From assembly GCA_002082585.1 (NCBI GenBank), contig CP020563.1, positions 7,000,001 through 7,064,000 of the forward strand: 64,000 nucleotides of DNA. Reading direction: 5' to 3'. Below are positions 1 to 64,000 of the stretch, piece after piece. Origin of the DNA: Kitasatospora albolonga. GTDB lineage: Bacteria > Actinomycetota > Actinomycetes > Streptomycetales > Streptomycetaceae. The notes beneath the pieces were generated by a model that was not told where the DNA came from, did not search any database, and was given only the letters and a program-made list of their open reading frames with translations. Numbering within the stretch: position 1 is the first letter of the stretch; every line of letters starts with the position of its first letter. The position numbers and the translations under genes were made by a program.

Positions 1-1
1 G

Positions 2-391
2 CGGCGGACGCTCGCGGCCGCCGTCGAGGCGGACCCCGACGGTGCGGCCGAGCTGCTCGCCGAATGCGAGCTGCTGCGTGTCCGGGCGGGGCAGCAAGGA
101 CTCGAACTGGACGACACCCCCGCCTCGTTGGCCGCCCTGGACCAGCTGCCGCCCCGCTGGCGCGACGACCCCGAGGAGCTGCCCTGGCTGGGCAACGACG
201 CCGGTCTCTATCTGGGCACCGTCCTCGTGCGGACCGTTCCGGGGGCCACGTGGGACATCTGGCCGAGCGGGCAGCCCGTGGTGCGGCTGGAGTCCGGGCG
301 GGAGATCGACGTCGTCACCGCCGGGCTGGACTGGGCGATGTCGGGCAGCCCCGAACTCTCCCAGGTCTACGCGGAGTCGGCCGAGAACTAG
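2..391 (+). CDS. DUF6278-like hypothetical protein, 5' truncated by the window edge
   Basis: The reading frame is open from base 2, so the start lies outside the window; about 129 C-terminal residues are visible. The N-terminal visible part is an acidic, Ala/Leu-rich helix. It is followed by a compact stretch with a WLGNDAGLYLGT segment, PVVRLESGREIDV and an ending in YAESAEN. I recognise this as resembling the Streptomyces DUF6278 proteins, for which no function is established. No signal peptide or membrane segment is visible in this part. The next gene starts over 200 bases downstream, so co-transcription with the transporter is not implied. The family name comes from memory. Confidence 0.6.
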   Translation, partial: RRTLAAAVEADPDGAAELLAECELLRVRAGQQGLELDDTPASLAALDQLPPRWRDDPEELPWLGNDAGLYLGTVLVRTVPGATWDIWPSGQPVVRLESGREIDVVTAGLDWAMSGSPELSQVYAESAEN

Positions 392-609
392 GAATTACGC
401 CTCGGTGGCCGGGAGCCGGAACCGAGCCCTGGTGGCCGGGGACCGGAGACCGGACGCCGGAACCAGGCGCCGGAGCCAGCCTCCAGAATCGGGCCTCTAT
501 GGAGATAAACAGCCTTTTGCGCCATTTACGCGTGTCGGGTGCGAAGTCCCTTTTCGCGATGGATAGTTTGCGCTGACCTCGACACAGCGACAAGTGGGTA
601 GGGCAGCGC

Positions 610-1353
<744 letters not shown>

Positions 1354-1365
1354 CGGGAGGCCCCC

Positions 1366-2364
1366 ATGTTGCGTACCCCCAGCGACCGTACGTACGACCG
1401 CACGCAGGGCCGCACCCGCGACCGTGTCCGCGACCGAGCACAGGGCCGCCCGCGCGCCCGCCGCCGCGGCACGGCCCTCGCGCTCGGCCTCCTGCTCACC
1501 GTGCTCGCCGCCGCCTGCGGCAAGGACGGCAGCCCGCCGGTCAAGGGCCCGGCGCCCGAGGCGCTGCCCGTCTACCAGGTGAACCAGGGCTTCGACCTGC
1601 CCGCGTCGCCCACCTGGCGGAAGGCGGAGCGGCGCGGCTATCTGGTCGTCGGTGCCAAGGAGGACCAGCCCTATCTGGGCGAGAAGGACCCGGCCGGCGG
1701 CGTCTACTCCGGCTTCGACATCGAGATCGCCCGGATGCTGGCGGCCTCGCTCGGCTTCGAACCGGACACCATCCGCTTCCGGACCATCGCCTCCGCCAAC
1801 CGTGAGACCGCCCTCCAGAACGGTCAGATCGACTACTACGTCGGCACCTACACCATCAACGACATGCGCAAGAAGCTCGTCGGCTTCGCCGGGCCCTACT
1901 ACATGGCCGGTCAGGGACTCCTGGTCCGCACCGACGAGGACGACATCAAGGGCCCCCAGGACCTGGACGGCAGGACGGTCTGCTCGGCGGCCGGGTCGAC
2001 GCCCTACCAGCGGATCGCCGAGGACTACCCCAAGGCGGTGCTCGTCGCCTACGACACGTACTCGATCTGCGTCGACAACCTGCTGACGTACCAGGTCGAC
2101 GCCGTCACCACCGACGACGCGATCCTGCTGGGCTTCGCGGCCAAGGCGCCCGACGAGATGAAGGTGGTCGGCAAGCCCTTCTCCGAGGAGCCGTACGGCA
2201 TCGGCGTCCCCCGCAACGACAACGCGCTGCGGGCCGCGCTCAACGACGCGCTGGAGGCCAACGAGAAGAACGGCAACTGGAAGAAGGCGTTCGAAGCGAC
2301 GCTGGGGCGCTCCGGCGTGCCCGCGCCGACCCCGCCGCCCATCGACCGCTACCCGGCGAACTGA
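1366..2364 (+). CDS. gluB: Amino-acid ABC transporter substrate-binding lipoprotein (GluB type)
   Basis: This is the extracytoplasmic receptor of the importer. A long basic N-terminus, unusually rich in Asp-Arg and Arg-Gly pairs, precedes a hydrophobic segment and the lipobox LAAAC, with Cys51 as the lipid anchor. The mature part is a solute-binding protein family 3 fold with the family signature GFDIEIARMLAASLGF and the conserved FAGPYY strand. A good ribosome site (GGGAGG) lies 5 bases before the ATG, which supports this start despite the long leader. The C-terminus is proline-rich. Context suggests glutamate or a related polar amino acid; the ligand is inferred. Confidence 0.87.
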   Translation: MLRTPSDRTYDRTQGRTRDRVRDRAQGRPRARRRGTALALGLLLTVLAAACGKDGSPPVKGPAPEALPVYQVNQGFDLPASPTWRKAERRGYLVVGAKEDQPYLGEKDPAGGVYSGFDIEIARMLAASLGFEPDTIRFRTIASANRETALQNGQIDYYVGTYTINDMRKKLVGFAGPYYMAGQGLLVRTDEDDIKGPQDLDGRTVCSAAGSTPYQRIAEDYPKAVLVAYDTYSICVDNLLTYQVDAVTTDDAILLGFAAKAPDEMKVVGKPFSEEPYGIGVPRNDNALRAALNDALEANEKNGNWKKAFEATLGRSGVPAPTPPPIDRYPAN

Positions 2365-2380
2365 GGGGACGGCCCCACCC

Positions 2381-3025
2381 ATGGATGTACTGACCGACAA
2401 CTTCTCCCTCTACGGAGAGGGCTTCCTCGGCACCGTCGAGCTGACCGTCTACTCCTCGGCCCTGGCCCTCGCCCTCGGCTTCGTCATGGCCTCCTTCCGG
2501 GTCGCCCCCGTCGGCTCCCTGCGGGTGCTGGGCACCGTCTGGGTGACCGTGCTCCGCAACACCCCGCTGACGCTGCTGTTCTTCGCGGTCCTCCTCGGAC
2601 TGCCCCGCTTCGGCCTCGTCCTGCCCTTCCAGCTCTTCGCCGTCCTGGCGCTCGGCTGCTACACCTCCGCGTTCATCTGCGAGGTGCTGCGCTCCGGCAT
2701 CAACACCGTGCCCACCGGGCAGGGCGAGGCCGCCCGCACGCTCGGGATGAGCTTCGGCCAGACCCTGGGCAACGTCGTCCTGCCACAGGCGTTCCGCTCG
2801 GTGATCCCGCCCATCGGCTCGACCCTGATCGCGCTGGCCAAGAACTCCGCGATCGCCGGGGCGTTCAGCGTCACCGAACTGCTCGGCACCTACCGGACGC
2901 TCAACGAGCTGGGCTACAGCATCATCTGGACGTTCATCTGGATCGCCGTCGGCTACCTGATCATCACCCTCACCATCAGCGCGCTCTTCCATGTGATGGA
3001 GAAGCGCTGGGGAGTCGCACGATGA
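2381..3025 (+). CDS. gluC: Amino-acid ABC transporter permease (GluC type)
   Basis: This integral membrane protein of 214 residues belongs to the HisMQ/GlnP permease family. Four to five hydrophobic segments are visible. The cytoplasmic EAA loop, which contacts the ATPase, is seen around GQGEAARTLGMSFGQTLGNV. The conserved LRNTPLTLL segment after the second helix is typical. It starts 16 bases after the binding-protein gene, and its stop overlaps the start of the second permease gene, so the two permeases are probably translationally coupled and form a heterodimer. Confidence 0.88.
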   Translation: MDVLTDNFSLYGEGFLGTVELTVYSSALALALGFVMASFRVAPVGSLRVLGTVWVTVLRNTPLTLLFFAVLLGLPRFGLVLPFQLFAVLALGCYTSAFICEVLRSGINTVPTGQGEAARTLGMSFGQTLGNVVLPQAFRSVIPPIGSTLIALAKNSAIAGAFSVTELLGTYRTLNELGYSIIWTFIWIAVGYLIITLTISALFHVMEKRWGVAR

Positions 3026-3891
3026 CCCACTCCGCCCCCACGCCCACCGCGCTCTACGACATCCCCGGCCCGCAGGCCCGCAAACGGCATCTCGTCTACG
3101 GGATCGTCTCGACGGCCCTGATCCTCGCCCTCGTCGGCTGGATCGTCTATCTCCTCTTCGACACCGACCAGTTCACCGCCGAGAAGTGGCGCCCCTTCCA
3201 GTACAAGGGCATCCAGGAACTGCTGCTGCGCGGACTCGGCAACACGCTCAAGGCGTTCGCGTACGCCGCCGTCCTCTCCCTCGCGCTCGGCGCGGTCCTC
3301 GCGGTCGGCCGGCTCTCCGTGCACCGCCCGGTCCGCTGGGTCTCCACCCTGCTGGTCGAGTTCTTCCGGGCCATGCCGGTGCTGGTGATGATCTTCTTCA
3401 TCTTCGTGGCGCTGAAGGTCCAGGCGCTGCCCGCCCTGGTCGCCGGACTGACCCTCTACAACGGCTCGGTCCTCGCGGAGGTCTTCCGGACCGGGATCAA
3501 CTCCGTCGACCGGGGCCAGCGGGAGGCCGCGTACGCGCTCGGGATGCGCAAGACGCAGGTCACGACGTTCGTCCTGGCCCCGCAGGCGGTACGCGCGATG
3601 CTGCCGACCATCATCAGTCAGCTGGTGGTCGCGCTCAAGGACACCTCACTGGGTTACCTGATCACCTACGAGGAATTCCTCCACGCCGGGAAGCTGATCG
3701 CGTCGAATCTCGACTACGGTCTTCCCTTCATCCCCGTCGTGATGGTGATCTCTCCGATCTATATCGGTCTGTGCATGCTGCTCTCGTGGTTTGCCACCTG
3801 GGTGGCGCGGCGGCAGCGGCGCAGTCCGAAGACGGAGGCGGTGGGGGTGGCCCCGGCCGAGCCGGGGAAGCTGCTGCCGGGAGGTCAGTAG
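3022..3891 (+). CDS. gluD: Amino-acid ABC transporter permease (GluD type)
   Basis: This is the second permease subunit, 289 residues. The ATG overlaps the upstream stop as ATGA. An N-terminal soluble stretch is followed by a first membrane helix near residues 25-47. The HisMQ domain follows, with EFFRAMPVLVMI and the EAA loop around GQREAAYALGMRKTQV. The basic, Pro/Gly-rich tail is variable in the family. It completes the ATPase, lipoprotein and two-permease set. A long-armed stem-loop overlaps its stop codon and probably ends the operon. Confidence 0.88.
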   Translation: MTHSAPTPTALYDIPGPQARKRHLVYGIVSTALILALVGWIVYLLFDTDQFTAEKWRPFQYKGIQELLLRGLGNTLKAFAYAAVLSLALGAVLAVGRLSVHRPVRWVSTLLVEFFRAMPVLVMIFFIFVALKVQALPALVAGLTLYNGSVLAEVFRTGINSVDRGQREAAYALGMRKTQVTTFVLAPQAVRAMLPTIISQLVVALKDTSLGYLITYEEFLHAGKLIASNLDYGLPFIPVVMVISPIYIGLCMLLSWFATWVARRQRRSPKTEAVGVAPAEPGKLLPGGQ

Positions 3892-3916
3892 CCGAGCATG
3901 TCCCGCCCGGCAGCAG
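3871..3916. terminator. Long-range stem-loop at the end of the glu operon
   Basis: CTGCTGCCGGG at 3871-3881 is repeated in inverted orientation at 3906-3916 (11 of 11 pairs, 24-base loop). It straddles the gluD stop and lies just before the end of the converging hydrolase gene. This position suits a shared terminator between convergent genes. There is no T-run, as is common in Streptomyces. Confidence 0.45.
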
Positions 3917-3923
3917 TCGGTGA

Positions 3924-5513
3924 TCACTTCTCGCGCAGCGGGACCGAGAGATGACTCGGGTCCGAGGCGGGCGAGGAGAAGGTCAGCTGCGCGCCGGCCG
4001 GGTTGTGCTCGATGTACAGCGGATCGACGGTGTCGATCACCAGGGCGAGCCGGTGACCGGCCGGAACGTCGTAGGCCGTGGAGAACAGCTCCAGGTCGAC
4101 GGCGAACGGCCGGCCCGGCGTCTGCCCGTGGAACGTGTACGGGGCGTTGCTGACGAGCTTCCCGATCCCGAGCGGCCCCACGTCGTAGAGGTAGGCGACG
4201 AAGGTGCCGCTCGACTTCGTGCTGGTGACCGTGGTGTGCAGCTCGGCCGTGCCCCGGACGCGCTGCACCGAGCCGTACCTCTCCGACTGCCACACGCTCG
4301 CGAAGGTGCGCGGCAGCAGGGGGACGGAGACGGTCGGCGGCAGCTTCAGGAACTGGTCCAGCGCGTTGGAGAGCAGCGTGATCCCGCCGTTGGCGCCGGA
4401 GTCGACGTTCGCCCACACCTTCTTCGTACCGCCGAGCGCGATACGGTTCTTCGCCGCGCCGACCGACTTCCAGTCGGCGTACCCCTCGTACCCCTTGTCC
4501 GTACGGGACTTGAGCTGGACGGGCAGCTCGGTGTCGATGCCGTTGCGCTCGCCCTTGAGGTAACGGTCGAACCAACGGCGGGTGTTGGTCCAGGTGTCGT
4601 TGGGCAGCCCGAACAGGCCGGTCAGTTCGGCGGTGGCGTGGTCGCCGGGGCGGAACTCCAGCCGCTTGGGGCCGGTCAGCTTCTCGTAGAACGAGGCGTA
4701 CTGGTTGGGCGGGAAGATCGTGTCGCCCCAGGCGTTGCCCATGAGGACGGCCGCGCCGTTGGCGTTGATTTTGTCCAGGTGGGTGGCGGGGGAGCGCTTG
4801 GCGCCCCAGGCGATCATCTCCGGCTCCTTGTCCAGCTTGGAGCCGAGGAAGTCCCTGAGCGTCTGGGAGAGTTCGTCGCTGGGGCGGCCGGTGAGCACGC
4901 CCGCCCCGCCGAGCAGGGCGGCGGCCTGGAGGTGCTGGGTCCGGCCGCTGTAGATCGACTCGATCAGGTCGGCCCAGCCGCTGAGCGCGGCGACCGCCTT
5001 GATCCGGGGGTCGTGCCCGGCCGCCAGCAGGCTGATGCCCGCCCCGTAACTCACCCCGCCCATGCCGATCCGCTCCGGGTCGGCCGAGGTGTTCGCCAGC
5101 GCCCAGTCGATGACGGCGGAGGCGTCCGCGATGTCCGGCGGACCGGCCACCTCGATCTTCCCGCCGGAGAGCCAGAAGCCGCGCGAGGTGTAACTCACCA
5201 CCACATAACCGGAGTCGGCGAGCTTCTGGGCCTGCGCCAGGTACTCGATCTGCGGCATGGCCCAGCTGGTCGGGAAGACGATCAGCGGATGCTTCGCCCC
5301 CGCCGGGCTGCCGGACGGTCTGAACACATTGCCCTTGAGCGTGATGCCGCCGGAGCCGGGGATGTCGTGGAACGTCAGGGCCGGCGCGGAGGCGCTCGCC
5401 GGGGCGGGCGCGGCCGCTGCCGCCGGAGCCGCGCCGAGGGCGGCTCCGGTCAACAGGACGGCGGCGGTGGTGATCGAAGCGGTGGTGCGCAGAGCGGGTT
5501 TCGGACGTACCAC
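3924..5513 (-). CDS. Secreted CocE/NonD-family (S15-like) alpha/beta hydrolase
   Basis: A 529-residue exported hydrolase. The N-terminus has two basic residues, a hydrophobic run rich in Ala/Thr/Val and an Ala-rich signal-peptidase region. The catalytic core carries the nucleophile elbow G-V-S-Y-G within MGGVSYGAGISLLAAG, the usual CocE/X-Pro dipeptidyl-peptidase arrangement, and an oxyanion-side SYTSRGFWLS segment. The C-terminal jelly-roll domain typical of S15/CocE proteins is consistent with the beta-rich last 200 residues. The start is a GTG with GAGGAG six bases upstream. Possible activities are acyl-peptidase or esterase; the substrate is unknown. Its promoter region holds three GGTAAC repeats. 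Confidence 0.8.
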   Translation of the reverse strand: MVRPKPALRTTASITTAAVLLTGAALGAAPAAAAAPAPASASAPALTFHDIPGSGGITLKGNVFRPSGSPAGAKHPLIVFPTSWAMPQIEYLAQAQKLADSGYVVVSYTSRGFWLSGGKIEVAGPPDIADASAVIDWALANTSADPERIGMGGVSYGAGISLLAAGHDPRIKAVAALSGWADLIESIYSGRTQHLQAAALLGGAGVLTGRPSDELSQTLRDFLGSKLDKEPEMIAWGAKRSPATHLDKINANGAAVLMGNAWGDTIFPPNQYASFYEKLTGPKRLEFRPGDHATAELTGLFGLPNDTWTNTRRWFDRYLKGERNGIDTELPVQLKSRTDKGYEGYADWKSVGAAKNRIALGGTKKVWANVDSGANGGITLLSNALDQFLKLPPTVSVPLLPRTFASVWQSERYGSVQRVRGTAELHTTVTSTKSSGTFVAYLYDVGPLGIGKLVSNAPYTFHGQTPGRPFAVDLELFSTAYDVPAGHRLALVIDTVDPLYIEHNPAGAQLTFSSPASDPSHLSVPLREK

Positions 5514-5552
5514 GGGTCACTCCTCACGCGTGTCAGTGCAAAGTGACCCGAC

Positions 5553-5607
5553 GGTAACCCCGGTTGTTTACCGCTGGTAACTACCGGGTGTGTTGCGTGA
5601 AGGTAAC
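5553..5607. promoter_or_regulatory. Triple GGTAAC direct repeat upstream of the secreted hydrolase
   Basis: GGTAAC occurs at 5553, 5576 and 5602 (spacing 23 and 26 bases). An inverted partial copy, GTTTACC, lies at 5566 and makes a TTACC-GCT-GGTAA inverted repeat with the middle box. All copies lie 40-95 bases upstream of the hydrolase GTG on the minus strand, the usual place for an operator or activator site. The cognate regulator is not identifiable. Confidence 0.4.
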
Positions 5608-5644
5608 GATTGTTGGACGCCGCGTCAGTAATGGCTCACATGGC

Positions 5645-6841
5645 TCACTTCAGTGCGCTCTTCGCCTGCCAGTCGGCCCAGGACACGTTCCACGCGCCGT
5701 ACCCGTTGCCCTCGGCGACCGTGCCCTTGGCGTCCGCGCCGGTCATCTCGAACGGGTCGCCCACCCGCACCTGCCCGTAGAGCGCGGAGGCGTCGGCGTC
5801 ACTCATTCCGAGACAGCCCGAGCTGCGGTTGGCGTTGCCGAAGTGGCGCGCGTTCCACGGCGCGGCGTGCGCGTACATCCCCGACCAGGTCAGCCGCATC
5901 GAGTAGTCGACCATCTTGTCGTAGGCGTCGCCGAGGCCCACCGTCTCGGAGCGCATGTTGATCGTGCCCTCCTTGGACATCAGCACGGCCGTGCCCCGCC
6001 AGGACGCCTTCTTGCCGCCCGGCGTACCGGCCGACATCGGGATGTCCATGACCTGCTTGCCGTCGCGGTGCAGGGAGAGCCGGTGCCCGTCGAGGTCGAC
6101 CTTGACCACCTGGGCGGCGCCGATGGTGAACGTGGTCGCGTAGTCACGGACGAACCAGCCGCCGTCGGCGCCCGTGTCGATGCCGTTCAGATCGGCCTTC
6201 AGCGTGACCTTCGTGCCGGACTTCCAGTACTCCTTCGGCCGCCAGTCGACGCGGTCCTTGCCCGAGTGGTCCTGGAGCCAGCCCCAGGAGCCCTCGGTGC
6301 CGTTCGAGGTCGACACCTTCAGGCCCTTCTCCACCGCCGCCTTGTTCTTCACCGGGTGGTCGAAGACGATGGACAGCGGCTGGGCGATGCCGACCGTGGT
6401 GTCCTTGCCCGGCGCGAGCGTCAGCTTGTTGACCTTCTCCGCCTCGGCGGTCGTGAACGTGGCCTTGTCGCTGCCGCCGTGCGTGTCCTTCGCCTCGACG
6501 GTGTACGCGGTCCCCGGCGCGGCGACCCGCTCGGATATCCAGGTCCGGCCGTCGGTGGATATCTTCCCGGCCAGCGCACCGCCCTCGCCCGCCGTGACCG
6601 CCACCGACTTGAGCTTCCCCTCCGCCAGTGTGACCTTCACGGGTTCGCCCGGGGCCGCCGCCCCGCCCTGGAGGTTCACCGAGATGCTGGTCTCGGGCGC
6701 CTTGTCGTCCCCGCCCTGCTGAGCGGCGGAACCGGCCGCGCCACCGCCGCCCGAGCAGGCCGTGAGCGCGGCGGCGAGCAGTGCCGCGGGGACGGCGGTC
6801 AGGGTGGTACGACGGCGGATGCGCGGGCGTGCGGAACTCAA
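5645..6841 (-). CDS. Lipoprotein L,D-transpeptidase with Ig-like domains
   Basis: This is a cell-wall cross-linking enzyme forming 3-3 peptide links in peptidoglycan. The chosen start is TTG at 6841: a GGAGG sits 8 bases upstream and the protein then begins directly with an Arg-rich signal sequence ending in the lipobox LTAC. The longer ATG-frame start at 6955 would add about 38 unlikely residues. After a Gly-rich linker come two Ig-like domains (roughly residues 55-260) and the YkuD catalytic domain, with the active-site SSGCLGMS motif. A His-containing segment lies upstream of it. At 398 residues it matches actinobacterial Ldt lipoproteins. It is transcribed away from murJ. Confidence 0.87.
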   Translation of the reverse strand: MSSARPRIRRRTTLTAVPAALLAAALTACSGGGGAAGSAAQQGGDDKAPETSISVNLQGGAAAPGEPVKVTLAEGKLKSVAVTAGEGGALAGKISTDGRTWISERVAAPGTAYTVEAKDTHGGSDKATFTTAEAEKVNKLTLAPGKDTTVGIAQPLSIVFDHPVKNKAAVEKGLKVSTSNGTEGSWGWLQDHSGKDRVDWRPKEYWKSGTKVTLKADLNGIDTGADGGWFVRDYATTFTIGAAQVVKVDLDGHRLSLHRDGKQVMDIPMSAGTPGGKKASWRGTAVLMSKEGTINMRSETVGLGDAYDKMVDYSMRLTWSGMYAHAAPWNARHFGNANRSSGCLGMSDADASALYGQVRVGDPFEMTGADAKGTVAEGNGYGAWNVSWADWQAKSALK

Positions 6842-6990
6842 CGGAAAAACCTCCAGGGCGGCGGGACTCGACAGGTGAGAGGCGTTTTCCCCCGGGCCGG
6901 GTTCCGTCCGGCACCTGTGAATTCCGCGTTCGGCAAGGCGCGGAGTACGCTCCACCGTCGATCAGGACGTCGGAGTACGGGAGAGAGCCA

Positions 6991-7044
6991 GTGGGCAGCA
7001 GCGTCGGAAGCGTGCCGAGCCGGATACCCCGGACCCGCCGATGA
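6991..7044 (+). CDS. Possible 17-codon upstream ORF coupled to murJ
   Basis: A GTG at 6991 preceded by GGGAGAGA opens a 17-residue basic frame (VGSSVGSVPSRIPRTRR) whose TGA overlaps the murJ ATG as ATGA. The murJ ATG has only a weak ribosome site of its own, so translation may reach it through this short frame. It is too short to judge by coding statistics. Confidence 0.3.
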   Translation: MGSSVGSVPSRIPRTRR

Positions 7045-8816
7045 CGGCCGCCGACCCGGTCACGGAGGAGCCGGGGGAGACGGCCGGGAGGCCCGAGGGG
7101 GCACGAGGGCCCGAAGAATCCGGGAAACCCGAAGAATCCGGGAAACCCGAAGGTGCCGGAGAGCCCCAGGAGCCCGGGAAGCCCGCCGGGGCCCCGGCCC
7201 GGTCCGGGTCGGTCCTGCGCAGCGGGGCCGTGATGGCGGCGGGCTCCGTCGTCTCCCGCGCCACCGGCTTCGTCCGCTCGGCGGTCGTCGTCGCCGCGCT
7301 CGGCACCAGCCTGACCGCCGACGGCTACACGGTCGCCAACACCGTCCCCAACATCCTGTACATCCTCCTCATCGGCGGCGCCCTCAACGCCGTCTTCGTC
7401 CCCGAACTGGTCCGGGCCGCCAAGGAGCACGCCGACGGGGGAGCGGCCTACACCGACCGCCTGCTCACCCTCTGCACCGTCGGCCTCCTCGTGCTCACCG
7501 CGCTCGCCGTGGCGGCGGCGCCGCTCATCGTCGGCCTCTACACCGACTACGACGGCCGCCAGGCCGAACTGACCGTCGCGCTGGCCCGCTACTGCCTGCC
7601 GCAGATCCTCTTCTACGGACTCTTCACCCTGCTCGGCCAAGTACTTAACGCCCGGGGCCGGTTCGGTGCGATGATGTGGACCCCGGTCCTCAACAACGTC
7701 GTGATCATCGGGGTGTTCGGCCTGTACATCGCCGTCGCCGCCAGCTCCGACGGCACCCTCTCCGACCTGGACGCCCAGCTCCTCGGCTGGGGCACCACCG
7801 CCGGGATCGCCGTGCAGACCCTCGCCCTGATCCCCGCGCTGCGCGCCGCGAAGTTCCGCTGGCGGCCCCGGTTCGACTGGCGCGGCAGCGGACTGACCCG
7901 GCCGATGCGCTCGGCCGGCTGGCTCGTGCTGCTCGTCCTCACCAACCAACTGGCGTACTGGGTCGTCACCCTGCTCTCCACCACGACCCAGCAGCTCGCG
8001 GACGAGCAGAACGTGACGGGCGGCGCGGGCTACACCGCGTACAGCTACGCCTACCAGCTCTGGGTTGTCCCGCAGGGCATCATCACCGTCTCCCTCGTCA
8101 CCGCGCTGATGCCCCGGATGAGCCGGGCGGCGGCCGACGGCGATCTCGCCGGGGTGCGGCGCGATGTCGCGTACGCCCTGCGGACCAGCGCCGCCGTCAT
8201 CGTGCCCGCCGCCACCGCGTTCCTGGTGCTCGCGCCCTGGGTGATCGGCTCCGTCTTCGGGTACGGGCGCACCAGCGACGCCGACATCATGTCGATGGCC
8301 GGAATGATGATGGCCTTCGCCCCCGGGCTGATCGCCTTCTCCGGGCAGTACGTCCTCTCCCGGGGCTTCTACGCGATGAGCGACACCCGCACCCCCTTCC
8401 TGCTCAACCTGGTGGTCGCCGCCGTCAACGCGGGCCTCTCGGCCGCCGCGTTCTGGCTGCTGCCCGTCCGCTGGGCGGTGACCGGGATGGCCGGGGCGAG
8501 CACGGTGGCCTTCTGCGTCGGCTTCGCCGTCACCGGGTACGTCTTCTCCCGGCGGGCCCCGGCCACGGAGACCGGCACCGGCTCCTTGCTGCGCTCGCCC
8601 ACCCTCGGCGCGCACGTCCGGCTGATCGCCGCCTGCGTGCCCGCAGGGGCGCTCGCCTACGGGGCGGCCCGCGCCGCCGGGAGGGCGGGCGACGTGGCGG
8701 CCGCCGGAGCCGGGACGCTCGTGCTGCTGCTCACCGTGGCGCTGCTGGCCCGGCCGCTCGGGCTCACCGAGATCAGCGCGATGGTCACGGCGGGCCGCTC
8801 ACGGCTGCGCCGCTGA
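7041..8816 (+). CDS. murJ: MurJ/MviN lipid II flippase
   Basis: A polytopic membrane protein of 591 residues in the MATE/MOP-type MurJ family, which moves lipid II across the membrane for peptidoglycan synthesis. An N-terminal cytoplasmic tail rich in Pro, Gly and Glu (residues 1-55, partly built of 18-bp repeats) precedes the conserved start of the core with VSRATGFVR. Fourteen or so hydrophobic segments follow. Conserved family stretches include TVPNILYILLIGGALNAVFVP in helix 2 and QILFYGLFTLLGQVLNARGRF. It does not carry the large C-terminal pseudokinase region of the longer mycobacterial proteins. Its divergent neighbour is also a cell-wall enzyme. Confidence 0.9.
   Translation: MTAADPVTEEPGETAGRPEGARGPEESGKPEESGKPEGAGEPQEPGKPAGAPARSGSVLRSGAVMAAGSVVSRATGFVRSAVVVAALGTSLTADGYTVANTVPNILYILLIGGALNAVFVPELVRAAKEHADGGAAYTDRLLTLCTVGLLVLTALAVAAAPLIVGLYTDYDGRQAELTVALARYCLPQILFYGLFTLLGQVLNARGRFGAMMWTPVLNNVVIIGVFGLYIAVAASSDGTLSDLDAQLLGWGTTAGIAVQTLALIPALRAAKFRWRPRFDWRGSGLTRPMRSAGWLVLLVLTNQLAYWVVTLLSTTTQQLADEQNVTGGAGYTAYSYAYQLWVVPQGIITVSLVTALMPRMSRAAADGDLAGVRRDVAYALRTSAAVIVPAATAFLVLAPWVIGSVFGYGRTSDADIMSMAGMMMAFAPGLIAFSGQYVLSRGFYAMSDTRTPFLLNLVVAAVNAGLSAAAFWLLPVRWAVTGMAGASTVAFCVGFAVTGYVFSRRAPATETGTGSLLRSPTLGAHVRLIAACVPAGALAYGAARAAGRAGDVAAAGAGTLVLLLTVALLARPLGLTEISAMVTAGRSRLRR
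7113..7166 (+). repeat. 18-bp coding tandem repeat in the murJ N-terminus
   Basis: GAAGAATCCGGGAAACCC is present exactly at 7113-7130 and 7131-7148, with a diverged third copy at 7149-7166. It encodes repeated EESGKP units in the disordered cytoplasmic tail. The AA-rich codons differ from the surrounding GC-rich use. Confidence 0.75.
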
Positions 8817-8829
8817 ACGCCGGGCCCGC

Positions 8830-9594
8830 TCAGCCGCCCTCGCCCTCGCCGTCCGGGGCGGGGACGGGAGCGGGGGCGGGGTCCGCCGGTACGGGAGCCT
8901 GGGCCGCCCGCGTCACATCGCCGACCAGCTCCACCACATCGGGGCCGTACGCCTCAGAGTTGACCACCTTCAGCAGCAGGCAGAACGACTTGTTCCCGTG
9001 CTTGCGCAGCAGCTTCTCGTGGTGGCGCACCACATAACGGGCCGCCGCCTGGTTGGTGATGGCCCGCTGTCCGCAGAACAGGAAGACCGGGCGCGCCTCC
9101 TGATTGCCCGTCAGCCGCGCCAGCAGGACGTACTCCGCCGTGCCCCGCTCCATCCGGTAGCGCTCCGGCCCGATCCGGTAGGCGACCCGGTCCGGGCCGG
9201 ACCCCCCGACGGTGACCTGCACGCCGGGGAGCAGGGTCCGCAGGTGCGCCGCCATCCGCTGGTTGGTCGTCGGGCCGCCGACGCAGAACTCCGTACGGTC
9301 CCCGAACCCCTGCTGCGCCACGTCGTGCGTCACGATCTGTGTCTTCGCCCCGCAGTCCTTGATCAGGGCGGAGAGCTCGAGCAGCGCGAAGACGTCATGG
9401 CGGTGGACGGAGCCCTCGGCGCCCGCGTACCGGTTGACGACGAGCAGGCACTCGGAGTGGGTCGGCAGCCCGAAGAACGCCTGCTTGCGGCGGAGCCTGC
9501 GCCGCAGGAGGTAGGTCCGGGCCAGCCAGCCCAGCGAGGCGCTGATCCCGGCGGCTATCACACCCAGCACGATGTTCCGCACGTCGTCCGTCAT
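8830..9594 (-). CDS. Membrane-anchored protein of unknown function
   Basis: 254 residues. One membrane segment near residues 8-28 (IVLGVIAAGISASLGWLA) is followed by a strongly basic RRRLRRK patch, giving a cytoplasmic C-terminal domain. That domain has alternating strands and helices, including ECLLVVNRYAGAEGSVHRHD, TQIVTHDV and VFLFCGQRAITNQAAARYV, suggestive of a nucleotide- or NTP-fold-like module. I do not recognise a catalytic motif. The C-terminal tail is Pro/Ala-rich. It converges on murJ with 13 bases between stops. Function is not assigned. Confidence 0.65.
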   Translation of the reverse strand: MTDDVRNIVLGVIAAGISASLGWLARTYLLRRRLRRKQAFFGLPTHSECLLVVNRYAGAEGSVHRHDVFALLELSALIKDCGAKTQIVTHDVAQQGFGDRTEFCVGGPTTNQRMAAHLRTLLPGVQVTVGGSGPDRVAYRIGPERYRMERGTAEYVLLARLTGNQEARPVFLFCGQRAITNQAAARYVVRHHEKLLRKHGNKSFCLLLKVVNSEAYGPDVVELVGDVTRAAQAPVPADPAPAPVPAPDGEGEGG

Positions 9595-9698
9595 GGGCGC
9601 GCATGTTATCGGTCATTCGGGTTTTCGTACGAGGCGGTCCTGACGATCCGGGTGCTCCGGGGCTAGCCTGCGCGGAGATCCGTTGACTGGAGGTTCGC

Positions 9699-11516
9699 AT
9701 GCGCCGTTCCGTCGGCCGGAACACGTCCATAGTGGCCGCCCTGGCCGTGGTCGCCTCGCTCGGGGCCGCCGCCCCGGCGGGCTCCGCGGAGACCGCCCAC
9801 CGGCATCCCGTACCGCCCAAGTCCCCGGTGGCGGTGGGCTACGGGGGAGCGGTGGCCAGCGTCGACCGGGACGCTTCGGCGGCCGGGATCGAGGTGCTGC
9901 GCAAGGGCGGCAACGCGGTGGACGCGGCCGTGGCGACCGCCGCCGCGCTCGGCGTCACCGAGCCGTACTCGGCGGGCATCGGGGGCGGCGGCTACTTCGT
10001 CCACTACGACGCGAAGAAGCGCACCGTCAGGACCATCGACGGCCGCGAGACCGCACCCCGCAGCGCGGACGCCGCCCTCTTCCTGGAGAACGGCAAACCC
10101 ATCCCGTTCGAGGAGGGCGTCACCAGCGGCCTGGCCGTCGGCACCCCCGGCACCCCGGCCACCTGGGAGCGCGCGCTCGACGCCTGGGGCACCAAGTCCC
10201 TCCGTACGCTGCTGAAACCGGCCGAACGCCTGGCCCGGGACGGCTTCGTGGTGGACGAGACCTTCCGCTCGCAGACCGCCGCCAACCAGGCCCGGTTCGC
10301 CGACTTCCCGGCCTCCGCGAAGCTGTTCCTGCCGGGCGGCCGACTCCCGGCGGTCGGCTCGGTGTTCAAGAACCCGGACCTGGCCCGTACGTACGAGAAG
10401 CTCGGCCGCAAGGGCGTGGGCGAGCTGTACCGGGGCGAGTTGGCCGACGACATCGTCCGTACGGTCCGCACACCCCCCGTCGACCCGCGGTCCACCCGTG
10501 TCGTGCGCCCCGGTGATCTGACGCGCAAGGACCTGTCCTCGTACCGCACGCTCCAGCAGAAACCCACGAAGGCCGGATACCGGGGCCTGGACGTGTACGG
10601 CATGGCCCCCTCCTCCTCCGGCGGTACGACCGTGGGCCAGGCCCTCCACATGCTGGAGCCCACCGACCTCTCCCGGGCGAGCCAGTCCCGCTACCTCCAC
10701 CGGCTCATCGAGGCGAGCCGCATCGCCTTCGCCGACCGGGGGCGCTGGGTGGGCGACCCGGCCTTCGAGAACGTGCCCACCAAGGAGCTGCTGAGCAAGC
10801 GGTACGCCGCCTCGCGCGCCTGCCTGATCAGGGACGGCGCGGTGCTGACCAGCCCGGTCGCGCCCGGGGACCCGCGCAACCCGGTCCGGTGCGGGAGCGG
10901 GGGTACGGCGGCGCCGACGACGTACGAGGGGGAGAGCACCACCCACCTGACGACGGCCGACAAGTGGGGCAACGTCGTCTCCTACACCCTGACCATCGAG
11001 CAGACCGGCGGCAGCGGCATCACCGTCCCCGGGCGAGGCTTCCTCCTCAACAACGAGCTGACCGACTTCTCCTTCGCCCCGGCCAGCCCGGCGGTCCACG
11101 ACCCCAACCTGCCGGGTCCCGGCAAGCGGCCCCGCTCGTCCATGTCCCCGACCATCGTGCTCAAGGACGGCAAGCCCCTCCTCGCCCTCGGCTCCCCGGG
11201 CGGCGCCACGATCATCACCACCGTGCTCCAGTCCCTCACCGGCCACCTCGACCGCGGGCTGCCGCTGGTCGAGGCGTTCGCCGCGCCGCGCGCCAGCCAG
11301 CGCAACGCGGCCACCACCGAGATCGAGCCGGGGCTCTGGAACAGCCCGGTCCGCGCGGAGCTCGAAGCGCTCGGCCACGCCTTCCGGCAGAACCCGGAGA
11401 TCGGCGCCGCCACCGGCGTACAGCGGCTGCCCGACGGGCGCTGGCTCGCGGCGGCGGAAAAGGTGCGGCGGGGCGGTGGCTCGGCCATGGTGGTGCAGCC
11501 GGGCGGCAGGGGCTGA
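9699..11516 (+). CDS. ggt: Secreted gamma-glutamyltransferase
   Basis: A 605-residue N-terminal nucleophile hydrolase that cleaves gamma-glutamyl bonds, for example in glutathione. The signal peptide comprises MRRSVGR, a hydrophobic Ala/Val core and an AGSAE-like cleavage region. The large-subunit signature GGNAVDAAVA and the glycine-rich GIGGGGYFVHYD are present. The autoprocessing site is Thr414 in S-T-T-H-L, followed by DKWGNVVSYT, as expected for cleavage into two subunits. The small-subunit glycine loop LGSPGG is also present. Full length and all key motifs point to an active enzyme. It is monocistronic, with no ribosome-site overlap with neighbours. Confidence 0.92.
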   Translation: MRRSVGRNTSIVAALAVVASLGAAAPAGSAETAHRHPVPPKSPVAVGYGGAVASVDRDASAAGIEVLRKGGNAVDAAVATAAALGVTEPYSAGIGGGGYFVHYDAKKRTVRTIDGRETAPRSADAALFLENGKPIPFEEGVTSGLAVGTPGTPATWERALDAWGTKSLRTLLKPAERLARDGFVVDETFRSQTAANQARFADFPASAKLFLPGGRLPAVGSVFKNPDLARTYEKLGRKGVGELYRGELADDIVRTVRTPPVDPRSTRVVRPGDLTRKDLSSYRTLQQKPTKAGYRGLDVYGMAPSSSGGTTVGQALHMLEPTDLSRASQSRYLHRLIEASRIAFADRGRWVGDPAFENVPTKELLSKRYAASRACLIRDGAVLTSPVAPGDPRNPVRCGSGGTAAPTTYEGESTTHLTTADKWGNVVSYTLTIEQTGGSGITVPGRGFLLNNELTDFSFAPASPAVHDPNLPGPGKRPRSSMSPTIVLKDGKPLLALGSPGGATIITTVLQSLTGHLDRGLPLVEAFAAPRASQRNAATTEIEPGLWNSPVRAELEALGHAFRQNPEIGAATGVQRLPDGRWLAAAEKVRRGGGSAMVVQPGGRG

Positions 11517-11609
11517 AACCGGGCCCGGAAGAAGGACGCAGCAACGAGAGGGGGGCAGGGAGGGGCCCGGACGGGTCCCTCCGGTCTACTGGAAGGGCCG
11601 TCCCGCACG

Positions 11610-12434
11610 ATGCGCACCCGAACGTTCGCTCTGACCGCCGCCACCTCCGCCGCCTGCGCCGCCGCCCTCCTGGGGCCCGCGGCGCTGCCCGCCACCGCGA
11701 CCGTCCCCGTACCGGACACCTGGCCGGAGTCCCGGCTGAGCCATCCTCGGGCCGCTCCGGCGGCCGACGGTACCGATGATCCGGCGGCCGGGGCGGCGGA
11801 GGTCCCGGCGGACGCCCCGGGGGCCGATGCCGGTACCGATGCCGTGGACGCCCCCGTGAGCGCGGACGAACTGCTTGCCGAGGTCCGCTCGTGCCGACGG
11901 ATCTCCCAGGGCAAGTACCGTACGGACGCCAACCGTTCGAAGGCGACCGTCCCCGTCTGCGCCACCGGGGACGCCGTGTTCTGGAAGGCGGACATGGACA
12001 TCGACTGCGACGGCCGCAGGACGAAGGCGTGCAACGAGAAGACCGACCCCTACTTCCAGCCGCAGACCGCCTTCCAGACCTCCCGGGGCAAGCCACTGGA
12101 CTCGGCCGCGCTGCCGTACGTGGTGGTGCCCGCGCCGGGCCGGATCTGGGACTACCGGAAGTCCGGGCTGACCGGCGGCAGTGTCGTCGCCGTGGTGTAC
12201 GAGAACCAGGTGCGGTACGCCGTCATCGGTGACACCGGGCCCGCCGGCATCATCGGGGAGGGGTCGTACGCGCTGGCGGAGGAGCTCGGTATCGACCCCC
12301 ACCCGACGACCGGCGGGACCGCGTCCGGCGTCACGTACATCGCGTTCAAGGACTCCCGTGTCGCGCCGCTGGAGAGCCGCGCCAAGGCGGAGCGCCGGGG
12401 CGAGGAGCTGGCGAGGGCGTTCGTCGGGCGCTGA
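11610..12434 (+). CDS. Secreted GH75-type chitosanase
   Basis: A 274-residue exported protein with a clear signal peptide (MRTRTF, Ala-rich core, LPATATV). An Ala/Pro/Asp-rich linker covers about residues 35-90. The catalytic domain follows and shows the GH75 signature around residue 130, FWKADMDIDCDGR, with its Asp residues, then YFQPQTAF, YVVVP and the YAVIGDTGP segment. The family hydrolyses chitosan beta-1,4 links outside the cell. Four Cys residues may form disulfides. The start ATG lacks a strong ribosome site. Substrate is assigned from family knowledge. Confidence 0.83.
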   Translation: MRTRTFALTAATSAACAAALLGPAALPATATVPVPDTWPESRLSHPRAAPAADGTDDPAAGAAEVPADAPGADAGTDAVDAPVSADELLAEVRSCRRISQGKYRTDANRSKATVPVCATGDAVFWKADMDIDCDGRRTKACNEKTDPYFQPQTAFQTSRGKPLDSAALPYVVVPAPGRIWDYRKSGLTGGSVVAVVYENQVRYAVIGDTGPAGIIGEGSYALAEELGIDPHPTTGGTASGVTYIAFKDSRVAPLESRAKAERRGEELARAFVGR

Positions 12435-12488
12435 CCGGGGCTGCTTCGACGCTTACCGGGTGCTGCTTCGGCGCCGGGGCCGAGGCTT

Positions 12489-13256
12489 TCAGAGCGTCGT
12501 GAGCACGCGCGGGCCGTCCTCCGTGATGGCCACCGTGTGCTCGGCGTGCGCCGCCCGGCTGCCGTCGGTCGTCCGCAGCGTCCAGCCGTCCGGGTCGTGG
12601 CGGAACTCGTCGAGGCCGCCGCCGAGCAGCATGGGCTCGATCGCGAGGACCATCCCGTGGCGCAGCGGCATACCGCGCCCGGGGCGCCCCTCGTTGGGCA
12701 CGGACGGGTCCTCGTGCATCGCCCGGCCGATGCCGTGCCCGCCGTACCCGTCGAGGATGCCGTACCCCGCCGCCCGGCAGACCGTGCCGATCGCGTGGGC
12801 GATGTCCCCGATCCGGTTGCCCACGACCGCCGCGCCGATGCCCGCCTCCAGCGCCGCTTCGGCCGTGGAGATCAGCCGGGTGTCGGCGGGGCGGGCCTTG
12901 CCGACGCTGAAGCTGACCGCCGCGTCGCCCGCCCAGCCGCCGAGGAGGGCGCCCGCGTCCACGCTGACCAGGTCCCCGTCGCGCAGCGGTTCGGCGGAGG
13001 GGATGCCGTGGACGACCGCGTCGTTGACGGAGACGCAGATGACGGCCGGGAAGGGGGTGGGCGCGAAGTGCGGCCTGTAGTTCAGGAACGGCGAGGAGGC
13101 CCCGGCCTCGCGCAGCACCTCGCGGGCCGCCTCGTCCAGCTCGCGGGGCGTCACCCCGACCGCCGCCACCTCCCGGGCGCGGGTCAGGATCTGCGCGACC
13201 ACCCGTCCGGCCTCACGCATCGCTTCGATGGATGTGTCTGTCTTGAGTTGCACCAT
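12489..13256 (-). CDS. map: Methionine aminopeptidase type I
   Basis: This enzyme removes N-terminal Met from new proteins using two divalent metals. The start is the ATG at 13256 (255 residues, MVQLKTD); an ATG two codons earlier at 13262 is also possible. Metal ligands are in VSVDAGALLGGWAGDAAVSF (first Asp pair), HGIGRAMHEDPS (His) and the C-terminal EPM and HTVAITEDG (Glu). The substrate-side His is in VVHGIPS. It is separated from a divergent XRE regulator by a strong palindrome, so this copy is probably a regulated second MetAP. Streptomyces usually carry another copy in the ribosomal-protein region. Confidence 0.92.
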   Translation of the reverse strand: MVQLKTDTSIEAMREAGRVVAQILTRAREVAAVGVTPRELDEAAREVLREAGASSPFLNYRPHFAPTPFPAVICVSVNDAVVHGIPSAEPLRDGDLVSVDAGALLGGWAGDAAVSFSVGKARPADTRLISTAEAALEAGIGAAVVGNRIGDIAHAIGTVCRAAGYGILDGYGGHGIGRAMHEDPSVPNEGRPGRGMPLRHGMVLAIEPMLLGGGLDEFRHDPDGWTLRTTDGSRAAHAEHTVAITEDGPRVLTTL

Positions 13257-13259
13257 GCC

Positions 13260-13300
13260 CATTACTATACCGGTCGAAGCGGTATAGTAATGACGGTATA
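13260..13300. promoter_or_regulatory. Palindromic operator between map and the XRE gene
   Basis: A 12-base arm at 13261-13272 (ATTACTATACCG) is perfectly repeated in inverted orientation at 13280-13291, with a 7-base spacer. The outer base pair 13260/13292 also matches. A further direct CGGTATA copy sits at 13294. The site overlaps the map start region and precedes the XRE ORF by about 40 bases. It is AT-rich compared with its surroundings. The likely binder is the XRE protein. Confidence 0.7.
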
Positions 13301-13329
13301 AGAATGGTGGTCCGTAGTAGAGTGGGCCC

Positions 13330-13599
13330 ATGGTCCGCACTCCTCTCACCCCCGAAGAGCGCCTCCGCGGCGAACGGCTCGGCCGTCTCCTCCGTGAGGC
13401 ACGCGGGGAGCGCAGCATGGTCGCCGTCGCGGCGAGCGCCGGAATCTCCGCCGAGACGCTCCGCAAGATCGAGACCGGCCGCGCCCCCACGCCCGCCTTC
13501 TTCACGGTCGCCGCGCTGGCCGGGGCCCTGGGCCTCTCCCTGGACGAACTGCTCGGCCGCTGCGCCCCCGAACCCGCCGCCGTACCTCTGATCGCGTGA
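13330..13599 (+). CDS. Small XRE-family HTH transcriptional regulator
   Basis: An 89-residue protein that is essentially one HTH_3 domain. The helix-turn-helix lies in about residues 36-57 (VAVAASAGISAETLRKIETG), followed by FFTVAALAGALGLSLDELL, which completes the five-helix fold. No ligand or oligomerisation domain is visible. It is divergent from map and adjacent to the palindrome, so autoregulation and control of map are likely. No ribosome site is obvious before the ATG, so the transcript may be leaderless or nearly so. Confidence 0.85.
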   Translation: MVRTPLTPEERLRGERLGRLLREARGERSMVAVAASAGISAETLRKIETGRAPTPAFFTVAALAGALGLSLDELLGRCAPEPAAVPLIA

Positions 13600-13627
13600 C
13601 GGCCACGCGGTGCGTAGGGTCGCGTCC

Positions 13628-14008
13628 GTGACTCTCCAGGACTTCGCGCGCAGCGAATACGTCAGCCTGACCACCTACCGCAAGGACGGCACCCCCGTCG
13701 CCACGCCCGTCTGGGCGGCGGCCGAGGGCGAGGTGCTGTACGTCTGGACCCGCTCCGACTCGTGGAAGGTCAAGCGGCTCCGGAACAACACCGCCGTCAC
13801 CGTCACCGTCTGCGACGTACGCGGCCGGATCGCCGAGGGCGCCCCGAGCGCCGAGGGCACCGGGCGGCTCCTCGATGCGGACGGGACCCGCAAGGTGCGC
13901 AAGCTGCTCGCCCGCAAGTACACCTGGAAGTTCTGGCTCGTCGACTGGCCTGCCACCGTCGCCCGCCTCGGCAAGCGCCCGCACACCGGGATCGCCGTCA
14001 CCTTCTGA
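13628..14008 (+). CDS. PPOX-class F420/FMN-dependent oxidoreductase
   Basis: 126 residues of the split beta-barrel flavin fold: FARSEYVSLTTYRKDGTPVATPVW at the N-terminus, DSWKVKRLRNNTAVTVTVCDVRG in the middle, and a Lys/Arg-rich cofactor region ending in RPHTGIAVTF. This is the actinobacterial F420-binding PPOX subfamily, which reduces small molecules with F420H2; the substrate is unknown. I chose GTG 13628, in line with the family's usual N-terminus (VTLQDFA); GTG 13610 would add six residues. It follows the XRE gene by 28 bases and may be co-transcribed with it. Confidence 0.8.
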   Translation: MTLQDFARSEYVSLTTYRKDGTPVATPVWAAAEGEVLYVWTRSDSWKVKRLRNNTAVTVTVCDVRGRIAEGAPSAEGTGRLLDADGTRKVRKLLARKYTWKFWLVDWPATVARLGKRPHTGIAVTF

Positions 14009-14168
14009 GCCCGCCGCCTTCCTCGCCGCCGCGGGTGGGGGCGCGCGGCGGCGGTGCCGTGCGCCCGGCGCAGCACGGACGAAAGCTGTGCGTAGCCGCC
14101 CCGTAACACGCCTGCGGTCGAATGCCTGCGGACTGGAACGTTCCAGTCGACAGTCGGCGAGGGCGACG

Positions 14169-15551
14169 ATGACGGTGCATCAGCATGCTTACGACGTAGG
14201 CGCGTTCGCGCGGTACCTACGGGAACTGGCGGCACGGCTCGACCCCGGACGCGGGTGGTACGGGGTCTTCACCCGGCGCGACCCGGAAGGGATGCGGTCC
14301 TGCCTCGACGGGGCGGAGATTCCGCCCTGGGACGTGGTGGAGTCGCTGCTCGCCGATCTGGCCGCGCTCCACGGCAGCGGGTTCGCCGAGCAGGTCTCGG
14401 TACGGGCCGCCGCGCTGTACTCCGCCGCCGCCGTCGCCCACGACCGGCGGCCCGGCGGACGCCAGGAGCTCGTGCACCGGCTGGAGTTGATGGTCCGCGA
14501 GCAGACCCGGGCGGCCGAGCGGCTGCGTACGGCCGCGGCGGCGGGCGCGGACCCGGCCGACCCGGAGGCGTCGTCCTGGGCCCAGGACGACCTCCGCCGC
14601 GCCTCGGCCCGCTGTACGGAGCTGCGCAGACGGCTGGCGGCGGTGACGGTGCCGCAGGGGTGGTTCCGGGAGGACGGCGGGGCGGAGGCTCCGGAGGGGG
14701 CGGGGGTTTCGGCGGGGGAGGGGGATCACCGGATTCCGCGCCCGCGATCCGGCGAGCCCCCGGCTGCCCATGCCCCTGCCCCTGTCTCCGCCCCCGCCGC
14801 ACCCGCGCCTTCCCGCCGCAGGAAGCCGCGCGGGGCCCGGTTCGCCGGTCTCGACGTGGACGACGGTGAGGGGACCGGATACGCCCCCTCGCCGGTACCC
14901 GTCCTGCCCGCGCCCCCGCCCGGGGGCGGCTCCGCCCTGCGCGGTGCCCGCTTCGGCGGCGGCCCCGCCGGGCCGGAGGAGGCACCCGCCCCGGCCGCCC
15001 TGCCGGACCCGGAGGCGGGCCCGGCCGTGGCCGCCGCCGTCGAGCGGCTGGTCCGGCTCCGTACGGAGGGGCGCGGCGGCGAGGCCCATGTGGTGCTCTG
15101 CGAGGTGGCGGCCTGGCCCGCGCCCCGGCTGCCGGTGCTCGCGGTCGCCCTGCACCGGGCCGGTCTGGCCGCCGACTGGACGACCCTGCTCTGGGAGGCG
15201 TCCTCGCTGCCGCCCGCCGGGTTCGCCGCCGCCGCGGGCGCGCTGGCGGCGGCGGGGCGGGCCGAGGACTGCGGGCTGCTGCTGCGCCAGGGGGTGGCCC
15301 GGCCCACCGCCGAGGTCGCCGAGGCGGCCCTCGCCCTGGACGGCGCGGGCCGGGCGGCGGAGGCGCGGGCGCTGCTGGGTGCCTTCGTCCGCGTACGTAC
15401 GCCACAGGAGGCGGCCCGGATCGCGTACGGCGGCGGGGGCGGCGGGGACCGCATCCTGCCGCAACTCCTGGCGGCGGCCCGGGAGGTGTCGGCGGAGCGG
15501 GAATGGGACCTGGTCCACGCGCTGCGGGTGGCGGGCGTGCCGGGGGTGTAG
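14169..15551 (+). CDS. Streptomyces protein of unknown function with Pro/Ala-rich linker
   Basis: 460 residues from ATG 14169. The frame is open further upstream, but MTVHQHAYDVGAFARYLRELAARLD looks like a natural N-terminus. An N-terminal domain of about 165 residues (WYGVFTRRDPEGMRSC, DVVESLLADLAALHG, then coiled-coil-like RELMV/AAERLRTAAA/RCTELRRRLAAV) resembles actinomycete helix-turn-helix-neighbouring regulators. A low-complexity Pro/Ala/Gly linker (residues 165-285) and a C-terminal helical repeat region (RTEGRGGEAHVVLCEVAAWPA, RAEDCGLLLRQG) follow. I cannot assign a function. It is followed by a minisatellite. Confidence 0.7.
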   Translation: MTVHQHAYDVGAFARYLRELAARLDPGRGWYGVFTRRDPEGMRSCLDGAEIPPWDVVESLLADLAALHGSGFAEQVSVRAAALYSAAAVAHDRRPGGRQELVHRLELMVREQTRAAERLRTAAAAGADPADPEASSWAQDDLRRASARCTELRRRLAAVTVPQGWFREDGGAEAPEGAGVSAGEGDHRIPRPRSGEPPAAHAPAPVSAPAAPAPSRRRKPRGARFAGLDVDDGEGTGYAPSPVPVLPAPPPGGGSALRGARFGGGPAGPEEAPAPAALPDPEAGPAVAAAVERLVRLRTEGRGGEAHVVLCEVAAWPAPRLPVLAVALHRAGLAADWTTLLWEASSLPPAGFAAAAGALAAAGRAEDCGLLLRQGVARPTAEVAEAALALDGAGRAAEARALLGAFVRVRTPQEAARIAYGGGGGGDRILPQLLAAAREVSAEREWDLVHALRVAGVPGV

Positions 15552-15562
15552 GGCGCTGGGGC

Positions 15563-15857
15563 CTGAAGAGGGCCGGGGGCCGGGGTGCAGGGAGGCGGAG
15601 GGACCTGAGGAGGGCAGGGGGGGCGGGGATGCAAGGAGGCGCAAGGTTGCGAAGAGGGCCGGGGCTCCGGGGCACAGGGAGGCGGAGGGACCTGAGGAGG
15701 GCAGGGAGTCCAGGGCGCAGGGAGGCGCAAGGACCTGACGAGGGCCCGGGGGCCCGGGCGCGCAAGGAGGCGCAGGGTTGCGAAGGGGCCCGGGCGCGCA
15801 AGGAGGCGCAGGGTTGCGAAGAGGCCCGGGGCCCCGGGGGCAAGGAGGCGCCGGGAT
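15563..15857. repeat. GC-rich minisatellite, about seven units of 36-45 bp
   Basis: Degenerate tandem units share the pattern (C/G)(T/C)GA-AGAGGGCC...GGG, then GCAGGGAGGCG and (G/A)AGG. Unit starts are near 15563, 15605, 15649, 15692, 15735, 15780 and 15816. The array fills most of the gap between the unknown protein and the nitrilase operon. It is strongly purine-biased on the plus strand. Long antisense ORFs across it are repeat artefacts. The rest of the gap to 16131 holds no gene that I can support. Confidence 0.75.
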
Positions 15858-16131
15858 CTCCGAGGGGCGGGGCCCTTGCCGGGCATGCCGGGCCTGCGTG
15901 CCCCGGTGTCGTGCTCCGGCCAGGAGGAGAGGTGTCGCGGCGGTCCGTGACCGAGGCCGGGCGCCCTCCGTCCGTTGTGGACCGCTCGGGTGCGAAACAT
16001 GATCGACTCGGCCGGTTCGCGGCGATGGTCTTGCCCCGCCGGACCACGGGGCTTACGTTCTCCATCCATGCACGGATCTACCTGCGTAGAACGTGTAGAC
16101 GCTCTCTGACGCCGCGTCGAAGGAGCAGCTC

Positions 16132-16974
16132 ATGTCCCACGTCGTACGCGCCGCACTCGTCCAGGCGACCTGGACCGGCGACACCGAATCCATGATCGCC
16201 AAGCATGAGGAGCATGCGCGCGAGGCCGCCCGGCAGGGGGCGAAGGTCATCGGGTTCCAGGAGGTGTTCAACGCCCCCTACTTCTGCCAGGTCCAGGAGC
16301 CCGAGCACTACCGCTGGGCCGAACCGGTCCCGGACGGGCCGACCGTCCGCCGGATGCAGGACCTCGCCCGGGAGACCGGGATGGTCATCGTGGTCCCGGT
16401 CTTCGAGATCGAGCAGTCCGGCTTCTACTACAACACCGCCGCCGTGATCGACGCCGACGGCTCGTACCTCGGCAAGTACCGCAAGCACCACATCCCGCAG
16501 GTCAAGGGGTTCTGGGAGAAGTACTACTTCAAGCCCGGCAACGCCGGCTGGCCGGTCTTCGACACCGCCGTCGGCAAGGTCGGCGTCTACATCTGCTACG
16601 ACCGGCACTTCCCCGAGGGGTGGCGTCAACTCGGGATCAACGGCGCCCAGTTGGTCTACAACCCGTCCGCCACCTCACGCGGCCTCTCCGCCCACCTCTG
16701 GCAGCTGGAACAGCCCGCGTCCGCCGTCGCCAACGAGTACTTCGTCGCCGCGATCAACCGCGTCGGCCAGGAGGAGTACGGCGACAACGACTTCTACGGC
16801 ACCAGCTACTTCGTCGACCCGCGCGGCCAGTTCGTCGGCGAGGTCGCCAGCGACAAGGAAGAGCAACTCCTCGTCCGCGACCTGGACTTCGGCCTGATCG
16901 AAGAGGTCCGCAAGCAGTGGGCCTTCTACCGGGACCGACGGCCCGACGCCTACGAGGGGCTGGTGCGGCCGTGA
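16132..16974 (+). CDS. Carbon-nitrogen hydrolase, probable beta-ureidopropionase
   Basis: A 280-residue nitrilase-superfamily enzyme. The catalytic triad is complete: Glu44 (FQEVFNAPYF), Lys118 (KYRKHHIPQ) and Cys155 (YICYDRHFPEG). The sequence is close to beta-ureidopropionase/N-carbamoylputrescine amidase types, which split N-carbamoyl amines to amine, CO2 and ammonia. Its stop overlaps the GTG of a class III aminotransferase, and a dihydropyrimidinase follows. The trio therefore reads as the reductive uracil/thymine degradation route: this enzyme would give beta-alanine or beta-aminoisobutyrate, which the aminotransferase then deaminates. N-carbamoylputrescine is the main alternative substrate. 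Confidence 0.85.
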   Translation: MSHVVRAALVQATWTGDTESMIAKHEEHAREAARQGAKVIGFQEVFNAPYFCQVQEPEHYRWAEPVPDGPTVRRMQDLARETGMVIVVPVFEIEQSGFYYNTAAVIDADGSYLGKYRKHHIPQVKGFWEKYYFKPGNAGWPVFDTAVGKVGVYICYDRHFPEGWRQLGINGAQLVYNPSATSRGLSAHLWQLEQPASAVANEYFVAAINRVGQEEYGDNDFYGTSYFVDPRGQFVGEVASDKEEQLLVRDLDFGLIEEVRKQWAFYRDRRPDAYEGLVRP

Positions 16975-18254
16975 GCGGACTGTACGAACGCCACCTCGCC
17001 GTCAGCCCCGAGTGGCTGGCCCTCTACTACCGCCACCCCATCGAACTCACCCACGGCGAGGGCCGGTACGTCTGGGACGCCGACGGCAACCGCTACCTCG
17101 ACTTCTTCGGCGGCATCCTCACCACCATGACCGCCCACGCCCTGCCCGAGGTCACCAAGGCGGTCTCCGAGCAGGCCGGGCGGATCATCCACTCCTCCAC
17201 GCTCTACCTCAACCGCCCGATGGTGGAGCTGGCCGAACGGATCGCCACCCTCTCCGGCATCCCCGACGCCCGGGTCTTCTTCACCACATCGGGCACCGAG
17301 GCGAACGACACCGCGCTGCTGCTCGCCACCGCGTACCGCCGGTCCAACCAGATCCTCGCGATGCGCAACAGCTACCACGGCCGCTCCTTCTCGGCCGTCT
17401 CCGTCACCGGCAACCAGTCCTGGTCGCCCACGAGCCTCTCCCCGCTCCAGACGCTGTACGTCCACGGGGGCGTCCGCACCCGGGGCCCGTACGCGGAGCT
17501 GAGCGACGCGCAGTTCATCCGGGCCTGCGTGGCCGATCTGGAGGACCTCCTCGGGCACACCCGGGAGGCCGCCGCGCTCATCGCCGAACCGATCCAGGGC
17601 GTCGGCGGGTTCACCTCGCCGCCCGACGGGCTGTTCGCCGCGTTCCGCGAAGTCCTGGACCGGCACGGCGTGTTGTGGATCTCCGACGAGGTGCAGACCG
17701 GCTGGGGCCGGACCGGCGAACACTTCTGGGGCTGGCAGGCACACGCGGAGAACGGGCCGCCGGACATCCTCACCTTCGCCAAGGGCATCGGCAACGGCAT
17801 GTCCATCGGCGGGGTCGTCGCCCGCGCGGAGGTGATGAACTGCCTGGACGCCAACTCCATCTCCACGTTCGGCGGTTCACCCGTCACCATGGCGGCCGGC
17901 CTCGCCAACCTCTCGTACGCCCTGGAACACGACCTCCAGGGCAACGCGCGGCGCGTCGGCGGGCTCCTCGTCGAGCGGCTGCGGTCGATCGCCGCCGCGT
18001 CCGACGCCGTACGCGAAGTGCGCGGCCGGGGCCTGATGCTCGGCATCGAACTGGTCAGGCCCGGTACGGACGAGGCGAACCCGGAGGCGGCCGCGGCCGT
18101 CCTCGAAGCGGCGCGGGCGGGCGGGCTGCTCATCGGCAAGGGCGGCGGCCACAGCACCAGCGTGCTGCGGATCGCCCCACCGCTGACCCTGACCGTCGCC
18201 GAGGCCGAGGAGGGCGCGGCGATCCTCGCGGACGCCCTGCAGGCGGCGGGCTGA
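16971..18254 (+). CDS. Class III PLP-dependent aminotransferase
   Basis: 427 residues starting at a GTG that overlaps the preceding stop. It has the fold type I class III layout: DADGNRYLDFFGGI near the N-terminus, FTTSGTEANDTALLLA for phosphate binding, NSYHGRSF, then LLWISDEVQTGWGRTG-type Asp and the PLP-binding Lys271 in FAKGIGNG. In this operon it probably transfers the amino group of beta-alanine or 3-aminoisobutyrate to pyruvate or 2-oxoglutarate, as in AGXT2-like enzymes. Other omega-amino acids are possible. The dihydropyrimidinase gene begins 38 bases later. Confidence 0.87.
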   Translation: MSGLYERHLAVSPEWLALYYRHPIELTHGEGRYVWDADGNRYLDFFGGILTTMTAHALPEVTKAVSEQAGRIIHSSTLYLNRPMVELAERIATLSGIPDARVFFTTSGTEANDTALLLATAYRRSNQILAMRNSYHGRSFSAVSVTGNQSWSPTSLSPLQTLYVHGGVRTRGPYAELSDAQFIRACVADLEDLLGHTREAAALIAEPIQGVGGFTSPPDGLFAAFREVLDRHGVLWISDEVQTGWGRTGEHFWGWQAHAENGPPDILTFAKGIGNGMSIGGVVARAEVMNCLDANSISTFGGSPVTMAAGLANLSYALEHDLQGNARRVGGLLVERLRSIAAASDAVREVRGRGLMLGIELVRPGTDEANPEAAAAVLEAARAGGLLIGKGGGHSTSVLRIAPPLTLTVAEAEEGAAILADALQAAG

Positions 18255-18292
18255 CCACCGTACGAACGTCAGTGTGAAGGGAAGGCTGGGAC

Positions 18293-19684
18293 ATGGTTCG
18301 TACGCTGATTACCGGTGGTCTGGTGATCACGGCCGCGGACGAGGTGCACGCGGACGTGCTGATCGAGCACGGCCGGGTGGTGGCACTGGCGGCGCCGGGG
18401 ACGCAGAACTGGACGGCGGACCGGGTGATCGACGCGTCGCGGAAGTACGTGATCCCGGGCGGGGTCGACGCCCATACGCACATGGAGCTGCCGTTCGGCG
18501 GCACGTTCGCCTCGGACACGTTCGAGACGGGCACCCGGGCGGCGGCGTGGGGCGGGACGACGACCATCGTCGACTTCGCGGTGCAGTCGAGGGGACAGGC
18601 GCTCCGGGCCGGTCTGGACGCCTGGATGGAGAAGGCCGACGGGAACTGCGCGATCGACTACGCGTTCCACATGATCATGTCGGACGTCAACGAGGCGACG
18701 CTGCGGGAGATGCCGAAGCTGGTCGAGGCCGGTGTCTCCTCGTTCAAGCTCTTCATGGCGTACCCGGGGGTCTTCTACTCGGACGACGGCCAGATCCTGC
18801 GGGCGATGCAGGTGGCCGGTGACACCGGCGGGCTGATCATGATGCACGCGGAGAACGGCATCGCGATCGACGTCCTCGTCGAACAGGCGCTCGCCCGGGG
18901 CGAGACCGATCCCCGCTACCACGGAGAGGTCCGCAAGGCCCTCCTGGAGGCGGAGGCCACGCACCGGGCGATCCAGCTCGCACGGGTCGCGGGCAGTCCG
19001 CTGTACGTCGTCCACGTGTCGGCCGAGGAGGCGGTGGCGCAGCTGGCGGCGGCGCGGGACATGGACCTGCCGGTCTTCGGCGAGACCTGCCCGCAGTACC
19101 TGTTCCTGTCCACGGACAACCTGGCGGAGCCGGACTTCGAGGGCGCCAAGTACGTGTGCTCGACGCCGCTGCGGCCGAAGGAGCACCAGGCGGCGCTCTG
19201 GCGGGGGCTGCGCACGAACGACCTCCAGGTGGTGTCGACGGACCACTGCCCCTTCTGCTTCTCGGGGCAGAAGGAGCTGGGCCGGGGCGACTTCTCGAAG
19301 ATCCCCAATGGCCTGCCGGGGGTGGAGAACCGCATGGACCTTCTCCACCAGGCCGTGGTCGACGGGCACATCTCCCGGCGCCGCTGGATCGAGATCGCCT
19401 GCGCGACCCCGGCCCGGATGTTCGGCCTCTCCCCGCGCAAGGGCACGATCGCCCCCGGCTCGGACGCCGACGTCGTCATCTACGACCCGCATGCCACGCA
19501 GGTGCTGTCGGCCGAGACGCACCACATGAACGTCGACTACTCGGCGTACGAGGGGAAGACGGTGACCGGCCGGGTCGAGACCGTCCTCTCGCGGGGTGAG
19601 GTGGTGGTGGACCGGCGGGAGTACGTGGGCCGGGCGGGGCACGGGGCGTTCCTGCCGCGCGGCCTCTGCCAGTACCTGGGCTGA
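18293..19684 (+). CDS. hydA: Dihydropyrimidinase (D-hydantoinase)
   Basis: A 463-residue cyclic amidase that opens dihydrouracil, dihydrothymine and hydantoins. Metal ligands His61 and His63 are in GVDAHTHMELPFGG. The lysine expected to be carboxylated is Lys152 in SSFKLFMAYPG. Further His ligands are in MMHAENG and VVHVSAEEA, and the catalytic-site Asp is in STDHCPF. It is full length with no missing ligand. As third gene of the operon it supplies the N-carbamoyl-beta-amino acid used by the first enzyme. The pathway's dihydropyrimidine dehydrogenase is not in the window. Confidence 0.92.
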   Translation: MVRTLITGGLVITAADEVHADVLIEHGRVVALAAPGTQNWTADRVIDASRKYVIPGGVDAHTHMELPFGGTFASDTFETGTRAAAWGGTTTIVDFAVQSRGQALRAGLDAWMEKADGNCAIDYAFHMIMSDVNEATLREMPKLVEAGVSSFKLFMAYPGVFYSDDGQILRAMQVAGDTGGLIMMHAENGIAIDVLVEQALARGETDPRYHGEVRKALLEAEATHRAIQLARVAGSPLYVVHVSAEEAVAQLAAARDMDLPVFGETCPQYLFLSTDNLAEPDFEGAKYVCSTPLRPKEHQAALWRGLRTNDLQVVSTDHCPFCFSGQKELGRGDFSKIPNGLPGVENRMDLLHQAVVDGHISRRRWIEIACATPARMFGLSPRKGTIAPGSDADVVIYDPHATQVLSAETHHMNVDYSAYEGKTVTGRVETVLSRGEVVVDRREYVGRAGHGAFLPRGLCQYLG

Positions 19685-19699
19685 GCGGGCCCCCGCGCC

Positions 19700-20446
19700 T
19701 CACATCCGGGAGCGCAGTACGTCGACCTCGCAGCCCGGAGCGAACGGGTCGAAGCCGTGCTCGATCAGCCAGCGAACCGCCAGCAGGCTCCGCAACGACC
19801 ACCACGCGCGGATCACTTCGCGGTCGACGTCCCCGCCGTAACCGGTGAGGACGTCGTCGAGATGCTCCTCGTGTCCGAGCGTGAAGGCGGCGAGGTCGTA
19901 CAGGGCGTCACCCCGGCCCGCCTCGGACCAGTCGATGATGCCCGTGACCTCGTCGCCGTCGACGAAGACGTGCGCGATCTGCAGGTCGCCGTGGGTGAAC
20001 GCCGGAGTCCACGGCCGGAGCGCGGCCTCGGCGACCCGGCGGTTGCGGGTGACCAGGCCGGCGGGCAGGTGGCCGTCCGTCACGAGCGCCGCGCACGCGC
20101 CGTCGAGCTCCGCCGCCAGCGCCACGGAGCTCCGTCCGGCCCGGCCGGGCCGGGGCGGCAGCGGCGCGTCGTGCAGCTTCCGGATGGCGGCGCCCGCCGA
20201 GGCCCACGCCGCCGCCGACCCGGTCGACGGCCCGCCGAGGCGCCCGAGCGTCGTCCCCGGGAGCGCGGCGAGCGCGAGCACGGGCGGCTCGCGCCACAGG
20301 ATCTCCGGGGTCGGGACCGGCGCGAGGGACATCGCCTCGACCTCGGCGTCGGCGCGCGCCTGATCGGCGTCCACCTTCAGGAACACATCACCGACGCGCA
20401 GAGTCGCGCGCTCGGGGTGGGCGACGACGACTTCGACCTCATCCAT
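19700..20446 (-). CDS. Aminoglycoside-phosphotransferase-like (APH/choline kinase fold) protein
   Basis: 248 residues from ATG 20446; the frame runs further upstream but the family N-terminus fits MDEVEVVVAH. The kinase-like fold shows a VFLKVDAD Lys in the N-lobe. The catalytic loop is FTHGDLQIAHVFVDG (His-Gly-Asp, with His in place of the more usual Asn) and the metal-binding motif is IIDWSEAG. Members phosphorylate antibiotics, sugars or amino alcohols; the substrate cannot be inferred. It lies between the catabolic operon and the specialised cluster. A resistance role is possible but not shown. Confidence 0.78.
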   Translation of the reverse strand: MDEVEVVVAHPERATLRVGDVFLKVDADQARADAEVEAMSLAPVPTPEILWREPPVLALAALPGTTLGRLGGPSTGSAAAWASAGAAIRKLHDAPLPPRPGRAGRSSVALAAELDGACAALVTDGHLPAGLVTRNRRVAEAALRPWTPAFTHGDLQIAHVFVDGDEVTGIIDWSEAGRGDALYDLAAFTLGHEEHLDDVLTGYGGDVDREVIRAWWSLRSLLAVRWLIEHGFDPFAPGCEVDVLRSRM

Positions 20447-21475
20447 GGGTGACCAGTGTTCCGGGGACGGACTGCCCGCGTCACCAGGTTTTGCCGCGTG
20501 CGCCGCCACGGCTCCGGCGCCGGCTTTTCGTTGCCTTGCGCCCTTGACACCGTGTGTGACACCGCGTGCCGAGGCGCTGCGGATGTCCGAAACGAGACGC
20601 ACGACTTTCCGCCGTTCGGGGCGGGGCGCGCTCACTTCCCGCCACGCGCGGTGGCGCGGGCCGCCGCCCCCTTCCCTGATTCGCACGCGTGTTCCCGGTG
20701 CCTCACCTGCGCGGTAACGCCTCGGCCACGGGCTTTCCCGTGGACCGTGCCCACGTCGTGTGACAGGTGAAGATTCAGTCCTTCGCCGAGACGCTGTTGA
20801 AACCCGTATCCCTCACCGGTCACACTGAAGACTGTGGCCGCAGTGGGCACAGGAAATATCCGGCTCGTCGGCTCCAGGGCCGGTTACGCGCCGGAATTCG
20901 TCATTTCTTCCCCTGTCCGTTCGGGGCGTTGCACGTGTGCCGTTCTTCTGGAAAGACATGAGTTGACCCCGAGGCCATGGCCGGTTTTCCGTGGGAACCG
21001 GCCATGCGGATATCTCCCCGGGCCGTAGTGACGGCTTCGGCGGTTCCTCGAAAGGTCCGTGCCGATGAGCGATGGAGAGGCCGACGCATGAGGAGCGGGA
21101 CGGCGTGGGGGCCGGGGGCGCACCGCCGGACATGCCCACCGGGGCACGCGGGCCCGGCATGATCCGGACGAGAGGGCCCAGGGGTGAAGGGCGGTTCTTC
21201 CGATGTCCCACGGTACGGGCGCGGCTCTGACCGGGTACGTTCCCCGGCTGCCCTGAATCCTTCGGTGTGCCCGGCGGGCGGCCCTCGCCTCGATGTGCCG
21301 ACGCTCCCCGGCCTGCGGACTTCCGCTCTCACCGCATATGCGTCAGGGCGGTTTCCGCGCGTTCCCTGTATCTCCCCCTCCCATTTCCCTCTTCCCCTCT
21401 TTCTCTCTCCCCCTTTTTTCTGCTCCCGTGTCCCTCGCATTCCTCTGTATTCCTTGGTGAAAGGAAACCGGCGTC
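20447..21475. other. 1-kb intergenic region upstream of the LysR regulator
   Basis: I find no gene here. It contains a small hairpin at 20726-20743 (CCACGGG/CCCGTGG), an 11-bp inverted repeat at 20976-21006 (listed separately), and a C/T-rich tract around 21370-21435 just before the LysR gene. Base composition is less GC-rich than its flanks. It marks the boundary between catabolic genes and the biosynthetic cluster. Short frames within it lack coding character. Confidence 0.55.
20976..21006. promoter_or_regulatory. 11-bp perfect inverted repeat in the cluster boundary region
   Basis: CATGGCCGGTT at 20976-20986 pairs with AACCGGCCATG at 20996-21006 across a 9-base loop. It may be an operator or an RNA hairpin; it lies about 470 bases upstream of the LysR start. 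It has no adjacent gene end on the plus strand to make it an obvious terminator. Confidence 0.35.
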
Positions 21476-22339
21476 ATGACTGTGGGAATCCACCATTTAC
21501 GCACGTACCTCATGGCGATCGACGAAGGCAGTATCTCGAAGGCCGCGGCCCGTCTGCACATGGCCCAGTCCGCCGTGTCCCGCAGACTCGCGGAGCTGGA
21601 ACGCCATGTGAAACAGCCCCTGCTGGAACGGTCGGCCGAGGGGGTGCAGCCGACGGTGGCGGGGAAGATGTTCTGTGCCAAGGCCGACGCCGCCGTCACC
21701 GCGTTCGACGACGCCATGCGCTCGGACCTGCACCGGGTGCGCGCCCTGCGCGTGGGGCACGCCTGGTCGGCGATCGGTGTGTACACCAGCGAGATACTGC
21801 GGCGGTGGCAGGAGGCGAACCCGGAGGTGCTGGTACGCCTGAAGCGGGTCGACGATCCGGCGGGCGGGCTCACCAGCGGTCTGTCGGACGTGGCCATCAT
21901 GCGTACGAGGATCGGGCGGCGCAGTCTGCACGAGGAGCTCCTCGTCATGGAGCCCCGGGTCGTCGCGGTCCCCTCGGGCTGCCCGCTCATCTCGGCGGGC
22001 GAGGTCCTGCTGCGGGACCTGGTCGACTATCCGCTGGTGATCAACTCCTTCTCCGGCACCACCAGCCTCGACCTGTGGGACGAGGGCGGGCAGCCCGCCG
22101 TGGCGGTGGAGGTGGACACCATCGACGACTGGCAGAGCTATATCGCCGCCGGTGTCGGCATCGGCGTGACCCCGGCCTCCACCGCCTGGATGCATCCGCA
22201 TGCCGAGATCAGCTACCTTCCTCTCCGCGACGCGCCCGCCGTGCCGGTGTACCTGGTCTGGGCGTCCAACAACCGGCACCCGGCGCTGCACTGCTTCATC
22301 CAGCTGGCACGGAACGTGGTGGCGGAGGGCATCGAGTGA
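21476..22339 (+). CDS. LysR-family transcriptional regulator containing a TTA codon
   Basis: 287 residues. The N-terminal winged HTH (residues 4-62; AIDEGSISKAAARLHMAQSAVSRRLAELERHV) and the C-terminal periplasmic-binding-like effector domain (residues 90-285) are both intact. A ribosome site (AAAGGAAA) precedes the ATG by 8 bases. Codon 8 is TTA (21497-21499), which in Streptomyces is read only by the bldA tRNA, so translation should be delayed to late growth. As first gene of the cluster and convergent with an MFS pump, it is a likely pathway regulator. The effector is unknown. Confidence 0.87.
   Translation: MTVGIHHLRTYLMAIDEGSISKAAARLHMAQSAVSRRLAELERHVKQPLLERSAEGVQPTVAGKMFCAKADAAVTAFDDAMRSDLHRVRALRVGHAWSAIGVYTSEILRRWQEANPEVLVRLKRVDDPAGGLTSGLSDVAIMRTRIGRRSLHEELLVMEPRVVAVPSGCPLISAGEVLLRDLVDYPLVINSFSGTTSLDLWDEGGQPAVAVEVDTIDDWQSYIAAGVGIGVTPASTAWMHPHAEISYLPLRDAPAVPVYLVWASNNRHPALHCFIQLARNVVAEGIE
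21497..21499 (+). promoter_or_regulatory. TTA codon in the LysR gene (bldA control point)
   Basis: In-frame leucine codon TTA at residue 8 of the LysR gene. TTA codons are rare in Streptomyces and need the developmentally controlled bldA tRNA. Confidence 0.8.
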
Positions 22340-22439
22340 CCCGGGGCCGGGGCTCGGTGTCCGCGCCGCACCGGCACCCCCGGGTGTACGGGGGCGACGG
22401 TGCGGGTCCGGCCGGGCCGGTGCCTCGACCCCGGCCGCG

Positions 22440-24005
22440 TCAGACCTTCGACTCCGCCGGTTCCGCCGGGGCCTCCTCACCGGCCTCCGGCTCCTCCCCG
22501 CCGATGACACCGACGTGCCGCAGCACGACGGCGGACAGGAACGCGAGCACCACGGTGCACGCCGCCGCCACGGCCATCGCCGTGTTCAGCCCGGAGGTGG
22601 CGGCCTCCTTGGCGAGGTCGAGCCAGCCCGCGGGCATCTGCTGTGCCGAGGAGACCGCCCCGGCGAGGCTGTCGCCCGCCGTGTCGGCCACCTGCGACGG
22701 GGTCCCGGCCGGGATCTCGTCGGCGATCCGGGTGCGGTAGACCGCCGTGGCCAGGCTGCCCAGGATCGCCACGCCCAGGGCGAGCCCCAGCTCCTGCACG
22801 GTCTCCGACATCGCCGACGCCGAACCGGCCTTCTCCGCCGGGGCGGCCCCCACCACCAGGTCCGTGCCCAGGGCCGCGATCGCCCCGAGGCCGAGGTAGA
22901 CCAGGCCGAAACCGATCACCATCAGGGTGATGCCGCCCGAGGAGCCCACCAGGGCGAGCAGCACATACCCGACCGTGGACAGGGCCAGGGTGGCCGCCAC
23001 CACCAGCCCCGGCGGTACCCGGCGCGCGACCAGGGGCGACCCGATCGCCGCCAGGAACATCAGCAGGGCCGGAGGCCCCATCCACAGCCCCGCCTCGACG
23101 GGCGGCAGCCCCTCCACGAACTGGAGCTGCTGGGTGATCAGCAGCATCGAACCGCCGACGCCGACCAGGCCGATGAGCAGCACGCTCAGCGCGGCGCTGA
23201 ACGTCCTGTTGGTGAACAGGCGCACGTCCAGCAAGGGGCTCTCCAGCCTGCCCTGGCGGCGGACGAACAGCACCGCGAAGACCACGCCGATCAGCGCGGC
23301 GGCGACCGTGGGCAGGTCGAGGCCGTCCTTGGCGAACCGCTTCACCGCGTAGACCACCGGCAGGATCGCGACCAGCGACAGCGTGACGCTGACCAGGTCG
23401 AACCTGCCGCTCTGCGGCGCCCGGTACTCCGGGATCAGGACCGGTGCCGCCACCAGCAGCACGACGGCGACCGGGATGGCGAGGAGGAACACCGAACCCC
23501 ACCAGAAGTGGTTCAGCATCACTCCGCCGACCACCGGCCCGAGCGCCATGCCGAGCGCGAAGCTCGTCGCCCAGACCCCGATGGCCAGGGAGCGCTGGCG
23601 CTGGTCGGCGAACATGTTGCTGATCAGGGCCAGCGTGGACGGCATCAGCGTGGCACCGGCGATCCCGAGGGCCGCCCGCGCCACGATGAGCATCTCGGCG
23701 CTGGTCGCGTAGGCCGCCAGCACCGAGACGACCCCGAAGGCCGCGGCGCCGATCATCAGCAGCCTGCGACGGCCGATCCGGTCACCCAGGGTGCCCATGG
23801 TGAGCAGGAAGCCCGCGATCAGGAAACCGTAGGCGTCCATGATCCACAGCTCTTGCGTACCGGACGGCTGAAGGTCCTCGGCCAGTGAGGGAAGGGCCAG
23901 GTACAGCACGGTGACGTCCAGGCCCAGCAGCACGGTGGGCAACGACAGGACGGCCAGCCCTCCCCACTCCCGGGGGCCCGCCCTGCGTACGGTCGTTGTG
24001 CTCAT
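22440..24005 (-). CDS. DHA2-family MFS drug:proton exporter
   Basis: 521 residues from ATG 24005 (GGGAG upstream), with about 14 hydrophobic segments. DHA2 hallmarks are visible: LDVTVLYLALPSLAEDL in helix 1, the LGDRIGRRRLL motif A loop, and the motif C-like GPVVGGVML in helix 5. The family exports antibiotics, dyes and other drugs by proton antiport. It is divergently transcribed from the SARP-like regulator with a 100-base shared promoter region and convergent with LysR. It is most likely the self-resistance/export pump for the cluster product. Confidence 0.88.
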   Translation of the reverse strand: MSTTTVRRAGPREWGGLAVLSLPTVLLGLDVTVLYLALPSLAEDLQPSGTQELWIMDAYGFLIAGFLLTMGTLGDRIGRRRLLMIGAAAFGVVSVLAAYATSAEMLIVARAALGIAGATLMPSTLALISNMFADQRQRSLAIGVWATSFALGMALGPVVGGVMLNHFWWGSVFLLAIPVAVVLLVAAPVLIPEYRAPQSGRFDLVSVTLSLVAILPVVYAVKRFAKDGLDLPTVAAALIGVVFAVLFVRRQGRLESPLLDVRLFTNRTFSAALSVLLIGLVGVGGSMLLITQQLQFVEGLPPVEAGLWMGPPALLMFLAAIGSPLVARRVPPGLVVAATLALSTVGYVLLALVGSSGGITLMVIGFGLVYLGLGAIAALGTDLVVGAAPAEKAGSASAMSETVQELGLALGVAILGSLATAVYRTRIADEIPAGTPSQVADTAGDSLAGAVSSAQQMPAGWLDLAKEAATSGLNTAMAVAAACTVVLAFLSAVVLRHVGVIGGEEPEAGEEAPAEPAESKV

Positions 24006-24070
24006 GGCACTCCCATGCTTTCTCGAGTCTCGGCAAGGTGCGAACGCCACTGTGCCGACCCTCACGCACG

Positions 24071-24105
24071 GTTTCCTGATGGTCGTTCGGCGATAGACTG
24101 CGGCC
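24071..24105 (+). promoter_or_regulatory. Putative leaderless promoter of the SARP-like regulator
   Basis: TAGACT at 24094-24099 is a reasonable -10 box. The ATG follows after six bases, so transcription would begin at or next to the start codon. There is no ribosome site before the ATG, which agrees with a leaderless mRNA. The -35 is weak (GTTTCC, 17-base spacer). Confidence 0.4.
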
Positions 24106-26940
24106 ATGCGTTACGGGGTGCTCGGTCCGCTGGCCGTCTGGGACGCCGAGGGGCGGCCGGTCAGGGTTCCCGAAGCCAAGGTGCGTGCCCTGCTGGCGAA
24201 TCTCCTCGTCCACGGCGGCGGACCGGTTCCGGCGGACCGCCTGATCGAGGACCTGTGGGCGGACAACCCGCCGGGCGGGTCCGCCAACACCTTGCAGACC
24301 AAGGTCTCCCAGCTCCGCCGTGTGCTGGGCCGGGACCAGGTGGTCCGGGAGCCCGCCGGTTACCGGCTGCTGCTCGCGGACGACGTGCTCGACGCGCTGA
24401 GGTTCCAGGAGCTGGCCGACCGCGCCCGCGCCCACCGGGAACCGGCGGTGAAGGCGGACCTGTTCGCCGACGCGCTCGCGCTCTGGCGGGGCCCGGCCTA
24501 CGCGGACGTGGCCGAGGCCCTGTTCGCCCGCGGCGAGATCGCCCGGCTGGAGGAGCTGCGCCTCGACGTCGTCGAGGACCACGCCGAGGTGCGGCTGACC
24601 CTGGGCGAGCACACGGCGCTGGCGGCGGAGCTGGGGACGCTGGTGGCCCGGCACCCGCTGCGCGAGCGGCTGCGCATGGCCCATATGCGCGCCCTGTACC
24701 GGGCCGGGCGGCAGGGTGACGCGTTGCAGAGCTTCCAGGAGCTGCGGCGGGAGCTGGCCGAGGAGCTCGGGGTGTCACCCGGCCCCGAGGTCTCCGCGCT
24801 CCACGAGGCGATCCTGCGCCAGGAACCGCGGCTGGCCACCCCCGCGGTCGGCTCGCTGTCGTGCCGTACGAACCTGCCCGCCCCGCTGACCCCGCTGATC
24901 GGCCGGCGCGAGGCGGCCGAACAGGTGCTGGCCCGGCTGGACCCCGGCGCGAACACCCGCCTTCTCACCCTCACCGGTCTCGGCGGTGTGGGCAAGACCC
25001 GGCTGGCGATCGCCGCCGCCCGTGAGGTGGCCGGGCAGTTCACCGACGGGGTGTGGCTGGTCGAACTGGCCGGTCTGGGCGCCGCGTCAACCCCGGACGA
25101 CATCGCCGAACGCGTCATCACGACGCTGGGCCTGTGCGACACCGCGGTGACCGAACCGGACCTGGAAGACCTGGTGGGCTGGCTGTGCCGGGCGGTGGCC
25201 GACAAGCAGCTGCTGATCCTGCTGGACAACTGCGAGCACCTCATCGAGCCGGTCGCCGTGCTCGCCAACGCCGTCCTGTCGGCCGTCCCCGCCGCGCACC
25301 TCCTCCTCACCAGCCAGGAAGCCCTGGACATCCCCGGCGAGGTGGTGCACCCCGTACCGCCGCTGGCGCTGCCGAAGGACACCGACCCGCAGACGGCCGC
25401 CCGCTCCAGCGCCGTCGAACTGTTCGTGGAGCGGGCCGCCGCCGCAGCGCCCGGCTTCGTCCTCGACGCGGAGAACGCGGCGGCCGTCTCCGCCGTCTGC
25501 CGCCGCCTCGACGGCATCCCGCTCGCCCTGGAAATCGTGGCGTCCCGGCTGCGGACGCTGAGCCCGCACGAGCTCGCCGCCCGCCTGGACGACCGGTTCG
25601 CCCGGCCCGACGCCCGGGTGCGCGGACTGCCGGACCGCCAGCGGACGCTGCGGGGCATGCTCGACTGGAGCTGGCAGCTGCTGAGCGAGGACGAGCGCAC
25701 CGTGCTGCGCCGCCTCGTCGTCCACGCCGACGGCTGGGCCATGCCCTCCGCCCAGGCGGTCTGCGCCGACGACGGCCTCCCCGCCGGACGCGTCCCCGAC
25801 CTGCTGTCCCGGCTGGTGGACCGCTCACTGGTGGTCCGCGAGGGCAACCGGTTCCGGCTGCTCGAATCGGTGGCCGCCCACGGCGCCGAGCGACTGGCGG
25901 AGGCGGGCGAGGAGAGCGCCGTACGCGAGCGGTACGTACGCCACTGCACCGAGCTGGCCGAACGGGAGGACGAGCTGCTGCGCGGCCCGGACCAGCGGCG
26001 CTCCCTGGAGCGCCTCAACGCCGAGACCGTCAACCTGCGCCGCGCCCTGGACCTCGCGGTCACCCACGGCGCCGCCGAGTACGCGGTACGGCTCGTGAAC
26101 GCGCTGGCCTGGTACTGGTTCCTGCGCGGGCGGTTCACCGAGGCCCGCAGGTCGCTCCGGGCGGCGCTGGCGGCCGGTGAGGGGGCCACGCCGGACGCCC
26201 GCCTGACGGCGCGGATCTGGCTGACCGGGATGGAGCTGCGCACCTCGCAGACCGGCGCGGTGCCCGGCCCGGCGGACGAGGACCTCGGCGCCGGGGTCGG
26301 GGACCCGGTGCTGCGCGCCCGGCTGCGGTGGTTCGTCGGCACCGGGCTGACCGGCAGCGGCCGGCACCGCGAGGGGCGCCGCCTGGTGGAGGCGAGCCTG
26401 ACCGGTGCACGGGCCGCCGGGGACCGCTGGGGCGAGGCCGCCGCCCTGGTCGAGCTCGCGAGCCACGCCCCGGCCCGGGACGGATCGGCGGAGCTGGGCG
26501 CCGCGCTGTTCCGCGAGGCAGGCGACCGCTGGGGCCAGCTCCGGGCCACCCGGGCCCTGGCGCTCGCGGCGGAGGACGAGGGCGACCGCGTACGGACGGA
26601 ACGCCTGCACCGCGAAGGTCTCCTGATGGCCGAGGAACTGGGCCTGTGGACCGAGGCCGTCGAGACGCTGACCCGGCTCGGCGAGACCGCCCTCGCCGAC
26701 GGCCGTACCGAGCGGGCGACGGAGCTGTACGAGCGCGCGCGCTCCGTGTCGGCCGAACGCGCCTACACCCGGGGCGAGATCCGGGCCGAGATCGGCCTGG
26801 GGCACGCCGCACGGCTCCGCGGCGACCGGGACGCCGCCACGGACCACCTGAACCGGGCGCTGGCCAAGAGCCGTGCGTCGGGCCACGGCGTCCATGCCGA
26901 TGCCGCGCTGGCGGAACTGAATCTCGTCCCCCGGCCCTGA
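24106..26940 (+). CDS. SARP-like regulator with BTAD, NB-ARC ATPase and TPR-like domains
   Basis: 944 residues in the AfsR-like layout. Residues 1-95 form the OmpR-type winged helix (MRYGVLGPLAVW, TLQTKVSQLRRVLG). Residues 95-245 are the bacterial transcriptional activation domain (LFADALALWRGPAYADV, RQGDALQSFQELRRELAEELG). Walker A (GLGGVGKT) is near residue 297 and Walker B (LLILLDNCEHL) near 370. The C-terminal third is helical and TPR-like. Such proteins bind direct heptameric repeats upstream of biosynthetic genes and activate them. It is next to the NRPS gene, in the same direction, and no TTA codon was noticed in it. Confidence 0.88.
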   Translation: MRYGVLGPLAVWDAEGRPVRVPEAKVRALLANLLVHGGGPVPADRLIEDLWADNPPGGSANTLQTKVSQLRRVLGRDQVVREPAGYRLLLADDVLDALRFQELADRARAHREPAVKADLFADALALWRGPAYADVAEALFARGEIARLEELRLDVVEDHAEVRLTLGEHTALAAELGTLVARHPLRERLRMAHMRALYRAGRQGDALQSFQELRRELAEELGVSPGPEVSALHEAILRQEPRLATPAVGSLSCRTNLPAPLTPLIGRREAAEQVLARLDPGANTRLLTLTGLGGVGKTRLAIAAAREVAGQFTDGVWLVELAGLGAASTPDDIAERVITTLGLCDTAVTEPDLEDLVGWLCRAVADKQLLILLDNCEHLIEPVAVLANAVLSAVPAAHLLLTSQEALDIPGEVVHPVPPLALPKDTDPQTAARSSAVELFVERAAAAAPGFVLDAENAAAVSAVCRRLDGIPLALEIVASRLRTLSPHELAARLDDRFARPDARVRGLPDRQRTLRGMLDWSWQLLSEDERTVLRRLVVHADGWAMPSAQAVCADDGLPAGRVPDLLSRLVDRSLVVREGNRFRLLESVAAHGAERLAEAGEESAVRERYVRHCTELAEREDELLRGPDQRRSLERLNAETVNLRRALDLAVTHGAAEYAVRLVNALAWYWFLRGRFTEARRSLRAALAAGEGATPDARLTARIWLTGMELRTSQTGAVPGPADEDLGAGVGDPVLRARLRWFVGTGLTGSGRHREGRRLVEASLTGARAAGDRWGEAAALVELASHAPARDGSAELGAALFREAGDRWGQLRATRALALAAEDEGDRVRTERLHREGLLMAEELGLWTEAVETLTRLGETALADGRTERATELYERARSVSAERAYTRGEIRAEIGLGHAARLRGDRDAATDHLNRALAKSRASGHGVHADAALAELNLVPRP

Positions 26941-27003
26941 ACCTCGTCCCCCGGCTCTGACCGGTCCGTGCGCCGCCCCCTCGGCGAGGGGGGCTCCGGC
27001 ATA

Positions 27004-27022
27004 CCCCGCCGGACCGGCGGGG
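27004..27022. terminator. Short GC hairpin between the SARP-like gene and the NRPS
   Basis: CCCCGCCGG at 27004-27012 and CCGGCGGGG at 27014-27022 form a nine-pair stem around one central base. Its place after the regulator stop suits a terminator, which would make the NRPS operon independently transcribed. A small ATTCG-CGTA-CGAAT inverted repeat follows at 27110-27123 in the NRPS leader. Confidence 0.4.
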
Positions 27023-27146
27023 GCGACTGCGTATTCGTTCGCGCCCCTACTCGATCACGCAGTAGCCGCACCATTCCCGTTCACCCTAGCCTGAGCCGAG
27101 CCGTTATTTATTCGCGTACGAATGGCAGGCGAAGGAGTGGCATTCA

Positions 27147-30100
27147 GTGGGGATGGCAGCTGAATTCAAGGCCCTCGAATTAACCGGCTTCCAGCGCGAC
27201 ATCTGGGCGGCCGAGGCGCGAACACCGGGGAACTGCCAATTCAACGTACTGGTCCACGAACGGCTGGAGGGTGCCGTCGACCGGGAGCTGCTCGGCGCCT
27301 GTCTGGCCCGTGCGGTGCGCGCGCACGACGCCTTCCGGCTGCGGTTCGGCGAGGACGGCGACGGCGTTCCCCGGGTCCGGCGCATCCCCGAGGCGCCGGA
27401 CGCCCCGCCGCTGTCCTGGGATCACCTCGACCTCTCCGGTGAGCCCGACCCCTCCGGCGCGGTACGGGCCCGGTGCGAGCAGGAGCTGAGCCGGCCGCTG
27501 GATCTGCGGAACGGGCCGTTGTTCCGGGCCGCCGTGCTCACCGAAGGGCCGGACGCCGTCCACCTCGTCCTGACCGCGCACCACATCGTGACCGATGCCT
27601 GGGCGCTGAACGCACTGACCTTGCGGATACTTTCCGACTACCGCATCCGCGCGTCCCGAAATGCCCTTCCGGCCTCCGGGGAAAAGGACGCCGATCCGGC
27701 CGACCGGGACGATTCACCTTCGTACTGGGATTCCATCCGGGAATTCGGATACCGGGCCGACGATGCCGACCGCGATACCGGCCGTGAGAACGACCGCGCG
27801 TTCTACCGGAATTATCTGGCGGGTACCGAGCCCGCTCTCTTCACCCGGTCCGGCGCCACGCGGCCCGGACGCGGGCGGCACTCCTTCGCCGTCGGCGAGG
27901 AGCTGGTCGGGCGCATCCTCGACGCCGGGGCGTCCCCCTTCCCGTACCTGCTCTCGGCGCTCGCCGTATGCCTCGCACGCGTCCACCAGGCGGACGAGGT
28001 CGTCATCGGCGTGCCCTTCCTGAACCGGCGGACCGAGGACGAGCGCGCGACCGTCGGCCAGTTCGCCAACAACCTGCCCCTGCGGATCGCGGTGGCGGAG
28101 GATCTGCCCCTGGTCGACCTCGCCGACCACGTACGCAAGCGGATCGACGAGCTGAGGGAGCACGAGCGGCTGCCCTTCGGCGACATCCTCCGCGAGGCGC
28201 CCACGCAGGAGGCCCACGGCCGTCGGCTGTTCGATGTCACCGCCTCCTACCTGCGGTTTCCCCGACCGCCGGAGATCCCGGGCGTGCACCGGACCACCAC
28301 GATCATGGCCCCGGTCCACGCCACCGACGCGCTCTCCCTCATGATCCAGGCGTTCGAGGACGAGCCGGGGCTGCGCGTCGACCTGGACTACGCCGACGAC
28401 GTGTTCGACGGGCACCTCACGGCCGAGGCGCTGGCCGGGCACATCGGTGAACTCCTCCGCCACGGACTGGACTTACGGGAGCTGCCGGTCTCGGCGCTGC
28501 CCATGCTGACCGAGGACGAGTACGAGGACGTCGTACGCCGCCGTCAGGGCGCCCCCGTGCCCTACCCCCGGGAGAAGACACTGCACCAGCTCTTCACCGA
28601 GCAGGCGGCGCGCACCCCCGGACTGACCGCCGTGGTCGACGGCTCCTCGGGCGCCACGCTGACCTTCGCCGAGCTCGACCGGCTCTCCAACCAGGTGGCG
28701 CGGGCGCTGCGCGAGCGGGGCGCCGGACCCGGCGAACGGGTCGCGATCCTCGCGGAGCGCGGCCCGGAGCTGCTGCCCGGGCTCCTCGGCATCCTCAAGG
28801 CGGGCGCCGCCTACGTACCCGTCGATCCCGGCTACCCGCCCGCGCGCATCCGGCTGCTCCTGGAGGACTGCGGGGCGAAGCTGGTCCTGCGCGGCGCGCA
28901 GGAGGTCCCGGAGCTGCCCACCGGAGCCCCGGTGCTCCGGATCTCCGAGCTGACCCAGGGCTCCGACCGGCCGCTCGGCCCCACCGCGTACGCGGACGAC
29001 CTCGCCTACACCATCTACACCTCCGGTTCGACCGGCCGCCCCAAGGGCGTGATGGTCGAGCACCATGCGGTGGGGAACCGGCTGATGTGGATGCAGCGCC
29101 GCTATCCCATAGGCCCGGGCGACACACTTCTTCAGAAGACGCCCATCTCGTTCGACGTCTCGGTGTGGGAACTGCTGTGGTGGGCCGTCCAGGGCGCCCG
29201 GGTGGTGCTGCTGCCGCCGGGCGCGGAGAAGGACCCGGCGCAGATCGCGCGCACGGTACGCGAGCACCGGGTGAGCGTGATCCACTTCGTGCCCTCGATG
29301 CTCGGCCCGTTCCTCGACCTGCTGGAGGACGACCCGGAGAAGGCCGAGGGAGTCCGCTCGCTGCGCTCTGTTTTTTGCAGCGGTGAAGCTCTGCCGCCGG
29401 AGCGGGCCACGCAGTTCAACCGGGTCTTCGGTGGCGGTGACGCGCCCCGCCTGGTCAACCTCTACGGCCCCACCGAAGCCGCGGTCGACGTGACCTATTT
29501 CGACTGCCCGCCCGCCTCCGAAGGGCCCGTCACCCGGGTGCCCATCGGGCGCCCCGTGGAGAACACCACGCTCTACGTGCTCGACCGGCACGGCCGCCCC
29601 CAGCCCGTCGGCGTCCCCGGCGAACTGCACATCGGCGGTGTCCAGGTCGCCCGCGGCTATCTGAACCGGCCTGAACTCACCGCCGAACGCTTCGTCAAGG
29701 ACCCCTTCGCCCCCGGCGGCCGCCTCTACCGGACCGGGGACCTGGCCCGGCTGCTGAACGACGGCACCGTCGAATACCTCGGCCGGAACGACGACCAGGT
29801 GAAGATCCGCGGCAACCGGGTCGAACTGGGCGAGGTGCAGAACGCCCTCGTCGCCCTGGACGCCATCCGGGACGCCGTGGTCGTCGACCACCTGCCCGGC
29901 GGCGGCCGGGGGCCGGTCCTCGTCGCGTACTGCACGGCCGACCGCGAACTCGACCCGGCCCGGCTGCGCTCGGCCCTCGGCGAGGCGCTGCCCGCCTATA
30001 TGATCCCGGCGCACTTCGAACGCCTCGACGCCCTTCCCCTCACACCCAACGGCAAGGTCGACCGCGCGGCGCTGCCCGCCCCGGACACCGGCGCGTCCGA

Positions 30101-33100
30101 CGACCCGGACAGCGGGCCGCGCACCACCCGGGAGGCCGTGCTCGCCGGTATCTGGGCGCAGGTGCTCGGCGTCGACCGGGTCGGCGTCCACACCGACTAC
30201 TTCGTGATCGGGGGCGACTCGATCAGCATGCTCCGGGTGCGGGCGCTCGCGGAGAAGGCGGGCCTCCGGTTCTCGACCGACGACTTCGTCCGCAACCCGA
30301 CCGTGGCGGCCCTCGCCGAGTGCGCCGAGGCCACGGCCGACACCGACACCGACACCGACACCGGCACCGGCACCGGGCCCGGCGCTACGGACGGCTCCGC
30401 GGCCCCGGCCCCCTTCGCCCTGGTCACCTCGGTGGACCGCGCCCGTCTGGAGACGTACGAGGACGCCTACCCGCTCACCCGCCTCCAGCTCGGCCTGCTC
30501 TTCCACAGCCGTGAGAAGCAGGACTCCGCGACGTACAAGGACGTCTTCCGCTACAGCCTGGCCATGCCGTGGCGGGAGCCGGAGTTCCGGGCGGCCTTCG
30601 ACCGGCTCGTCCGGCGCCATCCGGTGCTGCGGTCCTCCTTCGCCCTCGGCGGCCACACCGAGCCGCTCCAGATCGTCCAGCCGTCCGTCGAGGGCGGGCT
30701 GAGCGTCGAGGATCTGCGGGACGCCACGGCGGGGGAGGCCGAGGCCGCCATCGAGGAGCACATCGCGAGCCGACGCCGGTACGACTACCGGTTCGACCGC
30801 GCGCCGCTCCACCACTTCCGGGCCTTCGTCCTGCCCGGCACCGTCGAACTGGTCCTCAGCTTCCACCACGCCATCCTCGACGGCGGCAGCGTCGCCAACC
30901 TCGTCTCCGAACTCCTCCGGGACTACGGCCATCTGCTCCGGATGGACCTGGAGCCGGTGCCGGACACCGCGCCGCCCCCGGCCGCGCTGCACGTCGCCCA
31001 GGAGCGCGCCGCCATCGACGCCAAGGAGGGCCGCGCCTACTGGCAGAACCTGCTCTCCGGCGCGCCCCAGCTCCACCTGGAGAGCTTCCGCCCCCATGAG
31101 GCGCCGGGGAGCGACGAGCGGGTGGAGTGCGACCTGCACCTGCCCGCCGAGCTCGTCGGTGCCGTACGCGCCACCGCCCGCGACCGGCGGGTCCCGGTGA
31201 AGTCGGTCCTGTTCGCCGCGCACGTCCTGCTGCTGCGTGCCCTGTCCGGCGAGCGGGACGTGACCACCGGTCTCGTGGCCCACACCAGGCCGGACACCGA
31301 GGGCGCGGAGCGCACCTGCGGACTCTTCCTCAACACCCTGCCCGTCCGGGTGGACGCGGAGCAGGCCACCTGGTTCGACGTGGTGGGGCACGTCCTGGAC
31401 CGGGAGCGGGAGGCCCATCCGTACCGGCGCGTGCCCCTGGCGGTCATCCAGGAGGACCTGGGCCGCTCCACCCTGGTCGACACCCTGTTCAACTACATCC
31501 ACTTCCGCCAGCTCGGCGAGGTCTTCCGGACCCCCGGCATCACCAGCCGCGGCTTCGCGGTCCGGGAGGAGACGAACTTCTCCCTCGTCGTCAACGCCAT
31601 GGTCGACCCGGTGGACGAGGGCATCCGGCTCCGGCTCGACTTCTCCGGACAGTCCTTCACCCCGGCGCAGGCGCGGCTCTACACCGACACGTACGTACGG
31701 ATTCTCCGCCGCCTCGCCGAAGACCCCGACGGCGCGGTCGAGTTCGGCTTCCTCGCACCGGCCTCGCCGCCCGTGCGGACCGGGCGCCCGCCGGTCAACG
31801 TGGTCCGCGCCTTCGAGGACCGCGCACGCCGGACGCCCGAGGCGCAGGCGGTGGTCGCCGACGGGCTGACGTGGAGCTACGCGGAGCTGGACCGGCTCGC
31901 CACGCGGATCGCCACGGGGCTGCTGGACTCGGGGGTGCGCCCCGGCGAACGCGTCGGCATCGCCATGGGCCGTACGCCCGCGACCGTCGCCGCCATCCTG
32001 GGCACCGCGAAGGCCGGGTGCTCGGCCATGCCGCTGGACACCGCCTATCCGGTGGACCGGCTGCGGGCCATGATCGAACAGGGCCGCCCCGCCCGCGTCG
32101 TCGTCGACGAGGAGCACCAGGACCTCCTGGAGCCCACGGTCCCCCTTCTCCCGTACGGGGCACTGGCGGCGACCGACCGCACCGCCGACCTCCCGGAGAT
32201 CTCCGAGGACGACGAGGTGTACCTCCTGTTCACCTCGGGCTCGACGGGCCGGCCGAAGGGGGTGTCGGCACCGCACCGCTCCCTGTCCAACCTGGTGGCC
32301 TGGCAGAACGGGATCGCCAGCACCGCCGAGGGCGCCCGTACGGTGCAGTACGCGCCGCTCAGCTTCGACGTCTCCTTCCAGGAGCTGTACGCCACCCTGT
32401 GCGGCGGCGGCACGCTGGTCGTCGTCACGGAGGAGCTGCGGCGGGACATGCCCGGCCTGCTGCGGCTGCTGGACCGGGAGCGCGTCGAGCGCATGCACCT
32501 GCCCTATGTCGCCCTCCAGCAACTGGCGGAGGCATCGGTCACCCTCGGCCTGGTGCCCCGGAGCCTGCGCGTGCTGTGCTCCTCGGGCGAGCAGTTCCGG
32601 ACCACGGACGAGATCCGCCGCTTCTGCGCCTCCCTCGGCGACGCCGTGATCGACAACCACTACGGCCCCACCGAGACCCACGCCGCCGCCTTCCACGAGA
32701 TGACCGGCGAGCCCGGCGCGTTCCCCGCGCTGCCCCCGGTGGGGCAGCCCATCCACGGCGCCCGGCTGCTGGTCCTGGACGCCCGGACGCGCCCGGTCCC
32801 GACCGGGGCCCGGGGCGAGATATACATCGGCGGAGCCGGTCTGGCCGACGGCTACGCGGGCCGCCCCGACCTGACCCAGGAACGGTTCGTACCCGCCCCG
32901 GACGGCGACGGGCTGCTCTACCGCACCGGCGACGTCGGCATGGTCCTGCCCGACGGGAACGTGGTCTGCCTCGGCCGCGCCGACCGGCAGGTCAAGATCC
33001 GCGGCTACCGGGTCGAACCGGCGGAGATCGAACTGGTTGCCGCCGGGGCCCCGGTGGGCGGCCCCGACGTGATCACCGACATCGCCGTCACCGCCCGGCG

Positions 33101-34436
33101 CGACGCGGCGGGCGACACCTCCCTCATCGCCTTCCTGGTCGGCGACGCCGAGCGCGCGGACCTGGACGGCCTGCGGCGCCACCTGCGCGCGAAGCTGCCG
33201 GACTACATGGTGCCCGCCCACTTCGTCTGGCTGCCCGCCATCCCGCTCACCCCCAACGGCAAGCGCGACGAGGCCGCGCTGCGGCGGATACAGCCGGAGC
33301 GCGCGGAGCCAGCCGGGCGCGTCGCCCCCCGGGACACCCACGAACGGGTCCTGGCCGAGATGCTGGCCGATCTGCTCCACGTACCCGAAGTGGGGGCGCA
33401 CGACAACCTGTTCGACCTCGGCGCCACCTCGATCACGGCGATGCGCCTGGTCGTCCTCCTGGAGGAGCGGTTCGGCACCGCGATCCCGCTGTCGGACTTC
33501 ATCGTCGCGCCGACCGTGGCCGAACTGGCCGGGCGGCTCCGCTCGGCGGGCACCACGGCCACCGGGTTCGACCCGCTGGTCGCGATCCGGCCCGAGGGCA
33601 CCCGGCCGCCGCTGTTCTTCGCGCACCCCATGGGCGGCAATGTGCTCTGCTACGTACCCTTCGCCAAGCGTCTCCCGCCGGACCAGCCCTTCTACACCTT
33701 CCAGGCGGCCGGGGCTGACGTCGGCACCGAGCCGGTGCGCGGCCTCGAACAGCTCGCCGCCGACTACATCGAGGCGATGCGCCGCGTCCGGCCGACCGGG
33801 CCCTACCACCTCGGCGGCTGGTCCTTCGGCGGGTTCGTCGCCTTCGAGATGGCCCGTCAGCTCCACGCCGCCGGGGAGCGCGTCGGCTCGCTGATCCTGC
33901 TGGACACGACGGCGCTCAACCCGGGACGACGGCCGTGGACCGACGACGAGGCCCTGCTCGGCTGGTTCTTCTGGGAACTGCTCTGGCTCCAGCACGGCAG
34001 CGCCACGGCCGGTGACCTCCTGCCGCCCGGTCTGGACACGCTGGAGGAGAAGTTCGCGTTCATGACCCGGCTGGCCATCGACGAGGGCGTCCTGCCAGCG
34101 GGCAGCGGCGACGCCGTCGTCCGCCGCCTGTTCCGGGTGTACGAGGCCAACTGGCGCTCGGCCTTCGACTACCGGCCCGGTGTCGTGGACTACGACGTCC
34201 TGCTCGTCCGGGCCCGCGATCCGCTGCCGGGCGTCCTGCTGGAGATGCACACCGCGATCGACAGCATGCACGCCGACGAGACCAACGGCTGGCGGGAGCG
34301 CACCCGCGGCCGCCTCTCGGTGGTCGACGCCGAGGGCGACCACCTCACGATCATGGAGGAACCGCGCGTGTCCGACATCGTCGGCACGGTGCTCAGGGCC
34401 ATGGACATCCGGACGAGCGAGAGCGGGCAGAGCTGA
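27147..34436 (+). CDS. Two-module NRPS: C-A(Ser)-T-C-A(Pro-like)-T-TE
   Basis: 2429 residues from GTG 27147 (GGAG nine bases upstream; ATG 27153 is also possible). Domains: C1 about 10-450 with HHIVTDAW (second His and Asp present, final Gly replaced by Ala); A1 475-980; T1 990-1060 with GGDSIS, Ser1025; a Thr-Asp/Gly linker 1065-1077; C2 1105-1540 with HHAILDG; A2 1553-2045; T2 2060-2130 with LGATSI, Ser2095; TE 2150-2420 with GWSFGG, Ser2226, and His2399. By alignment to GrsA the A1 pocket is DVWHFSLVDK, the EntF serine code. The A2 pocket is DVQHCSHAAK, sharing D-V-Q, H and K with proline codes. C1 at the N-terminus implies that an acyl group caps Ser. TTA codons at 12 and 443 imply bldA control. 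With the next gene it resembles pyrrolizidine NRPSs. Confidence 0.93.
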   Translation: MGMAAEFKALELTGFQRDIWAAEARTPGNCQFNVLVHERLEGAVDRELLGACLARAVRAHDAFRLRFGEDGDGVPRVRRIPEAPDAPPLSWDHLDLSGEPDPSGAVRARCEQELSRPLDLRNGPLFRAAVLTEGPDAVHLVLTAHHIVTDAWALNALTLRILSDYRIRASRNALPASGEKDADPADRDDSPSYWDSIREFGYRADDADRDTGRENDRAFYRNYLAGTEPALFTRSGATRPGRGRHSFAVGEELVGRILDAGASPFPYLLSALAVCLARVHQADEVVIGVPFLNRRTEDERATVGQFANNLPLRIAVAEDLPLVDLADHVRKRIDELREHERLPFGDILREAPTQEAHGRRLFDVTASYLRFPRPPEIPGVHRTTTIMAPVHATDALSLMIQAFEDEPGLRVDLDYADDVFDGHLTAEALAGHIGELLRHGLDLRELPVSALPMLTEDEYEDVVRRRQGAPVPYPREKTLHQLFTEQAARTPGLTAVVDGSSGATLTFAELDRLSNQVARALRERGAGPGERVAILAERGPELLPGLLGILKAGAAYVPVDPGYPPARIRLLLEDCGAKLVLRGAQEVPELPTGAPVLRISELTQGSDRPLGPTAYADDLAYTIYTSGSTGRPKGVMVEHHAVGNRLMWMQRRYPIGPGDTLLQKTPISFDVSVWELLWWAVQGARVVLLPPGAEKDPAQIARTVREHRVSVIHFVPSMLGPFLDLLEDDPEKAEGVRSLRSVFCSGEALPPERATQFNRVFGGGDAPRLVNLYGPTEAAVDVTYFDCPPASEGPVTRVPIGRPVENTTLYVLDRHGRPQPVGVPGELHIGGVQVARGYLNRPELTAERFVKDPFAPGGRLYRTGDLARLLNDGTVEYLGRNDDQVKIRGNRVELGEVQNALVALDAIRDAVVVDHLPGGGRGPVLVAYCTADRELDPARLRSALGEALPAYMIPAHFERLDALPLTPNGKVDRAALPAPDTGASDDPDSGPRTTREAVLAGIWAQVLGVDRVGVHTDYFVIGGDSISMLRVRALAEKAGLRFSTDDFVRNPTVAALAECAEATADTDTDTDTGTGTGPGATDGSAAPAPFALVTSVDRARLETYEDAYPLTRLQLGLLFHSREKQDSATYKDVFRYSLAMPWREPEFRAAFDRLVRRHPVLRSSFALGGHTEPLQIVQPSVEGGLSVEDLRDATAGEAEAAIEEHIASRRRYDYRFDRAPLHHFRAFVLPGTVELVLSFHHAILDGGSVANLVSELLRDYGHLLRMDLEPVPDTAPPPAALHVAQERAAIDAKEGRAYWQNLLSGAPQLHLESFRPHEAPGSDERVECDLHLPAELVGAVRATARDRRVPVKSVLFAAHVLLLRALSGERDVTTGLVAHTRPDTEGAERTCGLFLNTLPVRVDAEQATWFDVVGHVLDREREAHPYRRVPLAVIQEDLGRSTLVDTLFNYIHFRQLGEVFRTPGITSRGFAVREETNFSLVVNAMVDPVDEGIRLRLDFSGQSFTPAQARLYTDTYVRILRRLAEDPDGAVEFGFLAPASPPVRTGRPPVNVVRAFEDRARRTPEAQAVVADGLTWSYAELDRLATRIATGLLDSGVRPGERVGIAMGRTPATVAAILGTAKAGCSAMPLDTAYPVDRLRAMIEQGRPARVVVDEEHQDLLEPTVPLLPYGALAATDRTADLPEISEDDEVYLLFTSGSTGRPKGVSAPHRSLSNLVAWQNGIASTAEGARTVQYAPLSFDVSFQELYATLCGGGTLVVVTEELRRDMPGLLRLLDRERVERMHLPYVALQQLAEASVTLGLVPRSLRVLCSSGEQFRTTDEIRRFCASLGDAVIDNHYGPTETHAAAFHEMTGEPGAFPALPPVGQPIHGARLLVLDARTRPVPTGARGEIYIGGAGLADGYAGRPDLTQERFVPAPDGDGLLYRTGDVGMVLPDGNVVCLGRADRQVKIRGYRVEPAEIELVAAGAPVGGPDVITDIAVTARRDAAGDTSLIAFLVGDAERADLDGLRRHLRAKLPDYMVPAHFVWLPAIPLTPNGKRDEAALRRIQPERAEPAGRVAPRDTHERVLAEMLADLLHVPEVGAHDNLFDLGATSITAMRLVVLLEERFGTAIPLSDFIVAPTVAELAGRLRSAGTTATGFDPLVAIRPEGTRPPLFFAHPMGGNVLCYVPFAKRLPPDQPFYTFQAAGADVGTEPVRGLEQLAADYIEAMRRVRPTGPYHLGGWSFGGFVAFEMARQLHAAGERVGSLILLDTTALNPGRRPWTDDEALLGWFFWELLWLQHGSATAGDLLPPGLDTLEEKFAFMTRLAIDEGVLPAGSGDAVVRRLFRVYEANWRSAFDYRPGVVDYDVLLVRARDPLPGVLLEMHTAIDSMHADETNGWRERTRGRLSVVDAEGDHLTIMEEPRVSDIVGTVLRAMDIRTSESGQS
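27180..27182 (+). promoter_or_regulatory. TTA codon at residue 12 of the NRPS
   Basis: In-frame TTA leucine codon near the 5' end of the NRPS gene, where bldA dependence has the strongest effect. A second TTA is at 28473-28475 (residue 443). Confidence 0.8.
30339..30377 (+). repeat. GACACC/GGCACC hexamer repeat in the T1-C2 linker
   Basis: A run of GACACC and GGCACC hexamers encodes Asp-Thr and Gly-Thr pairs between the first carrier domain and the second condensation domain. Length variation here would change only the linker. Confidence 0.75.
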
Positions 34437-34437
34437 C

Positions 34438-35679
34438 ATGGGAAAGACACGAAGCGCCATCGTCGTCGGCGCGGGCATCGGCGGACTGACCACGGCCATC
34501 GCGCTGCGGCGCACCGGCTTCGACGTGGAGGTGTTCGAACGGGCCCCGGAGCTGCGGGCCGCCGGATTCGGCCTCTCCGTGATGAGCAACGCCACCGCCG
34601 CGCTCGCCACCCTGGACATCGACCTCGGCCTGGAGAAGCGCGGCCGGGTGATGGAGACGTACCACGTCAAGGACCGCAAGGGCAGGCTGATCCGGGAGTT
34701 CCCCTTCCCCGAGATCACCCGGCGCATCGGCGTCCCGTGCGTGTGCATCAGCCGGGCCGATCTGCTCGCCGCGCTTCTCGATCAGATCGGGGACGTACCC
34801 ATCAGGCTGAACGCCGCCGCCGAAGGGTTCGAGGTGGCGGGCGACCGGGCCCGGGTGCTGCTCGCCGACGGCTCATCGGCCGAAGCCGATCTCCTGGTCG
34901 GCGCCGACGGGTTCAACTCGGCCGTCCGGCGGCAGCTCGCCGGGCCGGACGAACCCGCCCACGACAGCGGCTACATCGCTTGGCTCGGCATCACCGAATA
35001 CCGCCACCCCCGGTTCGCCCCCGGCTCCGTGGTCCATCTGTGGGGCGACGGGATGCGGTTCGGCCTGGTCGACATCGGCGGGGGCCGCCTCTACTGGTGG
35101 GGCACGAAGAACATGCCGTACGAGCGGTCCAGCACCTGGGACGGGGGCAAGGCGGGGGTGCTCGACGCCTACTCCGGCTGGCCGGACGAGGTCCGGGAGG
35201 CGATCCGGGTCACCCCGCCCGCCGACCTGCTCACCCTGAACACCCGGGACCGCTCGTTCCTCCGGCCCTGGGGCACGGGCCCGGTGACCCTCCTCGGGGA
35301 CGCCGCCCACCCGATGCTCACCAGCCTCGGCCAGGGCTCGGCCATGGCCATGGAGGACGCCGCCGTCCTCGCCCGGCACCTGCGCCACGCCCCGGACGTG
35401 CCACGGGGGCTGCGCGGCTACGAGGCGGCCCGGTACGACCGCACCCGGACGATGGTGGAGGCCACCCGCTCCATCAGCGAGTTCGAACAGTCGCAGGGGC
35501 CCGTACGCCGCCGGGTCCGCGACGCCTACTTCCGGTGGATGCCCCACCGGAAGCTGGTCGGCAAGCTCGAACCCGCGCTGACCTTTCCGGGCGACGGCAT
35601 CCTTCCCGGGACGTACGGGAGCGAGACCTACGGGAGTGGCACCTACGGGAGCGGGACCTACGAGAGGACGGACCGATGA
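34438..35679 (+). CDS. Class A FAD-dependent monooxygenase, candidate ring-contracting oxygenase
   Basis: 413 residues, starting one base after the NRPS stop codon. GAGIGG at residues 11-16 is the N-terminal dinucleotide motif, LLVGADGFNSAVR the DG motif, and LLGDAAHPMLTSLGQG the FAD ribityl GD motif. This is the p-hydroxybenzoate hydroxylase/zeaxanthin epoxidase fold. In legonmycin and pyrrolizixenamide pathways an FAD monooxygenase encoded beside the NRPS performs a Baeyer-Villiger-type oxidation that contracts the bicyclic NRPS product to a pyrrolizidine. That role is inferred here from gene order. The C-terminus carries four tandem TYGSG-like pentapeptides from a 15-bp DNA repeat. The stop overlaps the next start as ATGA. 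Confidence 0.88.
   Translation: MGKTRSAIVVGAGIGGLTTAIALRRTGFDVEVFERAPELRAAGFGLSVMSNATAALATLDIDLGLEKRGRVMETYHVKDRKGRLIREFPFPEITRRIGVPCVCISRADLLAALLDQIGDVPIRLNAAAEGFEVAGDRARVLLADGSSAEADLLVGADGFNSAVRRQLAGPDEPAHDSGYIAWLGITEYRHPRFAPGSVVHLWGDGMRFGLVDIGGGRLYWWGTKNMPYERSSTWDGGKAGVLDAYSGWPDEVREAIRVTPPADLLTLNTRDRSFLRPWGTGPVTLLGDAAHPMLTSLGQGSAMAMEDAAVLARHLRHAPDVPRGLRGYEAARYDRTRTMVEATRSISEFEQSQGPVRRRVRDAYFRWMPHRKLVGKLEPALTFPGDGILPGTYGSETYGSGTYGSGTYERTDR
35611..35670 (+). repeat. Four 15-bp tandem repeats at the monooxygenase C-terminus
   Basis: Units begin at 35611, 35626, 35641 and 35656 with consensus ACCTACGGGAGCGGG and encode TYGSE, TYGSG, TYGSG and TYERT. They lie beyond the folded domain, just before the overlapping stop/start. 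Confidence 0.8.
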
Positions 35680-36605
35680 ACGCCACCGCACCGCACGGAC
35701 CGCGCGGCAGGCGCCTGCCGCCCCACGGAGCGGTCGTCGTCACGGGCGCCTCGTCGGGGCTGGGCCGCGAATGCGCCCTGGAGCTGGAGAGCCGCGGATT
35801 CCAGGTGCTCGCGGGGGTCCGGCGCGAGGAGGACGGGGAGAAACTGCTCACCGAGGCGCGGTACGGCAGGCTCCACCACACCCTCATCGACATCACCGAC
35901 GAGGCGTCGGTACGGGCCTCCGCCGAACTCGTCGCCGACCGGTACGGCGGGCTGCGCGGCCTGGTGAACAACGCCGGGATCTGTGTCCCCGGCCCGCTGG
36001 AGTGCATCGACGGCGACCAGCTCCGCCACCAGCTCGACGTCAACCTGGTCGGGCACCTGTCGATGATCCGCGCGCACCTGCCGCTGCTGCGCCGGTCGAA
36101 CGGACGGATCGTCAACGTCACCTCCGGCCTCGGCAAGACCGCCGTGCCGTTCCTCGGCGCCTACTCCGTCGCCCAGTTCGCCAAGGAGGCGCTGAGCGAC
36201 GCCCTGCGGCGCGAGCTGGCGCCCAGCGGTGTCCGCGTCTCGATCGTGGCACCGGGCGCCATCCTCACACCGATCTGGAGCAAGGTCTCCCAGGCGGGCG
36301 AACGCGCGCTGGGCGACGCCCCGCCTGCGGTCGCCGACCTCTACCGGTCCGCCCTCCAGGCGTTCCTGGAAGGCAACGCCCAACTGGCGATGGCGAGCCG
36401 GACCACCCCCGAGGACTTCGCCCGGACGGTCCTCCGCGCCCTGACCGACGTACGCCCCCGGGCGCGCTACTGGGCCGGTGCGGACGCCCGCCGGGCGGCC
36501 CTCCTGGCGCGGCTCCTTCCCGACCCGCTGCTGGACCGCCGGTTCCGGGGGATCACCGCCTTGGTGGGCGCGCCCGGCCCGGTGGGGAAGACCCCGGTTC
36601 CGTAG
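35676..36605 (+). CDS. Short-chain dehydrogenase with altered YxxxK motif
   Basis: 309 residues, classical SDR fold extended at the C-terminus. The cofactor motif is TGASSGLG (residues 23-30), then NNAG (98-101). Catalytic Ser150 lies in VNVTSGLG. The Tyr is Tyr163 in AYSVAQFAK, but the position four residues later, normally Lys, is Gln167, so the essential lysine is missing. It may be redox-poor, use another residue (Lys170 is three residues further), or act in a non-redox role. The ATG overlaps the preceding stop. It could dehydrogenate or reduce an alcohol/ketone on the bicyclic product if active. Confidence 0.85.
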   Translation: MNATAPHGPRGRRLPPHGAVVVTGASSGLGRECALELESRGFQVLAGVRREEDGEKLLTEARYGRLHHTLIDITDEASVRASAELVADRYGGLRGLVNNAGICVPGPLECIDGDQLRHQLDVNLVGHLSMIRAHLPLLRRSNGRIVNVTSGLGKTAVPFLGAYSVAQFAKEALSDALRRELAPSGVRVSIVAPGAILTPIWSKVSQAGERALGDAPPAVADLYRSALQAFLEGNAQLAMASRTTPEDFARTVLRALTDVRPRARYWAGADARRAALLARLLPDPLLDRRFRGITALVGAPGPVGKTPVP

Positions 36606-36614
36606 GGGAGCGCC

Positions 36615-36690
36615 CGGCCGCAGGAGAGCGCCGGCTCCGAACGAAAGCGCCCCGGCCGCAGGAAAGTGCCTGGCTCCGAACGAAAGTGCC
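36615..36690. repeat. 38-bp intergenic tandem duplication
   Basis: Two head-to-tail 38-base copies (36615-36652 and 36653-36690) beginning CGGCCGCAGGA and ending CGAACGAAAG(C/T)GCCC differ at a few positions. They occupy the SDR-flavin reductase gap just upstream of a good ribosome site (GGGAGAAGG) for the next gene. Confidence 0.75.
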
Positions 36691-36717
36691 CGGCTCGTTC
36701 ACGTTCTGGGAGAAGGA

Positions 36718-37242
36718 ATGGTTACGGAGCGAGATTTCAAGGACCTCATGGCCGACGTCTGCACTCCGGTGGCGGTGGTCACGGTGATGGCCGACGGCCT
36801 GCCCCACGGCACGACGGTCGGTTCGCTCACCTCGCTGTCCCTGCGCCCGCCCATGGTGACCGTCGCGCTGGCACACCGCTCCCGCCTGCTGCCGAAGATC
36901 CTGCGGGCCGAGCGGTTCGGCGTGAACCTGCTGGGCGCCGGGCAGGCGGGCGTCGCCGCCGCGTTCGCCTCCCCGGCCGCCGACCGGTTCGACACGGTCG
37001 ACTGGTGCCTGGACGACGGGCTCCCGCGTCTGCGGGAGGCACCGGGCTGGCTCGCGTGCGGGCTCCAGCGGTACGTCACCGGCGGGGACCACCTCCTGCT
37101 GCTCGGCCTGGTGGTCCAGGTCTCCGGCACCCGGGACACCGCCCCGCTGGTCTACGGCCGCCGGACGTTCGGCACGCACTCCGCGTTCGCGCGGGAAACC
37201 CCCCGACCCATCACCGACCACATCACGGCATTCGCCCACTGA
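36718..37242 (+). CDS. Flavin reductase, HpaC/ActVB-like
   Basis: 174 residues of the FMN-binding split-barrel flavin reductase family (TPVAVVTVMADGLPHGTTVGSLTSLSLRPPMVTVAL; FGVNLLG; GLVVQVSG; the C-terminal FGTHSA replaces the more common YR/H motif). It should supply reduced FMN or FAD to a partner oxygenase. The partner is almost certainly the HsaA-type monooxygenase that starts 14 bases downstream. The start has a strong GGGAGAAGG ribosome site, although a tandem duplication separates it from the SDR. Confidence 0.87.
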   Translation: MVTERDFKDLMADVCTPVAVVTVMADGLPHGTTVGSLTSLSLRPPMVTVALAHRSRLLPKILRAERFGVNLLGAGQAGVAAAFASPAADRFDTVDWCLDDGLPRLREAPGWLACGLQRYVTGGDHLLLLGLVVQVSGTRDTAPLVYGRRTFGTHSAFARETPRPITDHITAFAH

Positions 37243-37256
37243 GACGGAGACCCTTC

Positions 37257-38465
37257 ATGACCGACCCCCGGACCGGGACGGCCCGCCCTTCCCCCGAACC
37301 CTCCGAACTCCTCCGTACCGCCCGCGAACTCGTCCCCCACCTCGCCCGCAACGCCGAACAGGGGGAACGCGACCGGCGGCTCACCGACGAAACCGTCAAA
37401 CTCCTCACCGACGCGGGCATGTTCAGGCTGGCCGTGCCCCAGCGGTACGGCGGTCACGAAGTGTCCCTGCGCACCCTGGTCGACGTGTCCGCGGTCCTCG
37501 CCGAGGGCGACGGCAGCAGCGCGTGGGTGGTCGCGGTCGGCAGCTCGCTGGCGTGGGCCGTCAGCCTCTTCCCCGAACAGGCCCAGGACGAGGTGTTCGG
37601 CGCCGACCCCGACACCAGGGTGTCCGGCGTGCTCACCCCGAGCGCCACCGCCCGGCGGACCGAGGGCGGATACCGGGTGTCGGGCCGCTGGCACTACGCC
37701 TCCGGCTCCTGGCACGCCGACTGGTCCGTGATCGGCTTCCCGGTGCCGGACGCCACGGGGCGGATCGTCGACCAGGGCATGGCCCTGATACCCGCCGCCG
37801 ACTACACGGTGGAGGACACCTGGTTCGTCGCCGGTATGCGGGCCACCGGCAGCAACGCCCTGGTGGCCGAGGACATCTTCGTACCGGACCACCGGGTGGT
37901 GTCGGTGCCGAAGGCGATGGCGGGCGACTACCCGGTGCAGCGGTCCGGCGGCCGGCAGCCCCGTTCGGCCTTCGAGCAGTTCCTCACCGCCGCCCCTCTG
38001 GTCGCCACCCAACTCGGCCTCGGCCGCGCGGCTTTGGAGCTGATAAAGGAGAAGTCAGCGGAAAAAGCGATCACGTTCACCTTCTTCGAGAAGCAACGCG
38101 ATTCCACGGCCTTCCAGTTGCGGATCGCGGAGGCGGCCCAGAAGATCGACACCGCCCACCTGCACGTCCACCGCGCCGCCGCCGACATCGACGGGGCGGC
38201 GGAGCGCGGCGAGCCCCTGGACGCCCTCGGGCGCATCCAGGCCCGGGCGGACCTCAGCGGAGCCGTCGGACACATCACCGAGGCGATCGACATCCTGCTG
38301 ACCGCGCACGGAGCGGCCAGCTTCGCCGACAGCAACCCGCTCCAGCGGATCTGGCGGGACTCGGCCGTGAGCGCCCGGCACGCCATCCTCCAGCCCGCGA
38401 TGATCAAGGAAATGTACGGCAAGACCCTGCTGGGCATCGACGAGCCCATCTCCCCGCTGGTCTGA
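37257..38465 (+). CDS. Acyl-CoA dehydrogenase-fold flavin monooxygenase (HsaA type)
   Basis: 402 residues. N-terminal helical domain (PHLARNAEQGERDRRLTDETVKLLTDAGMFRLAVPQRYGGHE), the substrate-side SSAWVVAVGSSLAW, beta domain with SGRWHYASGSWHADWSVIG and MRATGSNAL, and a C-terminal helical bundle ending RIWRDSAVSARHAI. This is the PF08028-like group that uses reduced flavin from a separate reductase to hydroxylate small molecules. That fits the reductase gene directly upstream. Members of this fold also include dehydrogenases such as KtzA that act on carrier-bound chloroamino acids, which is an alternative worth noting beside a halogenase. Function on a particular carbon is not assignable. 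Confidence 0.85.
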   Translation: MTDPRTGTARPSPEPSELLRTARELVPHLARNAEQGERDRRLTDETVKLLTDAGMFRLAVPQRYGGHEVSLRTLVDVSAVLAEGDGSSAWVVAVGSSLAWAVSLFPEQAQDEVFGADPDTRVSGVLTPSATARRTEGGYRVSGRWHYASGSWHADWSVIGFPVPDATGRIVDQGMALIPAADYTVEDTWFVAGMRATGSNALVAEDIFVPDHRVVSVPKAMAGDYPVQRSGGRQPRSAFEQFLTAAPLVATQLGLGRAALELIKEKSAEKAITFTFFEKQRDSTAFQLRIAEAAQKIDTAHLHVHRAAADIDGAAERGEPLDALGRIQARADLSGAVGHITEAIDILLTAHGAASFADSNPLQRIWRDSAVSARHAILQPAMIKEMYGKTLLGIDEPISPLV

Positions 38466-38492
38466 CGCGGACACTCGTGAAGGAGTAGAGAC

Positions 38493-38888
38493 ATGGCCGC
38501 ACGCGCGTACGGCACCAAGCAGGCGAACTGGCAGCAGTTCGCCGACACCCGGATCTACATCGGCGACCTGGCCGACGACGGGGTCCCGAAGTCGATGGGC
38601 GCGGGGTTCGCCAGCCTGCACCCCGGGGACGTCATGGAATGGGTGCCCAGCTACGACGAGTTCATCGTCGTCCTGTCCGGACGGTTCGCCGTGGACTTCG
38701 ACGGCGGTTCGGTGACCGCGGGCCCCCACGAGCTGGTGTGGGTGGAACAGGGCGACCCCGTCACCTTCCGGGCCGACGGCGAGGAGGTTCTGCTCGCCTT
38801 CGGCACCAACCCGCCCTGGCAGACCACCCCGGAGACCCTGGCGAGCGCGGCCATGTTCCGGCCGCTCGCCGCCTCCCCGGTCGACTGA
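38493..38888 (+). CDS. Cupin-domain protein
   Basis: 131 residues forming a single cupin: SLHPGDVMEWVPSYDEFIVVLSGRFAVDFDG, then LVWVEQGDPVTFRADGEEVLLAFG. Of the usual metal ligands only acidic residues are obvious; the double His of motif 1 is replaced by VPSYDE, so metal binding is uncertain. It resembles EutQ-like cupins. In the operon it could be an isomerase, cyclase or dehydratase partner. It is the sixth gene of the NRPS operon. Confidence 0.78.
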   Translation: MAARAYGTKQANWQQFADTRIYIGDLADDGVPKSMGAGFASLHPGDVMEWVPSYDEFIVVLSGRFAVDFDGGSVTAGPHELVWVEQGDPVTFRADGEEVLLAFGTNPPWQTTPETLASAAMFRPLAASPVD

Positions 38889-38904
38889 CCGGGGGAGGAG
38901 AGAC

Positions 38905-40260
38905 ATGTCCACGACCACCGGGGCCCTCCGGACCCTCCAGCGGGAACTGAGCCCGCTGGAGCGCTGGTACTGGATAGCCGACCAGATCTCACCGCTGAAC
39001 GTCGTCGGACGGGTCCGCCTGCACGGGCCCGTCCCCCGCGCCTCGCTGCGCTCCGCCCTGACCGCACTCCAGGACCGCCACCCGTCGCTGCGGGTGGCGA
39101 TCGAGGCCGATACGACGGGACGGCACCCGCGCTTCGTCCCGGCCGACGGCCGCCCCGTCCCGCTCGACCACCGCACCCTCGAATCGCCGGAAGCCGTCCG
39201 CGACGGCTGGGCGCACGTCATCGACGAGGAGCTGGTCAACGGCCGCATCGACCCGCTGACCGGACCGCTCGCCACGGCCGTCGTGCTCAGCGGCCCCGGG
39301 CCCGCCGGAGAGGTGCACGACCTGATCCTGAGCGTGCCGCACGTCATCGCGGACGGGACCACCGTCATCTCCCTGCTGCGGCAGTGGGCGGAACTCGCCG
39401 CGGGCGGCCCCGCCGGACCGCGTGCGGCGCTGCCCCCGGCCGAGGACCTCTTCCCGGCCGAACACCGGGGCACGGCGGGGCAGGTACGGGCGAAGGCCAA
39501 GGCCGACCGGGACGAGGCCGACCTCGAACGCCTGCGCCCGCATCGGGTGGACGCCGACCGGTCCGTACCCTTCGAACAGCGCCGCACCCGCTTCCTCCAC
39601 CGGTCGCTGGACGCCCCGGCCCTGGACCGGCTCGCCCGGGCCTGCCGGGCGCGCGGGGTCACGATCCACGGTGTGCTCGCCGCCGCGATGGTGCGCGCGC
39701 TCGCCACGGACGCCGGGGCCGCCGACGGCTCCTGGTACTCGATCGGTTCCCCGGTCGACTTCCGGGGCGACCTCGAACCGCCGGTGGACCCCGACGACGT
39801 GGGCAGCTACGTGGCGACGATCCCCACCCTTGTCGAGCATCTGGCGGACCGTCCGCTATGGGACACCGCCGAGGAGATCAGCGCCGACCTCAGGAGGCGC
39901 AAGGCCCTGGGCGAGCAGTTCTCCATGATCAACCAGATCGGCTCCTCCGGCCCGCAGAATCTGGCCGAGAGCCTGCCCTTCGTACGGCACCTGGACGAGA
40001 AGGGGCCGATCAACTTCTGCCTCTCCAATATCGGCCGGTTCCCGTTCCCGGACACGGTCGGCCCCTGGCGGGCGACCGGCGCGCAGTTCGTCGCCTCGCT
40101 GTCGGTGGTGGGCGCGTTCGTCGCCACCGTCAACTCCAGCCACCACCAGCTCGCCTGGAACTTCACCTACGCCCAGGGGCTGGTCCGGGACGAACGCGCG
40201 GCGCGGATCGCCGACAGCTGCGTGGAACGCGTCCTCGCCCTCGTACGAGCAGCCGACTGA
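38905..40260 (+). CDS. Stand-alone condensation/PapA-like acyltransferase
   Basis: 451 residues of the BAHD-like, chloramphenicol-acetyltransferase-superfamily fold. The catalytic HxxxD reads SVPHVIADGTT, a single His as in PapA/alcohol-acyltransferase enzymes rather than the HHxxxDG of NRPS condensation domains. The N-terminal LSPLERWYWIADQ and late NFCLSNIGRFPF segments also fit PapA-type transferases. Possible roles are acylating an alcohol or amine of the product, or moving an aminoacyl group between carrier proteins, which the detached PCP would need. It starts 17 bases after the cupin stop. Confidence 0.82.
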   Translation: MSTTTGALRTLQRELSPLERWYWIADQISPLNVVGRVRLHGPVPRASLRSALTALQDRHPSLRVAIEADTTGRHPRFVPADGRPVPLDHRTLESPEAVRDGWAHVIDEELVNGRIDPLTGPLATAVVLSGPGPAGEVHDLILSVPHVIADGTTVISLLRQWAELAAGGPAGPRAALPPAEDLFPAEHRGTAGQVRAKAKADRDEADLERLRPHRVDADRSVPFEQRRTRFLHRSLDAPALDRLARACRARGVTIHGVLAAAMVRALATDAGAADGSWYSIGSPVDFRGDLEPPVDPDDVGSYVATIPTLVEHLADRPLWDTAEEISADLRRRKALGEQFSMINQIGSSGPQNLAESLPFVRHLDEKGPINFCLSNIGRFPFPDTVGPWRATGAQFVASLSVVGAFVATVNSSHHQLAWNFTYAQGLVRDERAARIADSCVERVLALVRAAD

Positions 40261-40295
40261 CCACCCAGCCACCGAACAGCAGGGGAGCACCTCCG

Positions 40296-41723
40296 ATGGC
40301 ATCACCGCCCCGCACACCCGCCGGGTCCCCGGCCTTCCTGTCCGCCGCCGAACTGCGCGACCTGATCCGGAACAAGGAACTGTCCGCCCTCGATGTCACC
40401 GAAGCCGTCCTCGACCACCTGGAAGCGGTGAACCCCCAGCTGAACGCGGTGGTCGCCGTACGGGCGGAGGGCGCGCTCGCGGACGCGCGGGCGGCGGACG
40501 CGCTGCCGCCCGCCGAGCGCGGCCCGCTGCACGGCATCCCGTTCACCGCCAAGGACGCCAACGAGTCGGCGGACCTGCCGGCCGCCTACGGCTCGCTGCC
40601 CTTCGCCGGTTACCGGCCCGGCTTCGACAGCGAGGTGGTCGCCCGGCTCCGGCGGGCGGGCGGCATCCTCGTCGGCACCACCGCCATGCCGGAGTTCGGG
40701 CTGCGGATCACGACCGACAACCGGGTGTCCCCGCCCACCCGCAACCCGTGGAACACCGCACACGGCCCGGCGGGCTCCAGCGGCGGCGCGGCGGCCGCCG
40801 TGGCGGCCGGTATCGGCCCGCTCGCCCTGGCGGCCGACGGCGCGGGCTCCGTACGGGCGCCCGCCTCCGCCTGCGGGATCGTCGGGCTCAAACCCACCCG
40901 GGGGCGCACCCCGTGGGCACCGGCCGCCCAGGAGCAGTGGGCGGGTTACGTCGTCAACGGGCCGATGGCCCGCACGGTCGGCGACGCCGCCCTGATGCTC
41001 GACACGATGGCGGGCCCGGTCGTCGGAGAACCGTACGGACTGCCCCCGCACCCCGGCCCCTTCCTCGCCGCCGACCGGCCGCGCCGCCGCCTGCGCGTGG
41101 CGTACACCCGTACCCCGCCGCACGGCACCGTCGTCCCCGAGGTGCGGGAGGTGTTCGAGCGGGCGGTGGCGGCCTTCGGCGAGCTGGACGTCGAACTGAC
41201 CGAGGACACGCCCGACCTCGGCGGGCTCCTGGACCCCCTGCTGACCGTCATCGCCGCCAACGTGGCCACCATGGTCCGGGGGGTACCGCCGGAGCACCTG
41301 GCCGAACTGGAGCCGACGACCCTCGATGTCGCCCTGCGCGGGGAGCGGCTCGGCGCGGCCGACTACTGTGCCGCCGTGGCCACCGCCCAGACGCGGGCGG
41401 CCGGTGTCATCCGCTTCTGGACCCGGTACGACGTCCTGCTCACCCCCACCCTCACCGTGCTCCCGCCGCCGCTCGGCACGAGTGTCGAGGGCCCGGGGTT
41501 CGAGGAGCGGTGGCGCGAGTACGCCGACTGGCTGGCCTTCACCTACCCCTTCAACATCACCGGCCAGCCCGCGGTCTCGCTGCCCGCCGGGCGGACCGCC
41601 GCCGACCTGCCGGTCGGCGTCCAGCTGGTCGGCGCGCCCGGTGCCGAGGCCCTGCTCCTAGGTCTGGCCGCCGACTTCGAACGCGCCCGGCCGTGGGCGC
41701 ACGAGCGGCCCCGGACCGGGTGA
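40296..41723 (+). CDS. Amidase-signature hydrolase
   Basis: 475 residues. The Ser-cisSer-Lys triad is present: Lys in FTAKDANES, the cis-Ser in PAGSSGGAAAAVAAG, and the nucleophile Ser in GAGSVRAPASACG. The usual family loop GTDTGGSIR has drifted to AADGAGSVR. Amidases of this type hydrolyse or form amide bonds, for example trimming an N-acyl group, or deaminating a carboxamide. As last gene of the operon it could unmask the product amine. Its 3' end overlaps the converging LuxR gene by 66 bases. Confidence 0.85.
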   Translation: MASPPRTPAGSPAFLSAAELRDLIRNKELSALDVTEAVLDHLEAVNPQLNAVVAVRAEGALADARAADALPPAERGPLHGIPFTAKDANESADLPAAYGSLPFAGYRPGFDSEVVARLRRAGGILVGTTAMPEFGLRITTDNRVSPPTRNPWNTAHGPAGSSGGAAAAVAAGIGPLALAADGAGSVRAPASACGIVGLKPTRGRTPWAPAAQEQWAGYVVNGPMARTVGDAALMLDTMAGPVVGEPYGLPPHPGPFLAADRPRRRLRVAYTRTPPHGTVVPEVREVFERAVAAFGELDVELTEDTPDLGGLLDPLLTVIAANVATMVRGVPPEHLAELEPTTLDVALRGERLGAADYCAAVATAQTRAAGVIRFWTRYDVLLTPTLTVLPPPLGTSVEGPGFEERWREYADWLAFTYPFNITGQPAVSLPAGRTAADLPVGVQLVGAPGAEALLLGLAADFERARPWAHERPRTG

Positions 41724-42959
41724 CACGCGCGGCCCCGGCCCGGGCGGTCCGTCGGACGGTTCGCTCCAGCCGGTCTCCCGCAGCAGGGCGATGCGGGAGT
41801 TCACCCCGGCCTTCTGGAACAGCTTCCTCAAGTGGTAGTTGACGGTGTGCGGGGAGATCCCCAGCCGCCGGGCCATCTGCTTGTTGGTCAGCCCCTCGGC
41901 GACCAGCTGCACGATCAGGTTCTCCTGGCCGTTGAGGTCCGGCGGCCCGGCCGCCGGACCCGTCGGCTCCGCCGTCCGCGCCGTCCGCTCAGTCCGTCGG
42001 CCGTCGGCCACCTGCCGACGCAGCGCCTGCCGCAGCGGGACCGGCACCGAGTCCACGACGAGCCGCCACAGCAGCTCGTTGGGGAAGCGGACCCGGGTGC
42101 TGCCGACGGCCAGCATCCCGGTGGCGGCCGCCCGGTCCAGGGTGAGCAGCAGCGCGGACGGCGGCACCTGGAGGATCGGCAGAAGATCGCCGACCGTGCT
42201 CTCCCGGCCGAGGACGGCCGCCACCCGCAGCAACTGGCGGCACTCGTCCGGGTACTCCAGCAGCATCGACTGAAGGAGCTCCCGCAGCCGTTGCGGGATG
42301 CGCTCCTCGACCAGCTCCGCCTCATGGGGGCCCACCCGTAGCAGACGCTCCTCGCGCATGCCCGCCACCAGCTCCACCAGCAGCTTCGGGTGCCCGCCCG
42401 CGCTCCGCACCACCCGGGCCAGCGGGGCGGCGGGCGGCACCCCCAGCAGATCGGCGGCCACCTGGAGCGAGGCCGGGGCGCGGAGCGGGCCGAGGTTGAT
42501 CCGCTCGGTGTGCCCGGCGGACCAGTCGGCCGGTGCGCCGGGAGCCCCCCGGCGGTGCGCCACCAGCCGGACCAGCGCCCGGCCGCCGTACGGGGCGTGG
42601 GGCCGGGTGAGCGGCGCCTCACCCGGCTCCACCGCCAGGAAGTGCGCGTCGTCCAGGACGGTCAGCCGGGGGGTGCCGGGGGCCCCGTCCCCCGGCGGGG
42701 ACCCCGGGCCGGAGCGCTCCGGCCGGTGGCCCGTCACAAAACCGAGCCGCCGCGCCACGGCCGCGCACTCCGCCAGGAACCTGGTCCTGCCGGAGCCCGG
42801 CGGGCCCTCGACCGTCACCAGGGCGCAGCCGCCGTCGAGGCCGAACTCCAGGGCCCGCCGTACGCGGGCCAGTTCGTCCTCGCGACCGCGCAGCGGCAGC
42901 CGGGCCGGGGCGGGCGCGGCGGGCGCGTACACGAGCTGTCCGGTGGTGGTCCCGGTCAT
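41658..42959 (-). CDS. Short LuxR/LAL-type regulator with degenerate P-loop
   Basis: 433 residues, about half the size of full LAL regulators. An N-terminal AAA-type segment carries GPPGSGRT (52-59), where the Walker A Lys is Arg, and TVLDDAHFL resembling Walker B. A middle helical region follows. The C-terminal LuxR HTH is clear near residues 355-400 (ENLIVQLVAEGLTNKQMARRLGISPHTVNYHLRKLF). A Pro/Gly-rich tail follows and runs antisense over the amidase 3' end. The ATG overlaps the antiporter stop as ATGA, so the two are translationally coupled. It probably regulates the cluster, with ATP binding weakened or lost. Confidence 0.85.
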   Translation of the reverse strand: MTGTTTGQLVYAPAAPAPARLPLRGREDELARVRRALEFGLDGGCALVTVEGPPGSGRTRFLAECAAVARRLGFVTGHRPERSGPGSPPGDGAPGTPRLTVLDDAHFLAVEPGEAPLTRPHAPYGGRALVRLVAHRRGAPGAPADWSAGHTERINLGPLRAPASLQVAADLLGVPPAAPLARVVRSAGGHPKLLVELVAGMREERLLRVGPHEAELVEERIPQRLRELLQSMLLEYPDECRQLLRVAAVLGRESTVGDLLPILQVPPSALLLTLDRAAATGMLAVGSTRVRFPNELLWRLVVDSVPVPLRQALRRQVADGRRTERTARTAEPTGPAAGPPDLNGQENLIVQLVAEGLTNKQMARRLGISPHTVNYHLRKLFQKAGVNSRIALLRETGWSEPSDGPPGPGPRVSPGPGPLVRPRPGAFEVGGQT

Positions 42960-44281
42960 CGGGCCGCGTCCTTTCCGGCCTGCTCCACCGGCCGCCGTAC
43001 GGGCGCCGGGACCGGCTCGGCATCGATCGGGAACCGGGACAGCAGAGGCCCGGTCATCAGCGTGGTGACCAGGGCCATCACGACCATCGCGGTGAACAGC
43101 CGGGAATCCAGGGCGCCCAGGCTCAGGCCCACGTTGAGGACGACCAGCTCGGTCAGCCCGCGGGCGTTCAGCAGGATGCCGAGGACCGTGGACTCCCGCG
43201 CGGTGGACCCGGTCAGCCGCGCCGCGCCCATCGCGCCGACGAACTTGCCGACGCACGCCACCGCGACGCACGCCAGCACCATCACGAACCCCTGGGGGCC
43301 GAGCCCGGCGAGGTCCACCGAGAGCCCGGTCACCATGAAGAACACCGGAAGCAGGAGCAGACTGGTCTGGTCGATGCGCTCCGGCACCTCGGGGGCGGTC
43401 GCGTCGATGAGGTGGCGGGGCGCGACGGCGCCGAACATGAACGCGCCGAACACCGCGTGCAGCCCGATCTCGTGGGTGACCCACGCACTGGCCAGCAGCC
43501 CGGAGCAGAGCACGACATGGACGGCCGGGCCGTTGCCCGCCCAGCGCCGTCGCGGGTCCAGCAGCCAGGCCAGGGCCGGCCGCACCAGGAGGACCAGGAC
43601 GAGGCCGAAGGCCACCGCGCCGCCGACGGTCCGCCCGAACGACCACAGGCCGCTCACGCTCACCACGGTGACGACGGCTGCCAGCACGGTCCACGCGATC
43701 ACATCCTGGATCGCGGCGCTGACCAGGGCGACCGCACCCACCCGGTGCTTCTGGAGACCCCGTTCGATGATGATCCGGGCGAGCACGGGAAAGGCCGTGA
43801 TGGACATCGCCACACCGAGGAACAGCGCCGGGCCGAGCACCCCTTGTGTTCTCAGCTCGGACCGGTCGAGCCACGGGTACAGCAGTACGGCGAGCGCGGC
43901 GCCCAGCGCGAACGGCAGCGCCACCGAACCGAACGACACCAGCGCGATGCGCCTCCCGACGCCGCGCACATGCGAAAGGCTAAGCTGGTAGCCGACTCCG
44001 AACATGAAGAGCACCAGCCCCAGTTGGGCGAGCACTTCCAGATAGGGGCGGGCCTCCGGGGGGAACAGCAGCCCGGGCAGATCGCCGGGCAGCAGACCCA
44101 GCAGGCTCGGCCCCAGGGCTATCCCGGCGACGATCTCACCCATCACCGCGGGTTGCCGGACCCGCTTGGCGGCGGCGGAGAACACGAAGGCGGCGACCAG
44201 CACCAGGGCCACGCCCACCAGGACGATCCCGGTGACACCACCGCCCTCGCCCGCGCCGAGGGCCGGACCATACGTCGACAT
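42956..44281 (-). CDS. Cation:proton antiporter, CPA2/Kef type
   Basis: 441 residues, about 12 hydrophobic segments, starting MSTYGPALGAGEGGG. Conserved CPA2 features: GEIVAGIALGPSLLG near the N-terminus, LFMFGVGYQLSL in helix 3, and the FGAFMFGAVAP region later. No C-terminal NAD-binding (RCK) domain is present. Such antiporters exchange Na+ or K+ for protons and occur in antibiotic clusters, where they may help export or tolerate the product. It sits between the A-domain gene and the coupled LuxR regulator. Confidence 0.85.
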   Translation of the reverse strand: MSTYGPALGAGEGGGVTGIVLVGVALVLVAAFVFSAAAKRVRQPAVMGEIVAGIALGPSLLGLLPGDLPGLLFPPEARPYLEVLAQLGLVLFMFGVGYQLSLSHVRGVGRRIALVSFGSVALPFALGAALAVLLYPWLDRSELRTQGVLGPALFLGVAMSITAFPVLARIIIERGLQKHRVGAVALVSAAIQDVIAWTVLAAVVTVVSVSGLWSFGRTVGGAVAFGLVLVLLVRPALAWLLDPRRRWAGNGPAVHVVLCSGLLASAWVTHEIGLHAVFGAFMFGAVAPRHLIDATAPEVPERIDQTSLLLLPVFFMVTGLSVDLAGLGPQGFVMVLACVAVACVGKFVGAMGAARLTGSTARESTVLGILLNARGLTELVVLNVGLSLGALDSRLFTAMVVMALVTTLMTGPLLSRFPIDAEPVPAPVRRPVEQAGKDAAR

Positions 44282-44323
44282 GCTTGTCCTACTCCTTTTC
44301 CGTCCAGGAGGAACGGGCCGTGG

Positions 44324-45865
44324 TCACAGGCCCCGGGCCAGCGTCCTGCGGTCGACCTTGCCGCTGGAGGTGAGCGGCAGCGCGGGAAGGGGACGTACCG
44401 ACGAAGGGATCATGTGGCCGGGCAGCCGCGCCGACAGGCTCCGCCGGATCGCGGACGCCACCACCTCGGCACCGCGCGCCGGGACGCAGAACGCCACCAG
44501 CTGTCTGATGCCGCCCGCGCCCTCCCGTACGACCACGGCCGCGTCGGCGATCTCCGGCAGGGTCCGCAGATGTGCCTCGACCTCGCCGGTCTCCACCCGG
44601 TGGCCCCGGATCTTCACCTGGTCGTCCAGCCGCCCGAGGAACTGGAAAGTGCCGTCCGGCCGGAGTTCGACCAGATCGCCCGTACGGTAGATCCGCCCGC
44701 CCCCGGCCAGCCCGGGTACGGTCCGGAACCGCGCGGCGGTCGCCTCGGGCAGGCCCAGGTAGCCCTGCGCGAGCACCGGCCCGCCGATGCACAACTCGCC
44801 CGCCTCGCCCGGCTGCCGGGGACGCAGCTGCTCGTCGAGGACGTACGCCTCCACGTTGGCGATGGGCCGGCCGATGCTGGGCTGGTCCGGCCACTCCCGG
44901 GGATCGCCGCGCAGTTCGAGCGAGGTCACCACATGGGTCTCCGACGGGCCGTACTGGTTCACCAGCACCGCCCCCTCCAGGTGCTGGAACAGGGCGCGCA
45001 CCGCGGGGGTCACCTGGAGCTGCTCACCGGCCGTGACGACCTCACGGAGGGAGGACGGCCACACGCCCACGGAACCGGCGTGCGCCGCGATCGCCTGAAG
45101 GGCGACGAACGGCAGGAACATCCGCCGGACCGAGGCGCGGTCCAGCAGCTCGATCAGGGCCTGCCAGCTCCGGCGGGTCGCGTCGTCGGCCACCACCAGG
45201 GTCCCGCCGGACGCCCAGGTGCTGAACAACTCCTGGAAGGAGACGTCGAAGCTGAGCGCGGAGAACTGGAGGGTCCGGTCCCCGGTGCCGCAGGACGAGT
45301 GCGCGCACTGCCAGTCGATCAGGTTGGCCAGCGGACCGTGCGGCATGGCCACGCCCTTGGGCACCCCGCTGGACCCGGAGGTGTAGATGACGTACGCGAG
45401 GGTGTCCGGTCCGACCTCCGGCGGCACCGGCCGGGGCGCGTCCCCGACGGCGGACAGGGCGTCCTCCAGCACGAGGGCGCGGGTTCCGTCCGGCAGGGGA
45501 GCGCGGTCGAGCAGCGCCTTCTCGGTCAGCAGGACCGGGGCGCCGCTGTCGCCCACCATGGCCGCGAGCCGCTCGTCGGGGTAGGCCGGGTCGAGCGGCA
45601 CATAGGCGCAGCCCGCCTTGAGCACGCCGAGCACCGCGACGGGGATGGCGAACCCCCGCTCGAAGAAGACCCCGACCGGCTGCCCGGTGACGCCCTCCCG
45701 CCGCAACGCGTGGGCGAGCCGGTCGGCGTCCCGCCCCAGCTCCTCGTAGGTGAGAGACCTCTCGCCCACGATCACGGCGGGCAGCTCGGGATGCGACACG
45801 CGCCGCGCCTCGAACAGCTCGTGCGCGAACGGGGTCCTTCCGATGGAACGCACTGCCTCGTTCAA
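44324..45865 (-). CDS. Free-standing NRPS adenylation enzyme, proline-like pocket
   Basis: 513 residues, a full A domain without carrier or condensation domain. Core motifs: YVIYTSGSSGVPKG (A3), FDVSFQELF (A4), NQYGPSETH (A5), GELCIGG, YRTGDL (A7), GRLDDQVKIRGHR (A8) and PLTSSGKVDR (A10 Lys). By alignment to GrsA the pocket is DVQFVAQVVK, seven of ten identical to the proline code DVQLIAHVVK, so proline or a close analogue is likely. TTG start with GGAG upstream. It should load the separate carrier protein encoded four genes upstream in the operon sense (PCP, halogenase, thioesterase, then this gene), feeding the halogenase. Confidence 0.9.
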   Translation of the reverse strand: MNEAVRSIGRTPFAHELFEARRVSHPELPAVIVGERSLTYEELGRDADRLAHALRREGVTGQPVGVFFERGFAIPVAVLGVLKAGCAYVPLDPAYPDERLAAMVGDSGAPVLLTEKALLDRAPLPDGTRALVLEDALSAVGDAPRPVPPEVGPDTLAYVIYTSGSSGVPKGVAMPHGPLANLIDWQCAHSSCGTGDRTLQFSALSFDVSFQELFSTWASGGTLVVADDATRRSWQALIELLDRASVRRMFLPFVALQAIAAHAGSVGVWPSSLREVVTAGEQLQVTPAVRALFQHLEGAVLVNQYGPSETHVVTSLELRGDPREWPDQPSIGRPIANVEAYVLDEQLRPRQPGEAGELCIGGPVLAQGYLGLPEATAARFRTVPGLAGGGRIYRTGDLVELRPDGTFQFLGRLDDQVKIRGHRVETGEVEAHLRTLPEIADAAVVVREGAGGIRQLVAFCVPARGAEVVASAIRRSLSARLPGHMIPSSVRPLPALPLTSSGKVDRRTLARGL

Positions 45866-45910
45866 TGGTTGCTCCCAGGCCGGATCAGGTTCGGGACCGT
45901 GCTGGTTCGC

Positions 45911-46636
45911 TCAGGTTCGGGACTGCGCCGGTTCGCTCATGACCGAAGCGATCGCCGCCGCGAGCGGTTCGGCCCCGGCGGTCTCCAGATAGAGGTGGCC
46001 GCCGGGAAACGTGAGGGTGGTGAGCGGCTGGACGCTGCGCCACTGCCACGGGTCGGTGTGCTCGTCGCCGAAGGCGTCCTGCTGCCCCCGGCAGACGACG
46101 ACGCGGCTCTCGGTCACGGTCCGGGACAGGGTGCGGACGAACGAGTCGCAGATGTCGAAGTCGGACCGCAGCAGCGCCACCGCCCGGTCGGCGATGTGCG
46201 GATGGCCGAGCAGCCGGGCGTCCAGCGCCTCGTACCGCGCGGCGCACGTCAGTACTTCCTCGTCGGACGCCTTCGCGGTGCCGTCGGCGAACAGCGGCGT
46301 GGCGAGCTGCGGGGCCAGGTTGGCGGAGGCGAAGAGGACCTGGCAGCGCGGCCCGCCGCGCCGCTCCAGGGCCGCTGCCACCGCGAGCCCCAGGTAGGCG
46401 CCCATGCTGTGGCCGAAGATGGAGAGTTCCTCGTCGGTGCCGACCTCGGCGGCCAGCAGATCGGTCAGATCCCGGACGGCCTCCTCCGCGGTGCGGAGGG
46501 CGGGCTCACGCCAGCGGCGGCCCCGGCCGGGAAGCTCGGCCACCACGGGCCTGATGTCGTCGGGCAGGAGCCGCGTCAGCCGCCGGAACACGGCCGCCGA
46601 CCCTCCGGCGTGGTGGAACAGGGCGAGCACGGTCAT
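45911..46636 (-). CDS. Type II (editing) thioesterase
   Basis: 241 residues from ATG 46636 (GAAGG upstream); the longer open frame adds no recognisable sequence. Alpha/beta hydrolase of the GrsT/TycF group: LFHHAGGSA oxyanion segment near the start, Ser77 in GHSMGAYLG, catalytic His in FPGGHLYLE. Such enzymes remove wrong acyl groups from carrier proteins. In SyrB2-type systems a related hydrolase-fold enzyme (SyrC, CmaE) instead shuttles the chlorinated aminoacyl group to another carrier. Position between the halogenase and the A-domain gene allows either role: hydrolytic release, editing or shuttling. Confidence 0.87.
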   Translation of the reverse strand: MTVLALFHHAGGSAAVFRRLTRLLPDDIRPVVAELPGRGRRWREPALRTAEEAVRDLTDLLAAEVGTDEELSIFGHSMGAYLGLAVAAALERRGGPRCQVLFASANLAPQLATPLFADGTAKASDEEVLTCAARYEALDARLLGHPHIADRAVALLRSDFDICDSFVRTLSRTVTESRVVVCRGQQDAFGDEHTDPWQWRSVQPLTTLTFPGGHLYLETAGAEPLAAAIASVMSEPAQSRT

Positions 46637-46707
46637 CGGTGCGCCTTCCTGGAAGGTGGCGCGCGGCGCCGGGAAAGCCGCCGCGCGCCCGGCCGTCCCG
46701 GGGAACG

Positions 46708-47679
46708 TCAGCTGCTGAAGGACTCCCGGAAGTCCCACGGGGTGAACTGGTGGCCCCGGCGGTTCCGGTCGGTCAGCTTGTTGATCCCGTACTCGTCCTT
46801 GCCGGAGACGAGCACCGACGCGTAGTCGTCCAGCGGGATCGTGCCGCCGTACTCGGACACGTCACCGAGGTCCGGGTAGACCTCGACCTGGGTCGGCACG
46901 TACCGGGTGGCGAACCCCATGCGGTAGTCCTTCGGGCCGCCGGTGTGCGGCAGCGAACCGTGCATCAGGGTCGACCAGAAGATCACGCACTCGCCGGGCT
47001 GCATGACGAGGGAGAACGCCTTCGACTCGTCGGGGCGCCAGTCGGGGTCCTTCTGGAGCTCCCGGTAGTCGTAGCCGAAGAAACCGCGCCGGACGCTGTC
47101 CTTCTCCCGCTTGTTGATCGTGTCCGGGTTGTAGGACATGCCGAGGGACTCGTCGTAGTTCATCACCCGGTGCGTGCCCGGCATGAGCTGGAGGCAGCCG
47201 TTCTCCTTGGTGGAGTGGGTGAACGCGGTCCACGCGGTGATCGTGCCGCCGAAGGCGGGCGCGTCGTTCTCCGCGGGCCACCTGATCTGGGGGCGGCCGC
47301 TGGAGTGGGCGAACGTCGCCGCCTGGTGCCAGTCCGTCCCCTCGTCCCCCTGGTACTTCGGGAAGAACTCGGTGCGCCAGCAGAGCAGGTCCGGGCCGAG
47401 GATGGAGGCGACCCGCTCGACGATGGCCCGCTGCATGATGTGCTCGCTGAGCAGATCGATGTCGAGGTGCCGGTCGTAGTTGGAGAGGTTGGTCACCGCG
47501 CCCAGCGCGTCCTCCGGGTAGATCGCCCGCGACCGGTCCGGAATGGCCCGGCGTATCTGGTTCCAGCGCCTCTCCATCTCCTCCGGTTCATATACCTTGA
47601 TCGGCCCGATGAATCCCTGCTCCTCGAACGTGGCGAGCTCTTCGGGGGTCAGTCGGAAATCGGAAATGCGGTCATTCAC
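46708..47679 (-). CDS. SyrB2-like non-haem Fe/2-oxoglutarate halogenase
   Basis: 323 residues from GTG 47679 (GGAG five bases upstream). Phytanoyl-CoA dioxygenase fold, closely matching SyrB2 of syringomycin as I recall it: LLCWRTEFFPKY, GDEGTDWHQAATF, CLQLMPGTH, RRGFFGYDYREL and IFWSTLMH. Iron ligands are His118 and His240, and Arg253 should bind 2-oxoglutarate. The third ligand position, Asp/Glu in hydroxylases, is Ala120 (H-Q-A), the hallmark that leaves room for chloride. Relatives chlorinate aliphatic carbons of amino acids bound to a carrier protein (SyrB2 Thr, BarB1/B2 Leu, CytC3 Aba, KtzD Ile). Here the partner is the carrier protein encoded 40 bases upstream, loaded by the proline-like A domain. 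Confidence 0.93.
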   Translation of the reverse strand: MNDRISDFRLTPEELATFEEQGFIGPIKVYEPEEMERRWNQIRRAIPDRSRAIYPEDALGAVTNLSNYDRHLDIDLLSEHIMQRAIVERVASILGPDLLCWRTEFFPKYQGDEGTDWHQAATFAHSSGRPQIRWPAENDAPAFGGTITAWTAFTHSTKENGCLQLMPGTHRVMNYDESLGMSYNPDTINKREKDSVRRGFFGYDYRELQKDPDWRPDESKAFSLVMQPGECVIFWSTLMHGSLPHTGGPKDYRMGFATRYVPTQVEVYPDLGDVSEYGGTIPLDDYASVLVSGKDEYGINKLTDRNRRGHQFTPWDFRESFSS

Positions 47680-47719
47680 GGCTACTCCATCCTCTGGTTC
47701 TCGATGCGGGGTGAACGGA

Positions 47720-47983
47720 TTACGCGGTCGGCTCTCCGGCGATCCGCGCATGCAGTTCCGCGATCGCGCTCCCGAGCGACTCCTCGAACAGGACTTTCAC
47801 ATCCAGTTCATGACCGAAGTGCTGCTGGACGCGGGTGTTGAGGTTCATGGCGAGGAGCGAGTGACCGCCGAGGTCAAGGAAGTTGTCCGCCGGGGAAACA
47901 TCGGGCTCCTCGATGAATTCACTCACCCAGTCGACAATCAGCTTCTCCAGCTCGTGCACGCCCTCAGGAAGGGAAACGGACAT
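47720..47983 (-). CDS. Discrete peptidyl carrier protein
   Basis: 87 residues: four-helix carrier with the phosphopantetheine site Ser42 in LDLGGHSLLAMN. Good ribosome site (GAGAGGAG). It is the first gene of the halogenase operon, so it should hold the amino acid during chlorination. It has no attached catalytic domain, so a second enzyme must pass its cargo to the NRPS or release it. The stop codon is TAA. Confidence 0.92.
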   Translation of the reverse strand: MSVSLPEGVHELEKLIVDWVSEFIEEPDVSPADNFLDLGGHSLLAMNLNTRVQQHFGHELDVKVLFEESLGSAIAELHARIAGEPTA

Positions 47984-48293
47984 GCCGCCGTACTCCTCTC
48001 GTAGGATTTCGTGCGGGTCTCCGGGCTTACTCTAGGACCGTGGGGGCGAACGCGGTAATGCCGGATACTTGGGGGGTATGCCCCGCGAACATACGCCGGG
48101 AAAATGCGCCACGGACGTGGTGCGGTTTTCTGCCCGCGGGCTCGCGGGCCTGCCGGACTTTTGTGACGGCCCGTCGGTTTCTCACGGGTCGGCGCGGTGC
48201 AGCCGTCCTCCAGCGAGGATGCAGCGGCCGGCGGGAAGGTGGTGGCGGTACTGCCGTCGCCGTGGCGGCAGCGCGTCACGGGAGGGAGTCACT
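47984..48293. promoter_or_regulatory. Divergent promoter region between PCP and the SnoaL-like gene
   Basis: 310 bases without a supported gene. On the minus strand TAGAGT (48029-48034) could be a -10 box for the PCP-halogenase operon. No clear SARP-type direct repeats were seen. This gap divides the NRPS/halogenase block from the second tailoring block. Confidence 0.35.
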
Positions 48294-48767
48294 GTGTCCC
48301 AGTCGGTCCAGACGGCCCAGGCGGCCCAGGAAACGTACAGCCAGGTCGGTGGAGACCTCTATGCCGAGGTCCAGACGTTCTACGCGTGGCAGATGCGCCG
48401 GGTGGACAGCCTGGACATCGAGGGGTTCGCGGACACCTTCACCGAGGACGGTGAGGTGGTGCACTCCGGCGGACAGCGCCAGAGCGGCCGGGAGGAGATG
48501 GTCGCCGGTATGCGGGCGAGCCTGCCGCGCTACCGGGACATCGCGGTCCGCCACTGGTTCGGGCACCCGCTGATCGAGGTCGACGCGGTGGACCCCGACA
48601 CCCTCCGCGTCTCCTACTACACGCTGGTCACCCTGACCGACCGGGAGGGGAAGGTCTCCTTCCAGCCCACGTTCACGGTCGAGGACGTCCTCGTCCGCCG
48701 GGGCGGCCGGCTGCTGACCAGGTCGCGGGTCATCCACCGGGACACCCCGGTGGAGCCCGCGTCCTGA
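48294..48767 (+). CDS. SnoaL/NTF2-like protein
   Basis: 157 residues from GTG 48294, chosen for GGAGGGAG upstream and for the family-length product (the ATG at 48069 gives an implausible Arg/Pro leader). The cone-shaped alpha+beta fold is recognisable: LYAEVQTFYAWQMRRVDSLDIEGFADTFTEDGEVVHSGG, then REEMVAGMRASLPRYRDIAVRHWFGHPLIEVD and SFQPTFTVEDVLVRRGGRLLTRSRVIHRD. Members include polyketide cyclases, hydroxylases and small subunits of dioxygenases. It resembles the SnoaL-like proteins found among aromatic polyketide tailoring genes. It is monocistronic and ends at a strong terminator. Confidence 0.82.
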   Translation: MSQSVQTAQAAQETYSQVGGDLYAEVQTFYAWQMRRVDSLDIEGFADTFTEDGEVVHSGGQRQSGREEMVAGMRASLPRYRDIAVRHWFGHPLIEVDAVDPDTLRVSYYTLVTLTDREGKVSFQPTFTVEDVLVRRGGRLLTRSRVIHRDTPVEPAS

Positions 48768-48853
48768 CCGTACGGTCTCCTGACCACGGTCTTCCGGCTG
48801 TACGGTACGGTCGCGTCGCCGCTCCGGGGGACCGTCGTGCATGTCGTACACAG

Positions 48854-48887
48854 GGAGAAGGGCCCTCCGGCCGGAGGGCCCTTCTCC
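48854..48887. terminator. 34-bp perfect palindrome between convergent genes
   Basis: GGAGAAGGGCCCTCCGG at 48854-48870 is followed immediately by its exact reverse complement to 48887 (17 pairs, no spacer). It lies between the SnoaL-like gene and the end of the 44-residue ORF, so it can stop transcription from both sides. Confidence 0.75.
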
Positions 48888-48916
48888 TCGCCCCGCGCAC
48901 GGCGGCCCGGGGCCGT

Positions 48917-49051
48917 TCAGTCGATGCCGCGGCAGATGTGCGGCTCGCTGCCGTCGTCCTCGGGTTCCCCCGCGAGCAGCAGTACCGGTACGCGTACGGG
49001 GGTGTCGTGCTCCTTGGGCTCGGACGGCTCGCGTTCACCGATCGTCACCAT
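48917..49051 (-). CDS. 44-residue acidic peptide of unknown function
   Basis: Supported by a strong AAAGGAG ribosome site six bases before the ATG at 49051, by its location as last gene of the ketoreductase-reductase-MBL operon and by the terminator after it. The peptide (starting MVTIGEREPSEPKEHD, with VRVPVLLLAGEPEDDG in the middle) is rich in Glu/Asp/Pro and ends in HICRGID, with a single Cys. No signal peptide. It could be a chaperone-like small protein, a RiPP-like precursor or a non-functional remnant; no modification enzyme for a RiPP is seen nearby. Confidence 0.5.
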   Translation of the reverse strand: MVTIGEREPSEPKEHDTPVRVPVLLLAGEPEDDGSEPHICRGID

Positions 49052-49166
49052 GGCGGACTCCTTTGTCTCGGCCCTTCTCCGTCTGTTCCTCGTCGGCCGC
49101 GCGGTCCTCCCCTCGGGTCCGTCGTCGTCCGCGGCGCCACGTCCCGCCGGGGCGCCGCGGGACCGG

Positions 49167-50165
49167 TCAGGCGTGGCAGGCGGGCAGCCCGCCGTGGAAG
49201 GCGACCATCTCCTGGAACGACCGGGCGACATCGATGCGCGCCCCCGGGGGAAGGCCCTCGGCCTCCGCGTACGCCCGGTGCAGGTTCCCGGCCAGGCGCT
49301 CGGCGTCCACGAGCCCGGCGAAGGCGCCGAGGTCCGTCCGGCGGGCGGTCTCCAGCGGGGTCAGCCCGTCGCGTACGCCGTCCTCGGCGACCCCGCGCAG
49401 GAAGCGCAGGTACTCCTCGGTGAAGTCGAACAACTCGGGCCCGCCGACCGGCCCGTGGCCCGGGACGACCGTACGGGCCCCCAGCGCGCGCATCCGGTCC
49501 AGGGCCCGCAGCGAGCCGCTGACCGAGCCGAACAGGACGAACGGCGTGACCCGGGACCACACCACGTCCCCGGTGAAGAGCACGGACCGTTCGGGTATCC
49601 AGGCCACCACGTCGTGCGCGGTGTGCGCGGGGCCGACGTGCAGCAGCTCGACCCGCAGCCCGCCCAGCCGCAGGGTCAGCGACCCGTCGAAGGTCACATC
49701 GGGCAGCACCAGGGGAGTGCTGCCCCACTCCACGTCCGGCCACAGACCGCGCAGACCGAGGCCCGCCTCCGCCGAATCGGCCCGGGTCCCCTCGTGGGCG
49801 ACGATCGCGGCGCGGGGCGCGAACTGCCCGTTGCCGAAGGTGTGGTCACCGTGGAAGTGGGTGTTCACCACATAGTCGGGGCCTGCCGGAACGATCCGCC
49901 CGGTCTCCGCCCGCAGCCGGCGGGTGCGCGCCTCCGTCGCCGCGGTGTCGACCAGGACGGAGCGCTCCGAGCCGACGACGAGCCCCGCGTTGTTGAGGCA
50001 CCAGCCGCCGTCCGGCTGCACATAGGCGTACACCCCGTCAGCGACCTTCCGGAGCGCGGGTGGTGGCGCCTCGCCCGCTGCGTCCGCCGTCACCGGAGCC
50101 CGTACCGCCGTGGCCGTGTCCGTGTCGGTGGCCGGGCTCACCGTCTCCGCCGCCGTCCCGCTCAT
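49167..50165 (-). CDS. Metallo-beta-lactamase-fold hydrolase
   Basis: 332 residues. The metal motif HFHGDH is at residues 103-108 (VVNTHFHGDHTFGNG), followed by HTAHD, FTGDVVW and GHGPV, giving all expected ligands. The N-terminal 35 residues are a low-complexity Ala/Thr/Pro tail. It resembles the MBL-fold hydrolases or thioesterases of polyketide clusters. Its start overlaps the flavin reductase stop (ATGA), so they are translationally coupled. Substrate not assignable. Confidence 0.85.
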   Translation of the reverse strand: MSGTAAETVSPATDTDTATAVRAPVTADAAGEAPPPALRKVADGVYAYVQPDGGWCLNNAGLVVGSERSVLVDTAATEARTRRLRAETGRIVPAGPDYVVNTHFHGDHTFGNGQFAPRAAIVAHEGTRADSAEAGLGLRGLWPDVEWGSTPLVLPDVTFDGSLTLRLGGLRVELLHVGPAHTAHDVVAWIPERSVLFTGDVVWSRVTPFVLFGSVSGSLRALDRMRALGARTVVPGHGPVGGPELFDFTEEYLRFLRGVAEDGVRDGLTPLETARRTDLGAFAGLVDAERLAGNLHRAYAEAEGLPPGARIDVARSFQEMVAFHGGLPACHA

Positions 50166-50794
50166 GCCGCGCTCCGTCGCTCGTGGGCGGGTTCGGGACC
50201 GGTCAGGCCGGTGAAGCCGCCCCGGTGGAAGAGCAGAGGGTCCGGGGCGCGGTCGCGGGTGGCGACCAGGACCGCCCGGCCGATGAGCAGGGTGTGGTCA
50301 CCGGCCTCGTGCTCGTTCTCCAGAACGCATTCCACGTACGCCTCGGCGGACGGGATCACCGCGTTGCCGGTGACGCCCGGCACGGCCTCCATCCGCCGCA
50401 TCGCCGTATGGCCCTCGCTCCGGTCGGGGCGGCAGAACTCCAGGGCCAGGTCCTGCTGCCCCCGGCCGAGGACGTTCACCGCGAAGCTCCCGGCCGCACC
50501 GACCCGGGGGCGGATGCGGCCGGCCGATTTGACCGACACCAGCAGCAGGAGCGGGTCCAGTGAGACGGAGATCAGGCTGTTGAGCGTGATCACCACGGTG
50601 TCCTCGCCGCTGCCCTGGGTGAGCAGGGTGACACCGGTCGGGAAACGGCCCATCGCGGACCGGAAGCCCGCCGTGTCGGGGCCTGCTGTGTCCGGGACCG
50701 CCGTGATCGTCCCGGGCCCGGCGGCCGTGCCGGGGCCCGCCGGGCTCGCGGCCCTGCCGGGCGCCGCCGTGTCGGGTGGTGCTGTGGTCGTCAT
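50162..50794 (-). CDS. Flavin reductase domain protein with low-complexity N-terminus
   Basis: 210 residues. The first 40 are an Ala/Gly/Pro/Thr-rich extension (TAAGPGTAAGPG-like). The split-barrel reductase domain follows: FRSAMGRFPTGVTLLTQ, SLISVSLDPLLLLVSVK, GSFAVNVLGRGQQ, and FHRGGFTG at the C-terminus in place of YRxGxF. It should supply reduced flavin; the second HsaA-type monooxygenase, divergently encoded about 1.7 kb away, is the natural partner. It is coupled to the MBL gene and follows the ketoreductase gene by 50 bases. Confidence 0.86.
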   Translation of the reverse strand: MTTTAPPDTAAPGRAASPAGPGTAAGPGTITAVPDTAGPDTAGFRSAMGRFPTGVTLLTQGSGEDTVVITLNSLISVSLDPLLLLVSVKSAGRIRPRVGAAGSFAVNVLGRGQQDLALEFCRPDRSEGHTAMRRMEAVPGVTGNAVIPSAEAYVECVLENEHEAGDHTLLIGRAVLVATRDRAPDPLLFHRGGFTGLTGPEPAHERRSAA

Positions 50795-50844
50795 GGGTCG
50801 GGCTCCGTCTCTGCGCGCGGCGCCGGGCCGCGCTGCGTGGGGGA

Positions 50845-51648
50845 TCAGTAGGCGCCGAGGCCGCCGCAGACGTTGAGGGCCTGGGCGGTGATCGAGGCGG
50901 CCGGGTCGGAGACCAGATAGCCGACCAGGCCCGCGACCTCGTCGGCCGTGGAGTAACGGCCCAGCGGGATCTTGGAGTTGAACTTCTCCTGGATGTCCTG
51001 TTCGCTCACGCCGTAGTGGGCCGCGTACCCCTGGCGTACGCGCTGGGCCATCGGCGTCTCCACATACCCCGGGCAGACGGCGTTGACCGTGATCCCGCTC
51101 TGGGCCAGCTCCTTGCCGACGGCCTTGGTGAAGCCGATGACCCCGCTCTTGGAGGCCGAGTACGGGGCGGCCAGCTCCACGCCCTGCTTGCCGCCGGTGG
51201 AGGCGATGTTGATGATCCGGCCCCAGTCGCCCTCCCGCATCAGCCCGGTGCTGAGCACCTCGCGGGTGACCCGGAAGGTCGCGTTGAGGTTCGTCTCGAT
51301 GACGTCGTCCCACAGGGCGTCGTCGATCTCGGCGGTCACCCCGCCGCCGCCCCGGCCCGCGTTGTTCACCAGGACGTCGATCCGCCCGTACTCCGCGACC
51401 GCCGCCGCCACCGCGGCCCTGATCTGCTCGACCGAGGTCACGTCGCACTCGGCGCCCGCCACCTCGAGGCCGTCCTCCCGCAACCGCTTGACCAGGGTGC
51501 GGACGCTCTCCGCGCCGCGTGCCACCCCGAAGACGGCGAAGCCCTGACGGGCCAGGAGTTCGGTGACCGCGAGGCCGATCCCGCTGGTCGCCCCGGTGAC
51601 GAAGGCGACCCGCCGGTGCTGCCCGGTCGTCGGTTCCGTGTTGCTCAT
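50845..51648 (-). CDS. ActIII-type C-9 ketoreductase homologue (SDR)
   Basis: 267 residues from ATG 51648. Very close to the actinorhodin ketoreductase pattern: TGATSGIG (19-25), NNAGRGGGG, Ser150 in NIASTGGKQGV, Tyr163 and Lys167 in APYSASKSGV, AVCPGYVETPMA and ALNVCGGLGAY. The proline of the ActIII stereocontrol motif P-G-G is Gly here. ActIII enzymes reduce C-9 of nascent aromatic polyketides, but no ketosynthase, chain-length factor or acyl carrier protein is in the window. First gene of its operon. Either a recruited reductase for another ketone or a partner of a PKS elsewhere. Confidence 0.88.
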   Translation of the reverse strand: MSNTEPTTGQHRRVAFVTGATSGIGLAVTELLARQGFAVFGVARGAESVRTLVKRLREDGLEVAGAECDVTSVEQIRAAVAAAVAEYGRIDVLVNNAGRGGGGVTAEIDDALWDDVIETNLNATFRVTREVLSTGLMREGDWGRIINIASTGGKQGVELAAPYSASKSGVIGFTKAVGKELAQSGITVNAVCPGYVETPMAQRVRQGYAAHYGVSEQDIQEKFNSKIPLGRYSTADEVAGLVGYLVSDPAASITAQALNVCGGLGAY

Positions 51649-51878
51649 GGTCTCTCCCCTTGGTCGTCGGACGGTCCGGTTCATGACGAGTAGCCAGGAC
51701 CGTCGCCGCGCGGGCTAGGGCGCGGCTCGACCCGTCCCGGAGCCCCGGTCGGCCGGTGCGGGGGAGGGGCCGGGGGCTGCTCAAGTGCGGCTCGACAGGC
51801 GGCCTAGCGCCCCGCCCGACGGTCGTCGTGTCAACGGCCGGATCGCGCCACCGCCGCGCGAGGGATCAAGGAGGGCAC

Positions 51879-52355
51879 GTGCCCCAGCAGACGATTGCGG
51901 ACGTACGCAAATGGGTGACCGTCGCGGCCACGCCGGAGGAGGCGTTCAAGGTCTTCACCGAGCGCCCCGCCGACTGGTGGCCGCCCAGCCATGTCCTGCT
52001 CAAGAAGGAGCGGGCGGGCCTGGCCTTCGAGCCGGGGGAGGGCGGCCGCTACTACGAGTGGGACGTGGACGGCAACCAGATCGACTGGGGCCGCATCCTC
52101 GAGTGGGTCCCGGGCCGACGGATCGTCATGACCTGGCGCATCAACGCTCGTTGGGAGTCACTGCCGACCGACGACGGGGCCAGCGAGATCGAGGTCGACT
52201 TCGAGCCCGTCGAGGGCGGTACGAAGGTGACCCTCGCCCACGTGAAGCTGCACCAGCACGGCGAGGGCGCCGACCGCATCTTCCAGGCCCTGGACGGACC
52301 GGCGCCCGGCGAGACGCTGGAGCGCTTCGAGCACGCCGTACGACTGTCGCTGTAG
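51879..52355 (+). CDS. SRPBCC-family protein (AHSA1/cyclase-like)
   Basis: 158 residues from GTG 51879, with AAGGAGG four bases upstream. The START-like fold is seen in WVTVAATPEEAFKVFTERPADWWPPSH, GGRYYEWDVDGNQIDWGRILEWVPGRRIVMTW and DFEPVEGGTKVTLAHVKL. Such proteins bind hydrophobic ligands or act as cyclases/aromatases in polyketide pathways. It is divergent from the ActIII-like gene with a 230-base promoter gap, and leads the second HsaA-type oxygenase. Confidence 0.83.
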   Translation: MPQQTIADVRKWVTVAATPEEAFKVFTERPADWWPPSHVLLKKERAGLAFEPGEGGRYYEWDVDGNQIDWGRILEWVPGRRIVMTWRINARWESLPTDDGASEIEVDFEPVEGGTKVTLAHVKLHQHGEGADRIFQALDGPAPGETLERFEHAVRLSL

Positions 52356-52463
52356 GCCCGTTCGAGGCGACGGCCCCAGGCTTCGCGCCCTCATCGCACC
52401 GCACGTCCCGTCACCGGGCACGCCATCGGAGACCGAGCACACCACCGGAGGAGGAGCACCAGG

Positions 52464-53588
52464 ATGCCTGCCGACATTCTTCAGGAAACCGGACTGGGCC
52501 AGGGCGCGGAGAAGGTACGCATACGCGCCGCCCAGCACGCCCCGGACGCCGACCGCGACCGCGCCCTGCACCCCGAGGTGGTGGAGGCGGTGCTCCACGC
52601 GGGCTTCGCCCGCCACTTCGTCGCCGCCGGACTCGGCGGAACGGAGGGCTCGTTCACCGAGCTGGCCGGGGCCGTCATCGCCATCGGGGAGGAGTGCCCG
52701 GCCACCGCGTGGACCGCCTCGCTCGCCGCCAACTCGGCCCGGCTGGCCGCCCATCTGCCCGCCGAGGGGCAGCGGGCGGTCTGGGCCGAGGGCCCCGACG
52801 CCCTGATCGCCGCCGGTCTCATCCCCTCCGGACGCGCCACGCCCACGGAGGGCGGCTGGCTGGTCAGCGGGCGCTGGAACTACGTGAGTTCGGTCGAATT
52901 CGCCGACTGGACGCTCCTGTGCGCGGCCGTCCCCGCCCCCGGCGCCCCGCCGCAGCTCCGGTTCCTCGCCCTGCCCCGGGGCGCCTACCGGACGCTCCCC
53001 ACGTGGGACGCCATCGGCATGACAGCGACCGGCAGCCACACGGTGGTGGCCGACGAGGTCTTCGTACCCGGACACCTCAGCTTCGAGCGGGCCGAACTGC
53101 TCACCGGCCGCAACACCTCCTCGCAGGCGGACGTGCACCGGGTGCCGTTCGCCGCGGTCGCCGGTCTCACCTTCGTGGCGCCCGCCGTGGGGGCCGCGCT
53201 CGGTGCGCTGCGCGCGGCGGGCACCACACTGACCGGCAACCGCCGCACTCCCGACCGGGAGGCCGCCCTCACCCGCGCCGCCGCCCTCATCGACGCGGCG
53301 CGCCACCTGGTCGAGCAGAACGCCCGCACCATCGACGAGCGGGACTTCACGCCGCGGACCCTCGCCCGCTCCGAGCGCAACGCGGCCTCGGCCGCCGAAC
53401 TCGCCGCGGACGCGGTCTGGGCGCTGATCCGCACCTCCGGCACCAGCGGCCTGTCCACCGGCCACCCGCTCCAGCGCTTCTGGCGCGACGTGGTGACGGC
53501 GACCAGCCACAAGGCCCTCCAGTTCGAGACCTCCGCCGGGCGCAGCTACGCGGCGGCCCTCCTCGGCCCGCAGGACGCCGCGGACTGA
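52464..53588 (+). CDS. Second acyl-CoA dehydrogenase-fold flavin monooxygenase
   Basis: 374 residues. Segments ADRDRALHPEVVEAVLHAGFARHFV, GEECPATAWTASLAANSARLA, SGRWNYVSSVEFADWTLL, AIGMTATGSHTVV and HPLQRFWRDVVTATSH mark the HsaA/ActVA-ORF5-like, two-component hydroxylase group. It lacks an in-operon reductase and so probably uses the flavin reductase encoded divergently at 50.2-50.8 kb. It is a distant homologue of the 37.3-38.5 kb enzyme, giving two oxygenase-reductase pairs in the cluster. The reaction cannot be predicted from sequence alone. Confidence 0.84.
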   Translation: MPADILQETGLGQGAEKVRIRAAQHAPDADRDRALHPEVVEAVLHAGFARHFVAAGLGGTEGSFTELAGAVIAIGEECPATAWTASLAANSARLAAHLPAEGQRAVWAEGPDALIAAGLIPSGRATPTEGGWLVSGRWNYVSSVEFADWTLLCAAVPAPGAPPQLRFLALPRGAYRTLPTWDAIGMTATGSHTVVADEVFVPGHLSFERAELLTGRNTSSQADVHRVPFAAVAGLTFVAPAVGAALGALRAAGTTLTGNRRTPDREAALTRAAALIDAARHLVEQNARTIDERDFTPRTLARSERNAASAAELAADAVWALIRTSGTSGLSTGHPLQRFWRDVVTATSHKALQFETSAGRSYAAALLGPQDAAD

Positions 53589-53651
53589 ACCGCCGGCCCC
53601 GTACGGCCTGAACCGCCGTTCTCCACCGACTGAACCACCGCCCCGCACCCC

Positions 53652-53702
53652 CCTGTACCAGGCCCGCACCCCCTGTACCAGGCCCGCCCCGCCCGGGGCG
53701 GG
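53652..53702. terminator. Direct repeat and GC hairpin between oxygenase and acyltransferase genes
   Basis: The block CCCCCTGTACCAGGCCCGC occurs twice in tandem near 53650-53690, preceded by several CTGAACCRCCG copies. CCCGCCCC at 53683-53690 and GGGGCGGG at 53695-53702 form an eight-pair hairpin with loop GCCC. A terminator here would separate the acyltransferase gene from the oxygenase. Confidence 0.45.
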
Positions 53703-53809
53703 CCCGGGCGGGGGCCGCACATTCCCGTTCCCCCGGCGCCCCCCCCACGACCCGGGAGACACACCCCAGGACAGACCTGCCGACCCTTCCCGGAACCAAG
53801 GAGCGCACC

Positions 53810-55090
53810 GTGCCAGCAGCAGCCCCACCCGACGCCCCGGGCGTCCGCTCGACCCTGCCCTCGCTCACGGGGCTGCGTTTCGTCGCGGCCTTCATCGTCC
53901 TCATCTCGCACACCGGCTACCTGTTCTTCATGGGCGCCCGTCCCGAGGACAACTACGCGGACTACCTGTTCGTGGTCGGATCGCTGGGGCTGACGTTCTT
54001 CTTCGTCCTCAGCGGATTCATCCTCACCTGGGTCGCCCGGGAGGACGACACCCGCCGCCTCTTCTGGCGCCGGCGGCTGGTGAAGATCTTCCCCAACCAC
54101 CTCGTCACCCTCGCCGCCACCGTCGTCCTGATGATCATCAGCGGTGTCGCCGTCACCGTCGAGAACACCCTGCCGTCGGTCTTCCTGCTCCAGAGCTTCT
54201 TCCCGATGCAGGAGGTGATCCAGGGCCACGGCATCAACTCGCCCGCCTGGTCCCTCACGTGTGAGCTGCTGTTCTACCTCTGCTTCCCGCTGCTGCTGCC
54301 CCTGATCCGCCGCATCCGCGACAACCGCCTGTGGCTGTGGGCGGGCGGCTTCACCCTCGCCGTCCTCGCTATGCCCTTCGTCGCCCAGCTCCTGCCCGAC
54401 CAGCCCGTCATGTGGTGGGGCGGGGACATGTCGTGGTGGCAGTACTGGTTCGTCTACCACTTCCCGGTCACCCGCATGCTGGAGTTCGTCCTCGGCATCC
54501 TGATGGCGCAGATCGTCCTGCGCGGCCGCTGGATCGGCCTGCCGCTCGGCTGGGCCGCCCTCCTGGCCGTCGCCGCCTACGGTGTGACGACCCAGCTCCC
54601 CGACGTGTTCGCCTGGATGTCGCTGAGCGCGCTGCCGCTCGCCCTGGTGATCGCCGCCGCGGCCACCGCCGACGTACGGGGCCGGCGCACCGGCTTCGGC
54701 GGCCGGACGATGGTGTGGCTCGGCGAGATCTCCTTCGCGCTGTACATCGTCCACTACCTCGTCCTCTACTACGGGCCCGTGCGCGCCGTCGACCCGATGC
54801 ACGGGATGGAGACCTGGAGCTTCGTCGAGGCGGTGGGCGACGTCGCCCTGACCATCGGGATCAGCCTGGTCCTCGCCTGGCTCCTGTACACCTTCGTGGA
54901 GCGTCCGGCGATGCGCCGCTGGAGCCGCCCCGCCGCCGACACCGCCGTACGGTCCGGGCAGCGCCCGCCCGGCGGCCCCGCTCCCGCCCCCGTCCCGGCC
55001 GCCGCCCCCACCCCCACCCCCACCCCCGCTCCCGTCCCGGCCGAGAAGCCGGAGCCCGTACAGCGCAAGGAACCCACCCTGCTCCAGTGA
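53810..55090 (+). CDS. Membrane acyltransferase, OafA/AT3 family
   Basis: 426 residues, GTG start, ten or so hydrophobic helices. N-terminal family signature: LPSLTGLRFVAAFIVLISHTGYLFF with the conserved Arg and His, then FVVGSLGLTFFFVLSGFIL and the DDTRRLFWRRRLVKIFPNHL loop. It ends in a Pro/Ala/Thr-rich tail of about 40 residues. The family O-acylates sugars, macrolides and cell-surface polymers from acyl-CoA at the membrane. Here it could acylate the cluster product. A 220-base gap and a hairpin separate it from the oxygenase gene. Confidence 0.85.
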   Translation: MPAAAPPDAPGVRSTLPSLTGLRFVAAFIVLISHTGYLFFMGARPEDNYADYLFVVGSLGLTFFFVLSGFILTWVAREDDTRRLFWRRRLVKIFPNHLVTLAATVVLMIISGVAVTVENTLPSVFLLQSFFPMQEVIQGHGINSPAWSLTCELLFYLCFPLLLPLIRRIRDNRLWLWAGGFTLAVLAMPFVAQLLPDQPVMWWGGDMSWWQYWFVYHFPVTRMLEFVLGILMAQIVLRGRWIGLPLGWAALLAVAAYGVTTQLPDVFAWMSLSALPLALVIAAAATADVRGRRTGFGGRTMVWLGEISFALYIVHYLVLYYGPVRAVDPMHGMETWSFVEAVGDVALTIGISLVLAWLLYTFVERPAMRRWSRPAADTAVRSGQRPPGGPAPAPVPAAAPTPTPTPAPVPAEKPEPVQRKEPTLLQ

Positions 55091-55217
55091 CCCACCCGCC
55101 CGGCAGCCCACCGCCCGCCCGGCCCGCCGGGCGCCGCACCCACGCACACACCCGCCACGCCGCAGGGGCACCGACCCGCCCCTGCGGCGTGGCGCGACGA
55201 CTCACCGAGGAGCACCC

Positions 55218-56342
55218 ATGACGCCCCCCATCACCCCGTTCCGCGTCGGAGTGACGGACGCGCAGCTGGACGACCTCAGGGCCCGGCTCGCCCACACCCG
55301 CTGGCCGGAACGCGAAACGGTCGACGACTGGTCCCAGGGGCTGCCCCTGGCGTACGCCCAGGAGCTGTGCGCGTACTGGAGGGACCACTACGACTGGCGG
55401 GCCACCGAGGCCCGGCTCAACCTGATCCCCCAGTTCCGTACGGAGATCGACGGACTCGGCATCCACTTCCTGCACGCCAGGTCCCCGCACCCGCAGGCCG
55501 TGCCGCTGCTGCTCACCCACGGCTGGCCGGGCTCCGTGGTGGAGTTCCTCGACCTGATCCGCCCCCTCACCGAACCCGACGACCCGGCGGACGCCTTCCA
55601 CGTGGTCTGCCCCTCGCTGCCCGGCTTCGGCTTCAGCGACCGGCCGGCCGCCCACGGCTGGACGGCGGAGCGGACTGCCACTGCCTGGCACACCCTCATG
55701 GAACGTCTGGGATACGGGAGTTACGCGGCGCACGGCGTCGACTGGGGCTCCTTCATCACCACGATCATGGGCGAGCAGGACCGGGGCGCGCTGCTCGGCA
55801 TCCATGTCGCGATGCCCTTCGCCCGCCCGCCCCAGGAGCAGGTTGAACTCGACGAGCGCGATCTCGCGGGCCTGGCACGGATGAAGCAGTTCAAGGAGCA
55901 GGAGGGCGGCTACTCCGTCATCCAGACCACCCGCCCCCAGACCCTCGGCTACGGTCTGACCGACTCGCCCGCAGGCCAACTGGCCTGGATGACGGAGAAG
56001 TACTGGGCCTGGAGCGACCACGACGGCGATCTGGAGAAGGCGATCCCCCGGGACCGGCTCCTCGACGCGGTCAGCGTCGCCTGGTTCGCCGGGACCGCCG
56101 CCTCGTCCGCCCGGATCTACTGGGAGAGCCAGAACCGGATGGCGCTCGGCGAGGTCCCCGTACCGGCCGCCGTCGCCAACTACCCCAAGGACGGCCGGAT
56201 GCCGCGCCCCTGGATCGAGGGGCGGTTCACCGATCTGCGCAGCTGGGCGGAGTACGACAGGGGCGGGCACTTCCCCGCGCTGGAGGACCCCGAACGGCTC
56301 GTCGGTGACCTGCGGGACTTCTTCCGGGACCTGCGCCCGTAG
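55218..56342 (+). CDS. Epoxide hydrolase (EHN-type alpha/beta hydrolase)
   Basis: 374 residues. The N-terminal EHN region (DDLRARLAHTRWPERETVDDWSQGLPLAYAQELCAYW) is followed by HGWPG (101-105, oxyanion hole), the nucleophile Asp175 in HGVDWGS and a C-terminal catalytic His in GGHFPALEDPE. Microsomal-type epoxide hydrolases open epoxides to diols. Beside flavin oxygenases it may convert an epoxide made during tailoring, or be a detoxifying enzyme. It starts 127 bases after the acyltransferase. Confidence 0.87.
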   Translation: MTPPITPFRVGVTDAQLDDLRARLAHTRWPERETVDDWSQGLPLAYAQELCAYWRDHYDWRATEARLNLIPQFRTEIDGLGIHFLHARSPHPQAVPLLLTHGWPGSVVEFLDLIRPLTEPDDPADAFHVVCPSLPGFGFSDRPAAHGWTAERTATAWHTLMERLGYGSYAAHGVDWGSFITTIMGEQDRGALLGIHVAMPFARPPQEQVELDERDLAGLARMKQFKEQEGGYSVIQTTRPQTLGYGLTDSPAGQLAWMTEKYWAWSDHDGDLEKAIPRDRLLDAVSVAWFAGTAASSARIYWESQNRMALGEVPVPAAVANYPKDGRMPRPWIEGRFTDLRSWAEYDRGGHFPALEDPERLVGDLRDFFRDLRP

Positions 56343-56418
56343 CGGGCAACGTACGGGCGGACCACGGCTGTTCGAGCGGTTCGAGCGGGAGTCCAGCGGG
56401 CCGCCCTACGCTGCTGAT

Positions 56419-58701
56419 ATGGGCGAATCACACACCATCAGGATCGTCGGCGCACGCGAGCACAACCTCAAGGACGTCTCCCTGGAGATCCCGAAGAACA
56501 CCCTCACGGTGTTCACCGGCGTCTCGGGATCGGGCAAGTCGTCCCTCGTCTTCGACACCGTCGCCGTGGAGGCGCAGCGGCAGCTTAACGCCACCTACAG
56601 CTGGTTCGTACGCAACCAGCTGCCGAAGTACGAGAGGCCGCACGCCGACGTCATCGAGAACCTCTCCGCCCCCGTCGTCGTGGACCAGAAGCCGGTGGGC
56701 GGCAACAGCCGTTCGACGGTGGGCACGATGACGGACATCTACTCGGTGATCCGGGCGCTGTTCGCACGCCACGGCACACCGTCGAGCGGCCTCGTCTCCC
56801 TGTACTCCTTCAACGACCCCAAGGGCATGTGCCCCGAGTGCGAGGGGCTGGGCAAGGTCCAGCGCATCGACCCCGACCGGGTGGTGGACCGGACGAGGTC
56901 CCTGGACGAGGGCGCCATCCTGGTGCCCTGGTACCGGGTGGGCAGCCCCGAATGGCAGCTGTACGCGACCTCGGGGCGGCTCGACCCGGCAAAGACGCTC
57001 GCCGACTACACGCCCGAGGAGTGGCACACCCTCCTGCACGGCAGCGGCGGCCCGAAGGTGAAGCTGACGACGAAGAACAGCTCCCTCGACGTGAACTACG
57101 AGGGGCTGGTCGACCGCGTCACCCGCCTCAACCTCAAGCGTGACGTCAGCACGATGAGCGAGAAGAACCGCGAGGCCATCTCCGCGTTCATCACCGAGCA
57201 GCGGTGCCCGGCCTGCGACGGCGCCCGGCTCGGCCCGGCGGCGCTCGCCACCCGTATCGACGGGCTCTCCATCGCCGACTGGTGCCGGATGGAGATCGGC
57301 GACCTCATCGGCGTCATCTCCCGTATCGACGACCCGGTCGCCGCACCGATCGCCGCCGCCGCCCGCGCGGCCCTGGAACGCGTCGCGGAGATCGGCCTCG
57401 GCTACCTCAGCCTGGACCGGGCCACCCCCACGCTCTCCGGGGGCGAGGGACAGCGGCTCAAACTGGTCCGCCACCTGGGCAGCACCCTCACCGGTATGAC
57501 GTACCTCTTCGACGAGCCCAGCACCGGACTGCACCCCCGGGACGTCGGCCGGCTCGGCGACCTGCTGCGGGCCCTGCGCGACCAGGGCAACACGGTCCTC
57601 GTTGTCGAGCACGACCCCGACGTGATCGCGATGGCCGACCACATCGTCGATGTGGGCCCGCGCGCCGGGGTGCACGGCGGCGAGATCGTCTTCCAGGGCT
57701 CCTACGAGGAGCTGCGCACCGCCGACACTCTCACGGGGCGCGGGCTGCGCGCCGCGGCGCAGCCGCGCACCCGGTTCCGCGAGCCCCGGGGCAAGCTGGC
57801 CGTCGAGAACGCCACCGTGCACAACCTCAAGAACGTCTCGGTCACCGTTCCGACGGGTGTCCTCACCGTCGTCACCGGCGTCGCGGGCTCAGGAAAGAGC
57901 TCCCTGATCTCCGAGGCGTTCATGAGCGCCCACCCCGAGTCGATCTACGTCGACCAGTCACCGATCGCCGCCTCCTCCCGCTCCACCCCCGCGACGTACC
58001 TCGGGGTGATGGACCCGCTGCGGAAGCTGTTCGCCAAGACGAACAACGTGGCCCCCGGCCTGTTCAGCGCCAACTCCGCCGGGGCGTGCGAGGACTGCCA
58101 GGGGCGGGGGGCGGTCATCACTGAGATCGCGTACATGGACCCGGTCACCGCACACTGCGAGACGTGCGACGGCCGCCGCTTCAAGGACGAGGTGCTCGCC
58201 CACACGGTGCGCGGCAAATCCATCGCGGACGTGCTGGAGATGTCGGCGGAGGACGCCGTCGCCTTCTTCGAGGAGAAGACCCTCAGGGACAAGACCCGGG
58301 CCCTTGTCGAGGTCGGTCTCGGCTACCTCACCATCGGCCAGCCGCTCAGCACCCTCTCCGGCGGCGAGCGCCAACGCATCAAGCTGGCAGTGCAGTTGAA
58401 CCGCTCGGGCAGCGTCTACGTACTCGACGAGCCCACGACGGGCCTGCACATGTCGGACGTGGCCACGCTGGTACGGCTCCTGGACACCCTGGTCGACCAG
58501 GGCAACACCGTGGTGGTCGTGGAACACAACCTCGACGTCGTCAAGGAGGCCGACTGGATCATCGACCTGGGCCCCGAGGGCGGCAAGGGCGGCGGCGAGA
58601 TCGTCTTCACCGGGACGCCGGAGGAGCTCCTGTCCGCGACGGGTTCCGGCTCCCTGACCGGCGAGCACCTGCGGCGCTATCTGGGCGCCGCCGGGGTGTA
58701 G
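56419..58701 (+). CDS. UvrA-like ABC protein, DrrC size class
   Basis: 760 residues from ATG 56419, with TACGCT ending six bases before it, suggesting a leaderless mRNA. Two ABC halves: Walker A GVSGSGKS (34-41) and GVAGSGKSS later, LSGGEGQRLKL and LSGGERQRIKL signatures. Zinc-finger Cys pairs are in CPECEGLG, CPACDGARLG, CEDCQGRG and CETCDGRRF. It is about 200 residues shorter than UvrA of nucleotide excision repair, lacking part of the UvrB-interaction region. That is the size class of DrrC, the daunorubicin-resistance protein. Such paralogues are also common outside clusters. Possible self-protection against a DNA-active product, not proven. Confidence 0.88.
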   Translation: MGESHTIRIVGAREHNLKDVSLEIPKNTLTVFTGVSGSGKSSLVFDTVAVEAQRQLNATYSWFVRNQLPKYERPHADVIENLSAPVVVDQKPVGGNSRSTVGTMTDIYSVIRALFARHGTPSSGLVSLYSFNDPKGMCPECEGLGKVQRIDPDRVVDRTRSLDEGAILVPWYRVGSPEWQLYATSGRLDPAKTLADYTPEEWHTLLHGSGGPKVKLTTKNSSLDVNYEGLVDRVTRLNLKRDVSTMSEKNREAISAFITEQRCPACDGARLGPAALATRIDGLSIADWCRMEIGDLIGVISRIDDPVAAPIAAAARAALERVAEIGLGYLSLDRATPTLSGGEGQRLKLVRHLGSTLTGMTYLFDEPSTGLHPRDVGRLGDLLRALRDQGNTVLVVEHDPDVIAMADHIVDVGPRAGVHGGEIVFQGSYEELRTADTLTGRGLRAAAQPRTRFREPRGKLAVENATVHNLKNVSVTVPTGVLTVVTGVAGSGKSSLISEAFMSAHPESIYVDQSPIAASSRSTPATYLGVMDPLRKLFAKTNNVAPGLFSANSAGACEDCQGRGAVITEIAYMDPVTAHCETCDGRRFKDEVLAHTVRGKSIADVLEMSAEDAVAFFEEKTLRDKTRALVEVGLGYLTIGQPLSTLSGGERQRIKLAVQLNRSGSVYVLDEPTTGLHMSDVATLVRLLDTLVDQGNTVVVVEHNLDVVKEADWIIDLGPEGGKGGGEIVFTGTPEELLSATGSGSLTGEHLRRYLGAAGV

Positions 58702-58716
58702 GAGTCCCTGGAGATG

Positions 58717-58750
58717 GTGAGGGGCCGGTGCTCAGGCACCGGCCCCTCAC
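58717..58750. terminator. Bidirectional terminator between the UvrA-like gene and metH
   Basis: GTGAGGGGCCGGTGC at 58717-58731 pairs perfectly with GCACCGGCCCCTCAC at 58736-58750 around a TCAG loop. It sits between two converging stops (58701 and 58773). Confidence 0.85.
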
Positions 58751-58772
58751 TGTTCCGCCAAGTGGTCTGGTT

Positions 58773-61700
58773 TCAGCGGGCGTTGAAGTACTTGGCTTCG
58801 GGGTGGTGGATGACGAGGGCGTCGGTGGACTGTTCGGGGTGGAGCTGGAATTCCTCGGAGAGTTCGACGCCGATGCGCTCCGGCTGGAGGAGGTCGGCGA
58901 TCTTGGCGCGGTCTTCGAGGTCGGGGCAGGCGCCGTAGCCGAGGGAGAAGCGTGCACCGCGGTATTTGAGGGCGAACATGTCCTCGACGTCGGTGGGGTC
59001 TTCGGCGGCGAAGCCGAGTTCGCTGCGGACGCGGGCGTGCCAGTACTCGGCGAGGGCTTCGGCGAGCTGGACGGAGAGGCCGTGGAGTTCGAGGTAGTCG
59101 CGGTAGGAGTTGGCGGCGAAGAGTTCGGCGGTGGCTTCGCCGATGCGGGAGCCGACGGTGACGACCTGGAGGCCGATGACGTCGGTTTCGCCGGATTCTT
59201 CGGGGCGGAAGAAGTCGGCGAGGCAGAGGCGGCGGCCGCGGCGTTGGCGGGGGAAGGTGAAGCGGGTGCGTTCGGAGCCGTCCTCGTGGAGGAGGATGAG
59301 GTCTTCGCCCTTGGAGACGCAGGGGAAGTAGCCGTAGACGACGGCGGCTTCGAGGAGGTTGTTGGACTGGAGGTGGTCGAGCCAGCCGCGCAGGTGGGGG
59401 CGGCCCTCGGTCTCGACCAGTTCTTCGTAGGTGGGTCCGTCGCCGGTCCTGGCCTGCTTCAGGCCCCACTGGCCCTTGAACAGGGCGCCCTCGTCCAGCC
59501 AGGAGGCGTACTCCTTCAGCGGGATGCCCTTGATCACCCGAGTACCCCAGAACGGCGGCTCGGGAACCGGGTTGGTCGTGGAGACGTCGGAGCGGCCGGC
59601 AGGGTCCTCGGGTTCGGTCAGGTGGAGGAGCGGGTCGGTAGTGCGTTGCGGGACGCGCCGCTGTTTGAGTGCGGGGAGAGTGGCGCCGGGGACACCGCGT
59701 TTGACCGCTATCAGGGCGTCCATGAGGCGCAGGCCCTCGAACGCGTCGCGGGCGTAGCGGACTTCACCGTCGTAGATCTCGTGGAGGTCCTGCTCGACGT
59801 AGGCCCGGGTGAGGGCGGCGCCGCCGAGGATGACGGGGTAGTCGGCGGCCATCTTGCGCTGGTTGAGCTCCTGGAGGTTCTCCTTCATGATCACGGTGGA
59901 TTTGACGAGGAGGCCGGACATGCCGATGACGTCGGCGCGGTGTTCCTCTGCGGCTTCGAGGATCGCGGAGACGGGCTGCTTGATCCCGAGGTTGACGACG
60001 TTGTAGCCGTTGTTGGACAGGATGATGTCGACGAGGTTCTTGCCGATGTCGTGGACGTCGCCGCGGACGGTGGCGAGCACGATGGTGCCCTTGCCCTCGT
60101 CGTCGGACTTCTCCATGTGCGGCTCCAGATGGGCCACCGCACTCTTCATCACCTCCGCCGACTGAAGGACGAAGGGCAGCTGCATCTGGCCGGAGCCGAA
60201 CAGCTCACCGACCACCTTCATGCCCTCCAGGAGGGTGTTGTTGACGATGTCGAGGGCCGGGGTGGTCTGGAGGGCTTCGTCGAGGTCGGTCTCCAGGCCG
60301 TTCTTCTCCCCGTCGATGATGCGGCGCTGGAGCCGTTCGTCCAGGGGGAGGGCCATCAGCTCTTCGGCCTTGCCCGCCTTCATGTTGACGCCCTCGAACA
60401 GCTCCATGAGCCTCTGCAAGGGGTCATAACCCTCGGCACGGCGGTCGTGGATCAGGTCCAGGGCGACCTTGACCTGCTCCTCCTCCAGCCGCGCGATCGG
60501 CAGGATCTTCGACGCGTGCACGATCGCGGAATCCAGCCCCGCCTTCACACACTCGTCCAGGAAGACGGAGTTCAGCACCACCCGGGCGGCCGGGTTGAGG
60601 CCGAAGGAAATGTTCGACAGACCCAGCGTGGTCTGCACATCCGGGTGCCGCTTCTTCAGCTCCCGGATGGCCCCGATCGTCGCGATACCGTCCCCCCGCG
60701 ACTCCTCCTGACCCGTGCAGATCGTGAACGTCAGCGTGTCAATGAGAATGTCGGACTCGCGGATGCCCCAGTTGGTGGTGAGGTCCGCGATCAGCCGCTC
60801 CGCGATCGCCACCTTGTGCTCAATGGTGCGGGCCTGCCCCTCCTCATCGATGGTGAGCGCGATCAACGCGGCGCCGTGCTCGGCGGCCAGGGCACTGACC
60901 TGCGCGAACCGCGACTCCGGCCCGTCCCCGTCCTCGTAATTCACCGAGTTCAGCACCGCCCGGCCACCCAGCTGCTCCAGACCCGCTCGCAGGACGTCCA
61001 GCTCGGTGGAGTCCAGCACGATCGGGAGCGTGGAAGCGGTCGCGAAACGGCCGGCCAGCTCCCTCATGTCCGCCACACCGTCACGGCCCACATAGTCCAC
61101 GCACAGATCCAGCATGTGCGCGCCCTCGCGGATCTGGTCGCGGGCCATCTCCACGCAGTCGTCCCATCGGGCCTCCAGCATCGCCTCACGGAACTTCTTC
61201 GAACCATTGGCGTTCGTCCGCTCCCCGATCGCCAGATACGCCGTGTCCTGCCGGAACGGAACATGCTGGTAGAGCGACGCGGCACCCGGTTCCGGACGCG
61301 GCTCACGGGGCGAGGGGGTGAGGCCGCGGACCCGTTCCAGCACCTGCCGCAGGTGTTCCGGGGTCGTACCGCAGCAGCCGCCGACCAGGGACAGCCCGTA
61401 CTCGTGGACGAAGGTCTCCTGGGCGTCCGCCAGTTCGGCCGGGCCGAGGGGGTAGTGGGCGCCGTTCTTGCCCAGGACCGGCAGGCCCGCGTTCGGCATG
61501 CAGGACAGCGGAACACGGGAGTGCCGGGCCAGATAGCGCAGGTGCTCGCTCATCTCGGCGGGCCCGGTCGCGCAGTTCAGGCCGATCATGTCGATGCCGA
61601 GCGGCTCCAGGGCCGTCAGCGCCGCCCCGATCTCCGAGCCCAGCAGCATCGTCCCCGTCGTCTCCACGGTGACCGAGCAGATGAGCGGGAGGTGCGTGCC

Positions 61701-62255
61701 GGTGGCCTCCATCGCGCGCCGGGCGCCGACGATCGCTGCCTTCGTCTGGAGCAGGTCCTGCGTGGTCTCCACCAGGACGGCGTCGGCACCTCCCGCGATC
61801 ATGCCCTCGGCGTTCTGCTGGTAGGCGTCACGCAGGGTGGTGTACGGGGCGTGGCCCAGCGTCGGCAGTTTCGTACCGGGCCCCATCGACCCCAGCACCC
61901 AGCGCTGCTGACCGGTCGACACGGTGAACTCGTCGGCGACCTCACGGGCGATGCGGGCGCCGGCCTCGGCGAGCTCGTACACCCGCTCGGGAATGTCGTA
62001 CTCGGCCAGCGCCGCGTAGTTCGTACCGAACGTATTCGTCTCCACACAGTCGACGCCGACCGCGAAGTACGCCTCGTGGACGGAGCGCACGATGTCGGGA
62101 CGGGTGACGTTCAGGATCTCGTTGCAGCCCTCCAGGTTCTCGAAGTCCTCCAGCGTCGGGTCCTGCTCCTGGAGCATCGTGCCCATCGCGCCGTCCGCCA
62201 CCACCACCCGGGTGGCCAGCGCCTCGCGCAGGGCGTCCACACGCGCGCTCACCAC
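58773..62255 (-). CDS. metH: Cobalamin-dependent methionine synthase
   Basis: 1160 residues, the full four-module enzyme: homocysteine domain with DGAMGTMLQ at the start and the zinc-binding Cys pair in SLVGGCCGTT; pterin-binding domain with AIGERTNANGSKKFREAM; B12 domain with DVHDIGKN (lower-axial His) and the SGLLVKSTVIM region; C-terminal SAM-activation domain. It remethylates homocysteine from methyltetrahydrofolate. GTG start (a second GTG is adjacent). The 3' half has a drifted, GAG-poor codon pattern on the plus strand but remains open. It is third in order after ahcY and metK, completing the activated-methyl cycle. A stem-loop covers its start. Confidence 0.95.
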   Translation of the reverse strand: MVSARVDALREALATRVVVADGAMGTMLQEQDPTLEDFENLEGCNEILNVTRPDIVRSVHEAYFAVGVDCVETNTFGTNYAALAEYDIPERVYELAEAGARIAREVADEFTVSTGQQRWVLGSMGPGTKLPTLGHAPYTTLRDAYQQNAEGMIAGGADAVLVETTQDLLQTKAAIVGARRAMEATGTHLPLICSVTVETTGTMLLGSEIGAALTALEPLGIDMIGLNCATGPAEMSEHLRYLARHSRVPLSCMPNAGLPVLGKNGAHYPLGPAELADAQETFVHEYGLSLVGGCCGTTPEHLRQVLERVRGLTPSPREPRPEPGAASLYQHVPFRQDTAYLAIGERTNANGSKKFREAMLEARWDDCVEMARDQIREGAHMLDLCVDYVGRDGVADMRELAGRFATASTLPIVLDSTELDVLRAGLEQLGGRAVLNSVNYEDGDGPESRFAQVSALAAEHGAALIALTIDEEGQARTIEHKVAIAERLIADLTTNWGIRESDILIDTLTFTICTGQEESRGDGIATIGAIRELKKRHPDVQTTLGLSNISFGLNPAARVVLNSVFLDECVKAGLDSAIVHASKILPIARLEEEQVKVALDLIHDRRAEGYDPLQRLMELFEGVNMKAGKAEELMALPLDERLQRRIIDGEKNGLETDLDEALQTTPALDIVNNTLLEGMKVVGELFGSGQMQLPFVLQSAEVMKSAVAHLEPHMEKSDDEGKGTIVLATVRGDVHDIGKNLVDIILSNNGYNVVNLGIKQPVSAILEAAEEHRADVIGMSGLLVKSTVIMKENLQELNQRKMAADYPVILGGAALTRAYVEQDLHEIYDGEVRYARDAFEGLRLMDALIAVKRGVPGATLPALKQRRVPQRTTDPLLHLTEPEDPAGRSDVSTTNPVPEPPFWGTRVIKGIPLKEYASWLDEGALFKGQWGLKQARTGDGPTYEELVETEGRPHLRGWLDHLQSNNLLEAAVVYGYFPCVSKGEDLILLHEDGSERTRFTFPRQRRGRRLCLADFFRPEESGETDVIGLQVVTVGSRIGEATAELFAANSYRDYLELHGLSVQLAEALAEYWHARVRSELGFAAEDPTDVEDMFALKYRGARFSLGYGACPDLEDRAKIADLLQPERIGVELSEEFQLHPEQSTDALVIHHPEAKYFNAR

Positions 62256-62287
62256 CGCTCCACCCGACCGGGCAGGGCGGTGGTGAG
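62248..62287 (-). promoter_or_regulatory. Stem-loop covering the metH start codon
   Basis: CTCACCACCGC at 62248-62258 pairs with GCGGTGGTGAG at 62277-62287 (11 perfect pairs, 18-base loop). On the mRNA the 3' arm contains both metH GTG codons and the loop holds a GGGTGGA ribosome-site-like run. The structure could lower translation initiation of metH relative to metK. Confidence 0.5.
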
Positions 62288-62321
62288 TGCGCTCTCGTCC
62301 GGGAAGCCGGGGGCGGGCACG

Positions 62322-63545
62322 TCAGAGACCCGCTGCGGTGCGCAGCGCGCCGACCCGGTCGGTGCGCTCCCAGGCGAAGTCGGGGAGCTCACGGCCGAAG
62401 TGCCCGTACGCGGCGGTCTGGGCGTAGATCGGACGCAGCAGGTCGAGGTCCCGGACGATCGCCGCCGGACGCAGGTCGAACACCGCGGTGATGGCGGACT
62501 CGATCGCCGACCTCTCCACGGTCTCCGTCCCGAAGGTCTCGACGAAGAGTCCGACGGGCTCGGCCTTGCCGATCGCGTAGGCGACCTGGACCTCACAGCG
62601 AGTGGCGAGCCCGGCCGCGACGACGTTCTTCGCGACCCAGCGCATCGCGTACGCCGCCGAGCGGTCGACCTTGGACGGGTCCTTGCCCGAGAACGCACCA
62701 CCACCGTGGCGGGCCATCCCGCCGTAGGTGTCGATGATGATCTTGCGGCCGGTCAGCCCGGCGTCACCCATCGGGCCGCCGATCTCGAAACGCCCGGTCG
62801 GGTTCACCAGGAGCCGGTAGCCCTCGGTGTCCAGCTTGATCCCGTCCTCGACCAGCTGCCCGAGCACATGCTCGACCACGAACTCCCGGATGTCCGGCGC
62901 AAGGAGGGAGTCCAGGTCGATGTCGCTGGCGTGCTGCGAGGAGACGACCACGGTGTCCAGACGGACCGCCTTGTCACCGTCGTACTCGATGGTCACCTGC
63001 GTCTTGCCGTCCGGGCGCAGGTAAGGGATCGTCCCGTTCTTCCGGACCTCCGACAGGCGCCGCGAGAGACGGTGCGCGATGTGGATCGGGAGCGGCATCA
63101 GCTCCGGCGTCTCGTCGCAGGCATACCCGAACATCAGGCCCTGGTCACCGGCACCCTGCTTGTCCAGCTCGTCGCCCTCCTCACCTGCGGAGGCACCCTC
63201 GACCCGCTTCTCGTACGCGGTGTCGACACCCTGGGCGATGTCCGGCGACTGCGCGCCGATGGAGACCGAGACGCCGCAGGACGCACCGTCGAAGCCCTTC
63301 TTCGAGGAGTCGTAACCGATCTCCAGCACCTTGTTGCGCACGAGGTTGGGAATGTCGGCATACGCCTTGGTCGTGACCTCGCCCGCGACATGCACCAGAC
63401 CGGTGGTGATCAAGGTCTCGACCGCGACACGCGAGGCCGGGTCCTCACGCAGAAGCGCATCGAGAATCGTGTCGCTGATCTGGTCAGCGATCTTGTCGGG
63501 GTGACCCTCGGTGACAGATTCCGAGGTGAACAGACGGCGGGACAT
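62322..63545 (-). CDS. metK: S-adenosylmethionine synthetase
   Basis: 407 residues, starting [22 protein letters not shown]. The ATP/Met-binding motifs are intact: EGHPDK with the catalytic His, [10 protein letters not shown], and GGGAFSGKD plus the later KVDRSAAY. It makes SAM from methionine and ATP. It lies 66 bases upstream of metH and 110 bases downstream of ahcY; that gap is a simple GGCGGAGC-like GC run. No SAM riboswitch is evident. Confidence 0.96.
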
Positions 63546-63655
63546 GAGTACTCCTCGTGGATGGCCGGGTCAGCGGCGGTCGGACCGGAGTGTTTCGGAG
63601 GGGGCGGAGCGGGGCGGGGCGGACCGGAGCCGGGCGGAGCGGATCTGTGCCGGGG

Positions 63656-64000
63656 TCAGTAGCGGTAGTGGTCGGGCTTGTACGGGCCTTCGACCTCGAC
63701 ACCGATGTACGCCGCCTGCTCCGGACGGAGCGTGGTCAGCCTGACGCCCAGGGCGTCGAGGTGGAGACGGGCGACCTTCTCGTCCAGGTGCTTGGGAAGC
63801 ACGTACACATCGGTCGGGTACTCCTGCGGCTTGGTGAACAGCTCGATCTGCGCCAGCGTCTGGTCGGCGAAGCTGTTCGACATCACGAAGGAGGGATGAC
63901 CCGTCGCGTTCCCCAGGTTCAGCAGACGCCCCTCCGACAGCACGATCAGGACCTTGCCGTCGGGGAACGTCCAGGTGTGGACCTGCGGCTTCACCTCGTC
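63656..64000 (-). CDS. ahcY: Adenosylhomocysteinase, C-terminal 114 residues (truncated by window edge)
   Basis: The frame runs through the right end of the window. Visible sequence includes [35 protein letters not shown], which is the family's C-terminal NAD-binding region with the conserved Asn-Ala-Thr-Gly-His, and the ending YKPDHYRY. The enzyme splits S-adenosylhomocysteine to adenosine and homocysteine, supplying MetH. It is the first methyl-cycle gene of this minus-strand group. Confidence 0.95.

What the first reader, a model, noticed from the sequence alone, without database searches (positions are those of the whole stretch)
27147..35679. Candidate chlorinated pyrrolizidine pathway: Ser/Pro-like NRPS plus adjacent FAD monooxygenase
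C-A(Ser)-T-C-A(Pro-like)-T-TE followed at once by a class A FAD monooxygenase matches the minimal legonmycin/pyrrolizixenamide gene pair. Combined with a halogenase cassette in the same cluster, the parsimonious product is a halogenated or halogen-derived pyrrolizidine. Chlorinated pyrrolizidines such as the clazamycins are, as I recall, known from Streptomyces. I am not aware of a described cluster with this exact gene content.
Basis: partly seen in the sequence, partly recalled or inferred. Interest (0 to 1): 0.9.

Follow-up and report, generated by a model that had tools for sequence, protein, structure and literature searches.

The report
Likely clazamycin (chlorinated pyrrolizidine) gene cluster
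A 17-gene block in a Streptomyces-type genome looks like the recipe for a chlorinated two-ring alkaloid, probably the old antibiotic clazamycin, in which proline seems to be chlorinated on a separate small carrier protein before it is built in; if so, a compound known since 1979 gets a testable genetic origin.

Summary
Window 27153-34436 encodes a C-A-T-C-A-T-TE synthetase; an LgnC-type monooxygenase (34438-35679) follows one base later, with the published motif and a place in the synthetase-linked clade. The halogenase cassette is real: T, a SyrB2/CytC3-type chlorinating enzyme, TE and a stand-alone A domain (44324-47983). The 17-gene block 21476-47983 recurs in six other Streptomyces loci, and from synthetase to T in a seventh; tested flanking genes do not. 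In a sample of 392 Streptomyces genomes the same four carry the close halogenase and the close monooxygenase.

One refinement: the stand-alone A has a proline-type code, while the synthetase's own A2 has a changed pocket (DVQHCSHA) in 9 of 9 halogenase-linked loci and in 0 of 47 comparators. So proline is most likely loaded on the free T, chlorinated there, and the chloroproline then used by the synthetase. The tailoring genes fit clazamycin: a reductase for the missing C1 carbonyl, an aromatic-type hydroxylase for 7a-OH, an amidase for the free imine. Clazamycin came from S. puniceus, which NCBI merges with S. californicus; an S. californicus strain carries the block. The product, the chlorination site and all enzyme activities are untested.

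The parts
21476..22339 (+). LysR-type regulator, left edge of the conserved block
   Evidence: Pfam LysR_substrate/HTH_1; 82-90% in the 6 relatives where this stretch was read
22440..24107 (-). MFS exporter
   Evidence: Pfam MFS_1; 82-90% in the same 6 relatives
24106..26940 (+). SARP/AfsR-like pathway regulator (BTAD, NB-ARC, TPR)
   Evidence: Pfam; 79-87% in the same 6 relatives
27153..34436 (+). Bimodular NRPS C-A-T-C-A-T-TE
   Evidence: Pfam, motifs
28578..30068 (+). NRPS A1, serine code DVWHFSLVD (approximate edges)
31800..33275 (+). NRPS A2, checked catalytic motifs intact, pocket DVQHCSHAA seen only in halogenase-linked loci (approximate edges)
34438..35679 (+). LgnC-type FAD Baeyer-Villiger monooxygenase (YWWGTKN, GDAAH, H200/R207/Y219/W221)
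35676..36605 (+). Short-chain dehydrogenase/reductase, 4-base overlap with the monooxygenase; proposed C1 ketone reductase
   Evidence: Pfam adh_short, start
36718..37242 (+). Flavin reductase, probable partner of the next gene
   Evidence: Pfam Flavin_Reduct; HsaB-like but below that model's cut-off
37257..38465 (+). Acyl-CoA-dehydrogenase-fold flavin monooxygenase, oxygenase part; best solved relative XiaF; proposed C7a hydroxylase
38493..38888 (+). Small cupin, role unknown
   Evidence: Pfam Cupin_2; 88-96% in relatives
38905..40260 (+). PapA-like acyltransferase, HxxxDG motif intact
   Evidence: Pfam PapA_C, motif
40296..41723 (+). Amidase-signature hydrolase with K86, GSSGG, GSVR; proposed N-deacylase
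   Evidence: Pfam Amidase, motifs
41658..42959 (-). LuxR-type regulator with AAA domain
   Evidence: Pfam GerE, AAA_16
42956..44281 (-). Na+/H+ exchanger-family transporter
   Evidence: Pfam Na_H_Exchanger
44324..45865 (-). Stand-alone A domain, proline-type code DVQFVAQVV
45911..46636 (-). Type II thioesterase (GHSMG)
   Evidence: Pfam Thioesterase, PDB best RifR
46708..47679 (-). Fe(II)/2-oxoglutarate aliphatic halogenase, HxA (WHQA) metal site, CytC3/SyrB2 family
47720..47983 (-). Stand-alone T (carrier) domain, GGHS; right edge of the conserved block
   Evidence: Pfam PP-binding

Best explanation
The block 21476-47983 makes a chlorinated pyrrolizidine, most likely clazamycin or a close relative. 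The stand-alone A domain activates L-proline and loads it on the stand-alone T domain. The Fe/2-oxoglutarate halogenase chlorinates an unactivated ring carbon of prolyl-S-T; from the recalled clazamycin structure this would be C3 of proline, which becomes C7 of the product. The type II thioesterase releases or passes on the chloroproline, and the remodelled A2 of the synthetase takes it. The synthetase joins an acyl group, serine (dehydrated to dehydroalanine) and chloroproline, and its TE closes the indolizidine. The LgnC-type monooxygenase converts this to the pyrrolizidine. The SDR reduces the C1 ketone, and loss of water gives an electron-rich aminopyrrole (the PapA-like enzyme or cupin may help). 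The flavin reductase/oxygenase pair hydroxylates C7a, and the amidase removes the acyl group to leave the free imine. Shown here: genes, motifs, synteny, codes and co-distribution. Inferred: every chemical step and the product.
For: NRPS architecture and monooxygenase. LgnC-type motif and residues: papers; window. Halogenase: TIGR01762 419 bits, CytC3 500 bits and SyrB2 390 bits. Stand-alone T. The whole block was read in 6 other loci, including S. californicus NRRL B-2098; in a seventh (G326) only synthetase to T was fetched; in Streptomyces sp. SM11 it lies on two contigs. Tested flanking frames not conserved. The same 4 of 392 Streptomyces genomes hold the halogenase at 92% or more and the monooxygenase at 87% or more, 11-12 kb apart; an overlapping order-wide sample gives 5 of 293, all 5 with both (in one of them, SM11, on two contigs). 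Stand-alone A has a proline-type code in 8 of 8 loci; A2 is DVQHCSHA in 9 of 9 halogenase-linked loci and 0 of 47 comparators. Two sister loci without halogenase (G004, G501) keep a DVQF-type A2. Halogenase residue 241, next to iron ligand H240, is Gly in 8 of 8 pyrrolizidine-type copies and Ala in 16 of 16 others compared. Clazamycins lack the C1 carbonyl, are 7a-hydroxylated iminopyrrolizinones and interconverting 7a-epimers (PMC7871033, passages); if diastereomers, they need a further stereocentre, as a ring CHCl would give. They were isolated from S. puniceus (PMC6385001, passage), which NCBI resolves to S. californicus.
Against: No product, knock-out or assay exists here. The chlorine position and formula of clazamycin are recalled, not read. 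The clazamycin producer strains themselves were not seen in any collection; a shared species name does not show that they hold the block. The cupin and PapA-like genes have no forced role in clazamycin. Bridgehead hydroxylation of legonmycin can be spontaneous or due to other host enzymes, so the flavin pair may do something else. A2 could accept a proline altered otherwise than by chlorine, and its substrate and that of the stand-alone A are read from codes only.
Confidence: 0.68

Rival explanations
1. Chlorinated pyrrolizidine, but not clazamycin: the cluster makes an unreported chlorinated relative (for example an acylated or differently oxidised one) by the same prolyl chlorination route.
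For: Cupin and PapA-like acyltransferase have no forced place in clazamycin; the link to clazamycin rests on species naming and gene-to-structure fit.
Against: Amidase, SDR and flavin pair each match a feature that separates clazamycin from the acylated keto pyrrolizidines; the block is in S. californicus, the name NCBI gives S. puniceus.
Confidence: 0.2
2. Cryptic chlorination: chlorine on proline is only a leaving group, lost to make a dehydroproline or a fused cyclopropane, so the product contains no halogen.
For: CurA, CmaB, KtzD, JamE and BesD are called cryptic halogenases (PMC8407142, passage). KtzA, the cyclopropane-forming partner of KtzD, is an acyl-CoA-dehydrogenase-like flavoprotein (recalled), and the block has one protein of that fold.
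Against: That protein matches the HsaA/XiaF monooxygenase group better than acyl-CoA dehydrogenases and sits behind a flavin reductase. No structure of a product is at hand to decide.
Confidence: 0.1
3. A variant of the main reading: the thioesterase hands chloroprolyl directly from the free T to T2, as LgnA does for threonine from T0 to T1 in legonmycin, and A2 is a relic.
For: LgnA precedent in the same alkaloid family (PMC8748450, parts 1 and 2 of 8 read); the T-halogenase-TE unit is shared with other cassettes.
Against: A2 keeps all checked catalytic motifs and one fixed, changed pocket in 9 of 9 loci, as expected if it still works on a new substrate.
Confidence: 0.3
4. Two neighbouring pathways: an ordinary pyrrolizidine cluster beside an independent chloro-amino-acid cassette.
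For: The synthetase half and the cassette half are on opposite strands, converging, with a regulator and a transporter between.
Against: The halves lie together in all 7 relatives read on one contig, co-occur in the same 4 of 392 and 5 of 293 genomes, and the A2 pocket changes with the cassette.
Confidence: 0.04

Closest known systems
Legonmycin pathway (lgnA-D, Streptomyces sp. MA37)
   Same: LgnC-type Baeyer-Villiger monooxygenase with YWWxTKN and the same H200/Y219/W221; indolizidine-to-pyrrolizidine route; an extra A-T and a type II TE feeding a pyrrolizidine synthetase.
   Different: In lgn the extra A-T loads threonine for the first position, and the minimal set lgnA-D has no halogenase. 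Here the extra A has a proline-type code, A1 is still present in the synthetase, and halogenase, SDR, flavin pair, cupin, acyltransferase and amidase are added.
Pyrrolizixenamide / azabicyclene / bohemamine-type pyrrolizidine clusters
   Same: C1-A1-T1-C2-A2-T2-TE synthetase with serine-type A1 in nearly all comparators, beside the monooxygenase.
   Different: A2 has a DVQ- or DIQ-type code in 46 of 47 comparators (exception L190), none with H278, C299 or A330. No halogenase was found near them in the stretches examined (10 kb either side for the loci; genome-wide positions for the other 34).
CytC3 / SyrB2 aliphatic halogenase cassettes
   Same: HxA iron site, neighbouring T, A and TE; CytC3 is the closest solved relative.
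   Different: CytC3 works on carrier-bound L-2-aminobutyrate, SyrB2 on L-threonine and KthP on a piperazyl group (PMC8407142, passages); here the paired A domain has a proline-type code. Related cassettes L132 and L133 have A codes DFWNVGMVH, threonine-type by recalled tables.
Clazamycins A and B (B = antibiotic 354)
   Same: 7a-hydroxylated iminopyrrolizinones lacking the C1 carbonyl, from S. puniceus; predicted end point of this gene set.
   Different: No gene cluster for them was found in the papers searched; that this block makes them is inferred.

Membership tests
Bacterial pyrrolizidine alkaloid cluster (legonmycin/pyrrolizixenamide type) | Bimodular NRPS C-A(Ser/Thr)-T-C-A(Pro)-T-TE | tested here: met
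   Domains; A1 serine code; A2 lies in the pyrrolizidine A2 clade although its pocket differs
Bacterial pyrrolizidine alkaloid cluster (legonmycin/pyrrolizixenamide type) | LgnC-type monooxygenase with YWWxTKN and GDAAH | tested here: met
   YWWGTKN and GDAAH present; clade 100/99 with NRPS-linked enzymes
Bacterial pyrrolizidine alkaloid cluster (legonmycin/pyrrolizixenamide type) | Catalytic H200, Y219, W221 | tested here: met
   Same residues at the same numbers; numbering from PMC11457151 (passages); LgnC S48 and Q350 do not fall on the same numbers
Bacterial pyrrolizidine alkaloid cluster (legonmycin/pyrrolizixenamide type) | Product is a proline-derived 5+5 bicycle | not testable with these tools
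   Needs metabolite analysis
SyrB2/CytC3 carrier-dependent Fe/2OG halogenase | Metal-site carboxylate replaced (HxA/G instead of HxD/E) | tested here: met
   WHQA with His118 and second His at 240
SyrB2/CytC3 carrier-dependent Fe/2OG halogenase | Family score above curated cut-off | tested here: met
   TIGR01762 419 bits against cut-off 226.3
SyrB2/CytC3 carrier-dependent Fe/2OG halogenase | Neighbouring carrier and A domain | tested here: met
   T 47720-47983 and A 44324-45865
SyrB2/CytC3 carrier-dependent Fe/2OG halogenase | Chlorinates aminoacyl-S-T | not testable with these tools
   Needs in vitro assay
Clazamycin biosynthetic gene cluster | Genes for chlorination of an sp3 carbon, C1 deoxygenation, 7a-hydroxylation and N-deacylation | tested here: inconclusive
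   Candidate genes for each are present but assignments are inferred
Clazamycin biosynthetic gene cluster | Present in clazamycin producers | tested here: inconclusive
   Present in S. californicus NRRL B-2098, the species name NCBI gives S. puniceus; producer strains themselves not seen

The most novel reading that the evidence does not exclude
This is the unassigned biosynthetic locus of clazamycin. It contains the first carrier-dependent iron halogenase that works on proline, recruited as a T-halogenase-TE unit from threonine-type cassettes and paired with a proline A domain, while the synthetase's own proline A domain was re-tooled (H278, C299 and A330 seen in no comparator; H322 and A331 seen singly in a few) to take chloroproline.
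Probability: 0.58. Interest if true: 0.8.

Novelty: new variant of a known kind. Interest (0 to 1): 0.72.

Why it matters
Clazamycins were described in 1979-1980, and no gene cluster for them turned up in the papers searched here. This block makes their biosynthesis directly testable by single-gene deletion in Streptomyces. If the reading is right, it adds an enzyme that chlorinates an unactivated ring carbon of carrier-bound proline, which would be a useful catalyst. It also gives a natural before-and-after example of how an NRPS A domain changes its pocket to accept a halogenated amino acid, with sister clusters that lack the halogenase as the unchanged state.

Tried and rejected
Rejected: that the flavin reductase and acyl-CoA-dehydrogenase-like pair is the halogenase; the oxygenase matches HsaA/XiaF-type monooxygenases, and the chlorinating enzyme is the PhyH-family protein. 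Rejected: that the PhyH protein is a hydroxylase; the metal-site carboxylate is missing and TIGR01762 is far above its cut-off. Rejected: that the stand-alone A lacks a carrier; a T domain was found just upstream of the halogenase. Rejected: that SnoaL, metallo-hydrolase and the genes beyond 48 kb belong to the block; no full-length orthologue was found in the stretches of relatives fetched, although a 23-residue stretch of the SnoaL frame matches L198 at 83%. The fetched flanks are short: about 8-11 kb beyond T and about 1.5-4 kb beyond LysR in the five relatives.

Led nowhere or weak: Rfam (gathering threshold) and tRNA scans gave no hits. The presence of the block in S. cinereoruber, which a review names as close to a clazamycin producer, could not be checked: only its monooxygenase (P0007, 88%) was listed. 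A search of 120 relatives found no other close halogenase (1 of 120, the window's own). Of its 17 loci with a long synthetase match, 3 (L001-L003) are orthologues and 13 of the other 14 gave A2 codes; L009, whose synthetase match is shorter (1642 residues) and whose monooxygenase starts at the locus edge region, was left out of the code reading. The A1 codes are read at columns anchored on A2 and are shifted; only the A2 codes are used. L177 (A1 DFWQVGMVC) and L190 (A2 DAHFVAAVV) are exceptions among the 33 comparators and were kept in the counts. H322 also occurs in L013, L015 and L182, and A331 in seven loci. SM11's synthetase and halogenase are on different contigs. P0122 was counted as pyrrolizidine-type only because it and monooxygenase P0010 are listed on contigs of the same length, 82,219 bases. 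On the second check of this report the cryptic-chlorination rival was raised from 0.08 to 0.1 because of the KtzA fold.
Full report
ANATOMY. The window lies in an 8.03-Mb single-contig genome. The synthetase (27153-34436) has domains C-A-T-C-A-T-TE with intact motifs. One base separates its stop from the monooxygenase start, and the SDR start overlaps the monooxygenase stop by four bases, as in a coupled operon. Then come a flavin reductase, a two-component flavin oxygenase, a cupin, a PapA-like acyltransferase and an amidase on the plus strand. On the minus strand, converging on them, are a LuxR-type regulator, an exchanger-family transporter, a stand-alone A domain, a type II TE, the halogenase and a stand-alone T. 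LysR, MFS and SARP genes lie to the left.

THE MONOOXYGENASE. PMC7820566 (part 1 of 5 read; passages) names YWWxTKN and GDAAH as marks of LgnC-like enzymes; PMC11457151 (passages) names H200, Y219 and W221 as important and R207 as of some impact. The window protein has YWWGTKN, GDAAH and H200, R207, Y219, W221 at the same numbers. In a tree of 39 proteins the 18 that sit beside a synthetase match of 1500 residues or more form one side of a branch with support 100/99.

THE HALOGENASE CASSETTE. The PhyH-family protein scores 419 bits against TIGR01762 'chlorinating enzyme' (cut-off 226.3) and is closest to CytC3 (500 bits) and SyrB2 (390 bits) among solved structures. The metal site is WHQA, without the carboxylate. 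PMC8407142 (passages) gives L-2-aminobutyrate as substrate of CytC3, L-threonine of SyrB2 and a piperazyl group of KthP. A T domain ends 40 bases upstream of the halogenase start as called here.

CONSERVATION. In Streptomyces sp. SM11 the block is on two contigs that end within it. Sixteen window frames left and right of the block found no orthologue in the stretches fetched from five of these relatives and SM11; weak SDR2 and ACAD2 matches at 28-33% fall on the block's own SDR and oxygenase. Of 392 Streptomyces genomes, 36 have a monooxygenase match at E 1e-80 or better and 41 a halogenase match at 1e-50 or better. The same 4 have the close forms (monooxygenase 87-100%, next 64%; halogenase 92-100%, next 74%), 11-12 kb apart. 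Six further genomes have both in more distant form, on different contigs or 786 kb or more apart. In an order-wide sample, 5 of 293 have the close monooxygenase, and all 5 have the close halogenase. A sample of 120 relatives gave 1 of 120, the window's own.

WHO ACTIVATES WHAT. Specificity codes were read from alignments with motif anchors; what a code means is recalled. A1 is DVWHFSLVD in the window and its orthologues (serine). The stand-alone A is DVQF[VI]AQV in 8 of 8 loci, close to DVQ[FY]ISQV, which 7 of 13 comparators show in their second A domain, and to the recalled proline code. The synthetase's own A2 is DVQHCSHA in 9 of 9 halogenase-linked loci (7, 2). None of 47 comparators (13, 33, 1) has H at 278, C at 299 or A at 330. 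The sister loci of Marinactinospora (DVQFISQV) and G501 (DVQFGSQV) come from genomes without a halogenase match. S. inusitatus and G326 each hold two pyrrolizidine synthetases, one with and one without the cassette, and the A2 codes differ accordingly. In the A-domain tree A2 of the halogenase group is sister to Marinactinospora A2 on a stem of 0.27, against 0.15 for A1 at the same fork. Five other halogenase cassettes have A domains with DFWNVGMVH (L132, L133) or DFW[NS][IV]GGVF (L129-L131); their T is 51-56%, halogenase 66-74% and TE 45-50% identical to the window's, while their A domains lie far from the stand-alone A. So T, halogenase and TE appear to have moved together and the A domain was exchanged. 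Within the halogenase, Gly241 next to iron ligand His240 separates 8 of 8 pyrrolizidine-type from 16 of 16 other copies (Ala); other fixed differences are at 21, 46, 65, 88, 129 and 140.

PATHWAY. The established route is acyl-dehydroamino acid-Pro on the synthetase, TE closure to an indolizidine, and Baeyer-Villiger ring expansion and contraction to a pyrrolizidine (PMC8748450, parts 1 and 2 of 8 read; PMC11457151, passages; PMC10880069, passages). Applied here with chloroproline it gives a chlorinated 3-acylamino-1-oxo-pyrrolizidine. PMC7871033 (passages) says that clazamycins lack the C1 carbonyl, are 7a-hydroxylated iminopyrrolizinones, and that A and B are interconverting 7a-epimers. If they are diastereomers, a second stereocentre is needed, which a ring CHCl would supply. 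The recalled formula C7H9ClN2O has the carbons of proline plus serine less one, and their two nitrogens. The SDR (C1 reduction), the XiaF/HsaA-like flavin pair (hydroxylation of an electron-rich ring) and the amidase (free imine) account for the difference. These assignments are inference. Locus L201 (G501, contig length as the record labelled Nocardiopsis ansamitocini) has SARP, MFS, amidase, PapA-like and SDR relatives, but none of flavin pair, cupin, exchanger or halogenase cassette was matched in L201-L202 beyond weak A, T and NRPS hits to another synthetase. This suggests that chlorination and the flavin step were added later.

LINK TO CLAZAMYCIN. Clazamycins come from S. puniceus (PMC6385001, passage; PMC7871033). 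The taxonomy tool resolves S. puniceus and S. californicus to one taxid. S. californicus NRRL B-2098 carries the block, and a 90%-identity halogenase cluster of 55 member sequences bears that species' name. Another producer is described as close to S. violaceorectus and S. cinereoruber (PMC10706944, passages); an S. cinereoruber monooxygenase is 88% identical, its neighbourhood not seen. Nine held papers have the word 'clazamycin', eight were listed, and six of those eight were opened in part. Searches joining pyrrolizidine with halogenase, SyrB2, chlorinated proline or S. californicus, and for chloroproline or antibiotic 354 (listings only), showed no report of this cluster. Subscription journals are largely outside that library, so a published account cannot be excluded.

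Noticed in passing
42956-44281; L097, L099, L100, L102, L129, L132: Exchanger-family (Na_H_Exchanger) genes sit near Fe/2OG halogenase genes in six other loci (36-41% identical), perhaps for halide or cation balance or self-protection.
   Followed up: partly
55218-58701: Epoxide hydrolase followed by a UvrA-like ABC protein, a pair that might go with a DNA-damaging metabolite; not found in the short flanks of the relatives fetched.
   Followed up: partly
L190 (G123:C88): A pyrrolizidine-type synthetase whose A2 code is DAHFVAAVV, unlike the other comparators; possibly another non-proline second residue.
   Followed up: no
L177 (G313:C15): A pyrrolizidine-type synthetase whose first A-domain match reads DFWQVGMVC rather than the serine code, possibly legonmycin-like.
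   Followed up: no
L015: Pseudomonas graminis pyrrolizidine-type synthetase with an extra A domain of threonine-type code before the Ser and Pro ones.
   Followed up: no
L201: Sister cluster with amidase, PapA-like, SDR, SARP and MFS relatives in another order and no halogenase; it may make a non-chlorinated deacylated relative.
   Followed up: partly
G000 whole genome: 63 condensation-domain matches in one 8.03-Mb genome, a heavy NRPS load.
   Followed up: no
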